Positions 1 through 46,025 of a stretch of 46,025 nucleotides of DNA are shown here, one piece after another. The position numbers and the translations under genes were made by a program. Where the stretch lies: IMG/VR virus record IMGVR_UViG_3300006033_000040, positions 1 through 46,025 of that record; one strand, written 5' to 3'. Under the pieces are notes generated by a model that had not been told where the DNA came from, did not search any database, and saw nothing but the letters and a program-made list of their open reading frames with translations. Origin of the DNA: a virus. Position 1 is the first letter of the stretch. Each line of letters starts with the position of its first letter.

Positions 1-2
1 CT

Positions 3-1409
3 GCGCCTGCACGCGAGAACATCGGCGCTCAGATGGCGAACGTGATGTTCAACCTCGCACAGAAGGCCGGGCACACGCTGACCTATGACGATGCGGCACT
101 GTTCGACCGGCTGCGCAAGCAGTGGGATGCCGCCACCCCCGCACCGGCCCCGGCCGATCACGCCACGGTCGAGCAGTGGGAAGCCGCCCTCACCGCCGTG
201 ATGCCGTCCGATTTCAAAGACTGGCACCAGAACAGCCGGCGCGAGTGGCCCAACATCGCCGCGCACGTCATCGGCAATTTGCGGCAGCGAGAGGATGAGG
301 CGTGGGCTACTGTGGAGCGGCTGACAGCCACCGCACCGGCCCCGGCAACTGGTAAGCCGGGCTTACAGGTTGAGCAGGCTCAGGCCGTGCCGGTTGGCGC
401 GGAGCCTGTCTCGCTGGACGCCGCGGTACGCCTCGGCCTGGAATACGCCCGCGAGGCGCTGGCCACGCATGACCAGCAGTTTGCCAACCACCCGGCCACA
501 GCGCTGGAGCGATGGTCTATCGTGGCCGACATTGCGACGATGGAGGCGTCTCTCGCATCCCCCGTGGCCGAGGATCGGCAAGAAACGATCATCGGCCACA
601 GCGTCGAGCGCGGGGGCTGGTGCGTCTATTCGCACTACCACGGCGGGGACTACACGTTTGAAATGGGCCCGTTCGCCACCCGGGGGGGAGCCGAGGCAGC
701 CGTGCGCGCCCCGCAGGCGCCGCAGCAGGCAGAGTGCCCCGAGTGCATAGAGCAGGCCCGACTGCTGGGCGCTGGCAGCGAGCGCGAATTGGCGCTGATG
801 GCAGAGGTCGATCGGCTCAAGAGCATCTGCGCAGCACTGCATGACCGATTGCTGCGCGGCGACGATGACCGCGAGTTGATTGATCTGGCCGCCCAGGCAT
901 GGGACGGCGGGCAGGCGCCGCAGCAGGCCGAGCTGACGGATGAGCAGATCTATGCTGTTGATCGCCAGGTGATGGAAGGGGCGCAGACTGGCGGCTACAT
1001 CCTCGCGCTTTGCCGCGCCGTGATCGCAGAAGACCGCGCACTGCGCACCCCGGGCATGAAGGCTTCAGAACCAGAGTGGGTTGTGAACAGTCTTGGCGAG
1101 CTAGGCGTGCACGTCAACGGCCGCTATTTCTTCCTCTACAAGGGAGACAACATCGAGTACGACGGCACGCACGATGACGGATCGCAAATGATGGTGCGGC
1201 CGGTTGGCAAGCGCGAGTTCGGCGAGACGTGCAAGCCGATCACTCACCTGAAGGTGCAGAACGGGGTGATCTACGACCGCACACCCTACCCGTACCGGCA
1301 GGAGCTGACGTACACGCCAGGCCTGAGCTTCGGCCAGCCAGGAGATGCTGACTGGCGCCCGCTTCCACCCAAGCCCCAGGTGACGAGTACAGGATGGGAC
1401 AAGCCATGA
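3..1409 (+). CDS. Mosaic phage accessory protein, 5' partial
   Basis: The reading frame is open to the left window edge. The first ATG (position 33) has no SD sequence and falls inside what reads like a continuing domain (MANVMFNLAQKAG), so the true start is probably upstream. The protein is a string of small modules joined by Ala/Pro/Gln-rich linkers. Two linkers share a 21-bp near-identical DNA repeat encoding QAPQQAE. One module contains LTDEQIYAVDRQV, a style common in phage early-region proteins. The C-terminal part, about 110 residues, looks like an independent domain beginning near SEPEWVVNSLG. No catalytic motif is visible and I assign no function. It heads a cluster of overlapping small genes. 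Confidence 0.7.
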   Translation, partial: APARENIGAQMANVMFNLAQKAGHTLTYDDAALFDRLRKQWDAATPAPAPADHATVEQWEAALTAVMPSDFKDWHQNSRREWPNIAAHVIGNLRQREDEAWATVERLTATAPAPATGKPGLQVEQAQAVPVGAEPVSLDAAVRLGLEYAREALATHDQQFANHPATALERWSIVADIATMEASLASPVAEDRQETIIGHSVERGGWCVYSHYHGGDYTFEMGPFATRGGAEAAVRAPQAPQQAECPECIEQARLLGAGSERELALMAEVDRLKSICAALHDRLLRGDDDRELIDLAAQAWDGGQAPQQAELTDEQIYAVDRQVMEGAQTGGYILALCRAVIAEDRALRTPGMKASEPEWVVNSLGELGVHVNGRYFFLYKGDNIEYDGTHDDGSQMMVRPVGKREFGETCKPITHLKVQNGVIYDRTPYPYRQELTYTPGLSFGQPGDADWRPLPPKPQVTSTGWDKP

Positions 1410-1669
1410 GCTACACCCTGCTGAGCGAGGCCGAACGCACCGCGCGCAAGCGCCACCGCTGCATCTGGTGCTGGCAGCGAATCGAGATAGGAGAGCGGCA
1501 TATCGACGAGCGCAGCGTGTCCGATGGTGAATTCCAGGCCCACCGATGGCACCCGGAGTGCCGCGCAGCCATGCTTGCCGAAGTGGAGGCGGAAGGTGGG
1601 CACCCTATCGAATGGACTCCAGGCCAGGAGCGACCAGCCACGCAGACGGGAGGCGGCCATGCTGAGTGA
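1406..1669 (+). CDS. Small Cys/His-rich putative zinc-binding phage protein
   Basis: 87 residues from the ATG that overlaps the upstream stop codon (ATGA). An earlier in-frame ATG at 1394 is possible but less likely. It contains CIWCW near residue 19 and a later HRWHPEC, so two Cys plus a His/Cys pair could bind one zinc ion. Proteins with this CxxC...HxxC layout are common in phage early regions, with no established role known to me. The C-terminal 25 residues are hydrophilic and probably disordered. It sits in a chain of translationally coupled genes. Confidence 0.65.
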   Translation: MSYTLLSEAERTARKRHRCIWCWQRIEIGERHIDERSVSDGEFQAHRWHPECRAAMLAEVEAEGGHPIEWTPGQERPATQTGGGHAE

Positions 1670-1955
1670 CGCCCAGCTCGCCGAAATCCGCAGCCGCATC
1701 AACCCAGCGTATCGTGACTGGCCAGGCTGCGATAGCCACGAGCGCAATCTATTGGTGGGCGAGATCGATCGGCTGCGCGGTGAACGCAAGGTGCTGGCCG
1801 ACCTGCTGCACCAGGCCGGAGACGTGCTGGAGACGATCGACTCGGAATGCCTCTATGAGGCGCTGGAGCTGGGAGCGCTGGTCCGGCAGATAGCCGCGGC
1901 GGTGACGGCGGTGCGCACCGAATCCAACCACCAATCCACGGGGACACCATCATGA
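1659..1955 (+). CDS. Hypothetical phage protein with predicted helical region
   Basis: 98 residues. The start is the ATG preceded by GGGAGG six bases upstream; a longer frame opening at 1524 runs through the previous gene and is rejected. It begins MLSDAQLAEIRSRI, an opening often seen in modular early phage proteins. It continues with a charged helical stretch (VGEIDRLRGERKVLADLL) likely to form a coiled coil. It overlaps both neighbours by a few bases, so translation is probably coupled. No function can be assigned. Confidence 0.65.
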   Translation: MLSDAQLAEIRSRINPAYRDWPGCDSHERNLLVGEIDRLRGERKVLADLLHQAGDVLETIDSECLYEALELGALVRQIAAAVTAVRTESNHQSTGTPS

Positions 1956-2215
1956 CCATTATCGAAATCACACGGGCCTATCTTGTAGCGAACGGCTATG
2001 ACGGTCTCGTCTCACAATGCGCCGACTGCGGGTGCCTGGCTGATGAATTGGCCCCGTGCTGCTCGGACATCAGTCAGTGCGAACCAGGCTACCGCGGGGT
2101 CATGGAAGAGGACCATGACGAATGGGCCATCTACCGGAGCAAGGAAGCGGCACTGAAGTCGGTGCAGGACGCCAAGTCCGATGTGCAAGACCCAAGTACC
2201 GGGAGAAAGACATGA
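1952..2215 (+). CDS. Small Cys-rich hypothetical phage protein
   Basis: 87 residues, starting at an ATG overlapping the preceding stop codon. It has six Cys in the first half (CADCGC, then CC, then C), consistent with a small metal-binding fold. It starts MTIIEITRAYLVANGYDGL, a pattern I associate with conserved hypothetical proteins of prophage early regions, where a Cys cluster follows. Its 3' end carries a segment (DPSTG) nearly repeated at the end of the next gene. Role unknown. Confidence 0.65.
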   Translation: MTIIEITRAYLVANGYDGLVSQCADCGCLADELAPCCSDISQCEPGYRGVMEEDHDEWAIYRSKEAALKSVQDAKSDVQDPSTGRKT

Positions 2216-2724
2216 ACCGCCTGAAGTACCCGCTTGAACACGAATGGCATGTGTCCGTGAACCGGGACCAAGAAACTCAACGCAAGGCCGGCAAGGAATG
2301 GAGCGAAGCACGCTTCATGTACGACGCCAAGCAGATGGCCGATGAGGTGCCGCGCATGGTGATGCTGTTCAAGCAGGAGCGCGATGGCGCACTGCCGCAG
2401 CAGCACAAGCAGTGCAGCATGCAGGACCCGGTGCCGGTGAAGGACAACCACCTATCGTGCTGCCTTGGCGTGAAGGCCCGCGAGTGCCCGCACCTACTGG
2501 CGCTGGAGAAGATCGAGCGCTGCACGCCTGATGACGTAGACACCGCGAAGGCGTGGACCTGTGCGGCTCACATCGTGAGCCAGGGCGGCGACACGATGAA
2601 CGAGGGCTACATGCTGCGCGTCGATGACCGCATGTTCTGGGACAACGTGTATGCCAACCTGTCGCATGCTGGCGACGCGCCGGAATCAGATGCCCGAGAT
2701 CCAAGTACCGATGGAGGCGCGTGA
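2212..2724 (+). CDS. Hypothetical phage protein, Cys-containing
   Basis: 170 residues from the ATG overlapping the previous stop (ATGA), with GGGAGA upstream. The longer frame from 2122 only shadows the previous gene. Cys residues are scattered (CSMQ, CCLGVKARECPH), and a C-terminal part starts at a second possible module (MNEGYMLRVDDRMFW). The end, DPSTDGGA, resembles the end of the gene before it at DNA level. No family is recognised. It is one of a run of coupled accessory genes. Confidence 0.6.
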   Translation: MNRLKYPLEHEWHVSVNRDQETQRKAGKEWSEARFMYDAKQMADEVPRMVMLFKQERDGALPQQHKQCSMQDPVPVKDNHLSCCLGVKARECPHLLALEKIERCTPDDVDTAKAWTCAAHIVSQGGDTMNEGYMLRVDDRMFWDNVYANLSHAGDAPESDARDPSTDGGA

Positions 2725-3134
2725 TGGGCGACACCACTGTTGCAGACCCATGCATGTGGTGCGGCGAGCCGTCCACGCGCCTGTGTGACGCCGTGATCGG
2801 CTACGAGGCCACAGGCTGCATGCGCACCCGGGCCGGCGGCGTTGACGCCCTGCTGACTGGCCTGGGTGGCGATGTTTGGACTTGTGATGCGCCGATCTGC
2901 GACGCTCATGCCAGGCAGGTCGGATGGGTCAGCGGCAAGACGCCTGACAGCATCGACTATTGCCTGCATCACGCGGCCCTTGATAGGCCCAGCATGCCGG
3001 AGCTTGTCATGTTCCAAGATGAGGCGATCAAGGCGCGCAGCGACCTCTATGCCGCCATCCGTCGCCAGCGCATGCGGGCCTCGGTTTTGAACCCCCAGAT
3101 CCAGAGCACTCGGGAGAACGACAGTGGAAGCTGA
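2724..3134 (+). CDS. Cys-rich hypothetical phage protein, putative zinc finger
   Basis: 136 residues. I chose the ATG seven bases after GGAGG; a GTG one codon earlier also fits. There are several Cys pairs: CMWCGEPSTRLC near residue 10, C-x(5)-C further on (CDAPIC) and a CLHH. Together they suggest one or two zinc-binding knuckles. The C-terminal third is basic and helical (ARSDLYAAIRRQRMRAS). It is the last gene before the tRNA cluster. Function not recognised. Confidence 0.6.
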   Translation: MGDTTVADPCMWCGEPSTRLCDAVIGYEATGCMRTRAGGVDALLTGLGGDVWTCDAPICDAHARQVGWVSGKTPDSIDYCLHHAALDRPSMPELVMFQDEAIKARSDLYAAIRRQRMRASVLNPQIQSTRENDSGS

Positions 3135-3272
3135 GCCATAAGTGGTGCCGAACATTTATCCGCATGCTGGTGCTATGTTCCCTGCCAGCCACAGAGCCCG
3201 GGTGATCCGGGCAAGGTGCCGGGAAACCGGGCCAAACAACAGCGGCAGCCCTGACATGTAGAGCTGCCGCAT
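3135..3272 (+). other. Hairpin-rich leader before the phage tRNA genes
   Basis: No gene is visible. Three stem-loops can be drawn. GCCCGG/CCGGGC (3196-3212) has a 5-base loop. CCGG/CCGG (3219-3230) closes a GAAA tetraloop. GCGGCAGC/GCTGCCGC (3242-3270) has a 13-base loop and ends three bases before the tRNA-Thr. It could be a processed leader of the tRNA transcript, a terminator-like pause region, or a small RNA. No clear promoter was found. Confidence 0.4.
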
Positions 3273-3348
3273 GCCCTCATAGCTCAGCGGTAGAGCAATC
3301 CCCCTGTAAGGGATCGGCCCCGGGTTCGAATCCATGGTGGGGGCACCA
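3273..3348 (+). tRNA. tRNA-Thr(TGT), phage-encoded, probably degenerate
   Basis: Seven-pair acceptor stem (GCCCTCA with TGGGGGC), encoded CCA, D-arm GCTC/GAGC, and anticodon arm ATCCC/GGGAT around loop CCTGTAA give anticodon TGT. Two faults are visible. The base before the anticodon is C instead of the near-universal T33. The T-stem 5' side CCGGG faces CCATGG, which leaves mismatches and one extra base where CCCGG would be expected. It is probably a decaying or non-standard tRNA. Confidence 0.6.
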
Positions 3349-3353
3349 ACAAC

Positions 3354-3428
3354 TGCGGCCGAGGAAGTCGGCAATCCGCTGGCCTCATAAGCCAGAGACG
3401 CCACGTTCGATTCGTGGGGCCGCAACCA
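3354..3428 (+). tRNA. tRNA-Met(CAT), phage-encoded
   Basis: 75 bases including encoded CCA. The acceptor stem is TGCGGCC/GGCCGCA. The anticodon arm CTGGC/GCCAG encloses loop CTCATAA (anticodon CAT), and the T-arm CCACG/CGTGG is perfectly paired around TTCGATT. The T1-A72 pair argues against an initiator tRNA. An Ile tRNA with modified CAT cannot be excluded by eye. It starts five bases after the tRNA-Thr, so both come from one transcript. Confidence 0.8.
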
Positions 3429-3434
3429 ACACCC

Positions 3435-3473
3435 AAGCCCGCCCGGAGCTATCCCGGCGGGCTTCGCCGTTTC
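3435..3473 (+). terminator. Hairpin after tRNA pair
   Basis: The perfect 9-bp stem AAGCCCGCC/GGCGGGCTT has a 12-base loop, followed by a weak T-tract. It separates the tRNA genes from the lysis cassette. A similar hairpin followed by TTTCTGGAGC and an ATG recurs before 16391. Confidence 0.55.
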
Positions 3474-3483
3474 TGGAGCACGC

Positions 3484-3831
3484 ATGGCCGAGCCATCAAC
3501 ATCAGGCAGCTGGGCCAGCGTGGACTGGCACGAGGTGTTTGCAACGATCGGTGCCTCTGCGCTGATCGGCGCCATCCGAATGGGCTACCTGGTCCGTCGT
3601 GGCCGTGAGTTCCGGCTGATCGACCTGGTGCTGGACCCGAGCCTGGCCGTGCTGGGCGGGATGCTCGCTTGGGCCGCTGCCGAGTACGCCGGCACGCCGG
3701 ATCTCATGCAAGCCATCGGCACCAGTCTCGGCGCCTGGGCTGGGCCTCGCCTCATCGTCGTGATGGAGCGCAAATACCTGAGCAGCCTGGGCGGCAACAC
3801 CGGCCCGGCGCCGCTCGATTCGAAACACTGA
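3484..3831 (+). CDS. Putative holin (LydA / holin superfamily III-like)
   Basis: 115 residues, with TCTGGAGC as ribosome-binding site. Hydrophobic segments appear around residues 18-35 (VFATIGASALIGAIRMGYL), 52-67 (AVLGGMLAWAAAEYAG) and 73-92 (MQAIGTSLGAWAGPRLIVVM), consistent with a three-pass membrane protein. The charged RRGREFRLIDLVLD loop between the first two matches the LydA-type phage holin pattern as I know it. Such holins form lesions in the inner membrane that release the endolysin. It is first in a block with another small membrane protein, a GH19 lysozyme and spanins, which supports the call. Confidence 0.7.
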   Translation: MAEPSTSGSWASVDWHEVFATIGASALIGAIRMGYLVRRGREFRLIDLVLDPSLAVLGGMLAWAAAEYAGTPDLMQAIGTSLGAWAGPRLIVVMERKYLSSLGGNTGPAPLDSKH

Positions 3832-3842
3832 AGGACCGCACC

Positions 3843-4070
3843 ATGCAATTCGTCGACGACGTGAAGAACGCGTACAAGTGGCTCTCGATGCAAGCCTCGG
3901 CGCTTGGCGCCGCTGCCATGGCCGCATGGCTTCTGCTGCCGGAACCGCAGCAGAAAGCCATCATCGCCGCAGCTGGTGAATCGATCGGCATCACCGATCC
4001 GATCGCCTCGCTGGGCTTGTTCGGCTTCATCGTGGTGATGATCGTGCGCTTGAAGAAGCAAAAGGTGTGA
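3843..4070 (+). CDS. Small membrane protein of the lysis cassette
   Basis: 75 residues from the ATG at 3843; a longer frame from 3669 only shadows the holin gene. Two hydrophobic stretches (ASALGAAAMAAWLLL and IASLGLFGFIVVMIV) flank a short polar loop, and the end is basic (RLKKQKV). Size, topology and position between holin and endolysin suggest a second holin, antiholin or holin partner. The sequence alone cannot separate these. Stop and next start are one base apart. Confidence 0.6.
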   Translation: MQFVDDVKNAYKWLSMQASALGAAAMAAWLLLPEPQQKAIIAAAGESIGITDPIASLGLFGFIVVMIVRLKKQKV

Positions 4071-4071
4071 C

Positions 4072-4683
4072 ATGGATGTCGCCCGCCTGATTGCCGCCGG
4101 CATCGCCCCCACGCAAGCGCGCACCTTTGTCGCGCCTTTGTCGGTGGCATGCCAGAAATTTGGCATCACCAGCCCGGTGCGGCAGGCGGCTTTCGTGGCC
4201 CAGTGCTCTCACGAGTCGACGGCTTTTACTCGGTTGGAGGAATCCCTCTACTACCGCACGCCCGAGCGCATCCGCCAGATGTGGCCGAGCCGTGTGCCCA
4301 GCCTGGCCGAAGCAGCCAAGCTCTGCAAAAACCCGAAGGCGCTGGCCAATCATGTCTACGCTGGCCGCAACGGCAACGGAGACGAAGCCAGTGGTGACGG
4401 TTTCGCATACCGCGGCCGTGGCCTGATCCAGCTCACGGGCCGCGCGAACTACCGGGCCGCCACCCAAAGCCCCGCACGCGACTACGAGGCTCGCCCCGAG
4501 CTGGTGGCTACGCCCGAGGATGCATGCCTCACGGCGGCATGGTTCTGGGCCTCGCACGGCTGCAACCAGCTCGCCGACACCAGCCAGATCGACGCCATCA
4601 CGCGCGTGATCAACGGCAATGCCATGGCCGGCGCCACCGAGCGCCGTGAGTTGTTCCGCGAAGCCCTGGAGGCGTTCTCTTGA
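4072..4683 (+). CDS. Endolysin, glycoside hydrolase family 19
   Basis: 203 residues. The sequence follows the phage GH19 (chitinase-like lysozyme) pattern: FVAQCSHESTAF with the likely catalytic Glu48, LEESLYYRTPERI with a second acidic pair at 56-57, and FAYRGRGLIQLTGRANY at about 111-127. Family members cleave the glycan backbone of peptidoglycan. No signal peptide is visible, so export should depend on the upstream holin. The length matches a bare catalytic domain with no added cell-wall-binding domain. Its stop overlaps the TTG start of the spanin gene. Confidence 0.88.
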   Translation: MDVARLIAAGIAPTQARTFVAPLSVACQKFGITSPVRQAAFVAQCSHESTAFTRLEESLYYRTPERIRQMWPSRVPSLAEAAKLCKNPKALANHVYAGRNGNGDEASGDGFAYRGRGLIQLTGRANYRAATQSPARDYEARPELVATPEDACLTAAWFWASHGCNQLADTSQIDAITRVINGNAMAGATERRELFREALEAFS

Positions 4684-5045
4684 GCCCTTACGCCGCCCTG
4701 GCCGCTGTCGCCCTGCTCGCCGCAAGCCACGGCGCCACCGCCTGGTGGATGTACGGCGCCGGCAAGGATTCCGTCATCGCCGATCAAGCCCACGACGCAG
4801 AGACCGCCCGCGAGGCCCGCGAAGCTGCACTGCAGACGGTTGCCCAGGCCCTAGCCGCACAGGAGACCCGCAATGTCACGATCACCCAGCGCCTGGAGCA
4901 ACAAGTCCGCGAAGTGCCTGTGTACCGTGACTGCGTGCTGCCTGCTGCAGGCCTGCGCGACCTCAATGCCGCCATCACCGGCCGGGACGAGTCCGCTGGT
5001 GCTGGCGACATGCACACGGCCGACCCCGCTTCAGGAGCCCGCTGA
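4680..5045 (+). CDS. Rz: Inner-membrane spanin subunit (Rz-like)
   Basis: 121 residues from TTG, whose bases overlap the endolysin stop. The first ATG lies beyond the membrane segment and would remove it. An N-terminal transmembrane helix (residues 4-25, LAAVALLAASHGATAWWMYG) is followed by a long Ala/Glu/Gln-rich predicted coiled coil. This is the i-spanin layout: anchored in the inner membrane with a periplasmic helix that contacts the outer-membrane partner. The partner gene is nested in another frame, as in lambda. Confidence 0.78.
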   Translation: MSPYAALAAVALLAASHGATAWWMYGAGKDSVIADQAHDAETAREAREAALQTVAQALAAQETRNVTITQRLEQQVREVPVYRDCVLPAAGLRDLNAAITGRDESAGAGDMHTADPASGAR

Positions 5046-5136
5046 CATGGGATCCATCGTCCTCAAGCTCGCCCAGGTGGCCCAGCAGCTGCGCAAGTGT
5101 GGCTGTGCTGCCGGCGCCACGGAGTTGTGCCAGTGA
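4873..5136 (+). CDS. Rz1: Outer-membrane spanin lipoprotein (Rz1-like), nested in Rz
   Basis: 87 residues in the +1 frame of Rz, starting at an ATG with AGGAG nine bases upstream and running past the end of Rz. A basic start is followed by a hydrophobic run ending in the lipobox-like LLQAC at about residues 24-28, then a Pro-rich mature part (MPPSPAG, RPTPLQEP). These are hallmarks of an o-spanin lipoprotein. The C-terminal part is longer than in lambda Rz1. The lipobox has Gln before the Ala, which is not ideal. Confidence 0.7.
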   Translation: MSRSPSAWSNKSAKCLCTVTACCLLQACATSMPPSPAGTSPLVLATCTRPTPLQEPADMGSIVLKLAQVAQQLRKCGCAAGATELCQ

Positions 5137-5282
5137 CCGATCCCCGCCTGGTCAAGATGCCGCAGCTCCCCACAAAGCCCGAAGGCGAGAGCGCATTCGC
5201 CTGGATCCTACGCATGGCCCCCATCGTCCGCGCCCAGCGCCAGGCCGTGCTGGTCGAGGCCAAGCGCCGCAACGGGGGCTGA
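5133..5282 (+). CDS. Small hypothetical protein between lysis and packaging genes
   Basis: 49 residues from a GTG overlapping the Rz1 stop; an in-frame ATG at 5097 would give 61 residues. It is hydrophilic and helical at the end (MAPIVRAQRQAVLVEAKRRNGG), with no motif recognised. It fills the gap exactly between Rz1 and the terminase small subunit with one-base spacing, the main reason to accept it. Function unknown. Confidence 0.45.
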   Translation: MTDPRLVKMPQLPTKPEGESAFAWILRMAPIVRAQRQAVLVEAKRRNGG

Positions 5283-5283
5283 G

Positions 5284-5991
5284 ATGGCGGGCGCGCGGAA
5301 ACAAGTCGACTGGGAGGCTGTCGAGCGGGACTACCGCACTGGCCACTTCACTGACCGCGAGCTGGGCTCCAGGTACGGAGTCCATCATTCGGCCGTGCAG
5401 AAGCACGCGCGCACAGAGGGCTGGAGCAAAAACCTCGACGGCGCTATCCGCGCAGCCACAGAAGCCAAGGTGCTCTCCGCGCAAGTCGCCAAGGGTGCCC
5501 AAACGGAAGTCGCCAAGCTGGTCGCCAGCAAAGTCGCCAAAGAACTCCCGAAGAGCCAAGCGGCAGTCGACGCCATCGCTGATCGGCTGTCCAGGATCGA
5601 GATCCGACAGCAGAACGGGTTCGAGGATCTGTGGACTGAGGCAACTGCATTGCTAGCTGAACTGCGCTGGCAGCGCGAGAACAGTGAGAGCCTGGAGCGT
5701 CTGGCCGAGATCGTGACCGAAGAGGCTGGAACGCCTCAGCAGGCCATTGCGATGCGCCAAGCGTTCGAGCGCGTGTGCAGTTTCACGGGTCGAGTTGCCA
5801 ACCTTGCGAAGCTGGTCGACTCACTGGTCAAGGCGACGCCGATCGAGCGCGCGATCAACAAGCTGGACGCAAAGGATGGTGGCGCGAATCTGGCCGACAA
5901 GCCAATGGGCGACGCCGAGGCAGCCAACCGCATGGCCTTCATCCTCAACTCAGTCCGCGCCCGGGTTCCCGCTGAGGCGCAGACGGAATGA
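5284..5991 (+). CDS. Terminase small subunit
   Basis: 235 residues. The N-terminus (DWEAVERDYRTGHFTDRELGSRYGVHHSAVQKHARTEGW, written here only as a helix-turn-helix of about residues 8-47) fits the DNA-recognition domain of phage small terminases. A helical central region follows (VAKLVASKVAKELPK, then a long helix around LWTEATALLAELRWQRENSE) that could mediate ring assembly. It lies directly upstream of the large subunit, with four bases of overlap. It would recognise the phage packaging site. Confidence 0.75.
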   Translation: MAGARKQVDWEAVERDYRTGHFTDRELGSRYGVHHSAVQKHARTEGWSKNLDGAIRAATEAKVLSAQVAKGAQTEVAKLVASKVAKELPKSQAAVDAIADRLSRIEIRQQNGFEDLWTEATALLAELRWQRENSESLERLAEIVTEEAGTPQQAIAMRQAFERVCSFTGRVANLAKLVDSLVKATPIERAINKLDAKDGGANLADKPMGDAEAANRMAFILNSVRARVPAEAQTE

Positions 5992-7532
5992 CGATCAACA
6001 CGCAGGAGCTGCTGGAGCTTCTGCCGCACATGACCGAGGAAGAGCGCGCCGAGGTCGAAAAGCTGCTGCGCGTGAGCACTCCGATCTGGTGCCCACAGCC
6101 TGGGCCTCAGACTGAGGCGCTGCTGTCCAAGGCGGACATCCTCTACTACGGCGGCCAGGCCGGCGGCGGGAAAACAGACCTTCTTCTTGGCGTTGCTCTG
6201 ACCCAGCAGGAGCGCAGCATCCTCTTTCGCCGCCAGGCTGTGCAGCTGACCGGCATCGAAGAGCGCATGGCCACGATCATCGGTACGCGCGCCGGCTACA
6301 ACAGCCAGACCGGCATGTGGCGCCTTCCCGAAGGTGGGCGGACGCTGGAGCTGGGCTCTTGCAAAGAGCCGGGCGACTGGATGAAGTACCAGGGCCGCCC
6401 GCACGATGCGAAGCTGTTCGACGAGATCCCGCACTTCACAGAGACGCAGTTCCGCAGCCTGATCGGCTGGATGCGCACCGACAACCCGAAGGTGCGCCAG
6501 CGCGTGATCTGCGCCGGCAATCCTCCGACCGACAGTGATGGCGAGTGGGTGATTCGGTACTGGGCGCCGTGGCTAGACCCGCAGCACGCCAACCCAGCAA
6601 AGCCTGGCGAGCTGCGCTGGTTCATCACGAACGAGCACGGCGAAGACCAGGAAGTCCCCGACAGCCGGCCAGTGAAGGTAAAGGGCCGCTGGGTTAACCC
6701 GAAGAGCCGCACGTTCATCCGATCGACGGTCGACGACAACGTGTTCCTGAGCAGCACAGGCTACCGCGACACGCTGATGGCGCTGCCTGAGCCCCTACGG
6801 TCACAGATGGCCGAGGGCAACTTCCTGGCCGGCCTGGGTGATGCGCCGTGGCAGCTGATACCGACATCGTGGGTCGACGCAGCACAGGCTCGGTGGAGGC
6901 CGCTTGAGCCAGCCGAGCGCGGCCCGATGACCCGCGTGGGGTTCGACGTTGCGATCGGCGGGCAGGACAAGAGCACTCTGGCGCCGCGGCACACCAGATG
7001 GTTCGGTGAGTTCGTGTCGGCGCCAGGGAAGATCACAACGGATGGCCCAAAGGCTGCGGCGTTCATCGTCGGCGTGGTGCGCGATGGAGCGATGGTCTGC
7101 GTGGATTCCATCGGCGTCGGGACCACGGCCCTTGATCACTGCCGCGGCCTGAACCTCAACGTCCACGCGGTGGTTGGTAGCGAGGGCACCAAGTCTACCG
7201 ACAAGACCGGCGAACTGCGGTTCAGGAACGTGCGCGCCGAGATGTACTGGCGCTTGCGTGAGGCGATGGACCCGGATGGCGAAGACCCGATTGCACTGCC
7301 GCCCGACAAGGAGCTGCGTCAGGAGCTGTTGGCCCATCGCTACAAGGTAGTGCAGATGGGCCCCTACGCAGGCATCCAGGTACGAAGCAAGGATGAAGTC
7401 AAGGAGGCCATCGGGCGATCCCCTGACAAATCCGATTCGGTAGCCATGACCTTCGCTGATGGAGTCCCTGAATCCGTCAACGCGCGTGAGGATGCAACCG
7501 CATTCCGCCGCCGCCGCGGCCTGGGCCGATAG
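5988..7532 (+). CDS. Terminase large subunit (packaging ATPase/nuclease)
   Basis: 514 residues. Walker A is GGQAGGGKT (55-63). Walker B with catalytic acid is AKLFDEIPHF (Asp145, Glu146). The C-terminal nuclease domain starts around FDVAIGGQDKS, with further acidic positions in VCVDSIGVG and DKSDSVAMTFADG, as in RNase H-like terminase nucleases. It pumps DNA into proheads and cuts concatemers. The N-terminal 40 residues are a helical extension. Length is normal for the family. The gene overlaps the small-subunit gene and precedes the portal by 12 bases. Confidence 0.92.
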   Translation: MTINTQELLELLPHMTEEERAEVEKLLRVSTPIWCPQPGPQTEALLSKADILYYGGQAGGGKTDLLLGVALTQQERSILFRRQAVQLTGIEERMATIIGTRAGYNSQTGMWRLPEGGRTLELGSCKEPGDWMKYQGRPHDAKLFDEIPHFTETQFRSLIGWMRTDNPKVRQRVICAGNPPTDSDGEWVIRYWAPWLDPQHANPAKPGELRWFITNEHGEDQEVPDSRPVKVKGRWVNPKSRTFIRSTVDDNVFLSSTGYRDTLMALPEPLRSQMAEGNFLAGLGDAPWQLIPTSWVDAAQARWRPLEPAERGPMTRVGFDVAIGGQDKSTLAPRHTRWFGEFVSAPGKITTDGPKAAAFIVGVVRDGAMVCVDSIGVGTTALDHCRGLNLNVHAVVGSEGTKSTDKTGELRFRNVRAEMYWRLREAMDPDGEDPIALPPDKELRQELLAHRYKVVQMGPYAGIQVRSKDEVKEAIGRSPDKSDSVAMTFADGVPESVNAREDATAFRRRRGLGR

Positions 7533-7544
7533 AGGACAAGAACG

Positions 7545-9635
7545 ATGAAGCTGAAACCCATCAAACCGGATCGGATCGCACCGAAGCCAGGCCGCGACAT
7601 GGCGCGTGATGGGTACAGCATCACTGACCTGGAGCGCCTGATCCGCGACTGCGAGGACCAGCCGGTGTGGCGGCCCCGCTCTGACAAGGCCGTGGGCTAC
7701 TACGACGGCAAGCAGCTCTCTGCAAAGCAGGTGCAAGACCGAGAAGAGCAGAGCATCAGCACCAAGCCGATCAACCTGGTGGCCCGGGTGATCAATGGCG
7801 TGCTCGGAACGCAGGCCAAGAACCGGCGCGATCAGCGCGTGGAGGCCGACGAGGACGAGTTCCAAGACGTGGCCGAGGCTGTCTCGGTGCGGTTCAAGGA
7901 GGCCATCCGGGAGACCAAGGCTCACATGGCAGTGAGCAACGGTTACGGCTCAGGCGTCAAGGCTGGTATCGGCTGGGTTGAGGTCTCCCGCAACCGCGAC
8001 CCGCTGCACTACCCGTATCGCGTGCAGGATGTGCACCGCAACGAGATCTGGTGGGACTGGCGCTGCAAGCACCTGGACATCAGCTTGCACGCGCGCTGGC
8101 TGGTGCGCCGCCAGTGGCACGATGCCGACGAGCTCATGGCCGAGATGCCGGAGCACAAGGACGTGCTGCAGCGCATGATCGGCAACTGGACCGGGCCGAT
8201 CGATGACGACTGGCTGGACGAGAGCTACCAGGCCAGCCCGATCCTCAACGGCGCCTACGAGAACGACCGCACGTTCAGCGTGGCGCGCAGCGAGTGGATC
8301 GACGGCGGCCGAGGCCGGATCAAGCTCTACGAGGTCTGGTATCGCGTTCCGGCTGAGGGCGTCTTCATGCGTGTGGGCAAGCGCTGGCGTGCTGTCGACG
8401 AGAACAACCCGCTGCACATGGAGGCGATCCAGCGCGGCGTGGTCAAGTTCGAGCGCCGCGTCACGACCCAGGTGCGTCGGGCGATCTTCGCCGGCCCCTA
8501 CCGGCTGATCGACGAGGGGACCAAGCGCAAACGCTTCCCCTACATCCCGTTCGTGGCATTCCGCGACGATGAGGACGGCACACCCTACGGCCTGATCGAG
8601 GGCATGCTGGCCCCGCAGGACGGCTACAACGATCGCCGCCAGCGCATCGACTGGATGCTCAAGGCCCAGCAGCTGCTGGTCGACAACGATGCGCTGGACA
8701 ACAAGTTCAACACCATCGACGACATCGCAGCGACGATGATGCGGCCTGACATGGTGGCTGTGCTCAATGCCAACCGGCGCAACGCCAAGGGCCTGGAGTT
8801 CCGCAACGACCTGGCACTGCAGAAGGAGCAGTGGCAGTCGATGATGGACGACAAGCAGCTGATCCAGGACGTGCCCGGCGTCTACAGCACCCAGCTGGGC
8901 AACGCTCCCGCCGGCGTCACGGCCGGCAACGCCATCGCCAGCCTGGTGGAGCAGGGCGAGGTGGCCATGGGCGAGCTCAACGACAACATGAGCTTTGCCG
9001 AGCAGATCGTGTACGAATCGCTGCTGGACCTGATTGTTGATGACATGACCGAGCCGAACACAGAGGTGACGGTTGGCACCGGATCGGGCAAGCGCGTGAT
9101 CATGCTCAACACCCAGGACGAACAGGGTCGCCCGATGAACATGGTGGCCGACGCCCCGATCCGCTGCGGTATCTCTGAGGTGCCAACGTCGCCGGCCTAC
9201 CGCATGCAGCAGCAGCAGCAGCTCAAGGACATCATCATGGCCGTGGGTGGCGCGAGCCCGCAGGCCGCCGCGTTGCTCACCCCGATCTACATCGAGACGA
9301 GCAACCACCCGGACCGCCAGCGCATCGCCGACGATCTGCGCCGCATGTCTGGCATCCCGACTGCCGGGGACAAGAACGCCCAGCAGCAGCAACAGCAGGC
9401 CGCCGCGAAGCAGCAGGCCGAGCAGGCGCAGATCCAGAAGGATCAGGTGCAGGCCGACATCCGCCACAAGCAGGCCCAGGCCGAGCTGGCAGAAACGCGG
9501 GCCGACGAGATTCGCGTGCGCAACGCCCTGGCCCCGATGGAGACCGGCCACCGCATGGCGATGGACACGGCTCCGCAGATCGACCCGGAAGAGCAGGCCA
9601 TCAACGATGCGATGCAGGAGGCGATGGCCGCCTGA
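7545..9635 (+). CDS. Portal protein, P22-like
   Basis: 696 residues, the size of P22-type portals. Recognisable segments are KPINLVARVINGVLGTQAKNR near residue 75, GIGWVEV, and a long region on fibre-like helices ending in Gln-rich coiled coil (residues about 605-650, QQQQQQAAAKQQAEQAQIQKDQ). That helical tail recalls the barrel at the P22 portal C-terminus. The dodecameric portal forms the DNA channel and docks terminase and tail adaptors. A long open frame on the opposite strand (7950-9668) is a shadow. A palindrome lies 12 bases after the stop. Confidence 0.88.
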   Translation: MKLKPIKPDRIAPKPGRDMARDGYSITDLERLIRDCEDQPVWRPRSDKAVGYYDGKQLSAKQVQDREEQSISTKPINLVARVINGVLGTQAKNRRDQRVEADEDEFQDVAEAVSVRFKEAIRETKAHMAVSNGYGSGVKAGIGWVEVSRNRDPLHYPYRVQDVHRNEIWWDWRCKHLDISLHARWLVRRQWHDADELMAEMPEHKDVLQRMIGNWTGPIDDDWLDESYQASPILNGAYENDRTFSVARSEWIDGGRGRIKLYEVWYRVPAEGVFMRVGKRWRAVDENNPLHMEAIQRGVVKFERRVTTQVRRAIFAGPYRLIDEGTKRKRFPYIPFVAFRDDEDGTPYGLIEGMLAPQDGYNDRRQRIDWMLKAQQLLVDNDALDNKFNTIDDIAATMMRPDMVAVLNANRRNAKGLEFRNDLALQKEQWQSMMDDKQLIQDVPGVYSTQLGNAPAGVTAGNAIASLVEQGEVAMGELNDNMSFAEQIVYESLLDLIVDDMTEPNTEVTVGTGSGKRVIMLNTQDEQGRPMNMVADAPIRCGISEVPTSPAYRMQQQQQLKDIIMAVGGASPQAAALLTPIYIETSNHPDRQRIADDLRRMSGIPTAGDKNAQQQQQQAAAKQQAEQAQIQKDQVQADIRHKQAQAELAETRADEIRVRNALAPMETGHRMAMDTAPQIDPEEQAINDAMQEAMAA

Positions 9636-9647
9636 CCTCCTGCCGTT

Positions 9648-9673
9648 TTCAAGTGGCAACGTTGCCACTTGAA
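9648..9673. repeat. 26-bp perfect palindrome, copy 1
   Basis: Half-site TTCAAGTGGCAAC is followed directly by its exact reverse complement with no spacer, 12 bases after the portal stop codon. The inner 24 bp recur exactly at 28949-28972 inside the giant gene. When this copy is read on the minus strand, the identity extends four more bases (AAAC). It is too symmetric to be an ordinary terminator and lacks a T-tract. Confidence 0.85.
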
Positions 9674-9680
9674 CAGCGAC

Positions 9681-9701
9681 GGGTGTAATCGGATTACACC
9701 C
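9681..9701. repeat. 21-base palindrome GGGTGTAATC-N-GATTACACCC
   Basis: Ten-base arms pair perfectly around one central G, seven bases after the preceding palindrome. It could be an operator-like protein site or an RNA hairpin. No second copy was found in the window. Confidence 0.7.
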
Positions 9702-9717
9702 AGACCAGTTTTAGCCG

Positions 9718-9793
9718 ACACCGGAGCGCCCCGCCCGGTGTTGCGTACACAGGGGCAAGCCGGCTCCCAGACCCTCGCGCAAGAAGGGAGCCG
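9718..9793 (+). other. Two further stem-loops in the portal-scaffold gap
   Basis: ACACCGG/CCGGTGT (9718-9741) has a 10-base loop, and CGGCTCCC/GGGAGCCG (9761-9793) has a 17-base loop. With the two palindromes before and the terminator after, they make five consecutive inverted repeats in about 200 bases of non-coding DNA. I see no ORF here. Confidence 0.55.
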
Positions 9794-9820
9794 CGTACCA
9801 CCAGCGCGTCGCAACGAAGC

Positions 9821-9851
9821 AAGCCGCCCAGGCAACTGAGGCGGCTTTTTT
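9821..9851 (+). terminator. Rho-independent terminator before scaffold gene
   Basis: AAGCCGCC pairs with GGCGGCTT across an 11-base loop and is followed by six T. It lies upstream of the scaffold and capsid genes, so it probably sets expression steps within the late region. Confidence 0.8.
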
Positions 9852-9888
9852 CATGCGCGTTCGCTCACGCACGAGCACGGAGAGAGCA

Positions 9889-10794
9889 ATGCCACTTGGA
9901 TCGAGTGACGACTTCAACGCTGACGACCTGGCCATCCTGGCCGAGCACGGCATCGATGTGAATCAGCAGGCCGACGATGGCGAAACCGCCACGACGAGCG
10001 AGCAGACGAACACGGCCGACACCCAGGAGCAGACCGCCACCACCACCGACACCACTGCGACGGCCACCGACTCGACCACCACGGACGAGCCGAAGGGCAA
10101 TGTGTCGCAGGCCCTGCGGGCTTCCCGCCGGGCTGAACGCCGAGCGCGTGATGCGGCTGAACAGGCCAAGAGCGAAGCCGAGAAGTTGCGTCTGGAGCTG
10201 GAGGAACTGAAGGGCAAGAACGGGAAGACTGGCGCCGCCAACGATGACATTGACATCGATGAAATCGCCGAGGAGTTCCCAGCAGCGGCCGAGGCCATCA
10301 GGCGCGAGCGAGCAGCCCGCGAAGATGCTGAACGCAAGCTGCGCGAGCAGGCGCCAGCGCCGAAGAACGCCGATCCAGAGTTCGCGCCCCCCGAGTTCCC
10401 GGCAGAAGTCCAAGACCTGATCGACGAGGTTCCGAAGCTGCTGGCATGGCAACACGACCCGGACCAAACGCGGTTCGAGATGGCCGTGGCCGCTGACCTG
10501 CTGCTGCAGACCCACCCGCAATGGAAAGACAAGCCTGATAGCGAGCGATTCCATGAGGCGGTTCGTCGAGTCGAAGCTGAGCTCTCCGAACAAGCGGCCC
10601 CGGCCGCGCAAGACACCACCAAGCCCGCTCAACCGAGCGCCAAGGAACTTCTGGAGCGGGCCCCCAAGCCTGCGCCTGAAACCCTGTCGTCGCTGAGCGG
10701 CGCAACACCATCAACTGATCCCGCCTCGATGTTGGGTCGATACGCCAAGATGTCCGATGAGGAAATCGAGGCCGACCTGATGCGTGGCGGGTAA
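9889..10794 (+). CDS. Putative scaffolding protein
   Basis: 301 residues from the ATG with GGAGAG upstream; an in-frame ATG at 9853 sits on the terminator and is rejected. The composition is typical of scaffolds: an acidic, Thr-rich disordered N-terminus (DTTATATDSTTTDEP) and a long charged coiled coil (ALRASRRAERRARDAAEQAK onward). A middle domain (IDEVPKLLAWQHDPDQTRF) and an acidic tail (KMSDEEIEADLMRGG) follow. It lies between portal and major capsid genes, where scaffolds are found, and would shape the prohead then leave. No protease motif is seen. Confidence 0.68.
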   Translation: MPLGSSDDFNADDLAILAEHGIDVNQQADDGETATTSEQTNTADTQEQTATTTDTTATATDSTTTDEPKGNVSQALRASRRAERRARDAAEQAKSEAEKLRLELEELKGKNGKTGAANDDIDIDEIAEEFPAAAEAIRRERAAREDAERKLREQAPAPKNADPEFAPPEFPAEVQDLIDEVPKLLAWQHDPDQTRFEMAVAADLLLQTHPQWKDKPDSERFHEAVRRVEAELSEQAAPAAQDTTKPAQPSAKELLERAPKPAPETLSSLSGATPSTDPASMLGRYAKMSDEEIEADLMRGG

Positions 10795-10813
10795 TACCAT
10801 TCTGGAGTGACCA

Positions 10814-12115
10814 ATGAGCACCACGACCGTACCGGCCGGCAGCGGCCTTTCCCCCAAGAAGTGGAGCGAAGCTCTCTTCTCCATGGTCGGCAAGCAGCCG
10901 ACTCCCGTCAACGCACTGGCCGGCCCCGCGCCGACCATCTCCGACGCTGATCGCCTGATCCGTCGCCAGTCCACCACGGACATGCCGATCGTGCGGGTCA
11001 ATGACCTGGCTCAGTCGGCCGGCGACACGGTGCGCGTCGACTGCGCGCAGATCGTCAAGCTGCGCCCTGTGATGGGCGACCAGAACGCCGAAGGCAAGGG
11101 CGCCAAGCTGGACTTCAGCTACTTCGACCAGCGCATCGACATGGCAACCCTGCCGGTCAGCGCTGGCGGGAAGATGACCCAGAAGCGCTTCCAGCATGAT
11201 CTGCGCCGCATCGCGCTGGCCCAGCTGAAGGGTGGCATCCCCAACTTCCTGTGGCAGCGAGCCCTGGTGCATCTGGCTGGCGCCCGCGGTGAGCAGGACA
11301 GCGTGGATTGGATCCTGCCCCTGGCCACCGACCCCGAGTTCGCCGAGTTCATGGTGAACGGCCTGAAGGCACCGAGCTACAACCGCCACTACGTGGTGGA
11401 TGGCACGGACCTGATCCAGGGCGGCCTGCAGTTGGGCAGCATCGATACCACTGATGCGATGAAGCTGTCGCACATCGACCAACTGGCCTCGCTGGTCTCG
11501 GAAGCGACGATTCGCATGCAGCCCATCCGCATCCCGGGTGACATGGCCGCCGGCGACTCGCCGATCCGTGGCGTGCTGATGCTGGACAACCTGGTGTGGA
11601 ACAACGTGCTGACCGACACCACGGCCGGCAACAACATCCGCACCTGGCAGTCAAACGCCATGGATCGCGCCCGCTACGGCAAGGTGCAGGATCACCCGCT
11701 TTTCTCGCCTGGTGCGTTCCTGTGGAACGACATCCTGGTGCGCAAGATGGGCGACTTCGCTGTGCGCTTCAGCCCTGGTGCCTCGACCAACATCGTGACC
11801 GCAGCCAATCGCTACACCGGCACCGAGTCGGCTCAGGCCATCGCATCGTTCGCCAACACCCACCAGGTGTCGCGCTCGCTGTTCCTGGGCGCCCAGGCCC
11901 TGGCCATGTGCGCGGGCTCGAACACCGCCAGCGGCGTGCCGTACTCGATGCTGGAGAACCAGACCAACTTCGGCCGGAACCACGAGATGGCCGGCGAGCT
12001 GATCTGCTCCGAGCAGAAGGTGCGCTTTGCCCTGCCTGATGGCGCAGGCAACACCGAGCCGACCGACATCGGCGTGATGGTGATCGACAGCATCGTCAAG
12101 AAGGTCTCGTCCTGA
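10814..12115 (+). CDS. Major capsid protein (DUF4043 / N4-gp56-like)
   Basis: 433 residues, with TGGAGTGACC before the ATG. It has the pattern I know from the DUF4043 capsid family: SPKKWSEALFSMVGKQ near the start, DTVRVDCAQIVKLRP, then MTQKRFQHDLRRIALAQLKG, and the late segment ENQTNFGRNHEMAGELICSEQKVRF. These adopt the HK97 fold and build the icosahedral shell. There is no N-terminal delta domain or visible processing site, consistent with a separate scaffold gene upstream. Confidence 0.85.
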   Translation: MSTTTVPAGSGLSPKKWSEALFSMVGKQPTPVNALAGPAPTISDADRLIRRQSTTDMPIVRVNDLAQSAGDTVRVDCAQIVKLRPVMGDQNAEGKGAKLDFSYFDQRIDMATLPVSAGGKMTQKRFQHDLRRIALAQLKGGIPNFLWQRALVHLAGARGEQDSVDWILPLATDPEFAEFMVNGLKAPSYNRHYVVDGTDLIQGGLQLGSIDTTDAMKLSHIDQLASLVSEATIRMQPIRIPGDMAAGDSPIRGVLMLDNLVWNNVLTDTTAGNNIRTWQSNAMDRARYGKVQDHPLFSPGAFLWNDILVRKMGDFAVRFSPGASTNIVTAANRYTGTESAQAIASFANTHQVSRSLFLGAQALAMCAGSNTASGVPYSMLENQTNFGRNHEMAGELICSEQKVRFALPDGAGNTEPTDIGVMVIDSIVKKVSS

Positions 12116-12118
12116 TCT

Positions 12119-12152
12119 GGTGGGCTGACCTGAGCGCGGGCTTCGGCCCACC
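12119..12152 (+). other. Hairpin after major capsid gene
   Basis: GGTGGGC pairs with GCCCACC across a 20-base loop that contains CGGGCTTCG. No T-tract follows, so it may stabilise the capsid message or act as a weak pause site. Confidence 0.45.
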
Positions 12153-12182
12153 TCAACCTTCAACTGAACTCTGAAAGGAACC

Positions 12183-12629
12183 ATGATGGCTTCCATCAAG
12201 GCTGTGGGCTTCAACGCCCCTAAATTCATGCCCGTCGACGGCTGCGCTGCGGCCTACATCGACAAGGTATCACTCACCGCCAACCCGACTGCTGGCGACA
12301 CGCTGGACTTCCTCATCCCCGCCGGGGCCGAGGTGTATGGCGTCTCAATTCAAGGCGACGACCTGGACACCAACGGCACGCCCACGTTCGCCTTCTCGGT
12401 GGGCTACCGGCCGTTCAAGTCCGATTCGAGCCTGTCCCCCAACGCGACGTACTTCGCCGCGACTGGCCAGACCACGCTGCGCACCGGCGGCCGCCTGCTT
12501 TGCGCGTTCAAGCCGATCAAGTTCGAAGAGGACGTGATCCTGAGCCTGACCGTGGGCACGGCTGCGGCGACCTTCGCCGCTGGCGAGGTGATCGCCATCG
12601 TCGAGGCCAACACTCCCGGCCCGAAGTAA
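12183..12629 (+). CDS. Capsid accessory protein, possible decoration protein
   Basis: 148 residues with GAAAGGAACC before the ATG pair. It is predicted mostly beta: alternating hydrophobic strands (AAYIDKVSLTANP, TLDFLIPAGAEVYGVSIQ, PTFAFSVGYRPF). It contains no catalytic motif. Position right after the major capsid gene, small size and beta content suggest a head-decoration or stabilising protein; the family is not recognised. A terminator follows. Confidence 0.55.
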   Translation: MMASIKAVGFNAPKFMPVDGCAAAYIDKVSLTANPTAGDTLDFLIPAGAEVYGVSIQGDDLDTNGTPTFAFSVGYRPFKSDSSLSPNATYFAATGQTTLRTGGRLLCAFKPIKFEEDVILSLTVGTAAATFAAGEVIAIVEANTPGPK

Positions 12630-12649
12630 TCGGCTGAACCGCAACCAAG

Positions 12650-12671
12650 GGCCCGCTTCGGCGGGCCTTTT
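12650..12671 (+). terminator. Rho-independent terminator
   Basis: GGCCCGC/GCGGGCC stem with a TTCG tetraloop followed by TTTT. It sits between the capsid accessory gene and the connector genes, 15 bases before the next start. Confidence 0.8.
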
Positions 12672-12686
12672 CCGTTGGAGGGCGCA

Positions 12687-13103
12687 ATGCGCATCGAATA
12701 CATCGGGCTCAAGCCCCGCAAAGAAGACAACGTGGCCGCCACTGGCATCGTCTGGGGTGGTCCTGGTGATGTGCAAGACGTGCCCGAGGCCGCTTGTCCT
12801 GCGCTGCTGAAGCACTCTGGTGTTTGGCGCGCAGCCGCAGCCGAGGCCAAGCTGGTTGTCCACCGCGCTGATGGTGCGACGGAGACCACCGCCACTGCCG
12901 ACAAGCCGCCTGCCGATGAGCATGGCCATGAAAAGCACGACGGCTTGGACAAGGCCAATGACAAAGCCGCCCTGATCGCCACGCTGAACAGCCTGGGCGT
13001 CACCGAGATCGACGGCCGCACCGGGAAGGCCCGGCTGATCGAACTCATCGAACAACGCCGCGCAGAACTCGCGCAGGCCGCCGGCGAACTGCCGAAGGAG
13101 TAA
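12687..13103 (+). CDS. Small head-associated protein
   Basis: 138 residues from the ATG after TTGGAGGGCGCA; a TTG 12 bases earlier is a less likely start. The first 50 residues (MRIEYIGLKPRKEDNVA, TGIVWGGPGDV, PALLKHSGVWR) form a compact domain seen in small proteins of phage head modules. A disordered, His/Asp-rich linker follows, then a C-terminal helix-loop-helix (LNSLGVTEIDGRTGKARLI) resembling SAP/HeH-like nucleic-acid-binding motifs. A role in head completion is inferred from position only. Confidence 0.55.
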   Translation: MRIEYIGLKPRKEDNVAATGIVWGGPGDVQDVPEAACPALLKHSGVWRAAAAEAKLVVHRADGATETTATADKPPADEHGHEKHDGLDKANDKAALIATLNSLGVTEIDGRTGKARLIELIEQRRAELAQAAGELPKE

Positions 13104-13105
13104 GC

Positions 13106-13900
13106 ATGGCCAAGACGACTTTAGTTCGCAAGTTCATGGACGGTGTGCTGAACACCCTGCAGGACATCTCGCCGCCCTACCAGCGCTGGACTGAAGTCGA
13201 GCTGGTGCGCTACATCAATCTGGGCCAGATGGCGATTGCCACCTACCTGCCTCACGCCGGCAGTCGCGTGGATGCCATCAAGCTTTCACAGGGCACGCGC
13301 CAAGACCTGACGCAGGTGCTGGCCGCAAACATCAAGCCCAGCGATGGCAGCACAGCCGTTGATACCCAGGGCATCAGCCTGATCGATGTGGTGCGGTTCA
13401 TGGGATCTGACGGCCTGACACCTGGCCGTGTCATCCGCCGCATCGACCAGCACACCAAAGACACCAACGATCCAGACTGGCACACCCGTACGGCTGCCCA
13501 GCCTGCGACATTCATGGCCGATGGCAGCGTGCCGAAGACGTTCTACGTCTCGCCAGGAGTGCCCGCAACACCCGCTGTATGGGCTGAGGTGAAGTGGATG
13601 GCCATGCCGGCAGTGGTTGCTGATGGAGGTGTTCCGGGGTCCGAGGTATACCTAGCCAGTGGATCAAGCACCGTGTTGATCGGTGTCGATGACCAGTTTG
13701 TCGATGATCTGCGCAACTACGTGCTGGCCCTCGCCTACATGAAGGCATCGAAGAACGAGGGGAATGCTGCGCGCGCCGCCACTCATACCCAGCAGTTCAC
13801 GTCATCGATCAACGCCAAGGCCACCGCCGTTGGTGCGGTGAACCCGAAGCTGACCAGCCTGCCCTACATTGAGCAGGCTGGCGTGATGGCGGCGGGCTGA
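13106..13900 (+). CDS. Head-tail adaptor protein (podovirus/SU10-like)
   Basis: 264 residues. It starts with a helical segment (FMDGVLNTLQDISPPYQRWTE) then ELVRYINLGQMAIATYLP, the sort of N-terminal helix bundle seen in adaptor proteins that plug into the portal. The centre is beta-rich, and the end returns to helices (DLRNYVLALAYMKASKNEG, then AATHTQQF). I place it with the DUF6682/SU10-adaptor type from memory. It follows the previous gene after two bases and would seal the head and connect to the tail nozzle. Confidence 0.6.
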   Translation: MAKTTLVRKFMDGVLNTLQDISPPYQRWTEVELVRYINLGQMAIATYLPHAGSRVDAIKLSQGTRQDLTQVLAANIKPSDGSTAVDTQGISLIDVVRFMGSDGLTPGRVIRRIDQHTKDTNDPDWHTRTAAQPATFMADGSVPKTFYVSPGVPATPAVWAEVKWMAMPAVVADGGVPGSEVYLASGSSTVLIGVDDQFVDDLRNYVLALAYMKASKNEGNAARAATHTQQFTSSINAKATAVGAVNPKLTSLPYIEQAGVMAAG

Positions 13901-13901
13901 T

Positions 13902-14501
13902 ATGGCTCTGTGGTCGGACATGTTGGCCGAGGTGCTGCCTGATGTACCAGGCTGCCCCGACGAAGCCGCAGAGCGGGCGCTGCGACATGCCGCCCGCGAC
14001 TTCCTGGAGACCACCCAGGCTCAAACCGAGACGCGCACCGTTTCGGTTGGCGCCGGCGCGGCGGTGGTTCTGCCAACCTCTGCGCTGCTGGTGGCCGACA
14101 TCCTGAGCGCAACCATAGGCACTGAAGAGGTGTCTGTGCTCGCGTCCAATGCGCCGCGGCCTCACTGGGCCAGTGATCTGGATCTATTCCTTCGATGGGA
14201 TGGCGTGTCGATCAGCTGTGACCCGGCTCAGGCCGCCAGCACGTCGGTGGTTCTTGAGCTGGTCACCCTGCCCGGCACTGCGGCGACAGGCATTGATGAC
14301 GTGACCTGGCAGGCCTACAGCGAAGACATCGCACACGGTGCGCTGCAGCGCCTGCTGGCCCAACCCAAAAAGCCGTGGAGCGATCCGTCAACGGCTGCCT
14401 ACCACCTGCAGATGTTCGAGTCCGCCAAGAAGTCGGCGGCCTTTGATGTCGGCTCAACCCGTCAACACAAGGCGCGCCGTCTGCGCGTCAAACCCGCGTG
14501 A
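13902..14501 (+). CDS. Second adaptor/connector-like protein
   Basis: 199 residues. The helical N-terminus (MLAEVLPDVPGCPDEAAERALRHAARDFLE split around residues 6-35) is followed by a beta core (VVLPTSALLVADILSATIG, and a repeat-like VVLELVTLPG) and a helical C-terminal part (DIAHGALQRLLAQPKKPW). The order helix-beta-helix resembles podovirus gatekeeper proteins. The motif APWSDP-like 'KPWSDPSTAAYHLQMF' is typical of this type. One base separates it from its upstream partner. The exact role is uncertain. Confidence 0.55.
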   Translation: MALWSDMLAEVLPDVPGCPDEAAERALRHAARDFLETTQAQTETRTVSVGAGAAVVLPTSALLVADILSATIGTEEVSVLASNAPRPHWASDLDLFLRWDGVSISCDPAQAASTSVVLELVTLPGTAATGIDDVTWQAYSEDIAHGALQRLLAQPKKPWSDPSTAAYHLQMFESAKKSAAFDVGSTRQHKARRLRVKPA

Positions 14502-14508
14502 GGGAACC

Positions 14509-16020
14509 ATGCCTATTCAGCGACAAGTGAACGTCACGTTCCTGCAGGATCAGTCGTTCGGGATTGCCAGCATCACCGCGGGCACCACCGGCGACATGGA
14601 CGAAGATTTGGCCCGAGGACTTGGCGGTCAAATCGTCAAGATCAACGGCCCGGCCACTGGCACGCCGATCCTATCCCCGGTGTCAGGGGCTAGGAATCTG
14701 GCAAGCGGCGTACCGGTGTCGATCTTTGGCGACTCGATCACGCAGGACCACTACGAGACGACGGCTGCGACGGCCGTGTATGAGCGCGTCCGCTGGTTCT
14801 CCGCGGCAAATGCGCTGCTCGGCCAGCGCATGCGGCTGGTGCAAAACGCGGGCGTCAACGGTGAGACGACGACGCAAATGCTGGCGCGGCTGACAGGGAA
14901 TGGGCCAAATCCAGGCGCCGGATTCGGCGCGCTTGGCTCTACAGCCTCGGCGGTCACCAGCTCGCCGAGCCCGCTGTACGGAGCGCCGAAACTCTGTTTC
15001 GTGCATGGCGGGGTCAATGACATTTACGGATCAAGTCTGCCGGCTGCGACTGTGATCGCCAACCTGCAGTCGATCTATGCCGGACTCATGTCCGCTGGCG
15101 TGGCACCCATCGCCATGACCATCATGGCAGTCAACAGCACCACGGTTGGATATTCAACGGCCAACGTCGCCACGCATTTGGAGGTGAACCGCTGGATTCG
15201 CACCTACTGTCAGGCGAACAACATCCAGATGGTCGATGCGTTTGCGGCCACGGTTGACCCGACCAGCGCGACCGGCGTGGAGATGAACACGCTGTTGACC
15301 CGCGACGGCAAGCAACACCCAGGCAACCGTGGCGGCTGGGCAGTGGGCCGTGCCATCTATAACCTGCTGGTCAACATCTTGCCGGCGCGGGACATCCTGC
15401 CTCAATCGAACCTTGAGACCATCGCGCTGGACCCGAGCATCAAGCAGTTGCTCACGAACCCGCTGCTGACTGGCACGGCCGCGATCACCTCGACCGGGTA
15501 CAGCGGAACGGCCGCCGGCAGCAACTTGGCGAATGCCAACTTCGTGCGTGGCGGCTCAGCCTCAGCCGTACTGTCTGCCGTCACGCGAGCTGACGGCTAC
15601 GGGCAAAACACCAAGTTCGTCTGCACGTTTACTGCCAGCGGCGACAACCTGGAGTTTCGCGGCCCGTCGATGCACGCCAACGCAGTGGTAGGCGCGCAGT
15701 ACATCGCGGTGTGCGAGGCGGTGGTGACCGGCCCCAGCGGCGCAGCTCTGGCCGCTGCAGACAACTTGATGGGCGTGCAGCTCTACCTCCAGTACAACGA
15801 CGGCACGACCAACTATCTGACCTACGCGCTGGCGACCAACATCACGCAGGACTATGCGATGGCGGACGGCAGCAAGACGATCACGCTGAAAACGCCTGTG
15901 TTCACGCTGCCTGCCAGCGGAACCCCAACCACGTTCCGGCCGAACGTGACGATCTACGGCAAGGGCGCCGGGAATCCTGAAGTGCAACTCGGGCGGATCG
16001 GCCTGTACCGCGTGGACTGA
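14509..16020 (+). CDS. SGNH/GDSL-family hydrolase, probably virion-associated
   Basis: 503 residues from the ATG after GAGGGAACC; the longer frame from 14338 runs over the previous gene. Residues 65-290 carry the SGNH blocks in order: FGDSIT with nucleophile Ser76, NAGVNGET (Gly118), HGGVND with Asn170, and RDGKQHPGN with Asp266 and His270. The D-to-H spacing is one residue longer than the usual DxxH. The C-terminal 200 residues are beta-rich and probably bind carbohydrate or act as an assembly domain. The family removes acetyl or acyl esters from sugars and lipids. In the tail gene block it is likely a tail enzyme acting on surface polysaccharide. Confidence 0.8.
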   Translation: MPIQRQVNVTFLQDQSFGIASITAGTTGDMDEDLARGLGGQIVKINGPATGTPILSPVSGARNLASGVPVSIFGDSITQDHYETTAATAVYERVRWFSAANALLGQRMRLVQNAGVNGETTTQMLARLTGNGPNPGAGFGALGSTASAVTSSPSPLYGAPKLCFVHGGVNDIYGSSLPAATVIANLQSIYAGLMSAGVAPIAMTIMAVNSTTVGYSTANVATHLEVNRWIRTYCQANNIQMVDAFAATVDPTSATGVEMNTLLTRDGKQHPGNRGGWAVGRAIYNLLVNILPARDILPQSNLETIALDPSIKQLLTNPLLTGTAAITSTGYSGTAAGSNLANANFVRGGSASAVLSAVTRADGYGQNTKFVCTFTASGDNLEFRGPSMHANAVVGAQYIAVCEAVVTGPSGAALAAADNLMGVQLYLQYNDGTTNYLTYALATNITQDYAMADGSKTITLKTPVFTLPASGTPTTFRPNVTIYGKGAGNPEVQLGRIGLYRVD

Positions 16021-16055
16021 TCCCCATACCTTGCCGGTGAGTCTCTGACCTGATC

Positions 16056-16313
16056 ATGCAAATCGAACTTGCTCTACTCGCATCGCAGGCCCTGAGCAGC
16101 TACCTGGGCACGCGCAAGACGTTCTCCCTCATGGGCGGATCGACAGCCGGCTACGTGACCTCGGCCGCGTTCTCGGATGCGGTCAAGCTCACGGTGGTGT
16201 CGGGCGTGGCCGCCACGGTGGTGCAGGGCACCTGGACCGGCATTGCCGCTGCGGTGGTGGGCGGGGCAGTCGGCAATGCCATCGCGCACTGGCGAGCTAC
16301 CCGCAAGCCCTGA
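16056..16313 (+). CDS. Small glycine-rich putative membrane protein
   Basis: 85 residues with a weak ribosome-binding site. It contains hydrophobic Gly/Ala-rich stretches (LMGGSTAGYVTSAAF, VKLTVVSGVAATVVQG, GIAAAVVGGAVGNAIAHW) like glycine-zipper membrane segments, and a short basic end. It could be a minor virion membrane peptide or an extra holin-like protein outside the lysis cassette. No family is recognised. A terminator-like hairpin follows. Confidence 0.5.
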   Translation: MQIELALLASQALSSYLGTRKTFSLMGGSTAGYVTSAAFSDAVKLTVVSGVAATVVQGTWTGIAAAVVGGAVGNAIAHWRATRKP

Positions 16314-16352
16314 TTTCGATCCCCGAACGCTGGTGATCCAGCCACCCCACGC

Positions 16353-16380
16353 AAGCCCACCTCGTCGGGCTTTCTCTTTT
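16353..16380 (+). terminator. Probable terminator
   Basis: AAGCCC/GGGCTT stem, 8-base loop, then TCTCTTTT. It is followed by CTGGAGCCTC and the ATG of the next gene, the same hairpin-plus-SD layout as before the holin gene. Confidence 0.65.
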
Positions 16381-16390
16381 CTGGAGCCTC

Positions 16391-17980
16391 ATGACCATTA
16401 ATCTTGTCGGCTTCAATGGCGCAAGCCTGAGCCTTGATCCGAAGTTGCTCCCAGAAGTGGTTGGGGTGTCATCGTTTGATATGCGGCCCGGCGGGAAGGG
16501 TGATGCTCGCCCATGGAATGCGCCATCAGCTGTCGGAGGCGTCACGCTCGGGGCTGGCCGCAAGACCATCTACCGCATGGGATCGGATGTCGAGAGCGAT
16601 TCGTCGTATTGGCTGTCCTGGACGACTGTGGTCCATGCGATCCGAGGATTTGATGCTACCGACACGACCGAGCGGACCTACTACACCGGCAGCGGCACGC
16701 CGAAGTGGGTCGACAACACCAACGCGCTGAGCAGCGCCCCATACCCATCAGCCACTCGTGAACTTTCGGCGCCACAGCCAACCGTCGCGCCGACAGCAAC
16801 GCTCACAACCGACGGCCCAAGTGGTACGGCCGCCGCGCGCTACTGGGTATACACCTGGGTCAATGACATCGGCTGGGAATCGGCTCCTTCACCTGCCTCG
16901 AACAGCCTGACCATCAAGCCTGGCGCGGTGGTCGGCCTGGTTCCGAACGGCACGCCGCCGGCCGGCAACTACAGCATCACCAAGATCCGCTGGTATGCGA
17001 CGCAAACAGCCTCGGATGGCACCGTGGAGTTCGCGTTCCTGCGCGAATACACGCTTGGAGCCTCGGGGCAGGCCGATGACGGCCGGGCACTTGGCGAAAC
17101 GCTGGCCACTGAATCGTGGATCCCGCTGGACGGCACGGCGGCCAACCTGACGGCGTGTTGGTCCCAGTTCGCGGCCGCCACCGTGGGCAAGGCTGTTCGG
17201 TTCTGTGAGCCCGGGTACCTCTATGCCTGGCCGCTGGCCTATGAGTACGTAGTGACGCACACGCCAGTGGCCATGGCAGCTTTCTCGCAGCGCTTGGTGT
17301 GCCTGACCACCGGAGGGGCAGAGGTGTTCACCGGAACCGACCCGGGATCAATGGACCAAAAGCCCATCGACCTACCGGCCTGCGTGTCTCAGCGGTCGGT
17401 GTGCTCAAGCGATGCGGGCGTGTTCTACGCCAGCAACGATGGCATCCAGTATTACGGCGTGGATGGCTGGCGCAACCTCACTGCCGGCGTGATCAGGCCT
17501 GATGAGTTCAAGACCCTGTTCAACCCGTCGAGTGCGCGCGCCGTGCTGTGGAAGGGGCTCTACATCTGCTGGCTGGACAGCAATGGTGCCGGTGTCGGTG
17601 GTCTCGTGGTCGATCCCAGCAACGCCCAGGGTGTCTTCTTTCTGAGCACGGCATATGCGGCCGGCTACGTTGACCCACTCACGCGAAGCCTCTACGTTGT
17701 GGACAGCACGACGCTCAAGAAGTGGGACGCGGGCAGCGCGCATACCTGGACTTGGCGCAGCAAGGTTTTTCGCCAAGCACGCACCGAAGAGTTCGACCGG
17801 TTTGAGCTTGTGTGTGGCGGCGCCACAACCGTGAAGGTATGGGTGGACGGCACGCTGTTCATGAACCGATCAGTGACGGCCGGCGAGCATCGCCTACCCA
17901 ACGGGATCAAGGGCCGCGACTGGCAATTCGAGCTGTCGAGCACATCTCCTGTTCAGGCCATGAGCGTCTACTATGGCTGA
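16391..17980 (+). CDS. Tail/nozzle protein, beta-propeller-like
   Basis: 529 residues, almost entirely predicted beta, with repeated aromatic blades (YRMGSDVESDSSYWLSW, ARYWVYTWVNDIGWES, FAFLREYTLG, SSDAGVFYASNDGIQYYG). This pattern fits podovirus tail-nozzle or P22 gp10-like hub proteins, which continue the DNA channel below the adaptors. The start after CTGGAGCC fits. Its end overlaps the large fibre gene by eight bases. The role is inferred from fold-like features and order; there is no diagnostic motif. Confidence 0.55.
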   Translation: MTINLVGFNGASLSLDPKLLPEVVGVSSFDMRPGGKGDARPWNAPSAVGGVTLGAGRKTIYRMGSDVESDSSYWLSWTTVVHAIRGFDATDTTERTYYTGSGTPKWVDNTNALSSAPYPSATRELSAPQPTVAPTATLTTDGPSGTAAARYWVYTWVNDIGWESAPSPASNSLTIKPGAVVGLVPNGTPPAGNYSITKIRWYATQTASDGTVEFAFLREYTLGASGQADDGRALGETLATESWIPLDGTAANLTACWSQFAAATVGKAVRFCEPGYLYAWPLAYEYVVTHTPVAMAAFSQRLVCLTTGGAEVFTGTDPGSMDQKPIDLPACVSQRSVCSSDAGVFYASNDGIQYYGVDGWRNLTAGVIRPDEFKTLFNPSSARAVLWKGLYICWLDSNGAGVGGLVVDPSNAQGVFFLSTAYAAGYVDPLTRSLYVVDSTTLKKWDAGSAHTWTWRSKVFRQARTEEFDRFELVCGGATTVKVWVDGTLFMNRSVTAGEHRLPNGIKGRDWQFELSSTSPVQAMSVYYG

Positions 17981-20900
17981 ACGCACCCCTGGCATTGGGC
18001 CTGTCCCAGAGGGCTTGAGCGAGGAACTCACCAGCTTTTTGGCGCAGATGCGCCGCTTGGTTGGCACCGGCATTCGCAATGGCGCACTCTCAGCTGGCGG
18101 CGGCGGTGGTTCTGGCAGTGGTGGTGGCAGCACAATCATCATCGGTGGCGGCGGCACTGGCTCAGGAACAGACCCGGACTACACCCCGCCACCGACCCCT
18201 ACAAACTTCACGGGGTCGGCGGGCCTGACTTACGTGTTCTGCGAAACCGACCCGCCGACCTTCACGATGGGTCACGGCTACCTGCGCACCAACATCTACG
18301 GAGCAAAGTGGCCATACACGGAGGCCATAGGGCCCACATTCACGGCAGCAGAACTGGTACATCAGTTCACCGGCCAGATCGGGGCCTTCCCCAGCGAGCC
18401 AGCGACGCGCTGGTGCCTGTGGGCGAAGTGGGAGACGAACGACGGCATTGAATCGGTCTCTCCTGCGGGCGGTGCCGGCGGCGTTGTGGTGGAGACCGGC
18501 CAGGATGTTGCGCTACTGCTCGAACTGCTGACCGGCCAGATCACCGAGAGCCAGCTCTACCAGGCTCTTGGCGCAAAGATCGAAGCGCTGAACCCCGAGG
18601 TGATCGACCAGCTCGCTGAGTCGTTGATGCAAGCCGTTGTGGCGCTCCATGCTGAGGCGCAGCACCGTGCTGATGATGTTGCGCGAGAGGCAACATCTCG
18701 AGCTGAGGCGCTGCTGGATGAAGCGGCGGCCCGGGGAGCGCAGATCACCCAGGTTCAGACAGTGCTGCAGGCGGCCGATACCTCGCTTGCCCAGGACATC
18801 ACGGACCTGACTGCAGCTGTCAACACGCTCGACATCAACACGGCGGCGGCGATCCAGCTTGAAGCCCAGACGCGCGCCGACACCGATGATGCTGAGGCGC
18901 TGCTGCGCGAGCAGCTTGCAACGCGGCTTGATCAGGCTGACGTGGAGACGCTGGCGACCATCGAGTCGGTTCGACGCACGCTGTCCGATGCGGACCATGC
19001 GGCGGCTGAGCAGGCGCTGACCATGGTCGTCACCACGCACACGACGGGCAAGGCGACCTCAGCAGCCATCCTGGAACAGGCCGAGATCCGTAGCACCGAA
19101 GTGAGTGCGGAAGCGATCAAGCGCGAGACCCTGAGCGTCAAGCTGCTGGGCACCACCGACCCAGACAGCGTTGACCTGCAGACACTGGCCTCTGGCCTGC
19201 TGGCAGAGGAGAAGTCTGCCCGCGTTGATGAAAACGCGGCTGCGGTGCAGCGCCTGGAAGTGCTTGAGGCCAAGGTCGACATCCCTGGCGGGTCGTCAAT
19301 CTCATCGATCCTGACCAGCTATGCCACGTTGGCGACGCTCACGTCATCGCAGGCGAGCCAGGCCAGCACGATCACTGCAGCCTACCAAGCAGCCGATGCC
19401 GCAGTGCTCACCAGCGCGCAGGCCTACGTCCAGACCTACGCCTATGCCAAGTCCACCGTAGACAGCGCCGAGGCGGCTCAGACAGCGAACCTCACAACTG
19501 CGTTCACCAACGCTGACACGGCGCTTCTGTCGACCGCACAAAGCTGGGTGCAGAGCTACGCCTACAGCAAGTCTCAGGCTGATGCAGCCATCGCCACCCA
19601 GGTTGATCAGGTCAGCGTGAGGCTGGACAGCGGTGGCGATGTCAGCAACGCCATTGTCAACGCGCAGAACACGGCCAGCGCCAAGAATGCGACGTTCAAA
19701 CAGGCCACGGCCCCAACCGCCACCCGCGTGGGCGATACCTGGATCGACACGGCAAACGGGAACTTGCTGAAGGCGTGGAGCGGAAGCGCCTGGGTGGCGA
19801 GCGATGACCAGCGCATTGGCACCACAGCCAGCAGCGTGACCACGCTCCAAAGCCAGATCGCAGGCACTGCTGGTTCTGAACTGCTGAGCCAGATCCAAGC
19901 AGAAGCCACGACGCGCGCCGACCAGACCGGCGACCTGTTTGCGCAGTGGACTGTGAAGACCAGCGTGGCGGGCCTGATCAGCGGCTTCGGCCTGGCCAGC
20001 ACGGCGAACAACGCGGCGCCGAGCAGCATGTTCGGCATCCAGGCAAACCAGTTCTATGTGGCCCCGCCTCACCAGGCCAGCAGCACGGCTCCGACGACGA
20101 ACCTGTTCGATGGGTACGTGTGGCTCGACACCAGCGTCACGCCCAACGTCACGCGGTACCGCAGCGGTTCGAGTTGGGTGACGACACCGCCTGTGCTGCC
20201 GTTCATCATTCAGACGACGCCAACCACCATCAACGGCGTGAGTGTGCCGGCCGGCGTCTACATGGACACGGCGTTCCTCCGCAACGGAACGATCACGAAC
20301 GCGCTGATCGGCACCGCGGCGATCGATGACGCCAAGATCGCCAATCTGTCGGCGGCCAAGATCATTGCCGGCTCGATCGCGGTGGGCGCTTACATCCAGT
20401 CGAGCAACTACGTTTCCAACACCAGCGGCTGGCGCATCCACGGGAATGGCACGGCTGAGCTGCAGAACGCCATCGTGCGCGGTACGGTGTGGGCCACGGC
20501 CGGCGAGTTCGCCAGCACGGTGCGCCTTGGCGGTGCAACCAGCTTCGCAGCAGGCAATGGCATCTGGCAGGGGCTGGACGGTTCAACCCCGAAGTGGCGT
20601 GTGGGTCTGGAGAACAGCAAGCGCATCCAGTGGGACGGCAGCGAGCTGGCGATCTACGGCAGCGCGAACAACAAGGTGATGGCGGTCAGCGGGTCAACGC
20701 TGATGATCGACACGCCGAACTTCGGCATCGACACCTCTGGCAATGCCAGGTTCTCCGGTGACATCAGCGGAGCCACCGGGGTGTTCGCTGGCAGCTTGGC
20801 GGCCGGGGTCATCGATGCATCCACGATCACCGGCCAGAACTTCACGCGCGACACGCCTGGCACCTACACGGTTGTCACGATGCCCTACTCGGGCAAGGTG

Positions 20901-21890
20901 CGTTGGACCATGTGCGGCGCCGGTGGTGGTGGCGGTGGTGGTGGCAGTGTTGGCGAAAGTGGCATTGCCGGCCTGCCTGGCTCGCCGGGCGTTGTCAGCA
21001 CCGGTGAGGTGACGGCCCCAGAGGGGGCTGTCGTCACTGTGTTCATCCCGTCCGGAGGTGGCGGGGCAACGAGCGGTGGCAGCGTGTCATCACCGCCTGG
21101 CGGCTCAGCTGGCGGGCAGGCCTGGATCAGCATCAGTGGGGTTGGCACTTGGTACGCCAACGGCGGCGCTGGTGGCGGAACATCGACCAGCCCGGCGGGC
21201 GGCATTGCCTACACCTACCGGATGCTGGAGTACGGCGACTTTGGCGGGGTGCTTGTAGCGCCGGCCGGGTCTGCCCCGCCAGGGATCCCTGGCGCTTACG
21301 CCGGGGTCCGCGGCCTGAACGGCGTTGACCAGAACGTGCTGCACCTTGGGCTTGCTGGACAGGCATCAAAGCTCAATGGTGGCAACGGTTACCGCGGTGG
21401 TGGCGGTGGCGGTGGCGCGCCAACGCGAGCATGGGTTGGAAGCCGAGAGCTCTATGCCGACCCCGTGGATGGCGAAGGGGGTGACGGCTCGCCGACTTCT
21501 GCCGGTGGCAACGGTGGCCACGGCTTCGCCTTCATCGAGATCTTCAACCCCAACAGCGTGGTGCTGCGCAACGACTTCGAGGCGCACAAGTCAACGCTAG
21601 GCCAGCCTGGATCGGTCGGTATTGCGAATTGGCAACTTGTATGGAGTGGCAGTACAAGCGGAAACATTAATGCGGCGGCCAATTGGGGGTACGGCCTCTA
21701 CGAAGCCGTTTATAGCAATGGCGCAGCGCCTTCAATTTGGATTACTCGCAGCATCACAGAAATAAGTGCGGTCCAACAATACCAAGTAATTGGTTCATAC
21801 GACGGATACGGAAATCCAATTTACCAAACCGCATTTGCATCGTTGTCCGCCATATATAAGGCTCTTTGGGCTGTGGTGGCTGACCTTTGA
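17973..21890 (+). CDS. Large tail fibre, gpJ-like with polyglycine adhesin region
   Basis: 1305 residues. Residues 40-65 form a Gly/Ser linker. Residues about 170-560 are long helical, Ala-rich coiled coil. From about 570 a segment resembles the C-terminal part of lambda-type host-specificity (J) proteins: TWIDTANGNLLKAWSG, then MDTAFLRNGTITNALIG, AKIIAGSIAVGAYIQS and GWRIHGNGTAELQNAIVRG. Near residues 980-1190 four glycine-rich blocks (GGGGGGGG and others) recall polyglycine-helix adhesins. The last 80 residues are encoded by AT-richer DNA. It should bind the host receptor. It overlaps the preceding gene. Confidence 0.75.
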   Translation: MAERTPGIGPVPEGLSEELTSFLAQMRRLVGTGIRNGALSAGGGGGSGSGGGSTIIIGGGGTGSGTDPDYTPPPTPTNFTGSAGLTYVFCETDPPTFTMGHGYLRTNIYGAKWPYTEAIGPTFTAAELVHQFTGQIGAFPSEPATRWCLWAKWETNDGIESVSPAGGAGGVVVETGQDVALLLELLTGQITESQLYQALGAKIEALNPEVIDQLAESLMQAVVALHAEAQHRADDVAREATSRAEALLDEAAARGAQITQVQTVLQAADTSLAQDITDLTAAVNTLDINTAAAIQLEAQTRADTDDAEALLREQLATRLDQADVETLATIESVRRTLSDADHAAAEQALTMVVTTHTTGKATSAAILEQAEIRSTEVSAEAIKRETLSVKLLGTTDPDSVDLQTLASGLLAEEKSARVDENAAAVQRLEVLEAKVDIPGGSSISSILTSYATLATLTSSQASQASTITAAYQAADAAVLTSAQAYVQTYAYAKSTVDSAEAAQTANLTTAFTNADTALLSTAQSWVQSYAYSKSQADAAIATQVDQVSVRLDSGGDVSNAIVNAQNTASAKNATFKQATAPTATRVGDTWIDTANGNLLKAWSGSAWVASDDQRIGTTASSVTTLQSQIAGTAGSELLSQIQAEATTRADQTGDLFAQWTVKTSVAGLISGFGLASTANNAAPSSMFGIQANQFYVAPPHQASSTAPTTNLFDGYVWLDTSVTPNVTRYRSGSSWVTTPPVLPFIIQTTPTTINGVSVPAGVYMDTAFLRNGTITNALIGTAAIDDAKIANLSAAKIIAGSIAVGAYIQSSNYVSNTSGWRIHGNGTAELQNAIVRGTVWATAGEFASTVRLGGATSFAAGNGIWQGLDGSTPKWRVGLENSKRIQWDGSELAIYGSANNKVMAVSGSTLMIDTPNFGIDTSGNARFSGDISGATGVFAGSLAAGVIDASTITGQNFTRDTPGTYTVVTMPYSGKVRWTMCGAGGGGGGGGSVGESGIAGLPGSPGVVSTGEVTAPEGAVVTVFIPSGGGGATSGGSVSSPPGGSAGGQAWISISGVGTWYANGGAGGGTSTSPAGGIAYTYRMLEYGDFGGVLVAPAGSAPPGIPGAYAGVRGLNGVDQNVLHLGLAGQASKLNGGNGYRGGGGGGGAPTRAWVGSRELYADPVDGEGGDGSPTSAGGNGGHGFAFIEIFNPNSVVLRNDFEAHKSTLGQPGSVGIANWQLVWSGSTSGNINAAANWGYGLYEAVYSNGAAPSIWITRSITEISAVQQYQVIGSYDGYGNPIYQTAFASLSAIYKALWAVVADL

Positions 21891-21908
21891 TTTATCAGGA
21901 GAACTCAA

Positions 21909-23615
21909 ATGGCATGGTATCGGACGGGCACGGTAGCGGTTACCGGTGGCGGCCCCAATGTGGTCGGGACCAGCACGCTGTGGACCAGCTACGCCAAGGA
22001 CGGCGACGGCATGCTGCTGCCAGACGGCAAGGTGTACGAGGTGCTCGACGTGGTGGACAACACCCACATCACGCTGGCCACGAACTACGGCGGCACCACT
22101 GCAAGCGGGCAGGCCTATGGGTTGTTTCCGACGCACGCCTACTCCATCCAGTTGGCTTCTCAAGTCACCCAACTCATCGGCGACTACAGCGCCTACGTGA
22201 CCGGCCCAGGCGCAGGCAAGTTCAGCGATGGGACCGTGAGTGCTCCAGGGATGTCCTGGGCCAGCGATACGGATTCGGGGTTCTACCGGCCTGGCGCGAA
22301 CATGGTGGCCCTCTCGATCGGTGGCACAGAGTTCTGGCGTGCCACTGCGACAGGTCTGGGGATCGGCAAGACCCCGGCCGAACTGCTGGACATCAAAAGC
22401 GCGGCGGGGCGGGCATTCGTGAATGTCGAGACGGCCGCGGCTGGACAAACGGCACGACTCGGCCTGAAGTCAACCACCAGCGATTGGGCCATCTACTCAG
22501 GCACAGGATCGGGGAACGTGCTGGGGTTCTATGACGTGCTGTCGGGCGCTGAGCGAGCGCGGTTCGACGGCGGGAACTTCATGATCGGCACCCAGACGGC
22601 AGCCGGGAAATTTGCTGTGCACTCGGGGCGCACTGGCAACAACGGGACGGTGACTGGCGTTGATTCGACGATGATCGTCGATGCCTTTCTTGGGTCGGTC
22701 GCAGACGCTGCTGCTGGATACGTGGCGCTCGCGTACAAGCATCCCGGTGGCAATGTGGCGGCATCAGGGTTCGACGGCCACGTCGGCGTGTTCCGCGGTC
22801 AGGCGGCTTCGGGGAATACGACTGAGCGCACTGACGTGACCATCAAGACCGCTTACTCGGCGACCATCTTGCGGCGGCTCAACGGCTCCCAGGGGCTCGT
22901 CGAGTTCGACTTCGGCGGCACAACCTACATCGGGCTGCAGTTGGTGGTGTCCGCGTCGAGGGACATTTATGCATCCGGCCGGTATTGGGGCTTTGTTCCA
23001 TTCCTCGTGCAGGCTGCAAGTGCGTCGAACGTCGTTACCTACGCGGCTCGAAATGAATGGGTCACCCAGCAGAACTACATCGCTGGCGTGGCGGGGGGCG
23101 TCGAGGTTTTCCGGGGGACAAGCGCGGGGGCGCTGTTGGTCGGCCAGGCCACGGCCACGGGCGATGCCAAGCTCCAGGTCAGCAACGGCGTGCGCTTCGG
23201 ATCGACGCTGAGTTCGGATCTCAACACCCTCGACTACTACGAGGAGGGTGTGTTCACGCCAACGGTGGTTGGTTTGACGACTGCTGGGGTTGGGACATAC
23301 ACCTCTCAGATCGGGCGCTACACCAGGATCGGCAACCGGGTGCATTTCAGCGTCAACCTGGTATGGACTGCGCACACCGGATCAGGAAGCCTGGCCATCA
23401 ACGGCCTGCCGTTCGTCGGCGCGGCGCTAGCCGGCCTGTCCTGGGTGTGCGCCGCGCGATTCGATAGCTTGACGTACACAGGTCAGTTGGCTGCGGTGAT
23501 TGGCTCGGCATCGTCGCAGATCCTGCTGAGGCAGATGTCCACAGGCGCAGTGGCGACTGAACCGGCCATTGACACGGCAGCACTGCTCCATATTTCTGGC
23601 ACCTACGAGGTTTAA
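21909..23615 (+). CDS. Tail fibre protein
   Basis: 568 residues with AGGAGAACTCAA before the ATG. The N-terminus (MAWYRTGTVAVTGG, then VVGTSTLW) is a common virion-attachment start of phage fibres. The body has repeats of the fibre-shaft style (GMSWASDTDSGFYRPGANM, SIGGTEFWRATATGLGIG) and the end carries YYEEGVFTPTVVG, IGRYTRIGNRVHFSV and LAINGLPF, typical of fibre tips. It would form a side or secondary fibre. No S74 chaperone domain is present. The following small gene may serve as chaperone or cap. Confidence 0.75.
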   Translation: MAWYRTGTVAVTGGGPNVVGTSTLWTSYAKDGDGMLLPDGKVYEVLDVVDNTHITLATNYGGTTASGQAYGLFPTHAYSIQLASQVTQLIGDYSAYVTGPGAGKFSDGTVSAPGMSWASDTDSGFYRPGANMVALSIGGTEFWRATATGLGIGKTPAELLDIKSAAGRAFVNVETAAAGQTARLGLKSTTSDWAIYSGTGSGNVLGFYDVLSGAERARFDGGNFMIGTQTAAGKFAVHSGRTGNNGTVTGVDSTMIVDAFLGSVADAAAGYVALAYKHPGGNVAASGFDGHVGVFRGQAASGNTTERTDVTIKTAYSATILRRLNGSQGLVEFDFGGTTYIGLQLVVSASRDIYASGRYWGFVPFLVQAASASNVVTYAARNEWVTQQNYIAGVAGGVEVFRGTSAGALLVGQATATGDAKLQVSNGVRFGSTLSSDLNTLDYYEEGVFTPTVVGLTTAGVGTYTSQIGRYTRIGNRVHFSVNLVWTAHTGSGSLAINGLPFVGAALAGLSWVCAARFDSLTYTGQLAAVIGSASSQILLRQMSTGAVATEPAIDTAALLHISGTYEV

Positions 23616-23618
23616 ATC

Positions 23619-23834
23619 ATGGCTCTCACCGAACAACGCATCCTCCGCGCCGTCACCGTGCGCACCGACATCAACGCCATCGAGGTCGAATGGCGCGACG
23701 AAATCGCCCGTGACGGCGAGGTGATCAGCAGCGTTCCCCACCGCAAGGCCTACACCGCCGACCAGGCGGCCGAGTTCATGGCCGAGGTTGAGGGGGCTGC
23801 AGCCTACGCCGCCGCGGCTGGCTGGCCAGGCTGA
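23619..23834 (+). CDS. Small protein after tail fibre
   Basis: 71 residues, three bases after the fibre gene. It has a beta-rich first half (ILRAVTVRTDINAIEVEWRD) and an acidic helical second half (TADQAAEFMAEVEGAAAYAAAAG). Small genes of this type often follow fibre genes, and some assist fibre assembly. That role is inference from position. No motif is recognised. Confidence 0.6.
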   Translation: MALTEQRILRAVTVRTDINAIEVEWRDEIARDGEVISSVPHRKAYTADQAAEFMAEVEGAAAYAAAAGWPG

Positions 23835-23872
23835 CCGAACATCTATCAGCGCACCTGTCGTAGTGTGCGCGG

Positions 23873-24454
23873 ATGCAAGAGCAACGCCTAGCCCAGGCCC
23901 TCGCTGCCCATGTTGGCGAGATCCTGACCCCGGAGACGGCGGCCAGGATCTTGGCATTCTCGGTTGGCGGGGTGCGGATCAAGACGGCGGCTCTGCAATG
24001 GGGTGAGTGTGGCCGCCTGACCTTTGAGGCAGTCCACTTCAGCAAGGACATTCAGGACTTGCTACACCCTCTTCAACTTGAATACTGGGCCGAGGCCGGA
24101 GAAGGTGAAATGCGCCTCGACTATGCCGACCTTGAGCGACGCGATGCGCGGGGCGACTTGCTCCAGTTCATTGCCTGGGACAACGACAAGCCCGCTGGCT
24201 TCATCCGCGTGTTCCTATCCCATAGCCTCGACACAGGCAAGCGAATAGCGATGGAGCATGCCGTCTACCTGAGGCATCCATATCGTGTGGGCCGTACGCT
24301 CCCGCAATTCGTCCAGTACGTCGAAACATGCCTCCAGCAGATCGGCGTCAAGCAGGTGCGTATCCAGGCTGCCAGGCGGCACGGCTTGCCGGTCCTGGCG
24401 CAACGCTTGGGGTATCGCCCCACACACACCGTTCTCGTGAAAGACTTGGAGTAG
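23873..24454 (+). CDS. GNAT-fold acetyltransferase-like phage protein
   Basis: 193 residues. The middle and end follow a GNAT-like layout: LLQFIAWDNDKPAGFIRVFLSHS as a central strand pair, EHAVYLRHPYRVGRTLPQFVQYVETCLQQIGV where the acetyl-CoA-binding loop and helix are expected (RxVGRT), and AARRHGLPVLAQRLGYRPTHTVLVKDL as the typical ending. The substrate is unknown. Genes of this type often lie next to internal virion protein genes in podoviruses. The RBS is weak. The loop is atypical for Q/RxxGxG/A, so activity is not certain. Confidence 0.65.
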   Translation: MQEQRLAQALAAHVGEILTPETAARILAFSVGGVRIKTAALQWGECGRLTFEAVHFSKDIQDLLHPLQLEYWAEAGEGEMRLDYADLERRDARGDLLQFIAWDNDKPAGFIRVFLSHSLDTGKRIAMEHAVYLRHPYRVGRTLPQFVQYVETCLQQIGVKQVRIQAARRHGLPVLAQRLGYRPTHTVLVKDLE

Positions 24455-24457
24455 CCC

Positions 24458-25612
24458 ATGACTGACGCACCCGATACCACGGCCCAGAACATCGCGGCAA
24501 AACAAAGCGCCGATGTCTCAAAAGAGCAGCTGGTGCTGGCCCGCGAGCAGATTGCCGACGCGAAGATCCGGCAGGCCAAGTTTGACCCGTACTACGAGCA
24601 GCTGATGCAGGATGCGCTGAAGTCGTCTCAGACTTCGCAGGCTCGCAGCGCTCAGCAGTGGGACCAGTACACCAGCATCTTTCAGCCGCTGGAAACGAAG
24701 ATGGCCGAGACGGCCACCAGCTTCGACACGTCGGGCCGGCGTGACCAGGCTGCCGCAGAGGCTGTTGCCGGCGTGAACCGGCAGATGGAGCAGACCCGTG
24801 CTGCGCAACAGCGCGGCCTGCAGCGCGCCGGCATCCAGTTGGGCAGCGGCCGGGCGCTCACGCTGGACAACGCGAGCCGACTCGCGGAGGCCAAAGCTGC
24901 CGCCGGTGCGGACTACGGCGCACGCAAACAGGTGGAGGCCACGGGCTTGAGCCTCGTTGACAACGCTGCCAAGTTCGGCCGCGGGCTGACCAGCACAGGG
25001 CTCAGCGCATCACAGCTTGGTCTCGCCGGAAACCAGACTGGGCAGCAGGCCGGCGCGACGGGGCAATCCGTCTACAGCTCAGCGCTGAACCCCGCGCTCA
25101 GCCTCTACAACGCGAGTAGCGGGAACAACGCCAGCGCGGCAGGCATGTACGGCAACATCGCCAACCAACAGGCTGCAGCCAATGCCAGCGCCAACTCGAC
25201 CTACGCTGGCCTGGCCAGTTCGGCCGCCATGATTGGTGCGTACATGATGATGTCGTCCAAGAAACTGAAGACTGGACGAAAGCCGGTTAGCTTGTCGGCA
25301 AGGAAGCAGGCTCGCAGCGGCGATGTTCAGGATGCCAAGGTGCTGCGCGAGACCAGCAACACCCCAACTGCCGACAAGGTGGCGAAGCTGTCGGTGGAGA
25401 AGTGGCGTTACAAGCCCGGTCTTGGCGATTCGCGGCAGCACGTCGGACCCTACGCCGAGGACGTACAGAAGCAGTTCGGCGATGAGGTGGCGCCGCGCGG
25501 TCTGGCGATCCACAAGGCCAACATGGCGAAGGTCAATGACCAAGCTGAGCGCGAAGTCGACGCCGAGATCAAGCGCCTTGAAGGCCAGATCGCAGAGCTG
25601 GAGGCGGCATGA
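24458..25612 (+). CDS. Internal virion (ejection) protein with S74-like C-terminus
   Basis: 384 residues, three bases after the GNAT gene. The first 250 residues are Ala/Gln/Ser-rich helices (AAKQSADVSKEQLVLAREQ, RQMEQTRAAQQRGLQRAG) as in podovirus ejection proteins, with a hydrophobic ASSAAMIGAYMMM segment. The last 130 residues resemble a Peptidase S74 intramolecular chaperone: SSKKLKTGRKPV, then LSVEKWRYKPG, HVGPYAEDVQKQFGDE and a terminal coiled coil. S74 domains normally trimerise and cut themselves from spikes and fibres. The catalytic Ser-Lys pair may be SSKK, but this is unproven. The protein is likely packaged in the head. Confidence 0.65.
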   Translation: MTDAPDTTAQNIAAKQSADVSKEQLVLAREQIADAKIRQAKFDPYYEQLMQDALKSSQTSQARSAQQWDQYTSIFQPLETKMAETATSFDTSGRRDQAAAEAVAGVNRQMEQTRAAQQRGLQRAGIQLGSGRALTLDNASRLAEAKAAAGADYGARKQVEATGLSLVDNAAKFGRGLTSTGLSASQLGLAGNQTGQQAGATGQSVYSSALNPALSLYNASSGNNASAAGMYGNIANQQAAANASANSTYAGLASSAAMIGAYMMMSSKKLKTGRKPVSLSARKQARSGDVQDAKVLRETSNTPTADKVAKLSVEKWRYKPGLGDSRQHVGPYAEDVQKQFGDEVAPRGLAIHKANMAKVNDQAEREVDAEIKRLEGQIAELEAA

Positions 25613-26169
25613 GCGACTACAGCCTGTTTGCCACGATGGCAAAGCGCCCCGGCCTTGCGCTCTCTGCGGCAGACGATGGTTCCATGGCGTTGACCTCAGC
25701 CGATGAGCTGGGCCGGCGCAAGTTCAGCAGCGACGGCATGGGGTTGAGCGCCAAAGCCGGAGAAGGCACCGCGCTGGCCGCGACCACCGGTACCGGCCAG
25801 GGCTTGCGTGGCGCGCAGGGCAAGTCTGGCGGCATGAACATGAAGGGCATGGCGACCATCGCCGGGATGATGGCCCAGTCGTATGCCGACGATCAGGCCG
25901 CCGTGGCAGATCAGGCGCAGCGATCCATCAGGCCGGTGGAGTGGCGCGAGCCGGAACGCTCAAACCTGGGTGCTGAGCTGATGATCAGCAGCAAGAAGCT
26001 GAAGGTGCCGGCCAAGCGTGGCCTGGGGGCCATCCAGCGCGGGCGTCAGGGACTTGATCCCATCGACGCCAACGGCGTGCGGATGATGAACATCCAGGAG
26101 AAGGTGGCCTACGCCAAGGAGCTGCGCTCCAAGCTGGCGAAGCTCAAGGCGAAGAAGGGGGCCCGGTGA
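25609..26169 (+). CDS. Putative internal virion protein
   Basis: 186 residues, overlapping the previous gene by four bases (ATGA). It is Gly/Met/Ala-rich in the middle (GGMNMKGMATIAGMMAQS), a hydrophobic helix that could insert in membranes. It repeats the SSKKLK motif of its neighbour (MISSKKLKVPAKRG) and ends in a basic helix. Gene order within the ejection-protein block supports an internal virion role. No known family is recognised. Confidence 0.55.
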   Translation: MSDYSLFATMAKRPGLALSAADDGSMALTSADELGRRKFSSDGMGLSAKAGEGTALAATTGTGQGLRGAQGKSGGMNMKGMATIAGMMAQSYADDQAAVADQAQRSIRPVEWREPERSNLGAELMISSKKLKVPAKRGLGAIQRGRQGLDPIDANGVRMMNIQEKVAYAKELRSKLAKLKAKKGAR

Positions 26170-27359
26170 TGGCAAAGTTTGGACTTGGCGGCTTGAATGC
26201 CGTGCTCAGCGGGGGCCTGCAGGGCTATCGCATGGCGAAGCAGGAGATGCGCGCCGATGATGATGCTGCGTGGACCAAGCAACTGCGTGAGCGGCAGATG
26301 AAGCAGTTCGACGAGCAGGACGCCGAGCGCTCCCTGACGTTGCAGGGCCAGAAGGTGGGGGCCGACATCATCACGGCTGACCGGCAGCGCCACATCGAAG
26401 GCGGAGGCGATCCCAACACGTACAAGCCAAGCACGCAGGTGCTGGCCAATGCGATGGAGGCCAGAGGGCGCGTGTTCGCTGACAACGGACGGGCCGATCT
26501 GTTCATAAAAAACCACGCTGAAGCCATTCCGCTCTACACCGCAGCGCGCCAGCAGGCGCTGGGCACTGCGCTGCAGGAGTATTCAGCCAGCACTGACCCA
26601 GAGAACGTGCGCGCTTTGCGGCTGGCCCAGGCTGCCTATCCTCACATCCGCGACGGCCGGAAGATCACGAATGCCAAGTTCCAGCAGGGCCTGAACGGAT
26701 CGTTCATCGACGCCAGCCTGGACAACGGCGAGACCGTGAAGTTGAACCCTGCCGACATCCCCAAGCGCGTGCAGTGGGCCATGATGAACCCCGAGCAGGT
26801 CTCCAAGTACGAGATGGAGAAGATGTTGGAGGGCCTCAAGACCGAAGGCAAGCTGAAGGAGATCAGTGCCAGAGGCGAGGAAGACCGAAAGACTTGGGGA
26901 ACTCGCGGAGAGAGCGCCGTGGAAGTGGCAAAGGTGCGCGGTGATGTTGCGCGCGATGTAGCCAAGACCCGCACGCAGGGGCAGATCACGGTGAGCCAGC
27001 TTCGGGCTGCGGCCAAGTCCGGTGGTGGTGGCCGATCTGGTAGCGGCGGGAAAGCCGCGTACCTCAAGAGCACCACGCCGCTTGCTGACGGGACCATCCT
27101 GGCGAACATGAGCGACGGCAAGAGCTTCGTTGTCACCGATGACGACGGGAACCCTCGCGTGAGCGCGAAGGCCGTTGATCAGGCGCTTGCTGGCACCAAG
27201 ATCGTGGCCGGCAGCCTTGGCGGGATGAGCAATACCCCAGACCAGAACGCGGCCGGCGGCGCCAAGCTGGTGAGGGGCTTGGGGGCGGCAGTCACTCCGC
27301 CCAGGAACGCAACCCAGCCGAATGGCGGCAAGAACTTCAACAGTCTCTGGGGAGAGTGA
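26169..27359 (+). CDS. Internal virion/ejection protein
   Basis: 396 residues. The ATG at 26169 overlaps the preceding stop; a GTG one codon earlier is possible. It is mostly helical and highly charged, with a Gly-rich N-terminus (FGLGGLNAVLSGGLQGYRM), a domain at 100-200 (ALQEYSASTDPENVRALRLAQAA split), a coiled coil near 220-290 and a GGGGRSGSGG hinge before a small beta domain (ADGTILANMSDGKSFVV). The layout suits a protein ejected with DNA. It precedes the giant ejection-type gene by three bases. Confidence 0.6.
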   Translation: MAKFGLGGLNAVLSGGLQGYRMAKQEMRADDDAAWTKQLRERQMKQFDEQDAERSLTLQGQKVGADIITADRQRHIEGGGDPNTYKPSTQVLANAMEARGRVFADNGRADLFIKNHAEAIPLYTAARQQALGTALQEYSASTDPENVRALRLAQAAYPHIRDGRKITNAKFQQGLNGSFIDASLDNGETVKLNPADIPKRVQWAMMNPEQVSKYEMEKMLEGLKTEGKLKEISARGEEDRKTWGTRGESAVEVAKVRGDVARDVAKTRTQGQITVSQLRAAAKSGGGGRSGSGGKAAYLKSTTPLADGTILANMSDGKSFVVTDDDGNPRVSAKAVDQALAGTKIVAGSLGGMSNTPDQNAAGGAKLVRGLGAAVTPPRNATQPNGGKNFNSLWGE

Positions 27360-27362
27360 TAG

Positions 27363-30300
27363 ATGCCGCGTCCGTGGAGTGAAGTTGAGCAGTCCCGTGA
27401 ATTCCAAGACCTGAGCCGAGACGACCGAGAGGCGGCCCGCGCTCAATACTGGCGGGATGTGGTTCGGCCACAGATCCAGAACCGCGAGGATCTTGCGCCA
27501 GCCCGACAAGCCTTCTTTGCAAGAAGCGGCACATCAGTCGCGCGTGAACAGTTGCCTGACGAGGTGCAGTACAGCACTGCAGCCGGCGGCGGCCGCGGTG
27601 GGCAAGGCGGCCCGACCGCCGATGAACTGGCAAAGGCCAATCCTCCGAGCTTGGTGCAGCGCGTCAAGCGCGGCCTGTCCGAGGCACTCACGCCAAAGGT
27701 GACTGCGGCGCAGATGATCGAACAGCCGCGTGGGCCCGATGAGCCTGTGCCGGTGGAAGACCTCCAGCGCCGCATGCTTGAGGCGACAGACCCAGCAGCA
27801 GCCGCGCGCCGTGATGCGCAGGAACTCGCCCAGGCCGCATACCGTCCTGGCCAGATGTCTGCATCGCCAGACCGCACAACGCTTCAGCGTGTGTTGGACA
27901 CCACCAACCGCAAGCCGCTCGACAACTCCCTTGGCGGCCTGCTTCTGGAGACCGGCGGCGACGCTGCCCGTGGCGCGGTGCGCGGTGTGGAGAGCATCGG
28001 CACATCCGGGTGGGGCCTGGTGCGCGCTGGCGCGGATGTCGTCGGCGCTGACAAAGTGGCCGGCGTGGCAGCCGAGGCAGGCAAGGCCGGGCGGCGCTCC
28101 ATGGATGCGATCGCCAGCCCTGACCGCAACTCCACCACGCAACAGGTGTTCGAGAGCACCTTTGCGAACGTCCCTGTGCTGCTGGGCCTGGGCGCCGGAA
28201 GCAAGGCGTTGGTGGCCATGGGCGGCATGTCCGCGGGCAGTGCCTACGATGAGGCGCGCAACGCAGGGAAGCCCGTTGACGAGGCGCTGGAGCGCGGCGT
28301 GACGCACGGCTTGGCCGAGATGCTGGGCGAGAAGGTCGCACTTCCAGCGCTTGGGAAGCTCTTCTCACGCGCAGCAACGAAGGTTTCGACGCCAGAGCTT
28401 GGCCATCTCCTGGCCGATCTGCTGGTGAAGGAGCAGGTTGGCGAGCAGGCAACCACTGCCATGCAGGACGCCTACGACAAGTTTGGGAGCGGTGGCACGC
28501 GGCCCTACATGACGCTGAGCGACTACCTGGACGATGCCATCCAGACATCGAAGGTCACGCTGGGCCAGTCGCTGCTGATGGGCGGCGGCGCCGCGGTGTT
28601 GAACAAGTTGGCGCAGCCGAAGGCGGTTGACCCGCTGGCGATGCGCCAGGCTTTCACGCGGGTGGCAAACGGCCATGGCCTGAATCCGAAGGCGGCGGCG
28701 GCGATCGAGCAGCAGGCCGCGCAACTTCCGCCAGAGAAGGCACCTGGGTTCATCGAGCGCGCGATCGGCGCCATGGAGAGGCGTGGCCTGGTCAAGAAGG
28801 CAGGTGCATCGTTGGCCTGGCAGCAGGCAGTGCAGCAGTCCGCGGCGGCTCAGCCGGAGATCATCAACCAGCCCAACGCGCCAACTGCGGCAGACATGGG
28901 GTGGGCAGATGGAGTGCAGGCCAGCCAGCAAGGCCCCGCCAATGCCGATCAAGTGGCAACGTTGCCACTTGAAAACACTGGTGGTCCGGCCCAGGTGACC
29001 GCCCAAGTGTGGAATGGCCAACCCTTCGAGCCCGCCGGGCAGCCCATGGCCGGGCCTGATGGCCGCCAGTACCTGCCCGCAATGGCCGCCGGCAAGCCGG
29101 TGTTCATCCCCGTTGACGAGATCACTCAGGAGGCTCCCGCCGATGTCAGCATTCCAATGGCACCTTCTCCCGTGGCTGGAGGAAGCGGTGATGTCGCAGG
29201 CGGTGTCGATTCAGGAGGCCTGGCAGGTGCAGGACCAGCAGTTGATCCACTTGTACGAGGATCTGGTGACGATGCCGGAATGCTTGCGGCCAACGATGGA
29301 GCGGCTGCACCTGTTCGAGATGGAATCGCCCAGCGACCTCCTGCACTGACCACGCCGGCCCAGCCCACCACGTTGGGCGAGATGGTCAGTGCCCGCCCGA
29401 ACAACGCGCCCGGGTTCACTGCGGCAGATGTGATGCGCCCTGCCCAGCCCGAGGCAGTACAGCCAGAGCCGCCGGCCGCGCCAGCGCGCCGCGCCGACTT
29501 CGAGAGCGAAGATGCGGTGCGGCAGTTCCTGAGCGAGCAGCGCCGCAACTCCAGCATCCGCATCAGCGCTGCGCCGGTGCAGACCGAAAGCGGCTGGAGC
29601 TTCGTCACGAAGGACGAGCCGGGCTACGACGAGGCGCGCCAGGCGGCCACATCCCGCGCCGAGCAGCGCAGCCAGCCGCCGGCACAGGATCTGGCCGGCG
29701 AGAAGCTGAATCGCAGCTGGACGGCCTTCGCGCCAGAGACAGGAACCAAAGGCGTGCCGCGGGCAGAAATGCCGCAAGTGAAGGCCGGCGACCGCAGCGC
29801 GCTTGTGCAGTACCTGCGGGCCCGCGGCGTGGAGTACGAGGCCGACGCCGAGATCCCCGCAGTTGACCTGAAGCCGACACAGGCTGAGTTCTCGCCGTCG
29901 AAGGTCAAGCAGGCCATGGAGCACCAGGGCGGAGACCGCTCGATCCTCGTCAGCTCAGACGGCTACGTGGTGGACGGGCATCACCAGTGGCTCGCCAAGC
30001 GCGAGGCCGGTGAGCCCGTGAAGGCGATTCGCCTGAGCGCCCCGATCGACGAACTTCTGCCGCTGGTGCGCGAGTTCCCGTCAGTTGGTAAGGCCGCAGG
30101 CGCAACGAAGCCAACGGCGCAGCCTGCTGACGCCGCCCAGCAAGCAGCGCCCGCACCAGAACAGGCGCAAGCAGCGCCCGCGGCCGCAGAAGGCGAGCCG
30201 GTAGTGGTTCATCGGACAAGCAAGGGCAAAGAACTCACCGGCTACGTGCGCAAGCTCACCCCCGCGCAGGCACAGGCCATCGACCCGTACACCTTCCGCA

Positions 30301-33300
30301 AGGGCGAGAAGGGCATGTACTTCGTGCGCAAGGAACGTGCCGATGCATGGGATGCACAGCAATCCGCCGCTGCTGAGATGGCCGCCCCGGACTACTGGCA
30401 GAAGAAACTTGACGCAAAGAAATCAACCGCCCCAACCCAAGAAGCAGCAACGCCGCGAGAAGCTGCGCCCGCAGCCGAGCCAGCCGGTGGAGTTCCCGCA
30501 GCCGGAAGTGCCACCGTGGAAGCCGATGGGGTAAAGGTCGAACCCAAGCCAGGATCTCGTGTCACCAATCCGGACGGCAGCTACTACACGGTTCCGAAGC
30601 CCGAGAGAAAGTCCGCCGGCAAGGTCACTGGGGTGAAGCCAGCGCCAGCGCCAGGCACACGCAAGGCTGAGATGCGCCCGTATCGGCGCAGTGATGGCAG
30701 CATCGGCTACGAGGCGGTTCCGATCGTTCCGCCACCCGCACCGGAGCCGGCGGCCGAGATCGACCCGATGGAATCAGCTCCTGCTGTCAGCAAGAACACG
30801 GTCTTCACCGAGCCCGCCCCCGCCAAGAAGCCGGCCGACATGGCTGGGTTTGTCGGTGTGAGCGACGTTGAGCTCGCACTGCGCCGGCTGTCCAGCGCCG
30901 AGCAGCGACCTGGCGACATCAAACTTGGCAACGACAAGTTCGTGACGCTCGATCAGGCCGTGGCCGCCGCGCGCGAAGCTATGACCCCGAAAGAATGGGG
31001 CATGCCGTTCCAGTTCATGCGCGTGTTGGACATCGCGCCGGTGGACTGGGGCCGGATGGTCAATGCGATGAAGGAGCCGGCCGCGGCGCCAGCCATCAGC
31101 GCCAACACCGTTTTCACCGAGGATGCGGCCGCCAAGGCCCGCGCGCTGCTGAAGTCGAAGCTGGGCCAGCTGAACAGCGGCATCGACCCCGAGGTGATGA
31201 TGGCCGGCATCACGCTGGCCGGGTACCACATCGAGAAGGGCGCACGCACCTTCGCCGCCTACAGCAAGGCGATGCTGGCCGACCTGGGCGACGCGGCCCG
31301 GCCGTACCTCAAGAGCTGGTACCTTGGGTTGCGGTTCGACCCGCGCGCCGCGGCATTCGCGGGCGACATGGACAGCGCCTCCACTGTGGAAGCGGCCAGT
31401 GTTGAGCAAGCCGCCGAACCGGCGCAAACTACCGGGGCAACGGAGGCCCCCAATGATGCACGCAACCTGGATCGCGCAAGCCCGAGCGCACTGGAAGGAG
31501 TTCCAGCCGCGCCGGTTCAAAGAGCTGCTGGCCAGCGGGAGGCTGAACGAGGCGCTGGAGACAGCCGCCCAGCAGACGGCGGACGAGATGCAGCAGCTGG
31601 TGAACGAGGGGTTCAACCGATCGGAGGCGTGGGAGGCGGTGAGGGAGCTGTACCTGTTCCCGCCCGAGGAAAGCGCGCAGGACGAGGCTCCGGAGTCGCC
31701 CGGATTCGAGACAGCGCAGAGCGTGAGCAGCCTTCTGGGCAACCTCAAGATGCCGGGCGAGAGGGACGACTAGACCCGCCTCAGTTTGAGCCTGCCGACT
31801 TCACCATTGAGCAGGATTTCGCCCTGGGCGAGGGCGGTCAAAAAACCAAGTACCGCCTGAACGCCGATGCGATCCGCCTGGTGAAGGCGCTCGAAACCGC
31901 CGGCCGCACTGCGACGGTGGACGAGCAGCAGGTGCTGGCCAAGTACGTGGGCTGGGGTGGTATTCCGCAGGCCTTCGACGAGAAGAATGCCGACTGGGCC
32001 AAGCAGCACGCCGAACTGCGCGAGCTGCTGACGCCCGACGAGTGGGCTGCGGCCGTGCAGAGCACGCAGTACGCGCACTACACCTCCAAGGAGATCATCG
32101 GCGGCATGTACACGGCGCTGCGCCGCATGGGCTTCACCGGCGGCGCAACGCTGGAGGCCGGCGGCGGGGTGGGCAACTTCATCGGTCTGATGCCTGCTGA
32201 CATGCGCACCGCTGGCAAGGTGACGCTGATCGAGCGCGAGACCATCGCCGCCATGATCGCCAAGCACCTGTACCCGCGCCAGAACGTGCGGCGCGCCGAT
32301 TTCACCGAGTTCGGCAAGGGCCAGGATGGGCAGTTCGATGCCCAGGTCGGCAACCCGCCGTTTTCGTCCACCACGCTGACCGACCAGTCTGGCCGCAAGC
32401 ACTTGTCTGGCCTGAGCGTCCACAACTACTTCATCGCCAAGGGCATCGACCTGCTGCGAGAGGGCGGCGTCTCTGCGGTGGTGGTGTCGAATTCGTTCCT
32501 CGATGCGAAGAACGACCGGGCCCGCGCCTACATCGCTGACCGGACCCGCTTCCTGGGCGCGATCCGCCTGCCAAACAACGCCTTCGCCAAGAACGCCGGC
32601 ACCGAGGTCACGACCGACATCGTGTTCTTCCAGAAGCTGCCCGAGAGCGAATGGGGAAGCAAGGCGGCCAAGGCTGACGCCAAACGCTGGGTTGGCGTTG
32701 AGGCGGTTGCTGACGCGGCCGGCGGCAAGGATCTGGCGCTGAATGCCTACTTCGCCGCCAACCCCGACATGATGCTGGGACAGTGGGGCCGCTTTGGCAC
32801 CATGTACGGCCCTGACCAACCCGCCCTGGTGGCGAAGGACGGCCAGGACACGGCTGCGCTGCTGGCCCGCGCGGTGAAGAACCTGCCCGAGGGGATCTAT
32901 ACCCCGGCGGCCGTGGTGAACACCGCCGCAATGCGTGACGCTGGCATCGAGGCGCTGCACGACAAGACGGTGGCAGAAGGTGGCTTCTACAACCACACCA
33001 CCGGCCTGTGGCGGCGCCTGCCTGACCGCGCCGGTGAAGAGGTGGCCGTGCGTGTCACACCAGAGACGATGTGGAGTGCGAAACAAGCACTCGGGCAAGC
33101 CGGGTTCCAGCGCCTGCAGCGCCTGGCCGACATGCGCCGCACCGTGCGCGACCTACTGGCCGCCGAGATCGCCGACGACAAGGCCATGGACGGCCTGCGC
33201 AAGACCCTCAACGAGCAGTATGACGCCTATGTGGCCGACGCTGGCCCGATCAACGACCGCGCGACCGCGCGCCTGTTCGAGGATGACCCTGACTACCCGC

Positions 33301-35105
33301 TGCTGGCCGCCCTGGAAACCGACTTCGAGCCCGGCATGGGCCCGGCTGCAGCAAAAGCCAACGGCATCAAGGCGTACAAGGCCAAGGCCAAGAAGTCAGC
33401 CATCTTTGACCGCCGTGTGGTGGATGCCCGCAAGACGGTCACGCGCGCTGACAGCCCGAGCGACGCCCTGAACGTGGCCATGGCCGAGCGTGGCCGGCTG
33501 GACGCGCAGTACATCGGCCAGCTGCTTGGCAAAGACCCGGACGGCGTGCTGGAAGAGCTGGCCGGCGGGGATGCGCCGCTGCTGTTCAAAGACCCGTCCA
33601 CCGGCGAGTACGTGCTTCGAGATGCCTACCTGTCCGGCAACGTGCGCGCCAAGCTGCTGCAGGCGCGCCGCGCCGGCATGATGGCCAACGCACGGGCGTT
33701 GGAGGCCGTGCAGCCCGAGGACGTGCCCGCCAGCCAGATCGCCGCGCGCATCGGCTCGCCCTGGGTGCCCACCGAGGTCTATCAGGACTTCGCCGCCCAG
33801 CTGCTGGGTGATGGAACGAAGGCCGCGGTGCAGTACATGCCGCTGAACTCGTCCTTCAGTGGCGTGATCCGACCCGGGTCTGACGTGGCCTCGCGCACGA
33901 CGTTCGGCACACCCGCCTACCCGGCTGAAGACCTGCTGTTCGCGCTGATGAACAACCGCGAGATCAAGGTCACGTACCGGGACAACGACGGCAAGACCCA
34001 CGTCGACCGCGCCGCAACCGAGCTCGCCAACGAAAAGGCGGCCGAGATCAAGGACAAGTTCCAGGACTGGCTGTTCAAGGATGCCGACCGGGCCGAGTCG
34101 CTGGTGCGCGCCTACAACGACGCCAACAACAACTACGTCACCAGGCAGTACGACGGAAGCTGGATTCGCTTTCCTGGCAAGGTGCCCGACAGCATCATCA
34201 AGTTCCGCCGGCACCAGCGCAACGCCATCGCGCGCACGATCCAGGACCGCACGGCGCTCTACGATCATGTCGTCGGGGCGGGCAAGACTTTTACTGCCAT
34301 CGCTGCCGCAATGGAGCTCAAGCGCACCGGCCTGGCCCGCAAGCCCATGATCGTGGTCCCGAACCACCTTGTGAAGCAGTGGGCCGCCGACTTCTACCGG
34401 CTCTACCCTGGCGCCAAGATCTTGACCGCCACGAAAGCGGACTTCGAGCGCGCCAACCGCCGCAAGTTCCTGGGCAAGATCGCCACCGGCGACTGGGACG
34501 CGGTGATCATCGCGCACTCGTCGTTCGGCTTCATCAAGCCGGCCCCCGAGTTCGAGGCCCGCTTTAACGAGGAGCAGGTCGAGCAAGTGATGGCCACCAT
34601 CAAGGCTGTGGAGGATGGTGACGGCGACGAGCGCGCCAAGAAGCGCACCGTCAAGCAGTTGGAGAAGATGAAGGAGCGGCTGGAAAACCGCGTCGCCAGC
34701 CTGCGCGAGAAGTCCATCGACGATCTGCTGGACCTGCAGCAGTTGGGCGTCGACCAGCTGTTCGTGGACGAGGCGCACTGCTTCCCGTGGGACGCCATGG
34801 TGACGACAGAACTCGGCCACATGCCGATTGGTGAGCTTGTTGAGAGCCGAACATCTATTCGCGTTCTATCTGTAGATTTATCAACTGGCGCGCTGGCCTG
34901 GAAGCCGGTGACCAACTGGTTCACCAATGCGCGAGAGCACCAAATGGTGCGCATCCACCACGATTACGGCGTGCTGGAGTGCACCGCGAACCATCAGGTT
35001 TGGACGCATGAAGACGGATATGTCGCCGCTGGCGACCTCAAGCCACACCACACCCTGCGCATCGCCGACGCCGAAGAGGCGCGGTCCTGTGCCGAAGCCT
35101 GTTGA
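27363..35105 (+). CDS. Giant DarB-like protein, N-terminal half, ending in split intein N
   Basis: 2580 residues: N-extein 1-2472 plus N-intein 2473-2580. Residues 1-480 are virion-type helical sequence. A ParB-like domain lies near 808-910 (YVVDGHHQWLAKREAGEPV). Long Ala/Pro/Glu linkers flank it. An N6-adenine methylase (about 1480-1750) has EAGGGVGNFIG and NPPF (Asn1664). The SF2/SNF2 helicase begins near 2270 with VVGAGKTFTA (Lys2308) and reaches DEAH (2469-2472), where the intein starts. DarB of phage P1 combines methylase and helicase and protects ejected DNA from type I restriction; the same role is inferred here. Only a TGA separates this frame from its continuation. Two small genes are nested in its linkers. 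Confidence 0.85.
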   Translation: MPRPWSEVEQSREFQDLSRDDREAARAQYWRDVVRPQIQNREDLAPARQAFFARSGTSVAREQLPDEVQYSTAAGGGRGGQGGPTADELAKANPPSLVQRVKRGLSEALTPKVTAAQMIEQPRGPDEPVPVEDLQRRMLEATDPAAAARRDAQELAQAAYRPGQMSASPDRTTLQRVLDTTNRKPLDNSLGGLLLETGGDAARGAVRGVESIGTSGWGLVRAGADVVGADKVAGVAAEAGKAGRRSMDAIASPDRNSTTQQVFESTFANVPVLLGLGAGSKALVAMGGMSAGSAYDEARNAGKPVDEALERGVTHGLAEMLGEKVALPALGKLFSRAATKVSTPELGHLLADLLVKEQVGEQATTAMQDAYDKFGSGGTRPYMTLSDYLDDAIQTSKVTLGQSLLMGGGAAVLNKLAQPKAVDPLAMRQAFTRVANGHGLNPKAAAAIEQQAAQLPPEKAPGFIERAIGAMERRGLVKKAGASLAWQQAVQQSAAAQPEIINQPNAPTAADMGWADGVQASQQGPANADQVATLPLENTGGPAQVTAQVWNGQPFEPAGQPMAGPDGRQYLPAMAAGKPVFIPVDEITQEAPADVSIPMAPSPVAGGSGDVAGGVDSGGLAGAGPAVDPLVRGSGDDAGMLAANDGAAAPVRDGIAQRPPALTTPAQPTTLGEMVSARPNNAPGFTAADVMRPAQPEAVQPEPPAAPARRADFESEDAVRQFLSEQRRNSSIRISAAPVQTESGWSFVTKDEPGYDEARQAATSRAEQRSQPPAQDLAGEKLNRSWTAFAPETGTKGVPRAEMPQVKAGDRSALVQYLRARGVEYEADAEIPAVDLKPTQAEFSPSKVKQAMEHQGGDRSILVSSDGYVVDGHHQWLAKREAGEPVKAIRLSAPIDELLPLVREFPSVGKAAGATKPTAQPADAAQQAAPAPEQAQAAPAAAEGEPVVVHRTSKGKELTGYVRKLTPAQAQAIDPYTFRKGEKGMYFVRKERADAWDAQQSAAAEMAAPDYWQKKLDAKKSTAPTQEAATPREAAPAAEPAGGVPAAGSATVEADGVKVEPKPGSRVTNPDGSYYTVPKPERKSAGKVTGVKPAPAPGTRKAEMRPYRRSDGSIGYEAVPIVPPPAPEPAAEIDPMESAPAVSKNTVFTEPAPAKKPADMAGFVGVSDVELALRRLSSAEQRPGDIKLGNDKFVTLDQAVAAAREAMTPKEWGMPFQFMRVLDIAPVDWGRMVNAMKEPAAAPAISANTVFTEDAAAKARALLKSKLGQLNSGIDPEVMMAGITLAGYHIEKGARTFAAYSKAMLADLGDAARPYLKSWYLGLRFDPRAAAFAGDMDSASTVEAASVEQAAEPAQTTGATEAPNDARNLDRASPSALEGVPAAPVQRAAGQREAERGAGDSRPADGGRDAAAGERGVQPIGGVGGGEGAVPVPARGKRAGRGSGVARIRDSAEREQPSGQPQDAGREGRLDPPQFEPADFTIEQDFALGEGGQKTKYRLNADAIRLVKALETAGRTATVDEQQVLAKYVGWGGIPQAFDEKNADWAKQHAELRELLTPDEWAAAVQSTQYAHYTSKEIIGGMYTALRRMGFTGGATLEAGGGVGNFIGLMPADMRTAGKVTLIERETIAAMIAKHLYPRQNVRRADFTEFGKGQDGQFDAQVGNPPFSSTTLTDQSGRKHLSGLSVHNYFIAKGIDLLREGGVSAVVVSNSFLDAKNDRARAYIADRTRFLGAIRLPNNAFAKNAGTEVTTDIVFFQKLPESEWGSKAAKADAKRWVGVEAVADAAGGKDLALNAYFAANPDMMLGQWGRFGTMYGPDQPALVAKDGQDTAALLARAVKNLPEGIYTPAAVVNTAAMRDAGIEALHDKTVAEGGFYNHTTGLWRRLPDRAGEEVAVRVTPETMWSAKQALGQAGFQRLQRLADMRRTVRDLLAAEIADDKAMDGLRKTLNEQYDAYVADAGPINDRATARLFEDDPDYPLLAALETDFEPGMGPAAAKANGIKAYKAKAKKSAIFDRRVVDARKTVTRADSPSDALNVAMAERGRLDAQYIGQLLGKDPDGVLEELAGGDAPLLFKDPSTGEYVLRDAYLSGNVRAKLLQARRAGMMANARALEAVQPEDVPASQIAARIGSPWVPTEVYQDFAAQLLGDGTKAAVQYMPLNSSFSGVIRPGSDVASRTTFGTPAYPAEDLLFALMNNREIKVTYRDNDGKTHVDRAATELANEKAAEIKDKFQDWLFKDADRAESLVRAYNDANNNYVTRQYDGSWIRFPGKVPDSIIKFRRHQRNAIARTIQDRTALYDHVVGAGKTFTAIAAAMELKRTGLARKPMIVVPNHLVKQWAADFYRLYPGAKILTATKADFERANRRKFLGKIATGDWDAVIIAHSSFGFIKPAPEFEARFNEEQVEQVMATIKAVEDGDGDERAKKRTVKQLEKMKERLENRVASLREKSIDDLLDLQQLGVDQLFVDEAHCFPWDAMVTTELGHMPIGELVESRTSIRVLSVDLSTGALAWKPVTNWFTNAREHQMVRIHHDYGVLECTANHQVWTHEDGYVAAGDLKPHHTLRIADAEEARSCAEAC
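28949..28972. repeat. 24-bp perfect palindrome, copy 2
   Basis: TCAAGTGGCAAC is followed by its reverse complement, inside the giant gene and read as QVATLPLE in a linker. It is identical to the core of the palindrome at 9648. Being in both coding and non-coding DNA suggests an inserted mobile-like element or a protein-binding site and not a chance hairpin. Confidence 0.85.
29143..29349 (+). CDS. Nested small gene in giant-gene linker
   Basis: 68 residues in the +1 frame relative to the giant ORF. A perfect AGGAGG lies nine bases before the ATG. The product (MSAFQWHLLPWLEEAVM start, QDQQLIHLYEDLVTMPECL middle) has normal protein composition with predicted helices. The giant frame here is low-complexity Ala/Gly/Asp linker. 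That contrast suggests the small frame is the constrained one. No family is recognised. Function is unknown; a small partner of the giant protein or an independent host-takeover protein are options. Confidence 0.6.
   Translation: MSAFQWHLLPWLEEAVMSQAVSIQEAWQVQDQQLIHLYEDLVTMPECLRPTMERLHLFEMESPSDLLH
31453..31773 (+). CDS. Nested small gene in giant-gene linker, helical
   Basis: 106 residues from ATGATG, with GGAGG six bases upstream, in a different frame from the giant ORF. The product reads as a real helical protein: WIAQARAHWKEFQPRRF, LLASGRLNEALETAAQQTADE, FNRSEAWEAVRELYLFPPEE. I recall similar conserved hypothetical proteins in phage and prophage genomes. The giant frame here is Ala/Gly/Arg-rich and disordered-looking. 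It ends before the methylase domain starts. The longer frame from 31324 lacks an SD. Confidence 0.72.
   Translation: MMHATWIAQARAHWKEFQPRRFKELLASGRLNEALETAAQQTADEMQQLVNEGFNRSEAWEAVRELYLFPPEESAQDEAPESPGFETAQSVSSLLGNLKMPGERDD
34779..35102 (+). other. Split intein, N-terminal fragment (108 residues)
   Basis: Starts with Cys1 right after the helicase DEAH box. Block A is CFPWDAMVTTELGHMPIGEL. Block B is LECTANHQVWT with Thr69 and His72, the residues that assist the N-S acyl shift. It continues GYVAAGDLKPHHTLRI and ends at TGA. The DNA is AT-richer than its surroundings at the start (around 34800-34890), a sign of separate origin. Length matches known N-inteins (about 90-110 residues). Confidence 0.9.
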
Positions 35106-35736
35106 GAAGGTATGCGAGCAATGCCACAAGCCGTTCCAGTTCAAGTCGTCGGGGGCGGCGAACAACGCCAAGAGGCGGTTCTGCAGCAACCCATGCGCGG
35201 CAACGTGGCGGATGACACTGGAGCACGTTCGTGCCCCCATCCTTGCCGGTCTTTCGGAGGGGCAGAAACTTGCGGCTGCGCGCCGAAGGGGGTCAAAGGA
35301 TCCTGCCGCTTCTCAACGGATGAGGGAGCTGAATCCGACAGCCGATCCAGTGGTCATCGAGAAGATTCGAGCGGCGATGGCCGGAAGGAAGCTGGTGGAG
35401 CGCGGGGGAAATGGGAAGCTGACGCGCCCGCAGCTGTTGATTCACGAGGCAACCGGGATGGAGATGGAGTTCGTGGTGAACACGTCCCCGATCCGAGCCC
35501 TGATGCCGGGCCTTCCCAAGCACTACAAGTTGGATTTGGCGAATCCGGTAGCGATGGTGGCAGTAGAGGTGGATGGGAGGTCACACAAGTCGCCGGCCGG
35601 CAGGGATCGGGATGCCCGCAAGAACCGGGCGCTCGAAGCTCTCGGGTGGTGCGTGTTGAGGTTCTGGAACCAGGAGGTGGACGAGAACCTGCCCGGGGTG
35701 GTGGAGAAGATCCACCGGTGTATTGCATCGAGGTAG
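35089..35736 (+). CDS. Free-standing homing endonuclease, zinc finger plus Vsr-like (DUF559) nuclease
   Basis: 215 residues from a GTG with GAGG nine bases upstream, overlapping the end of the N-intein by 17 bases. Residues 9-36 form a zinc finger (Cys9, Cys12, Cys32, Cys36). A basic NUMOD3-like region (MRELNPTADPVVIEKI) follows. The C-terminal half is a PD-(D/E)xK/Vsr-like fold: YKLDLANP (Asp149), AVEVDGRSH (Glu160, Asp162, His166), RDRD near 172-175, and ALEALGWCVLRFW. This resembles the endonuclease family found inserted between split-intein halves. It would cut intein-free copies of the helicase gene and drive homing. It overlaps the C-intein frame. Confidence 0.85.
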   Translation: MPKPVEKVCEQCHKPFQFKSSGAANNAKRRFCSNPCAATWRMTLEHVRAPILAGLSEGQKLAAARRRGSKDPAASQRMRELNPTADPVVIEKIRAAMAGRKLVERGGNGKLTRPQLLIHEATGMEMEFVVNTSPIRALMPGLPKHYKLDLANPVAMVAVEVDGRSHKSPAGRDRDARKNRALEALGWCVLRFWNQEVDENLPGVVEKIHRCIASR

Positions 35737-35780
35737 CCGACACACACAACTTCTTTGCTGATGGGGTTCTGGTCTCCAAC
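35646..35780 (+). other. Split intein, C-terminal fragment
   Basis: In the frame of the downstream gene: VVRVEVLEPG, a Gly/Pro-rich loop, then VYCIEVADTHNFFADGVLVSN written as blocks F (VYCIEV...HNFFA) and G (VLVSN). It ends Ser-Asn before extein Ser+1; penultimate Ser instead of His also occurs in Npu DnaE. The first 30 codons overlap the endonuclease gene in another frame. Confidence 0.82.
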
Positions 35781-38700
35781 AGCTTCAAGAACCTCATGTT
35801 CAGCACCAAGATGCAGAACGTACAGGGCCTGGGCGACTCGAAGGGCTCCAAGCGCGCCTACGACATGTACGTGAAGACGCGCCAGATCATGGACCAGAAC
35901 GGCCGTGGACAGGGCGTTGTCTTCATGACCGGCACGCCGGTGAGCAACAGCCTGGCTGAGATGTACCACATGATGCGGTACCTGATGCCTGAGCAGGTGA
36001 AGCAGCTGGGGTTCGAGAGCTTCGACGCATGGGCCAACACCTTCGCATCGGTGAATCAGGTGTGGCTGCAGAAGGCCAGCGGGGACGGCTTCAAGGCCAG
36101 CAACCGCATGAGCAGCTTCGACAACACTGCCGAGCTGCTGAAGCTGTTTGATCAGGTGTCCGACACGGTGACGATGGACGACATCAAGGCCGCGTTCAAG
36201 GAAGAGAACGGCGGCAAGGAATTCCCGCTGCCGGTGCTGAAGACAGGCCGCCGTCAGCCGGTGTCGATGGACAAGAGCCCCGCGCTCGATGCCTACATGG
36301 GTGAGATCGCCAAGCGCGCGGCCGCGCTGGAGGCGCGCAAGGGCCCACCACAGAAGGGCGACGACAACATCCTGGTGGTGATGGGTGACGCCCGCAAAGC
36401 TGCCATGGACATCCGCCTGGTGGACAAGACTGCTACAGCGCGCGAGCCCGGCGGACGAATCGACCGATCTGCCGACGAAATCGTGTCGCGCTGGAAGCAG
36501 CACGCCGAACACCGCGGCACTCAGCTGGTGTTCTCCGACATGGGCACGCCACTGAAGTCGGCCGCGAAGGAGCTGGCCGAATACAACGAGATCAAGGCGC
36601 GTACCGAGCCGCTGTCCGATGAGCAACTGCGCGCCAGCGCCGACTTGGGTGATGAGGCTGCCGCCGCCAAGCTGGCCGCCGCCGAAGAGGCCCAGGCCGA
36701 GTTGGATGCCAAGGGCCGCGACTGGCTGGACGCCATCCAGGCCGCACTGCGCGGGTTCTCGGTCTATGACGACCTGCGCGCGGCGCTGGTGGAGCGCGGC
36801 ATCCCGGCCGAGCAGGTCGCCTTCATCCACGACTTCAACACCGACGACCAGAAGGCCGCCCTGTTCCGCAAGGTCAACAACGGCGATATCCGGGTTCTGA
36901 TCGGCAGCACGCCGAAGATGGGTGCCGGCACCAACGTGCAGAAGCGCCTGGTGGCGCTGCACCACCTGGATGTGCCGTGGCGGCCATCGGACGTTGAGCA
37001 GCGCGAGGGGCGGATCATCCGGCAGGGCAACATGCTGGCCGACACGATCCCGGGCTTCGAGGTCGAGATCCTGGCCTACGTGACCCGCGACACCCTGGAC
37101 ATGCGCATGTGGCAGATCCAGGAAACGAAGCTGAAGATGATCAACCAGCTTCGCACGCGGCAGATCGAGCGTGAGATCGAGAACGCCTTTGAGGACATGG
37201 AGCTGTCCGCCGGCGAGATGCAGGCAGCGGCCACCGGCAACATGGACCTGCTGAAGGAAATCCAGCTGCGCACCGACGTGCAGAAGCTGGAGAAGAAGCA
37301 GCGCGCCTTCGACGCCACCCGCTCCGACCTGATCGGCCGACGCCGCCGTGCCGAGCAGGATGTGAAGCGCCTGCCGGCTCGGATCGAAGAGGCGCAGAAG
37401 CTCGCCGACGCCACCAAGGAGGTGGTCGACGCGGTGGCTGCCTTCAAGAGCGGCTTCAAGGTGACGATCAACGGGAAGGCCTACACCGATCGGGCCGCCG
37501 CCGGCTTCGAGCTGCGCCGCCTGGACGATGCCACCGAGACCGGCGAGGACGGCAAGGAGAAGAAGGCCAAGCTGTCGGTGGAGCTCAACGGCGAGACCTA
37601 CACCAGCCGCACAAAGATGGCCGAGGCTTTCGCGCGGCTGTCAGGCGACGTTGAGCCGTTCCTGTTCAGCACCGATGGGCAGACGTTCCACCGCCGCGCC
37701 GACGCCGCCCAGGCCATCCAGACCACGGTGGCTGACGCTGTGGCGGAAGAAGCCCGGCGCGAGATCGGCGCCATCGGCCCCTACAAGGTGACGGTGGAAG
37801 GCCAGAAGGACAAGCGCGGCGAGCAGTTCGTCGAGATCGTGGCAGAAGCCGGCGGCCAGGTGCTGGACACCACCGTGCCCGTGCCGTCGAGCCTGAAAGA
37901 CCCCGAGCAGCTGGCCCGCAAGGTGGCCGAAGACGTGCTCAAGGCCGCCCGCTCGATGGTTTGGGGCACGACTGACAACCTGCGCTGGGAGACTGGCCAG
38001 TTGGAGCGCGCCCGCAAGACCCTGGCCGATCTTGAATCCACCGAGACCACCGAGGCATGGCCCGATGCTGACAGGCTGGAGAAGGCCCGCGCTGCTCACA
38101 AGGAAGTGTTGCAGCGCCTGAGCAGCACCAAGACGGAGGCGCCTCCCGCTGAGTTCTCGGACGGCGCGAAGGCCCAGGCCGTTGCCGCCGTTGAGGCTGA
38201 TGTCGCCAAGGTGCGCGAAGGCTGGGCCAACGCCCCGGAAATCATCGTCGCTTTCGACATGAACGACCCGAAGGTGCCGAGCGAGGCCCGCCAAGACTTC
38301 GACAAGCTGCGCCGATCTGGCGCCGCCGGCTCGCCCGAGGGGTTCTTCCTCAACGGCAAGGTGTACCTGCTGGCCAGCCAGCTGCGCACACCGGCTGACG
38401 CTGCCCGCGTTCTGGCACACGAGGCGCTTGGGCACTACGGCCTGCGCGGCGTGTTCGGCAACGACCTGAACGGCATGCTTGACCGCCTGGCCAAGGCACT
38501 GCCAGAGAAGGTGGGCGCGAAGGCCAAGCAGTACGGCCTGAACATGGCCGACTCCGAGCAGCGCCGGCAGGCGGCCGAAGAGTATCTGGCCGAGCTGGCG
38601 CAGACCCGGCCGACCAGCACCTGGGTGCAAGCCCTGCTGGCGCGCGTGCGCAACTGGCTGCGCGAGAACCTGCCGGGCTTCGACAAGCTGAAGATGACGG

Positions 38701-41700
38701 ATGCCGATGTCATCGCGCAGTTCATCGCGCCGGCGCGCGGCTGGGTGGAGCGCGGCCGCGGCGCCGCTGCCGGCCCGACCCGTTTCCAGATCGTGTTCCA
38801 CGGCACGCCGCACCGCGGCATTGAGCAGTTCAGCACGGACAAGATCGGGACGGGCGAGGGCGCCCAAGCCTACGGGTGGGGGCTCTACATGGCTTCGCGC
38901 AGGGAAGTGGCCGAGTTCTATCGCAAAAAGCTGACTCCCGGCGGCGATGCGCTTCGCATTGATGGCAAGAAGCCAGAGTTTGATATGGGGGCTCCTGGCG
39001 GGCTACCGGCCACACAGGACGGAGCCTTAACCAACAAGGCCATCCTGATGCTCCAAGAGGCTCAATCGTCTTCAGGCTTGGATAAGGTGCTCGCTAGGTA
39101 TGCCGACCCGGCCGTGGCGGCGCGAGCCCGCCAACTGCTGACGCGCGCAACCTGGGTGCCTGCCGGTCAGCTCTACGAGGCCGAGATCCCCGAAGACGAC
39201 ACCATGCTGCACTGGGACAAGCCGCTCAGCGAGCAGCCGGAGAAAGTGCGGGATGCGCTCGCCAAAGACGCGGATTTCAAGGACAAGAACACGCTGCGCG
39301 GGATGCGCGACCGTTACGGCGCATCCGGAAACGCTGATCCCACTGGAGAGCAGATCTACAACCACGCCACCCTATCGTTCCATGCATTTGATGGTGGCCT
39401 GGCTGATGGCACTCCAGCCGGCGCATCCAAATACCTGGCTTCGCTCGGCATCAAGGGCATCAAGTACCTGGATGGCACCAGCCGCAGCGCGGGCGAGGGG
39501 AGCTACAACTACGTGATCTTCGATGGCTCCGACGCCAAGATCACGAAGACCCACTTCAGCCTCGCCGACAAGGCCCGAGCCGTGGCCGCCGGCAAGATCC
39601 CTGGCGGCCAGCTGTTCGCCGACATGGCCGTGAAAACCGCCGAGGATGGCCGGCTGCACTGGTGGCACAAGAGCCTGGGCAAGCCGTACAACCTAGCCCA
39701 GCGCAACAAGCACTTCAAGCGCGTGTTCGATGCCGTGCAGGGCTTCATCGCTGACTCGACGAAATACACCGCCGAGGCGGCGCAGCTAGCGCCCGACGTG
39801 ATCCCGCTGCTGGACAGCCTGAGCGACATCATCCCGGCCCGCCTGAAGGTGTTTGGGCACGAGTTCGGCAAGGCGCCGATCAGCGTGGCCGACTCGAAGA
39901 TGCTGGCCACCACCGTGTTCCATGGCACGCTGGCCTGGACGCGGGACCGCAATGGCCGCCCAGTGAAGATCGAAGACGCCGAGGCCGCCGCCGAGGGCCT
40001 GGACACCGAGCAGAAGATGCGCATCCTGCTGCGCGACGGCAAGGTGACGGCTGATCAGGTGCAGCGCATGCAGGCCAACGTGCTGGACATGTACGAAGGC
40101 TGGGTGCGCAACCAGTTCGAGCAAGCCTACCTGCGGCCTGGCATCGTGTTCACCCCGGCCGAGTTGAAACATCACTTCGGCGCCGACGATGGGCAGATCA
40201 AGCTGTACCAGCAGTTCCGCACCGCGGTGGACCGCAGCCTGACCGACCTGGCCGTGTCCGACATGCTGCGCGTGGCCGGCGCCGATGCGGCCGAGATCGC
40301 CGACGAGGTGATGGCGCTGCACGACGTGGCTGCCGCGTCCGACAAGTTGGCGCAGCACCTGCGCGACCTGGGACAACTGGAGCAGGCACGCGCTGGCGTG
40401 CTGGAAGATGCCGTGAACAGCATCCTCGATAAGGCCGAAAAGGCGGGAGACCTGATGGCCCGCGGTTACGCCCCTCTGATGCGCTTTGGCACCCACACTG
40501 TGGATGTCGTCGACCAGGACGGCGAGCGCGTGTTCTTCGGGATGTTTGAGACCGTGCGTGAGGCCCGGGAGATGACGGCCAAGATGAAGGCCGAGTACCC
40601 CGAGGCGGCTGTCACGCGCGGTACGCTGTCCGAGAAGCAGCACGAGCTGTACGCTGGCGTGAGCCCTGAGACGCTGGAGCTATTCGGCGAGATCCTGGGT
40701 CTGGACGCACAGGGCGACAAGGCCAGCGACATCGCATTCCAGGAATACCTGAAGAAGGTCAAAAACCAGCGCAGCGCGATGAAGCGACTGATCCACCGCA
40801 AGGGGATCGCCGGCTACTCCGAAGACGCCGGCCGGGTGCTGACCAGCTTTGTGTTCTCGAACGGCCGACAAGTCGCGGGGAACCTGCGGCAGGCGTCGAT
40901 CAAGACGGCTCTGGAGGCCATCCCGAAAGAGCAGGGCCAGGTGCGTGACGCGGCCATTGCTGAGGTCAAGACGGTGATGAACCCAACCGAGACCGCTGCG
41001 GCTGTGCGCCAGCTGATGTTCGCCCACTACCTGGGCGGCAACATCTCGTCGGCTGTGGTCAACCTGACCCAGACCATGAGCACCACGCTGCCCTACCTGA
41101 GCCAGTGGGGCGCTGGCAAGGCGGCGAAGGAGCTCGCCAAGGCTTACCGCACGCTGCGTGTGGCCAAGATCGCCGACCCAGCCCTGAAGGCGGCCTTGCA
41201 ACGCGCCGACGAGGAGGGCATCACGGCGCCGCAGGAAATCCACGAGATCATGGCACAGGCCAGCGGCCGGGCATCGCTGCGCACCGGCGACGGGACGCTC
41301 AAGGGAGCGGCCATCGCCCGCACCCGCAACGCTGTCAGCCGGGTTGGCCTGGCCTGGGGCAAGCCGTTCTCGTGGGCGGAAATGGTCAACCGCCGGGCAA
41401 GCTTCATCGCGGCCTACCGCACAGCCATCCGCGAGAACCTGGGCGACCCATACGAGTTCGCCAAGAAGGTGGTCAACGAGACCCAGTTTCTGGCCAACAA
41501 GGGGAACCGATCAGCAGCCGAGCGCAGCGCCGCCGGCAGCGTGCTTCTCACCTTCAAGGGGTTTGGCATCCAGACGGTGGAGCTGCTGAACCGCTTGTGG
41601 ATGCAGGGCGAGGCCGGTTCGCCCGAGCGCCGTCAGGGCCGAAAGGCTGCGCTGATGATGCTGGGCATGCTGTTCCTGATGGGCGGCGCTGGTGGCCTGC

Positions 41701-42605
41701 CGTTCGCAGGCGATGCGGAAGACCTCATCGACGGGATGATGCAGCACCTGGGCAAGGACTGGGTGACGAAGGAGAAGCGTGAAGACGTGGTGCGCGCCGT
41801 GGCCGGCAAGTTGGCTGAGCTGTTTGGTGCTGACCCTGGCATGCGCGCAGCCGCGGAAACCTGGGCCTGGCGCTTCGCCGACCGTGGTGTGTCCGGCCTG
41901 CCGGGCGCCCCATTCGATGTGGCGGGCCGGCTGGGCATGGGCAACATGATCCCGGGAACCGGCGCGCTGAAGGTCAAGCAGGACCGCACCAAGGATCTGG
42001 AAGAGCTTGGTGGGCCGGCGTGGAGCTTCTTCACGACGTACTTCAAGGCCGCCGAGATGATCGCCGAGGGCGTGGGCGACACAATCAACTCGGGCGATCC
42101 GCGCGGCGCCACTGAGGGCGCCGGCCGAGCCATCGCCCAGGCCGCCCCGGTGGGCATCCGCAACGCCCTCAAGGGCGCCGAGATGCTGAAGGACGGCAAG
42201 TACCGCGATACCGCAGGCAACAAGGTGGTCGACACCACCACAGCTGATGCGCTGTGGAAGATGATCGGCTTCAACCCCAACCGGGTGGCTGAACGCCGGG
42301 CATCCGAGGGTGTGGTTCGTGACAAGATCGCGCTCAACCGTGAAACCGCCTCACGCATCATCGACCAGATCGCCCGCGGCGTGGACGAGAAGGACGATGC
42401 CAGAACAGCCCGCGCCATGAAGATGCTTGACCTGTGGAACCAGACTTACCCCGACAACACCATTGACCCGCAGCGCGTCACCAACGCAGTGAAGGCCAAG
42501 GTGAAGCGGATGAACCAGGACAGCACCGACAGGCTGATCCGTTCCGCCCCGAAGTCCATGCGTGGCGCGGTGATGCAAGAGCTGCGCGAAGAGGCCGCCC
42601 AATGA
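35646..42605 (+). CDS. Giant DarB-like protein, C-terminal half, led by split intein C
   Basis: 2319 residues from GTG 35646: C-intein of 45, then C-extein of 2274 beginning Ser-Phe-Lys-Asn-Leu. No good SD is visible at 35646/35649; GTG 35718 has GGAG 11 bases upstream but would truncate the intein. The helicase continues with GTPVSNSLAEMYHM and GAGTNVQ/REGRIIRQG (36920-37030), then a long coiled coil. HEALGHYGLRG (about 38418) is a zincin-like motif. ART-like domain: FHGTPHRGIEQF, GEGAQAYGWGLYMA, GEGSYNYVIFDG (38790-39530). The C-terminal third carries LPD38-like helices and a hydrophobic stretch (MMLGMLFLMGGAGG). Probably a virion protein acting in the infected cell. Confidence 0.8.
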   Translation: MVRVEVLEPGGGREPARGGGEDPPVYCIEVADTHNFFADGVLVSNSFKNLMFSTKMQNVQGLGDSKGSKRAYDMYVKTRQIMDQNGRGQGVVFMTGTPVSNSLAEMYHMMRYLMPEQVKQLGFESFDAWANTFASVNQVWLQKASGDGFKASNRMSSFDNTAELLKLFDQVSDTVTMDDIKAAFKEENGGKEFPLPVLKTGRRQPVSMDKSPALDAYMGEIAKRAAALEARKGPPQKGDDNILVVMGDARKAAMDIRLVDKTATAREPGGRIDRSADEIVSRWKQHAEHRGTQLVFSDMGTPLKSAAKELAEYNEIKARTEPLSDEQLRASADLGDEAAAAKLAAAEEAQAELDAKGRDWLDAIQAALRGFSVYDDLRAALVERGIPAEQVAFIHDFNTDDQKAALFRKVNNGDIRVLIGSTPKMGAGTNVQKRLVALHHLDVPWRPSDVEQREGRIIRQGNMLADTIPGFEVEILAYVTRDTLDMRMWQIQETKLKMINQLRTRQIEREIENAFEDMELSAGEMQAAATGNMDLLKEIQLRTDVQKLEKKQRAFDATRSDLIGRRRRAEQDVKRLPARIEEAQKLADATKEVVDAVAAFKSGFKVTINGKAYTDRAAAGFELRRLDDATETGEDGKEKKAKLSVELNGETYTSRTKMAEAFARLSGDVEPFLFSTDGQTFHRRADAAQAIQTTVADAVAEEARREIGAIGPYKVTVEGQKDKRGEQFVEIVAEAGGQVLDTTVPVPSSLKDPEQLARKVAEDVLKAARSMVWGTTDNLRWETGQLERARKTLADLESTETTEAWPDADRLEKARAAHKEVLQRLSSTKTEAPPAEFSDGAKAQAVAAVEADVAKVREGWANAPEIIVAFDMNDPKVPSEARQDFDKLRRSGAAGSPEGFFLNGKVYLLASQLRTPADAARVLAHEALGHYGLRGVFGNDLNGMLDRLAKALPEKVGAKAKQYGLNMADSEQRRQAAEEYLAELAQTRPTSTWVQALLARVRNWLRENLPGFDKLKMTDADVIAQFIAPARGWVERGRGAAAGPTRFQIVFHGTPHRGIEQFSTDKIGTGEGAQAYGWGLYMASRREVAEFYRKKLTPGGDALRIDGKKPEFDMGAPGGLPATQDGALTNKAILMLQEAQSSSGLDKVLARYADPAVAARARQLLTRATWVPAGQLYEAEIPEDDTMLHWDKPLSEQPEKVRDALAKDADFKDKNTLRGMRDRYGASGNADPTGEQIYNHATLSFHAFDGGLADGTPAGASKYLASLGIKGIKYLDGTSRSAGEGSYNYVIFDGSDAKITKTHFSLADKARAVAAGKIPGGQLFADMAVKTAEDGRLHWWHKSLGKPYNLAQRNKHFKRVFDAVQGFIADSTKYTAEAAQLAPDVIPLLDSLSDIIPARLKVFGHEFGKAPISVADSKMLATTVFHGTLAWTRDRNGRPVKIEDAEAAAEGLDTEQKMRILLRDGKVTADQVQRMQANVLDMYEGWVRNQFEQAYLRPGIVFTPAELKHHFGADDGQIKLYQQFRTAVDRSLTDLAVSDMLRVAGADAAEIADEVMALHDVAAASDKLAQHLRDLGQLEQARAGVLEDAVNSILDKAEKAGDLMARGYAPLMRFGTHTVDVVDQDGERVFFGMFETVREAREMTAKMKAEYPEAAVTRGTLSEKQHELYAGVSPETLELFGEILGLDAQGDKASDIAFQEYLKKVKNQRSAMKRLIHRKGIAGYSEDAGRVLTSFVFSNGRQVAGNLRQASIKTALEAIPKEQGQVRDAAIAEVKTVMNPTETAAAVRQLMFAHYLGGNISSAVVNLTQTMSTTLPYLSQWGAGKAAKELAKAYRTLRVAKIADPALKAALQRADEEGITAPQEIHEIMAQASGRASLRTGDGTLKGAAIARTRNAVSRVGLAWGKPFSWAEMVNRRASFIAAYRTAIRENLGDPYEFAKKVVNETQFLANKGNRSAAERSAAGSVLLTFKGFGIQTVELLNRLWMQGEAGSPERRQGRKAALMMLGMLFLMGGAGGLPFAGDAEDLIDGMMQHLGKDWVTKEKREDVVRAVAGKLAELFGADPGMRAAAETWAWRFADRGVSGLPGAPFDVAGRLGMGNMIPGTGALKVKQDRTKDLEELGGPAWSFFTTYFKAAEMIAEGVGDTINSGDPRGATEGAGRAIAQAAPVGIRNALKGAEMLKDGKYRDTAGNKVVDTTTADALWKMIGFNPNRVAERRASEGVVRDKIALNRETASRIIDQIARGVDEKDDARTARAMKMLDLWNQTYPDNTIDPQRVTNAVKAKVKRMNQDSTDRLIRSAPKSMRGAVMQELREEAAQ

Positions 42606-42727
42606 GGGCCGTCGCCATGCTGTTCTGGTGCGTGACGCTAGTCAGCCTGGGCATGCTGGCCTGGTCACTTGGTGGTTGGCCGCTGCTGGTTGTCTACGTG
42701 GCCGCGGTGATCTCAATCTGGCGATGA
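42602..42727 (+). CDS. Tiny two-helix membrane protein
   Basis: 41 residues, ATG overlapping the giant gene stop (ATGA). Two hydrophobic segments (AMLFWCVTLVSLGMLAWSL and WPLLVVYVAAVISIW) joined by a Gly-Gly turn, with Arg at both ends. It overlaps the 3' end of the convergent integrase by 34 bases. Function is unknown; the size suits a holin-like or superinfection-related peptide. Coupling to the giant gene suggests co-expression. Confidence 0.5.
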   Translation: MRAVAMLFWCVTLVSLGMLAWSLGGWPLLVVYVAAVISIWR

Positions 42728-43737
42728 TCGGTGGTGGCGCCGTCTGGCACCTCGACCCGCTTGAACTTGGCCGCGCCCATGCCGCGCTCGTTGAGGTAGA
42801 GCTGGGTCATTTCCTGATTCGAGTGGCCCAGCAGCGTTTGCACCACGGCAGGCGGCATTCCCTGCTCGACGTACATGCGGGCGCTGAGCGAGCGCACCTC
42901 GTGCAGTGAGGGCCACTTGCGGCGTGCGTAGGCGTTGCGGCCCTCTGACATCACGATCAGCTCGTGAAACCGGGTGCTGAGCGAACCCTTGCTGATCGAC
43001 CGGCCGCCGCGCATGCGCAGCAGATTCGGCCCGGGCTTTGCGCATGCCCGGCACACCTCGATCACGTCACCCACCGTCATACCGATTTCGTCCATGCGCA
43101 GGGACAGCGGGATCTCCAGGCGTGAGCCGAATTCCTTGCCGGCTTTCTTCTGCTGCTCAAACTGCAGCACCTCTTGGCCATCCGCCGCGGTGACGATGTT
43201 CGCCTCGGTCATCAGCGACAGGTCGGCGCGGCGCTGGCCGATCACCAGGCCCAGCAGCAGCATCGCTTCCACCCAGCGCGGCCAGGTGCCATCCTGCGAG
43301 CGCCGCCACATCCGGTGCCACGTCTCGAACTTCAGCCGCTCGCGCATGACCCGGTGCTTGGGCATCTTCACGAACATGGCTGGCGACGTGTCGCACCAGT
43401 CATTGGCCACTGCCTCGCTGTAGACCATGCGGAGCTCGCCCAAGACCCGCTGCGCCGTGCTGGTGTTGTCGGGCAAGAATTCGGCCCGGATGGCCGTAGC
43501 GATCTCGTGGGCCTTTAGCGACCGGATGCCGCGCGTACCCCACAAACGGCGGATGTGCCGCAGGATGCCCACGCGGTTCTTCACCGTCTGGGGCGCATAG
43601 CCGGCTGTGCGTATCTGCTGCTCGTGCACGTCCAGCCAGTCAGCCAGCGGCCGGTCATTCGGCACCGTGGCGATGGGCTGGGCCTGGGCTGACGCCTCGG
43701 CGGCCTTCAGCAACTTTTTCAACTGCTTCTTCTTCAT
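42694..43737 (-). CDS. int: Tyrosine-type phage integrase
   Basis: 347 residues from the ATG at 43737 (MKKKQLKKLL); the longer frame runs through unrelated DNA to 44286. The N-terminal SAM-like core-binding domain is around LADWLDVHEQQIRTAGY. The catalytic domain holds Arg in GQRRADL, His-Arg in HEVRS, His in LLGHSN and Tyr in LYLNERG, so the active site is complete. It catalyses site-specific recombination between phage and bacterial attachment sites. Its promoter region contains an 18-bp palindrome and is shared with a divergent small gene. The 3' end runs into the convergent small membrane gene. Confidence 0.85.
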   Translation of the reverse strand: MKKKQLKKLLKAAEASAQAQPIATVPNDRPLADWLDVHEQQIRTAGYAPQTVKNRVGILRHIRRLWGTRGIRSLKAHEIATAIRAEFLPDNTSTAQRVLGELRMVYSEAVANDWCDTSPAMFVKMPKHRVMRERLKFETWHRMWRRSQDGTWPRWVEAMLLLGLVIGQRRADLSLMTEANIVTAADGQEVLQFEQQKKAGKEFGSRLEIPLSLRMDEIGMTVGDVIEVCRACAKPGPNLLRMRGGRSISKGSLSTRFHELIVMSEGRNAYARRKWPSLHEVRSLSARMYVEQGMPPAVVQTLLGHSNQEMTQLYLNERGMGAAKFKRVEVPDGATTDHRQIEITAAT

Positions 43738-43745
43738 GAGGCATA

Positions 43746-43763
43746 GTTTCGTGTACACGAAAC
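43746..43763. promoter_or_regulatory. 18-bp palindrome, putative operator
   Basis: GTTTCGTGTACACGAAAC is perfectly symmetric. It lies nine bases upstream of the integrase start and 43 bases before the divergent small gene. TAAAAT at 43794-43799 could be a -10 box for the latter. It is well placed for a dimeric repressor controlling both. Confidence 0.65.
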
Positions 43764-43806
43764 ATGCGCGACAACCCCCTATTCGGCTGCACGTAAAATC
43801 GCAGAA

Positions 43807-44001
43807 ATGGCAACACGAAAACCATCTGCGAAATCCCCTGGCCGGCCTCGACTTGTCGAGGATGGGAATTGGAAGCCGATCCATTGCAAGGCGCCGCCAG
43901 AGCTGCACGCCGAATACCTGGCGCTGGGCGGATCGCAGTGGCTGCGTGATGCGTTGGCGGCCTCGCTGAGAAAGCGGGCGAAGGCCAAGCCGCCCGGCTA
44001 G
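43807..44001 (+). CDS. Small basic protein, ribbon-helix-helix-like
   Basis: 64 residues, divergent from the 347-residue integrase. A basic N-terminus (ATRKPSAKSPGRPRL) precedes a strand-helix-helix pattern: KPIHCKAPPELHAEYLALGG, then SQWLRDALAASLRKRAK. This matches the ribbon-helix-helix layout of small repressors and plasmid-type regulators by eye. It may bind the palindrome upstream of it and regulate integrase and itself. Its stop codon shares CTAG with that of the convergent second integrase. Excisionase is an alternative. Confidence 0.55.
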   Translation: MATRKPSAKSPGRPRLVEDGNWKPIHCKAPPELHAEYLALGGSQWLRDALAASLRKRAKAKPPG

Positions 44002-45167
44002 GTCTGCGCCGTCTGCGCGTCCAACCAGTCGGCCCAGTCCTGAAGCATCGCGCGGCGCTCCCCGAAGTAGGTCGCGCGGTTGTAGGCTGAGCGCGTTGCG
44101 TTCTCCGGCACATGGGCCAGCTGCAGCTCCACAGCGTCGGTGTTGTAGCCAGCCTCGTTCGCCCAGGTACTGGCCACGCTGCGCCAACCGTGCCCGGTCA
44201 TGCGGCCCTTGTAGCCGATACGGTAGAGCAGGGCGAGCACGGCGTTCTCGCTCATGGGGCGGTCCAGGTTGTGCTCTGATGGCCACACGAAGCGCGAGCC
44301 GCGGGAGCGCGCGCGCATCTGCCTGATGATGTCCTGAGCCTGGGCGGACAGCGGCACAAGGTGATCACGGCCGCGCTTCATGCGCTCGCCGTCGATCAGC
44401 CAGGTGTCGGTGGCCACCAGCTCATCCCACAGCATCATGCGCATCTCGGTGGTGCGGGTCCAGGTGTAGGCCAGGAAGCGGCACGCCAGCACCGCCTGCA
44501 GCTCTGGAACTTCCATCCCCAGACGATCCATGAACTCGCCGGCCTCGTGCGGCTCGATGGCCGAGAAGTGCTTCTCGCGCGCCTTGCCGAAGGCCTTCTC
44601 GGGCTGGATCAGGCGGGCAGGGTTGGCTTGGCACCGTCCGTGCTCCACGCTGAAGTCGAACATCTGGGCCAGCCACATGCGGGCCTTGCGCACGTAGGGG
44701 TAGCGCCCGGCCGCGTTCATTCGGCCCAGGGCTTCCAGTAGTGCCGCCTTGTCGATCTCGTTGATGGGCCGGTCGCCCAGGGTGGGGAACACCCACGTTT
44801 CCATGCACCTTGTTCCATCGCGCTTGTAGGCATCGGTCAGATCCTGCTTGCCTGACCAGTAGGCATTCCACTCTTCGCGCAGCGTTGGTGCCGGCTTGGC
44901 CTTGCGTGGCGCCATCGGGTCGGAGCCTTCGCGCAGGGTGGCCTTCGCTTCGGCCCGCTTCTTCCGTGCCTCGGCGAGCGACACCTCGGGATAGGGGCCG
45001 AAGCTCATCGTCTGAGGCTTGCCGGCCAGCCGGTAGGCCAGGCGCCAGACTTTCGCGCCCTTGGGACTGACCCACAGGAAAAGCCCCCCGCCGTCAAAAA
45101 TCTTGTAGGCGGTCGCCTGTGGCTTGGCGGCCCGGCATTTGGCGTCGGTCAGCGTGTCGGTAGGCAT
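43998..45167 (-). CDS. int: Tyrosine-type integrase, P4-like (DUF4102 N-terminus)
   Basis: 389 residues. The N-terminus matches the DUF4102 arm-binding domain: LTDAKCRAAKP, YKIFDGGGLFLWVSPKGAKVWRL split, and GPYPEVSLAEARKKRAEA. The catalytic domain contains Arg in TRTTEMRMMLW, HGWRS, His in LQLAHVP and Tyr in YNRATY, so it looks complete. P4-type integrases commonly insert at tRNA 3' ends. This one lies 185 bases from the 3' end of a tRNA-Ser. It is the second integrase in a row, on the same strand as the first. Confidence 0.88.
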   Translation of the reverse strand: MPTDTLTDAKCRAAKPQATAYKIFDGGGLFLWVSPKGAKVWRLAYRLAGKPQTMSFGPYPEVSLAEARKKRAEAKATLREGSDPMAPRKAKPAPTLREEWNAYWSGKQDLTDAYKRDGTRCMETWVFPTLGDRPINEIDKAALLEALGRMNAAGRYPYVRKARMWLAQMFDFSVEHGRCQANPARLIQPEKAFGKAREKHFSAIEPHEAGEFMDRLGMEVPELQAVLACRFLAYTWTRTTEMRMMLWDELVATDTWLIDGERMKRGRDHLVPLSAQAQDIIRQMRARSRGSRFVWPSEHNLDRPMSENAVLALLYRIGYKGRMTGHGWRSVASTWANEAGYNTDAVELQLAHVPENATRSAYNRATYFGERRAMLQDWADWLDAQTAQT

Positions 45168-45303
45168 GTAGGCATCCGAGTGATCGAGGTTTGCCGGTGC
45201 CTACACGGATGCCGACACGATGCGTCTGTGCAATCGTGGCGGCACGGTGTCTTGTGTGGGGTTTGGCGCCATCGGCCCGGCTGTAAGTGGCTGATTCTGC
45301 AGC
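45168..45303 (-). promoter_or_regulatory. Integrase upstream region, possible arm sites
   Basis: No ORF. GTAGGCAT occurs twice in tandem across the integrase start (45161-45176). TAGGCATCCG there faces an imperfect inverted counterpart near 45200 (GTGCCTACACGGATGCC), suggesting arm-type integrase sites. The attachment core cannot be fixed without the other prophage end. Confidence 0.35.
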
Positions 45304-45330
45304 AAAAAGGCCCGCCAATTGTGCGGGCCT
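45304..45330 (-). terminator. Rho-independent terminator after tRNA-Ser
   Basis: On the minus strand, AGGCCCGC/GCGGGCCT pairs across a 7-base loop and is followed by five T. It ends the tRNA-Ser transcript before the integrase gene. Confidence 0.8.
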
Positions 45331-45352
45331 GTTGCATTGCGTTGGGCATTCT

Positions 45353-45440
45353 TGGCGGAGGCTGTGAGATTCGAACTCACGGACGGTTGCCCGTCGGCAG
45401 TTTTCAAGACTGCTGGTTTAAACCACTCACCCAAACCTCC
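45353..45440 (-). tRNA. tRNA-Ser(TGA)
   Basis: Acceptor GGAGGTT/AGCCTCC, anticodon loop CTTGAAA (TGA), a long variable arm (GACGGG...CCGTC) and T-loop TTCGAAT identify a class II serine tRNA, with GCCA encoded at the 3' end. The 3' end faces the integrase, as at many phage attachment sites. It starts 14 bases after apaH. Confidence 0.92.
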
Positions 45441-45454
45441 GGAAGGCCGCGATT

Positions 45455-46025
45455 CTAGCCGGGTCGTTGGGCTCGGTCGCAGCGCACGCTGATCAGTTCG
45501 CGCTGCAGCGGTGATCGCGGGTCGATGCGGGCGGCGGTGAGGCTGCCGCCCCAGACGCAGCCGGTGTCCAGCGGCAGCAGGCGGGGCCGGTCGAGCGTGC
45601 CCAGGGTGGACCAGTGGCCGAAGGCGATGGGAACGTCGGCGGTCTGCCGGCCGGGCACGTTGAACCAGGGCAGCAGGCCGGGCGGGGCGTCGTCTGCGCT
45701 TTCCTTGACGTCGAAGTCCATCGTGCCGTCGGCGCTGCAAAAGCGCAGGCGGGTGAGGGCATTGATGATGAGGCGGGCGCGTTCGGTGCCTTGCAGGTGG
45801 GCATCCCACCGGGCTGGCTCGTTGGCGTACATCTGGTGCAGGAAGGCCACCAGATCGGGGCCCCGCAGCAGCGTTTCCACCTCGCCGGCCAGGGCCAGGG
45901 TGTCGGCCAGCGACCACTGCGGCAGCACGCCGGCATGCACCATCAGCCAGCCGTGGGCGTGCAGGGCCATGTGCTGGTGGCGCAGCCAGTGCAGCCAGTG
46001 GTCGCGCTTCGGGGAATCGAGGATG
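45455..46025 (-). CDS. apaH: Symmetrical diadenosine tetraphosphatase ApaH, 5' partial
   Basis: The C-terminal 190 codons are present; the frame stays open to the window edge, so the start is missing. Recognisable parts are [27 protein letters not shown], and [11 protein letters not shown] with [15 protein letters not shown], the late metal-binding His and Asp/Gly motifs of the PPP-type ApaH phosphoesterase. It hydrolyses Ap4A to two ADP. This is ordinary chromosomal DNA and marks the host side of the prophage junction. Confidence 0.9.

What the first reader, a model, noticed from the sequence alone, without database searches (positions are those of the whole stretch)
31453..31773. Nested gene inside the giant ORF with a strong Shine-Dalgarno
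GGAGG six bases before ATGATG opens a 106-residue helical protein that looks conserved, while the giant frame is disordered linker. Overprinting inside a disordered linker of a virion protein would be an economical gene placement.
Basis: partly seen in the sequence, partly recalled or inferred. Interest (0 to 1): 0.72.

Follow-up and report, generated by a model that had tools for sequence, protein, structure and literature searches.

The report
Hidden conserved gene inside phage giant gene
Inside the longest gene of this phage a second, unannotated small gene is read one base out of step; close to two hundred related viral and bacterial sequences keep such a small gene at the same place, so a widespread family of virus-carried anti-restriction proteins seems to travel with an overlooked partner of unknown function.

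Summary
GGAGG (31442-31446) and ATG at 31453 open a 106-codon frame in the +1 frame of the giant DarB-like ORF (27363-35105), just upstream of its adenine-methylase/SNF2-helicase part. Homologues occur in 11 reference phages and about 90 further loci; 95 are nested, all +1, and no phage record annotates them. Nested-frame dN/dS is 0.21 (0.16-0.26). The giant frame over the same bases is near 1.05, yet stays open in all 61 sequence clusters. Nested starts carry far stronger Shine-Dalgarno pairing than control ATGs (p = 4e-28). In a survey by methylase alone, 82 of 82 loci have a +1 nested ORF here: 52 of this family, 29 of a second subfamily, one unassigned. The protein is a confident helical bundle resembling TnpV (PF14198, below cut-off); in gut mobile elements bona fide TnpV sits in the +1 frame of the same kind of ORF. 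Free-standing relatives exist, with the other frame closed. Partnership with the methylase-helicase is inferred; no expression data were available.

The parts
31442..31446 (+). Shine-Dalgarno GGAGG, 6 nt before the nested ATG
   Evidence: sequence; antiSD duplex -9.5 kcal/mol, top 1.5% of controls
31453..31773 (+). Nested gene, +1 frame of the giant ORF: 106-aa TnpV-like helical protein
27363..35105 (+). Giant parent ORF, 2580 aa: N-terminal polyvalent part, linker over the nested gene, MTase and SNF2-type helicase N-part, ending in an intein N-part
31392..31800 (+). Low-conservation, probably disordered linker of the parent protein overlapping the nested gene; kept open but neutral in sequence
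31197..31349 (+). Conserved parent-frame segment upstream (AGITLAGYHIEKGARTFAAY...), same frame as the methylase
31854..32573 (+). Parent-frame N-terminal segment with KYVGWGG motif and adenine methyltransferase, immediately downstream
   Evidence: domain description in PMC5512222
35112..42605 (+). Second part of the DarB-like gene, same frame after a stop inside an intein: helicase C-part, ART-PolyVal-like, PLxRFG domain

Best explanation
31453-31773 is a genuine, conserved protein-coding gene embedded in the +1 frame of a DarB-like methylase-helicase ORF. It is most likely expressed by internal initiation at its own Shine-Dalgarno/ATG on the mRNA that also makes the giant protein. Its product is a small helical protein of a TnpV-like superfamily. 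The giant frame is translated straight through the gene as a sequence-neutral linker that only has to avoid stop codons. The small gene is probably the older coding sequence: the methylase-helicase ORF and its upstream domains were joined across it by read-through, freezing the pair together. Inferred role: a dedicated partner of the methylase-helicase (made in cis, possibly in excess over the >4000-aa protein), most likely a chaperone or inhibitor holding the adenine methylase/SNF2 engine folded or silent until it is packaged or delivered to protect incoming DNA from restriction. Shown here by comparative evidence: coding status, frame, conservation, constant association in the survey. Not shown: expression, binding, any function. 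The stated confidence is for the nested-gene claim; the partner role is about 0.45.
For: Homologues in 11 reference phages, all embedded; in ten of eleven the nested frame is +1 of the annotated or open giant ORF and PBC5 is fused in frame by one upstream shift. 95 nested loci, all with the downstream methylase in the parent frame. Nested omega dNN/dNS 0.21 (0.16-0.26) against giant 1.05 (0.77-1.41) on 22 independent pairs; second subfamily 0.35 against 0.92 on 8 pairs. Giant frame open in 61/61 clusters: chance 10^-39 if clusters are independent, 10^-9.3 with 18 clusters at 60% identity. Free-standing relatives have 1-7 stops in that frame. SD strength p = 4e-28, 97% with GGAG/AGGA/GAGG. Nested-frame stop within 10 codons upstream in 17/61 clusters, which argues against frameshift entry. 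Survey by methylase alone: 82/82 loci with a +1 nested ORF at this place. TnpV profile hits in 41/56 members; bona fide TnpV (E 1e-24 to 1e-33) nested +1 in the same type of ORF in gut elements. AF2 pLDDT block means 89-96 over residues 1-70.
Against: No ribosome profiling or mass spectrometry. The partner role rests only on association; no function is known to me for TnpV and no solved relative was found. Free-standing copies occur without a methylase-helicase gene beside them in the stretches seen, so the partnership is not obligatory for the family. The open-giant-frame probability weakens to 10^-2.4 if only five independent lineages are counted. In the window alone a +1 frameshift entry is not excluded, since the nested frame is open 84 codons upstream of the start.
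Confidence: 0.9

Rival explanations
1. Programmed +1 frameshifting: ribosomes reading the giant ORF slip into the nested frame and make a short form of the virion protein that ends in the TnpV-like domain.
For: The nested frame is always +1, never +2; in PBC5 the domain is fused in frame to the upstream protein; in the window the nested frame is open 84 codons upstream.
Against: 17 of 61 clusters have a nested-frame stop within 10 codons, often 1-2 codons, upstream of the ATG; start codon and Shine-Dalgarno are conserved; free-standing relatives start at the equivalent Met; no shared slippery motif was noticed by eye in the start contexts.
Confidence: 0.06
2. De novo overprinting: the small gene arose inside a pre-existing disordered linker.
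For: Most copies are nested; the linker is unconstrained and could host a new gene.
Against: Free-standing relatives in bacterial genomes; TnpV-like profile similarity, with free-standing TnpV genes on plasmids and in many viral contigs; the nested frame is the constrained one.
Confidence: 0.15
3. The giant ORF is not one gene: upstream and methylase genes are separate and the open frame through the nested gene is incidental.
For: Giant-frame amino acids in the overlap evolve neutrally; in L162 and in gut elements the methylase ORF is not fused to the phage N-part.
Against: Frame kept open in 61/61 clusters; conserved flanks on both sides in one frame wherever both were found, PBC5 excepted; gp69 of JC1, a single 4515-aa DarB-like CDS, was detected in purified virions with 51 unique peptides (PMC9144972).
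Confidence: 0.05
4. Chance ORF with no product.
For: High-GC coding DNA is rich in long spurious frames; this window alone has 162 ORFs of 90 aa or more.
Against: Homology, nested omega 0.21, Shine-Dalgarno statistics.
Confidence: 0.01

Closest known systems
Rz1 embedded in Rz (lambda spanins)
   Same: Small gene wholly inside a larger phage gene in the +1 frame, usually missed by annotation; read-through of a stop is one proposed origin of the embedded form (PMC6139136)
   Different: Unrelated protein, parent and function; Rz1 is a lipoprotein of the lysis cassette; here the parent is a giant methylase-helicase
TnpV (Pfam PF14198)
   Same: Similar core motif (KEHRPxxYxxLxxxGxLxxHL) and size; TnpV in gut elements sits nested +1 in the same kind of ORF
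   Different: Window copy scores 20-21 bits, below the 27-bit cut-off, and matches only profile positions 25-78 of 111
DarB-like antirestriction / polyvalent methylase-helicase proteins (phage P1 DarB, Bcep22-like phages, LPD36-MTase-SNF2 dyad)
   Same: Parent ORF matches phrog_10089 and has the adenine MTase and helicase; in relatives a virion protein
   Different: P1 DarB begins near the MTase and P1 has no nested relative; in the text on polyvalent proteins a term search found no mention of overlap or TnpV
P1 Ulx
   Same: Small gene next to darB; tied to DarB function as recalled from the literature (not read here)
   Different: 146 aa, downstream of darB, no sequence similarity to the nested family

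Membership tests
TnpV (PF14198) | Score above the curated cut-off of 27 bits | tested here: not met
   20.4-21 bits for the window protein; 41 of 56 relatives match at E<=0.1, best 5.9e-6
TnpV (PF14198) | Match along most of the 111-position profile | tested here: not met
   Profile positions 25/26-78 only; profile-profile E 1.8e-4 over 39 columns
Embedded (fully nested) same-strand gene | Entire ORF inside another ORF, other frame, both maintained | tested here: met
   Frame +1; nested omega 0.21 and parent frame kept open
Embedded (fully nested) same-strand gene | Translated in the cell | not testable with these tools
   Shine-Dalgarno and start conservation only
DarB-like methylase-helicase (parent ORF) | Adenine N6-MTase followed by SF2/SNF2 helicase | tested here: met
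   Eco57I/N6_Mtase and ResIII/SNF2 matches; phrog_10089 1248 bits
DarB-like methylase-helicase (parent ORF) | Packaged in the virion and protects DNA from type I restriction | not testable with these tools
   Known for P1 DarB (PMC5512222) and virion presence for JC1 gp69 (PMC9144972); not for this phage
P1 Ulx | Sequence similarity to Ulx | tested here: not met
   No nested-family match to Ulx on the 30-kb P1 stretch

The most novel reading that the evidence does not exclude
A single ancient small gene of a TnpV-like superfamily has been locked in the +1 frame of methylase-helicase anti-restriction ORFs since before phages of Proteobacteria and mobile elements of gut Firmicutes diverged, and its product is an obligate, so far overlooked subunit or regulator of this anti-restriction machine; part of 'TnpV' is then not a transposon protein but the partner of the methylase-helicase.
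Probability: 0.4. Interest if true: 0.82.

Novelty: new variant of a known kind. Interest (0 to 1): 0.68.

Why it matters
It adds a conserved, unannotated gene to a whole class of large-gene phages. It gives TnpV, a family of unknown function, a specific biochemical context (adenine methylase plus SNF2 helicase used against restriction). It is also a strong natural case of a protein frame kept open but free in sequence, overprinted across a constrained gene. It can be tested at once by re-searching existing virion proteomics, for example of JC1.

Tried and rejected
P1 Ulx as a homologue: no match, and ulx lies downstream of darB. Fold search: no PDB match better than E 1.5, and in BFVD only Q8W6J4, taken to be the PBC5 orf33 fusion; profile against PDB sequences only a designed protein, E 0.046. 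Pfam, PHROG and NCBIfam gave no functional name beyond TnpV; the phrog_938 'endolysin' hit is best explained by the in-frame fusion in PBC5. Single-sequence scan of viral contigs found nothing, the alignment did. More free-standing copies: only 2 matches in 299 genomes of one bacterial family. Subfamily 2 to TnpV profile comparison is not significant (E 0.27); subfamily 1 to subfamily 2 is weak (E 7.6e-4, probability 25%), so common ancestry of the two nested subfamilies is likely but not proved. An association of free-standing copies with restriction or McrB-like genes and XRE regulators was seen by eye and not tested.

Full report
Observation. The bases are as described: GGAGG 31442-31446, a six-base spacer, ATG 31453, a second ATG 31456, stop at 31771-31773, giving a 106-aa product. 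The frame is +1 relative to the giant ORF 27363-35105. The giant ORF is a DarB-like polyvalent protein with an adenine methyltransferase and an SNF2-type helicase, continued by ORF 35112-42605 beyond an intein.

Homologues. tblastn against phage records finds 21 records of 11 distinct phages (Erwinia PEp14, Pavtok, Stean; Pseudomonas Itty13; Agrobacterium Atu_ph08; Ochrobactrum POI1126; Klebsiella LASTA and SopranoGao, SJM3 being a near copy of LASTA; Vibrio VvAW1; Sinorhizobium PBC5; Microcystis Mwe-JY07). Each record shows one feature under the match and the small gene is not annotated. In all but PBC5 the match is +1 of the large CDS (for Itty13, whose deposited genes lie on the other strand, of the large open frame). 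In PBC5 the domain is in frame with upstream orf33, while the methylase frame is still open through it, so one indel lies upstream. An alignment search adds 69 viral-contig and 22 genome loci. Of 103 loci examined, 95 have the methylase motif downstream in the parent frame with the nested gene +1. The others are five free-standing copies (L082, L084, L086, L088, L089), two contigs ending near the gene (L068, L077) and one locus that looks truncated and frameshifted (L016). Some viral-contig loci repeat the reference phages, which is why clusters are used below.

Unbiased survey. Searching with the methylase segment alone (best 80 loci, plus two) and then looking upstream, 52 of 82 loci carry this family, all 52 in the +1 frame. 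The other 30 also have a +1 ORF ending shortly before the methylase: 29 belong to a second conserved subfamily (PPLATEIANRWMLGWPKxVKxLI...HLARHEIAELYGLSxxPP) and one (L141) is unassigned. More distant giant-ORF phages JC1, BcepIL02, 8P, Y7 and USP_25 also have a +1 ORF there. In L162 the methylase gene lacks the long N-terminal part yet keeps the nested gene, so the association follows the methylase-helicase, not the upstream virion domains.

Selection in each frame. Differences between aligned pairs were classed by their effect in both frames (an OLGenie-style count). On 22 independent pairs the nested frame has dNN/dNS 0.21 (bootstrap 0.16-0.26) and the giant frame dNN/dSN 1.05 (0.77-1.41). 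For subfamily 2 the values are 0.35 and 0.92 on 8 pairs. The giant frame is nevertheless never interrupted: permuting synonymous codons of the nested gene leaves it open in all 61 clusters with joint chance 10^-39, assuming independence, 10^-9.3 with 18 broader clusters and 10^-2.4 with five. In the five free-standing copies that frame has 1-7 stops. So the giant frame is read through as a linker with no visible amino-acid constraint, and the small protein is what selection preserves. For the window and L013 the nested products are 58% identical, the parent frame 52% and the downstream methylase segment 68%.

Initiation. Anti-Shine-Dalgarno pairing at 61 nested starts has median -7.0 kcal/mol against -2.7 for 3,583 other +1-frame ATGs in the same ORFs (p = 4e-28); the window is at -9.5. 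In 17 of 61 clusters a nested-frame stop lies within 10 codons upstream of the ATG, so entry by frameshift from far upstream is unlikely there. In the window the nested frame is open further upstream, so this argument is comparative.

Protein and relatives. AlphaFold2 gives helices 2-17, 19-28, 31-51 and 56-68 with pLDDT mostly above 90 and a disordered tail; the second subfamily is also all-helical. No solved structure resembles it. Pfam TnpV matches 41 of 56 members at E<=0.1, best 5.9e-6, but the window copy stays below the cut-off, so it is called TnpV-like, not TnpV. In gut mobile elements, TnpV genes (three scanned against Pfam) lie in the +1 frame of an ORF that carries the same methylase segment downstream and in most cases a conserved N-terminal domain upstream: eight of eight with the parent ORF in hand (L108 only partly overlapping), and further loci. 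Elsewhere TnpV is free-standing and the other frame is closed. The paper on polyvalent proteins, which describes this methylase-helicase module in phages and conjugative elements, has no hit for overlap or TnpV. No held paper was found that describes the nesting; coverage of subscription journals is limited.

Interpretation. The most economical history is that a small TnpV-like gene upstream of a methylase-helicase gene was read through in another frame, giving the present fusion; the spanin literature proposes a similar route for embedded genes (PMC6139136). The constant +1 frame fits one origin but does not prove it, because profile similarity between the two nested subfamilies is weak. The function is inferred: constant linkage to a DarB-like machine across phages and conjugative-type elements suggests a partner or regulator of the methylase-helicase. 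Because the small ORF is short and sits on the same message, its product could greatly outnumber the giant protein, which would suit a chaperone or inhibitor. I put about 0.9 on the nested gene being real and translated by internal initiation, and about 0.45 on the partner role.

Noticed in passing
window 34793-35780: Intein inserted in the helicase between VDEAH and FKNLMF (relatives lack it). Its N-block is in ORF 27363-35105, which stops inside the intein, and its C-block is in ORF 35112-42605, same frame; a 269-aa ORF 34927-35736 in the +1 frame carries a DUF559/REase-like nuclease (E 9.7e-14). Either a split or trans-splicing intein with a homing nuclease in another frame, or compensating frameshifts.
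   Followed up: partly
L082 3986-4285, L084 514-900, L086 4001-4321, L089 3977-4765: Free-standing relatives of the nested protein in bacterial genomes; nearby ORFs look like XRE-type regulators, type I restriction genes, an McrB-like ATPase or a relaxase, judged by eye; in L089 the domain is fused to a segment that looks membrane-spanning.
   Followed up: partly
L112 1935-2276, L109 1692-2111, L211 2053-2595, L212 2677-3183, L214 2206-2577, L215 1129-1506: TnpV genes in gut mobile elements nested +1 in methylase-helicase ORFs; the parent-frame linker there is acidic and glycine-rich with a recurring DEQHxxxGxG-like motif.
   Followed up: partly
L010 (PBC5) 6890-6990: A one-base shift between the UP motif and the nested gene fuses the small domain in frame to orf33; either a sequencing error of an old record or a real fusion. 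It is the likely reason the domain appears inside PHROG 938 'endolysin'.
   Followed up: no

What the first reader, a model, noticed from the sequence alone, without database searches (positions are those of the whole stretch)
34767..35795. Fractured giant helicase gene: split intein in the DEAH box with a free-standing Vsr-like endonuclease
Seen: the DEAH box is followed directly by a Cys1 intein block A and a TxxH block B, then a stop; a zinc-finger/Vsr-like nuclease ORF with its own SD follows; then blocks F/G ending VLVSN and extein SFKNL. Joining the exteins restores a normal DEAHSFKNL helicase motif in one frame. Known: 'fractured genes' with split inteins around Vsr-like (EDxHD) endonucleases were described from environmental DNA (Dassa and colleagues, from memory). 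Inference: this is such a system in a prophage, placed in a DarB-like giant gene.
Basis: partly seen in the sequence, partly recalled or inferred. Interest (0 to 1): 0.95.

Follow-up and report, generated by a model that had tools for sequence, protein, structure and literature searches.

The report
Intein hiding an out-of-frame homing endonuclease
A giant phage helicase gene is interrupted by a protein-splicing element whose DNA-cutting enzyme is written in a second, shifted reading frame over the same DNA; about 170 relatives share this overlapping layout, and the copy here is one of a few in which the host reading frame is also broken, apparently turning it into a split element.

Summary
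The DEAH box of a giant DarB/PLxRFG-type gene runs into intein block A at Cys 34779. Block B, a TGA (35103), a Zn-finger + EDxHD/Vsr-like nuclease ORF (GTG 35089-35736) and intein blocks F/G ending in SN^SFKNL follow.

The nuclease lies in the +1 frame and overlaps the intein. Both intein halves share one host frame, interrupted only by that TGA. In 164 of 172 distinct related phage/prophage loci with both intein ends, the same nuclease sits in +1 inside an uninterrupted intein. After thinning to 129 loci, 0 host-frame stops are observed against about 1,523 expected. Nuclease-frame dN/dS is mostly 0.1-0.3; the host frame is mostly about 1, so it is essentially kept open. The last part is truly dual-coding: a Hint strand and the nuclease core share DNA. 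Three relatives carry the intein at exactly the window's site without a stop. Seven AT-rich relatives form one clade of fully split versions.

So the window is a one-stop, probably split, member of an overlapping-frame homing-intein class that I did not find described. Whether it trans-splices or is a recent nonsense allele is open.

The parts
27363..34778 (+). N-extein: first half of the giant DarB/PLxRFG-type protein (methylase + SF2 helicase to motif II DEAH)
   Evidence: ORF; Pfam Eco57I, N6_Mtase, ResIII
34779..35102 (+). intein N-part: Cys1 block A, block B TxxH; Hint strands
   Evidence: TIGR01445 30.8 bits over cut-off 24.5; model pLDDT above 90 for residues 1-100
35103..35105 (+). TGA, the only host-frame stop between the intein ends
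   Evidence: TGA is the usual stop of this phage, 12 of 17 genes
35074..35079 (+). AAGAGG, Shine-Dalgarno-like site of the nuclease ORF, 9 nt before GTG
35089..35736 (+). nuclease ORF (215 aa), +1 frame relative to the host gene: Zn finger, linker, EDxHD/Vsr-like core (E160, D162, H166, D175)
   Evidence: DUF559 6e-14; invariant columns; model pLDDT 90.8; I-Bth0305I 3r3p by profile and by fold
35112..35114 (+). first host-frame ATG after the stop, 6 nt downstream; candidate restart of the C-half (inferred)
35106..35630 (+). host-frame linker of the intein: shifted reading of the nuclease DNA, predicted disordered, no stop
   Evidence: pLDDT mostly below 50 for residues about 120-280; 0 stops after the TGA against 4.9 expected, p=0.0045
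35631..35780 (+). intein C-part: strand RVVRVEVLE, blocks F and G, ending in Ser-Asn
   Evidence: TIGR01443 29.0 bits over 15.6; model strands 285-296 and 314-333
35631..35736 (+). dual-coding stretch: Hint strand in the host frame, nuclease GWCVLRFWNQE...R in +1
   Evidence: stop-free even in the split clade
35781..42605 (+). C-extein, starts SFKNLMF; rest of helicase, ART-PolyVal-like region and PLxRFG domain

Best explanation
The element is a homing intein in motif II (DEAH) of a giant phage helicase. Its homing endonuclease (EDxHD/Vsr type, with a Zn finger) is not fused in frame but is encoded in the +1 reading frame of the same DNA. In the ancestral and still common form, ribosomes in the host frame read straight through, making a precursor in which a Hint (intein) domain is interrupted by a meaningless linker; the intein splices itself out and restores the helicase (here DEAH-SFKNL). 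Other ribosomes start inside the intein at an internal Shine-Dalgarno site and make the nuclease, which should cut intein-free DEAH sites so that repair copies the element. In this copy a TGA lies 14 nt inside the nuclease ORF, so the host frame now gives an N-half ending in IntN and, after restart (most likely ATG 35112), a C-half carrying IntC: a split intein expected to join the halves in trans. Shown: anatomy, frames, insertion site, selection for an open host frame in relatives, selection on the nuclease frame, dual-coding end, existence of a fully split clade. Inferred: protein splicing, cleavage, internal initiation and restart, and that the TGA is a working split (about 50%) rather than a recent nonsense change.
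For: Curated intein models at both ends. Nuclease in +1 with N and C blocks in one frame in all 172 distinct loci with both ends, 164 of them stop-free. Null model with synonymous recoding at host codon usage: 0 stops against 1,522.7 expected in 129 thinned loci, while the third frame has 2,146 (expected 1,536); the split clade has 184 against 163.7, i.e. neutral, except for its last 40 codons (0 against about 15.8). Pairwise dN/dS of the same DNA: nuclease frame 0.02-0.45, host frame 0.6-2.3. Codon choice: the motif Arg of the nuclease is AGR in 34/48 against 273/2020 in host genes, giving Glu in the host-frame strand. Fold: the host-frame product matches split intein NrdJ-1 (8ubs, TM 0.83 on the target, both halves aligned); nuclease matches I-Bth0305I. 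Same-site uninterrupted relatives L155-L157 in homologous giant genes. Split clade has N-stop 17-20 nt inside the nuclease ORF and a conserved ATG before IntC.
Against: No functional data. In the window the C-half has no strong ribosome-binding site of its own: ATG 35112 follows the TGA closely, GTG 35718 would lack the needed strand, GTG 35646 starts inside it. Only one stop, in one metagenomic contig, so error or a fresh mutation is possible. No close relative of the window carries the stop; 80 homologues scanned near the site are intein-free. Penultimate residue is Ser instead of the usual His, though several uninterrupted relatives share it.
Confidence: 0.8

Rival explanations
1. The window copy is an ordinary uninterrupted overlapping-frame intein carrying a recent nonsense mutation or a sequencing/assembly error at 35103; there is no working split, and the helicase would be truncated in that individual.
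For: One stop only; host frame after it still open (0 against 4.9 expected, p=0.0045), as expected if the stop is very young; same-site relatives L155-L157 have none; no dedicated start for the C-half near IntC.
Against: The stop falls 14 nt after the nuclease start, close to the 17-20 nt of all seven split relatives; about 6% of single-base routes to a stop would land there. The open frame is equally expected if the C-half restarts at ATG 35112.
Confidence: 0.4
2. Ordinary 'fractured gene': independent split-intein halves with a free-standing nuclease gene inserted between them; the shared frame and overlap are accidents of a G+C-rich genome.
For: In the window alone the open frame across the nuclease is only moderately unlikely (1 stop against about 4-5 expected, p about 0.02-0.1).
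Against: 164 relatives, many of them A+T-rich, keep the host frame open against about 1,523 expected stops; N and C always share the frame and the nuclease is always +1.
Confidence: 0.05
3. The TGA is read through, or a programmed frameshift bypasses it, so that the window also makes one contiguous precursor.
For: Host frame open on both sides of the stop.
Against: TGA is the usual stop of this phage's genes (12 of 17); no readthrough or shift signal was identified (none was specifically searched for beyond Rfam).
Confidence: 0.05
4. The interruption is removed at RNA level (group I or II intron).
For: EDxHD nucleases are also known from introns (PMC3943268, PMC12350094).
Against: No Rfam intron in the window; both ends are protein-intein motifs with a host frame kept open in relatives.
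Confidence: 0.01

Closest known systems
Fractured genes: split inteins with an inserted EDxHD/Vsr-like endonuclease (Dassa et al. 2009, doi 10.1093/nar/gkp095; text not held, known from memory and through PMC3653736, PMC6892783, PMC11766414)
   Same: Host enzyme broken by a stop, IntN and IntC halves, Vsr-like nuclease between them, phage setting; seven relatives here (L270, L275, L281, L290, L296, L298, L301) look like this type.
   Different: Window nuclease overlaps the intein in +1, host frame has only one stop, N and C halves share one frame; most relatives are not split at all.
ShiLan domain and Pacc40 insertion: out-of-frame HNH endonucleases in phage methylases (PMC11855218)
   Same: Homing endonuclease hidden in another frame of an insertion that has no host-frame stop.
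   Different: ShiLan has no intein splicing domain and is an HNH enzyme; here a complete Hint domain flanks and partly overlaps an EDxHD enzyme, with a Shine-Dalgarno-like site.
I-Bth0305I, EDxHD homing endonuclease of a phage group I intron (PDB 3r3p; reviewed in PMC3943268)
   Same: Catalytic fold and motif (profile E 0.0013; top Foldseek hit).
   Different: Intron-borne rather than intein-borne; different DNA-binding part.
NrdJ-1 split intein (PDB 8ubs) and gp41-1 (6qaz)
   Same: Best fold match of the host-frame product, both halves.
   Different: Window intein has a long linker encoded by the shifted nuclease gene.
Conventional large intein with in-frame homing endonuclease (e.g. L150, LAGLIDADG-like)
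   Same: Intein splicing blocks; mobility through a nuclease.
   Different: Nuclease in frame and part of the precursor; here out of frame and a separate protein.

Membership tests
Intein (Hint, class 1) | Block A Cys1, block B TxxH, C-terminal Asn, +1 Cys/Ser/Thr | tested here: met
   Cys 34779, TANH, SN|S; TIGR01445 and TIGR01443 above cut-off; penultimate residue is Ser rather than His
Intein (Hint, class 1) | Hint fold | tested here: met
   AlphaFold2 model; nearly all top PDB hits are inteins or related Hint domains
Intein (Hint, class 1) | Protein splicing | not testable with these tools
   needs expression
Fractured gene / split intein with EDxHD nuclease | Host ORF broken by stop(s) between IntN and IntC | tested here: met
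   one TGA at 35103
Fractured gene / split intein with EDxHD nuclease | Free-standing nuclease gene between the halves | tested here: inconclusive
   separate ORF with its own start, but it overlaps IntN end and IntC in +1
Fractured gene / split intein with EDxHD nuclease | C-half with its own start codon and ribosome site | tested here: inconclusive
   ATG 35112 near the stop; no strong site near IntC; split clade has a conserved ATG
Fractured gene / split intein with EDxHD nuclease | Trans-splicing | not testable with these tools
   needs expression
EDxHD (Vsr-like) homing endonuclease | E-x-D...H...D catalytic motif and Vsr-like fold | tested here: met
   E160, D162, H166, D175 conserved; 3r3p by profile and fold
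EDxHD (Vsr-like) homing endonuclease | Cuts the intein-free target site | not testable with these tools
   needs assay; patchy insertion at one site in homologous genes fits homing
ShiLan-type out-of-frame endonuclease insertion | Endonuclease in a shifted frame of the insertion | tested here: met
   +1 frame
ShiLan-type out-of-frame endonuclease insertion | No intein or intron splicing element | tested here: not met
   complete intein blocks and Hint fold
Group I/II intron | Intron RNA structure | tested here: not met
   no Rfam match except two tRNAs

The most novel reading that the evidence does not exclude
There is a widespread, so far unannotated class of phage inteins, nearly all in motif II of helicases, whose homing endonuclease is written in the +1 frame over the intein, with the last Hint strand and the nuclease core encoded by the same bases. 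'Fractured' genes with split inteins arise from this class when stops enter the no longer needed linker frame; the window shows that step caught with a single stop.
Probability: 0.75. Interest if true: 0.88.

Novelty: new variant of a known kind. Interest (0 to 1): 0.82.

Why it matters
It gives a concrete route by which a homing endonuclease can colonise an intein without being fused to it, and by which contiguous inteins become split ones; the origin of naturally split inteins is an open question. It adds a sizeable set of overlapping genes with a clean internal control (open host frame in about 170 loci, neutral stops in the split clade), a strand and a nuclease core encoded by the same DNA, many new candidate inteins and split inteins for protein engineering, and shows that nuclease genes are missed in annotated phages such as CP-T1 and phi673.

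Tried and rejected
Single-sequence searches with the window nuclease and IntN found no usable or only one distant relative in IMG/VR; alignments were needed. Two faulty regular expressions for the DEAH site gave empty tables and were replaced (-> 53, 54). Plasmid hits are only distant DUF559 nucleases. Genome scan gave three loci, all of the overlapping type. Group I/II intron rejected. Chance open frame rejected. C-half start at GTG 35718 considered and rejected because it would lack the Hint strand. A suspected second fracture in PBC5 (gp22/gp21) is not an intein: no intein blocks found and the frame runs on. L150 turned out to be a conventional in-frame LAGLIDADG-like intein. Dassa et al. 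2009 and the 2025 preprint on actinobacteriophage inteins (doi 10.1101/2025.01.02.630785, 'non-canonical architecture') are not held, so prior description of this arrangement cannot be excluded.
Full report
What is in the window. The giant gene 27363-42605 (methylase, SF2 helicase, PLxRFG domain) is interrupted exactly after the DEAH box. Cys1 of an intein is at 34779; blocks A and B follow; TGA at 35103-35105 ends the first ORF. A nuclease ORF begins at GTG 35089, 9 nt after AAGAGG, and ends at 35736. Blocks F and G end in Ser-Asn at 35780, followed by SFKNL. Both intein ends pass curated cut-offs (TIGR01445 30.8 against 24.5 bits; TIGR01443 29.0 against 15.6). Intein-free homologues read DEAH[E/M/L]FKNL, so the joint is exact; the Ser at +1 replaces the usual Glu/Met/Leu (one intein-free relative, L123, naturally has DEAHSFKNL). 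The record is a virus record, and two integrase genes and head/tail genes fit a temperate phage.

Frames. The N and C parts are in one frame; the nuclease is in +1; the TGA is the only host-frame stop between them. This led away from the simple fractured-gene reading. In Vibrio phage CP-T1, Corynebacterium phage phi673 and Vibrio phage 1.088.O the best nuclease relatives lie in +1 inside one uninterrupted annotated helicase gene that holds an intein at DE|C...HN|CHH, and no nuclease gene is annotated there.

Survey. Three IMG/VR scans with nuclease alignments and one genome scan were classified with intein HMMs made here. Of 172 distinct loci with both intein ends, all have N and C in one frame and the nuclease in +1; 164 have no host-frame stop, eight have stops (window: 1; seven others: 15-35). 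None is an in-frame fusion. Four loci have no intein (free-standing nucleases; in L018, L265 and L288 a helicase-like frame starts at once downstream), five are cut by contig ends. Independent curated models confirm the inteins in samples, including Intein_splicing PF14890 spanning both ends above its cut-off in L002, L028, L049 and L050. Insertion is almost always in motif II: DE|C 135, DE|S 13, the rest one to three residues further.

Selection. Recoding the nuclease with synonymous codons at host-gene usage predicts 1,522.7 host-frame stops in 129 loci left after thinning at 75% identity; none is seen. The third frame has 2,146 (expected 1,536). The seven split loci have 184 against 163.7, i.e. 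no selection, except for the last 40 codons: 0 against about 15.8. In closely related pairs the nuclease frame has dN/dS of 0.02-0.45 and the host frame 0.6-2.3 for the same bases. So the +1 frame encodes the working protein and the host frame over it is essentially only kept open. For the window alone the evidence is weaker: 1 stop against 4-5 expected (p about 0.02-0.1), and none after the TGA against 4.9 (p=0.0045). These simulations treat codons as independent, and the loci share ancestry, so the totals are not independent events; the contrast with the split clade is the better control.

Dual coding. In the host frame the end of the nuclease gene reads RVxSV[E/S]..., the Hint strand before block F. 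The nuclease motif GWxVLRF needs an Arg whose codon is free; it is AGR in 34 of 48 loci, against 273/2020 in the host genes and 264/667 elsewhere in the nucleases, which yields Glu (or Lys) in the intein strand; where CGN is used, the host-frame residue is nearly always Ser or Thr and never Pro. The window uses AGG there, although AGR is 10 of 342 Arg codons in its host gene. AlphaFold2 of the host-frame product with TGA read as Trp gives confident Hint strands at 1-100 and 285-334 and a disordered linker; the best PDB match is the NrdJ-1 split intein (TM 0.83 on the target, 343 columns). The nuclease model (pLDDT 90.8) has a Zn-finger N-part and an EDxHD core; top fold hits are I-Bth0305I and 3hrl, and a profile search finds the same two.

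Is the window copy split? For: the TGA is 14 nt inside the nuclease ORF; in all seven fully split relatives the N-half stop is 17-20 nt inside it. About 6% of single-base routes to a stop in the dispensable stretch would fall there, so this is suggestive only. An ATG in the host frame lies 6 nt after the stop. Against: no strong start near the C-part; GTG 35718 would miss the Hint strand; relatives L155, L156 and L157, which carry the intein at the identical site in homologous giant genes (34-39% identity on either side, with the alignments ending at the insertion point), have no stop. I put a working split at about 50%, a recent nonsense change or error at about 40%.

Evolution. In a tree of 145 nucleases the seven split loci form one clade (100/99) whose sister L305 is of the overlapping type; the window lies elsewhere, with L165, L174 and L182 (99/97), all overlapping. 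The root is unknown, but the simplest reading is that splitting arose at least twice from overlapping forms. In the split clade the +1 relation and the dual-coding end persist, and IntC is translated from a conserved ATG inside the nuclease gene.

Comparison with what is known. Fractured genes with split inteins and Vsr-like nucleases are known (Dassa et al. 2009, cited in PMC3653736, PMC6892783, PMC11766414; text not held, remembered). An out-of-frame endonuclease hidden in a phage insertion is known from ShiLan and Pacc40, but without any splicing element (PMC11855218). EDxHD enzymes in group I and distant relatives in group II introns are known (PMC3943268, PMC12350094). In the held library I found no description of an intein with its homing endonuclease in an overlapping frame; the 2025 preprint on actinobacteriophage inteins with 'non-canonical architecture' could not be read, so prior description is possible.

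Mechanism, with status. Precursor with intein made in the host frame (shown by open frame and selection); splicing (inferred from intact residues and fold); nuclease made by internal initiation (inferred; Shine-Dalgarno-like GAGG often lies in the last codons of the N-part); cutting of empty motif-II sites and homing (inferred from family and patchy insertion). For the window, additionally, termination at the TGA next to the nuclease start could couple nuclease translation to the host ribosomes, and restart would give the C-half (both inferred).

Noticed in passing
L002 2857-3609, L003 2962-3609, L004 2827-3618: The public phage records of CP-T1, phi673 and Vibrio 1.088.O annotate one helicase gene here and miss the +1-frame nuclease gene.
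   Followed up: yes
L270, L275, L281, L290, L296, L298, L301: Clade of A+T-rich phage loci with fully split inteins at DE-x-H-x|C GAFPKP helicase sites; C-half of 58 aa from a conserved ATG inside the nuclease gene.
   Followed up: yes
L018 3989-4591, L265, L288: Same nuclease family without intein, ending just where a helicase-like reading frame begins; possible free-standing homing genes next to the usual target gene.
   Followed up: partly
L002 2843-2862 and similar places in L022, L042, L046: Codons at the end of the intein N-part (Asp-Glu-Val) contain GAGG, 9 nt before the nuclease ATG: the ribosome site seems to be written in conserved intein residues.
   Followed up: partly
L150 3999 onwards: A conventional intein with in-frame LAGLIDADG-like nuclease whose N-part is 37% identical to that of the window, in another gene.
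   Followed up: partly
window 42694-44286 and 43998-45167 (minus strand): Two overlapping integrase-like genes side by side at the right end, near a tRNA gene at 45356-45440.
   Followed up: no
L151, L152, L153: Overlapping-frame inteins also occur in bacterial assemblies (rumen Alphaproteobacteria MAGs, Verrucomicrobium sp. BvORR106), perhaps in prophages.
   Followed up: partly
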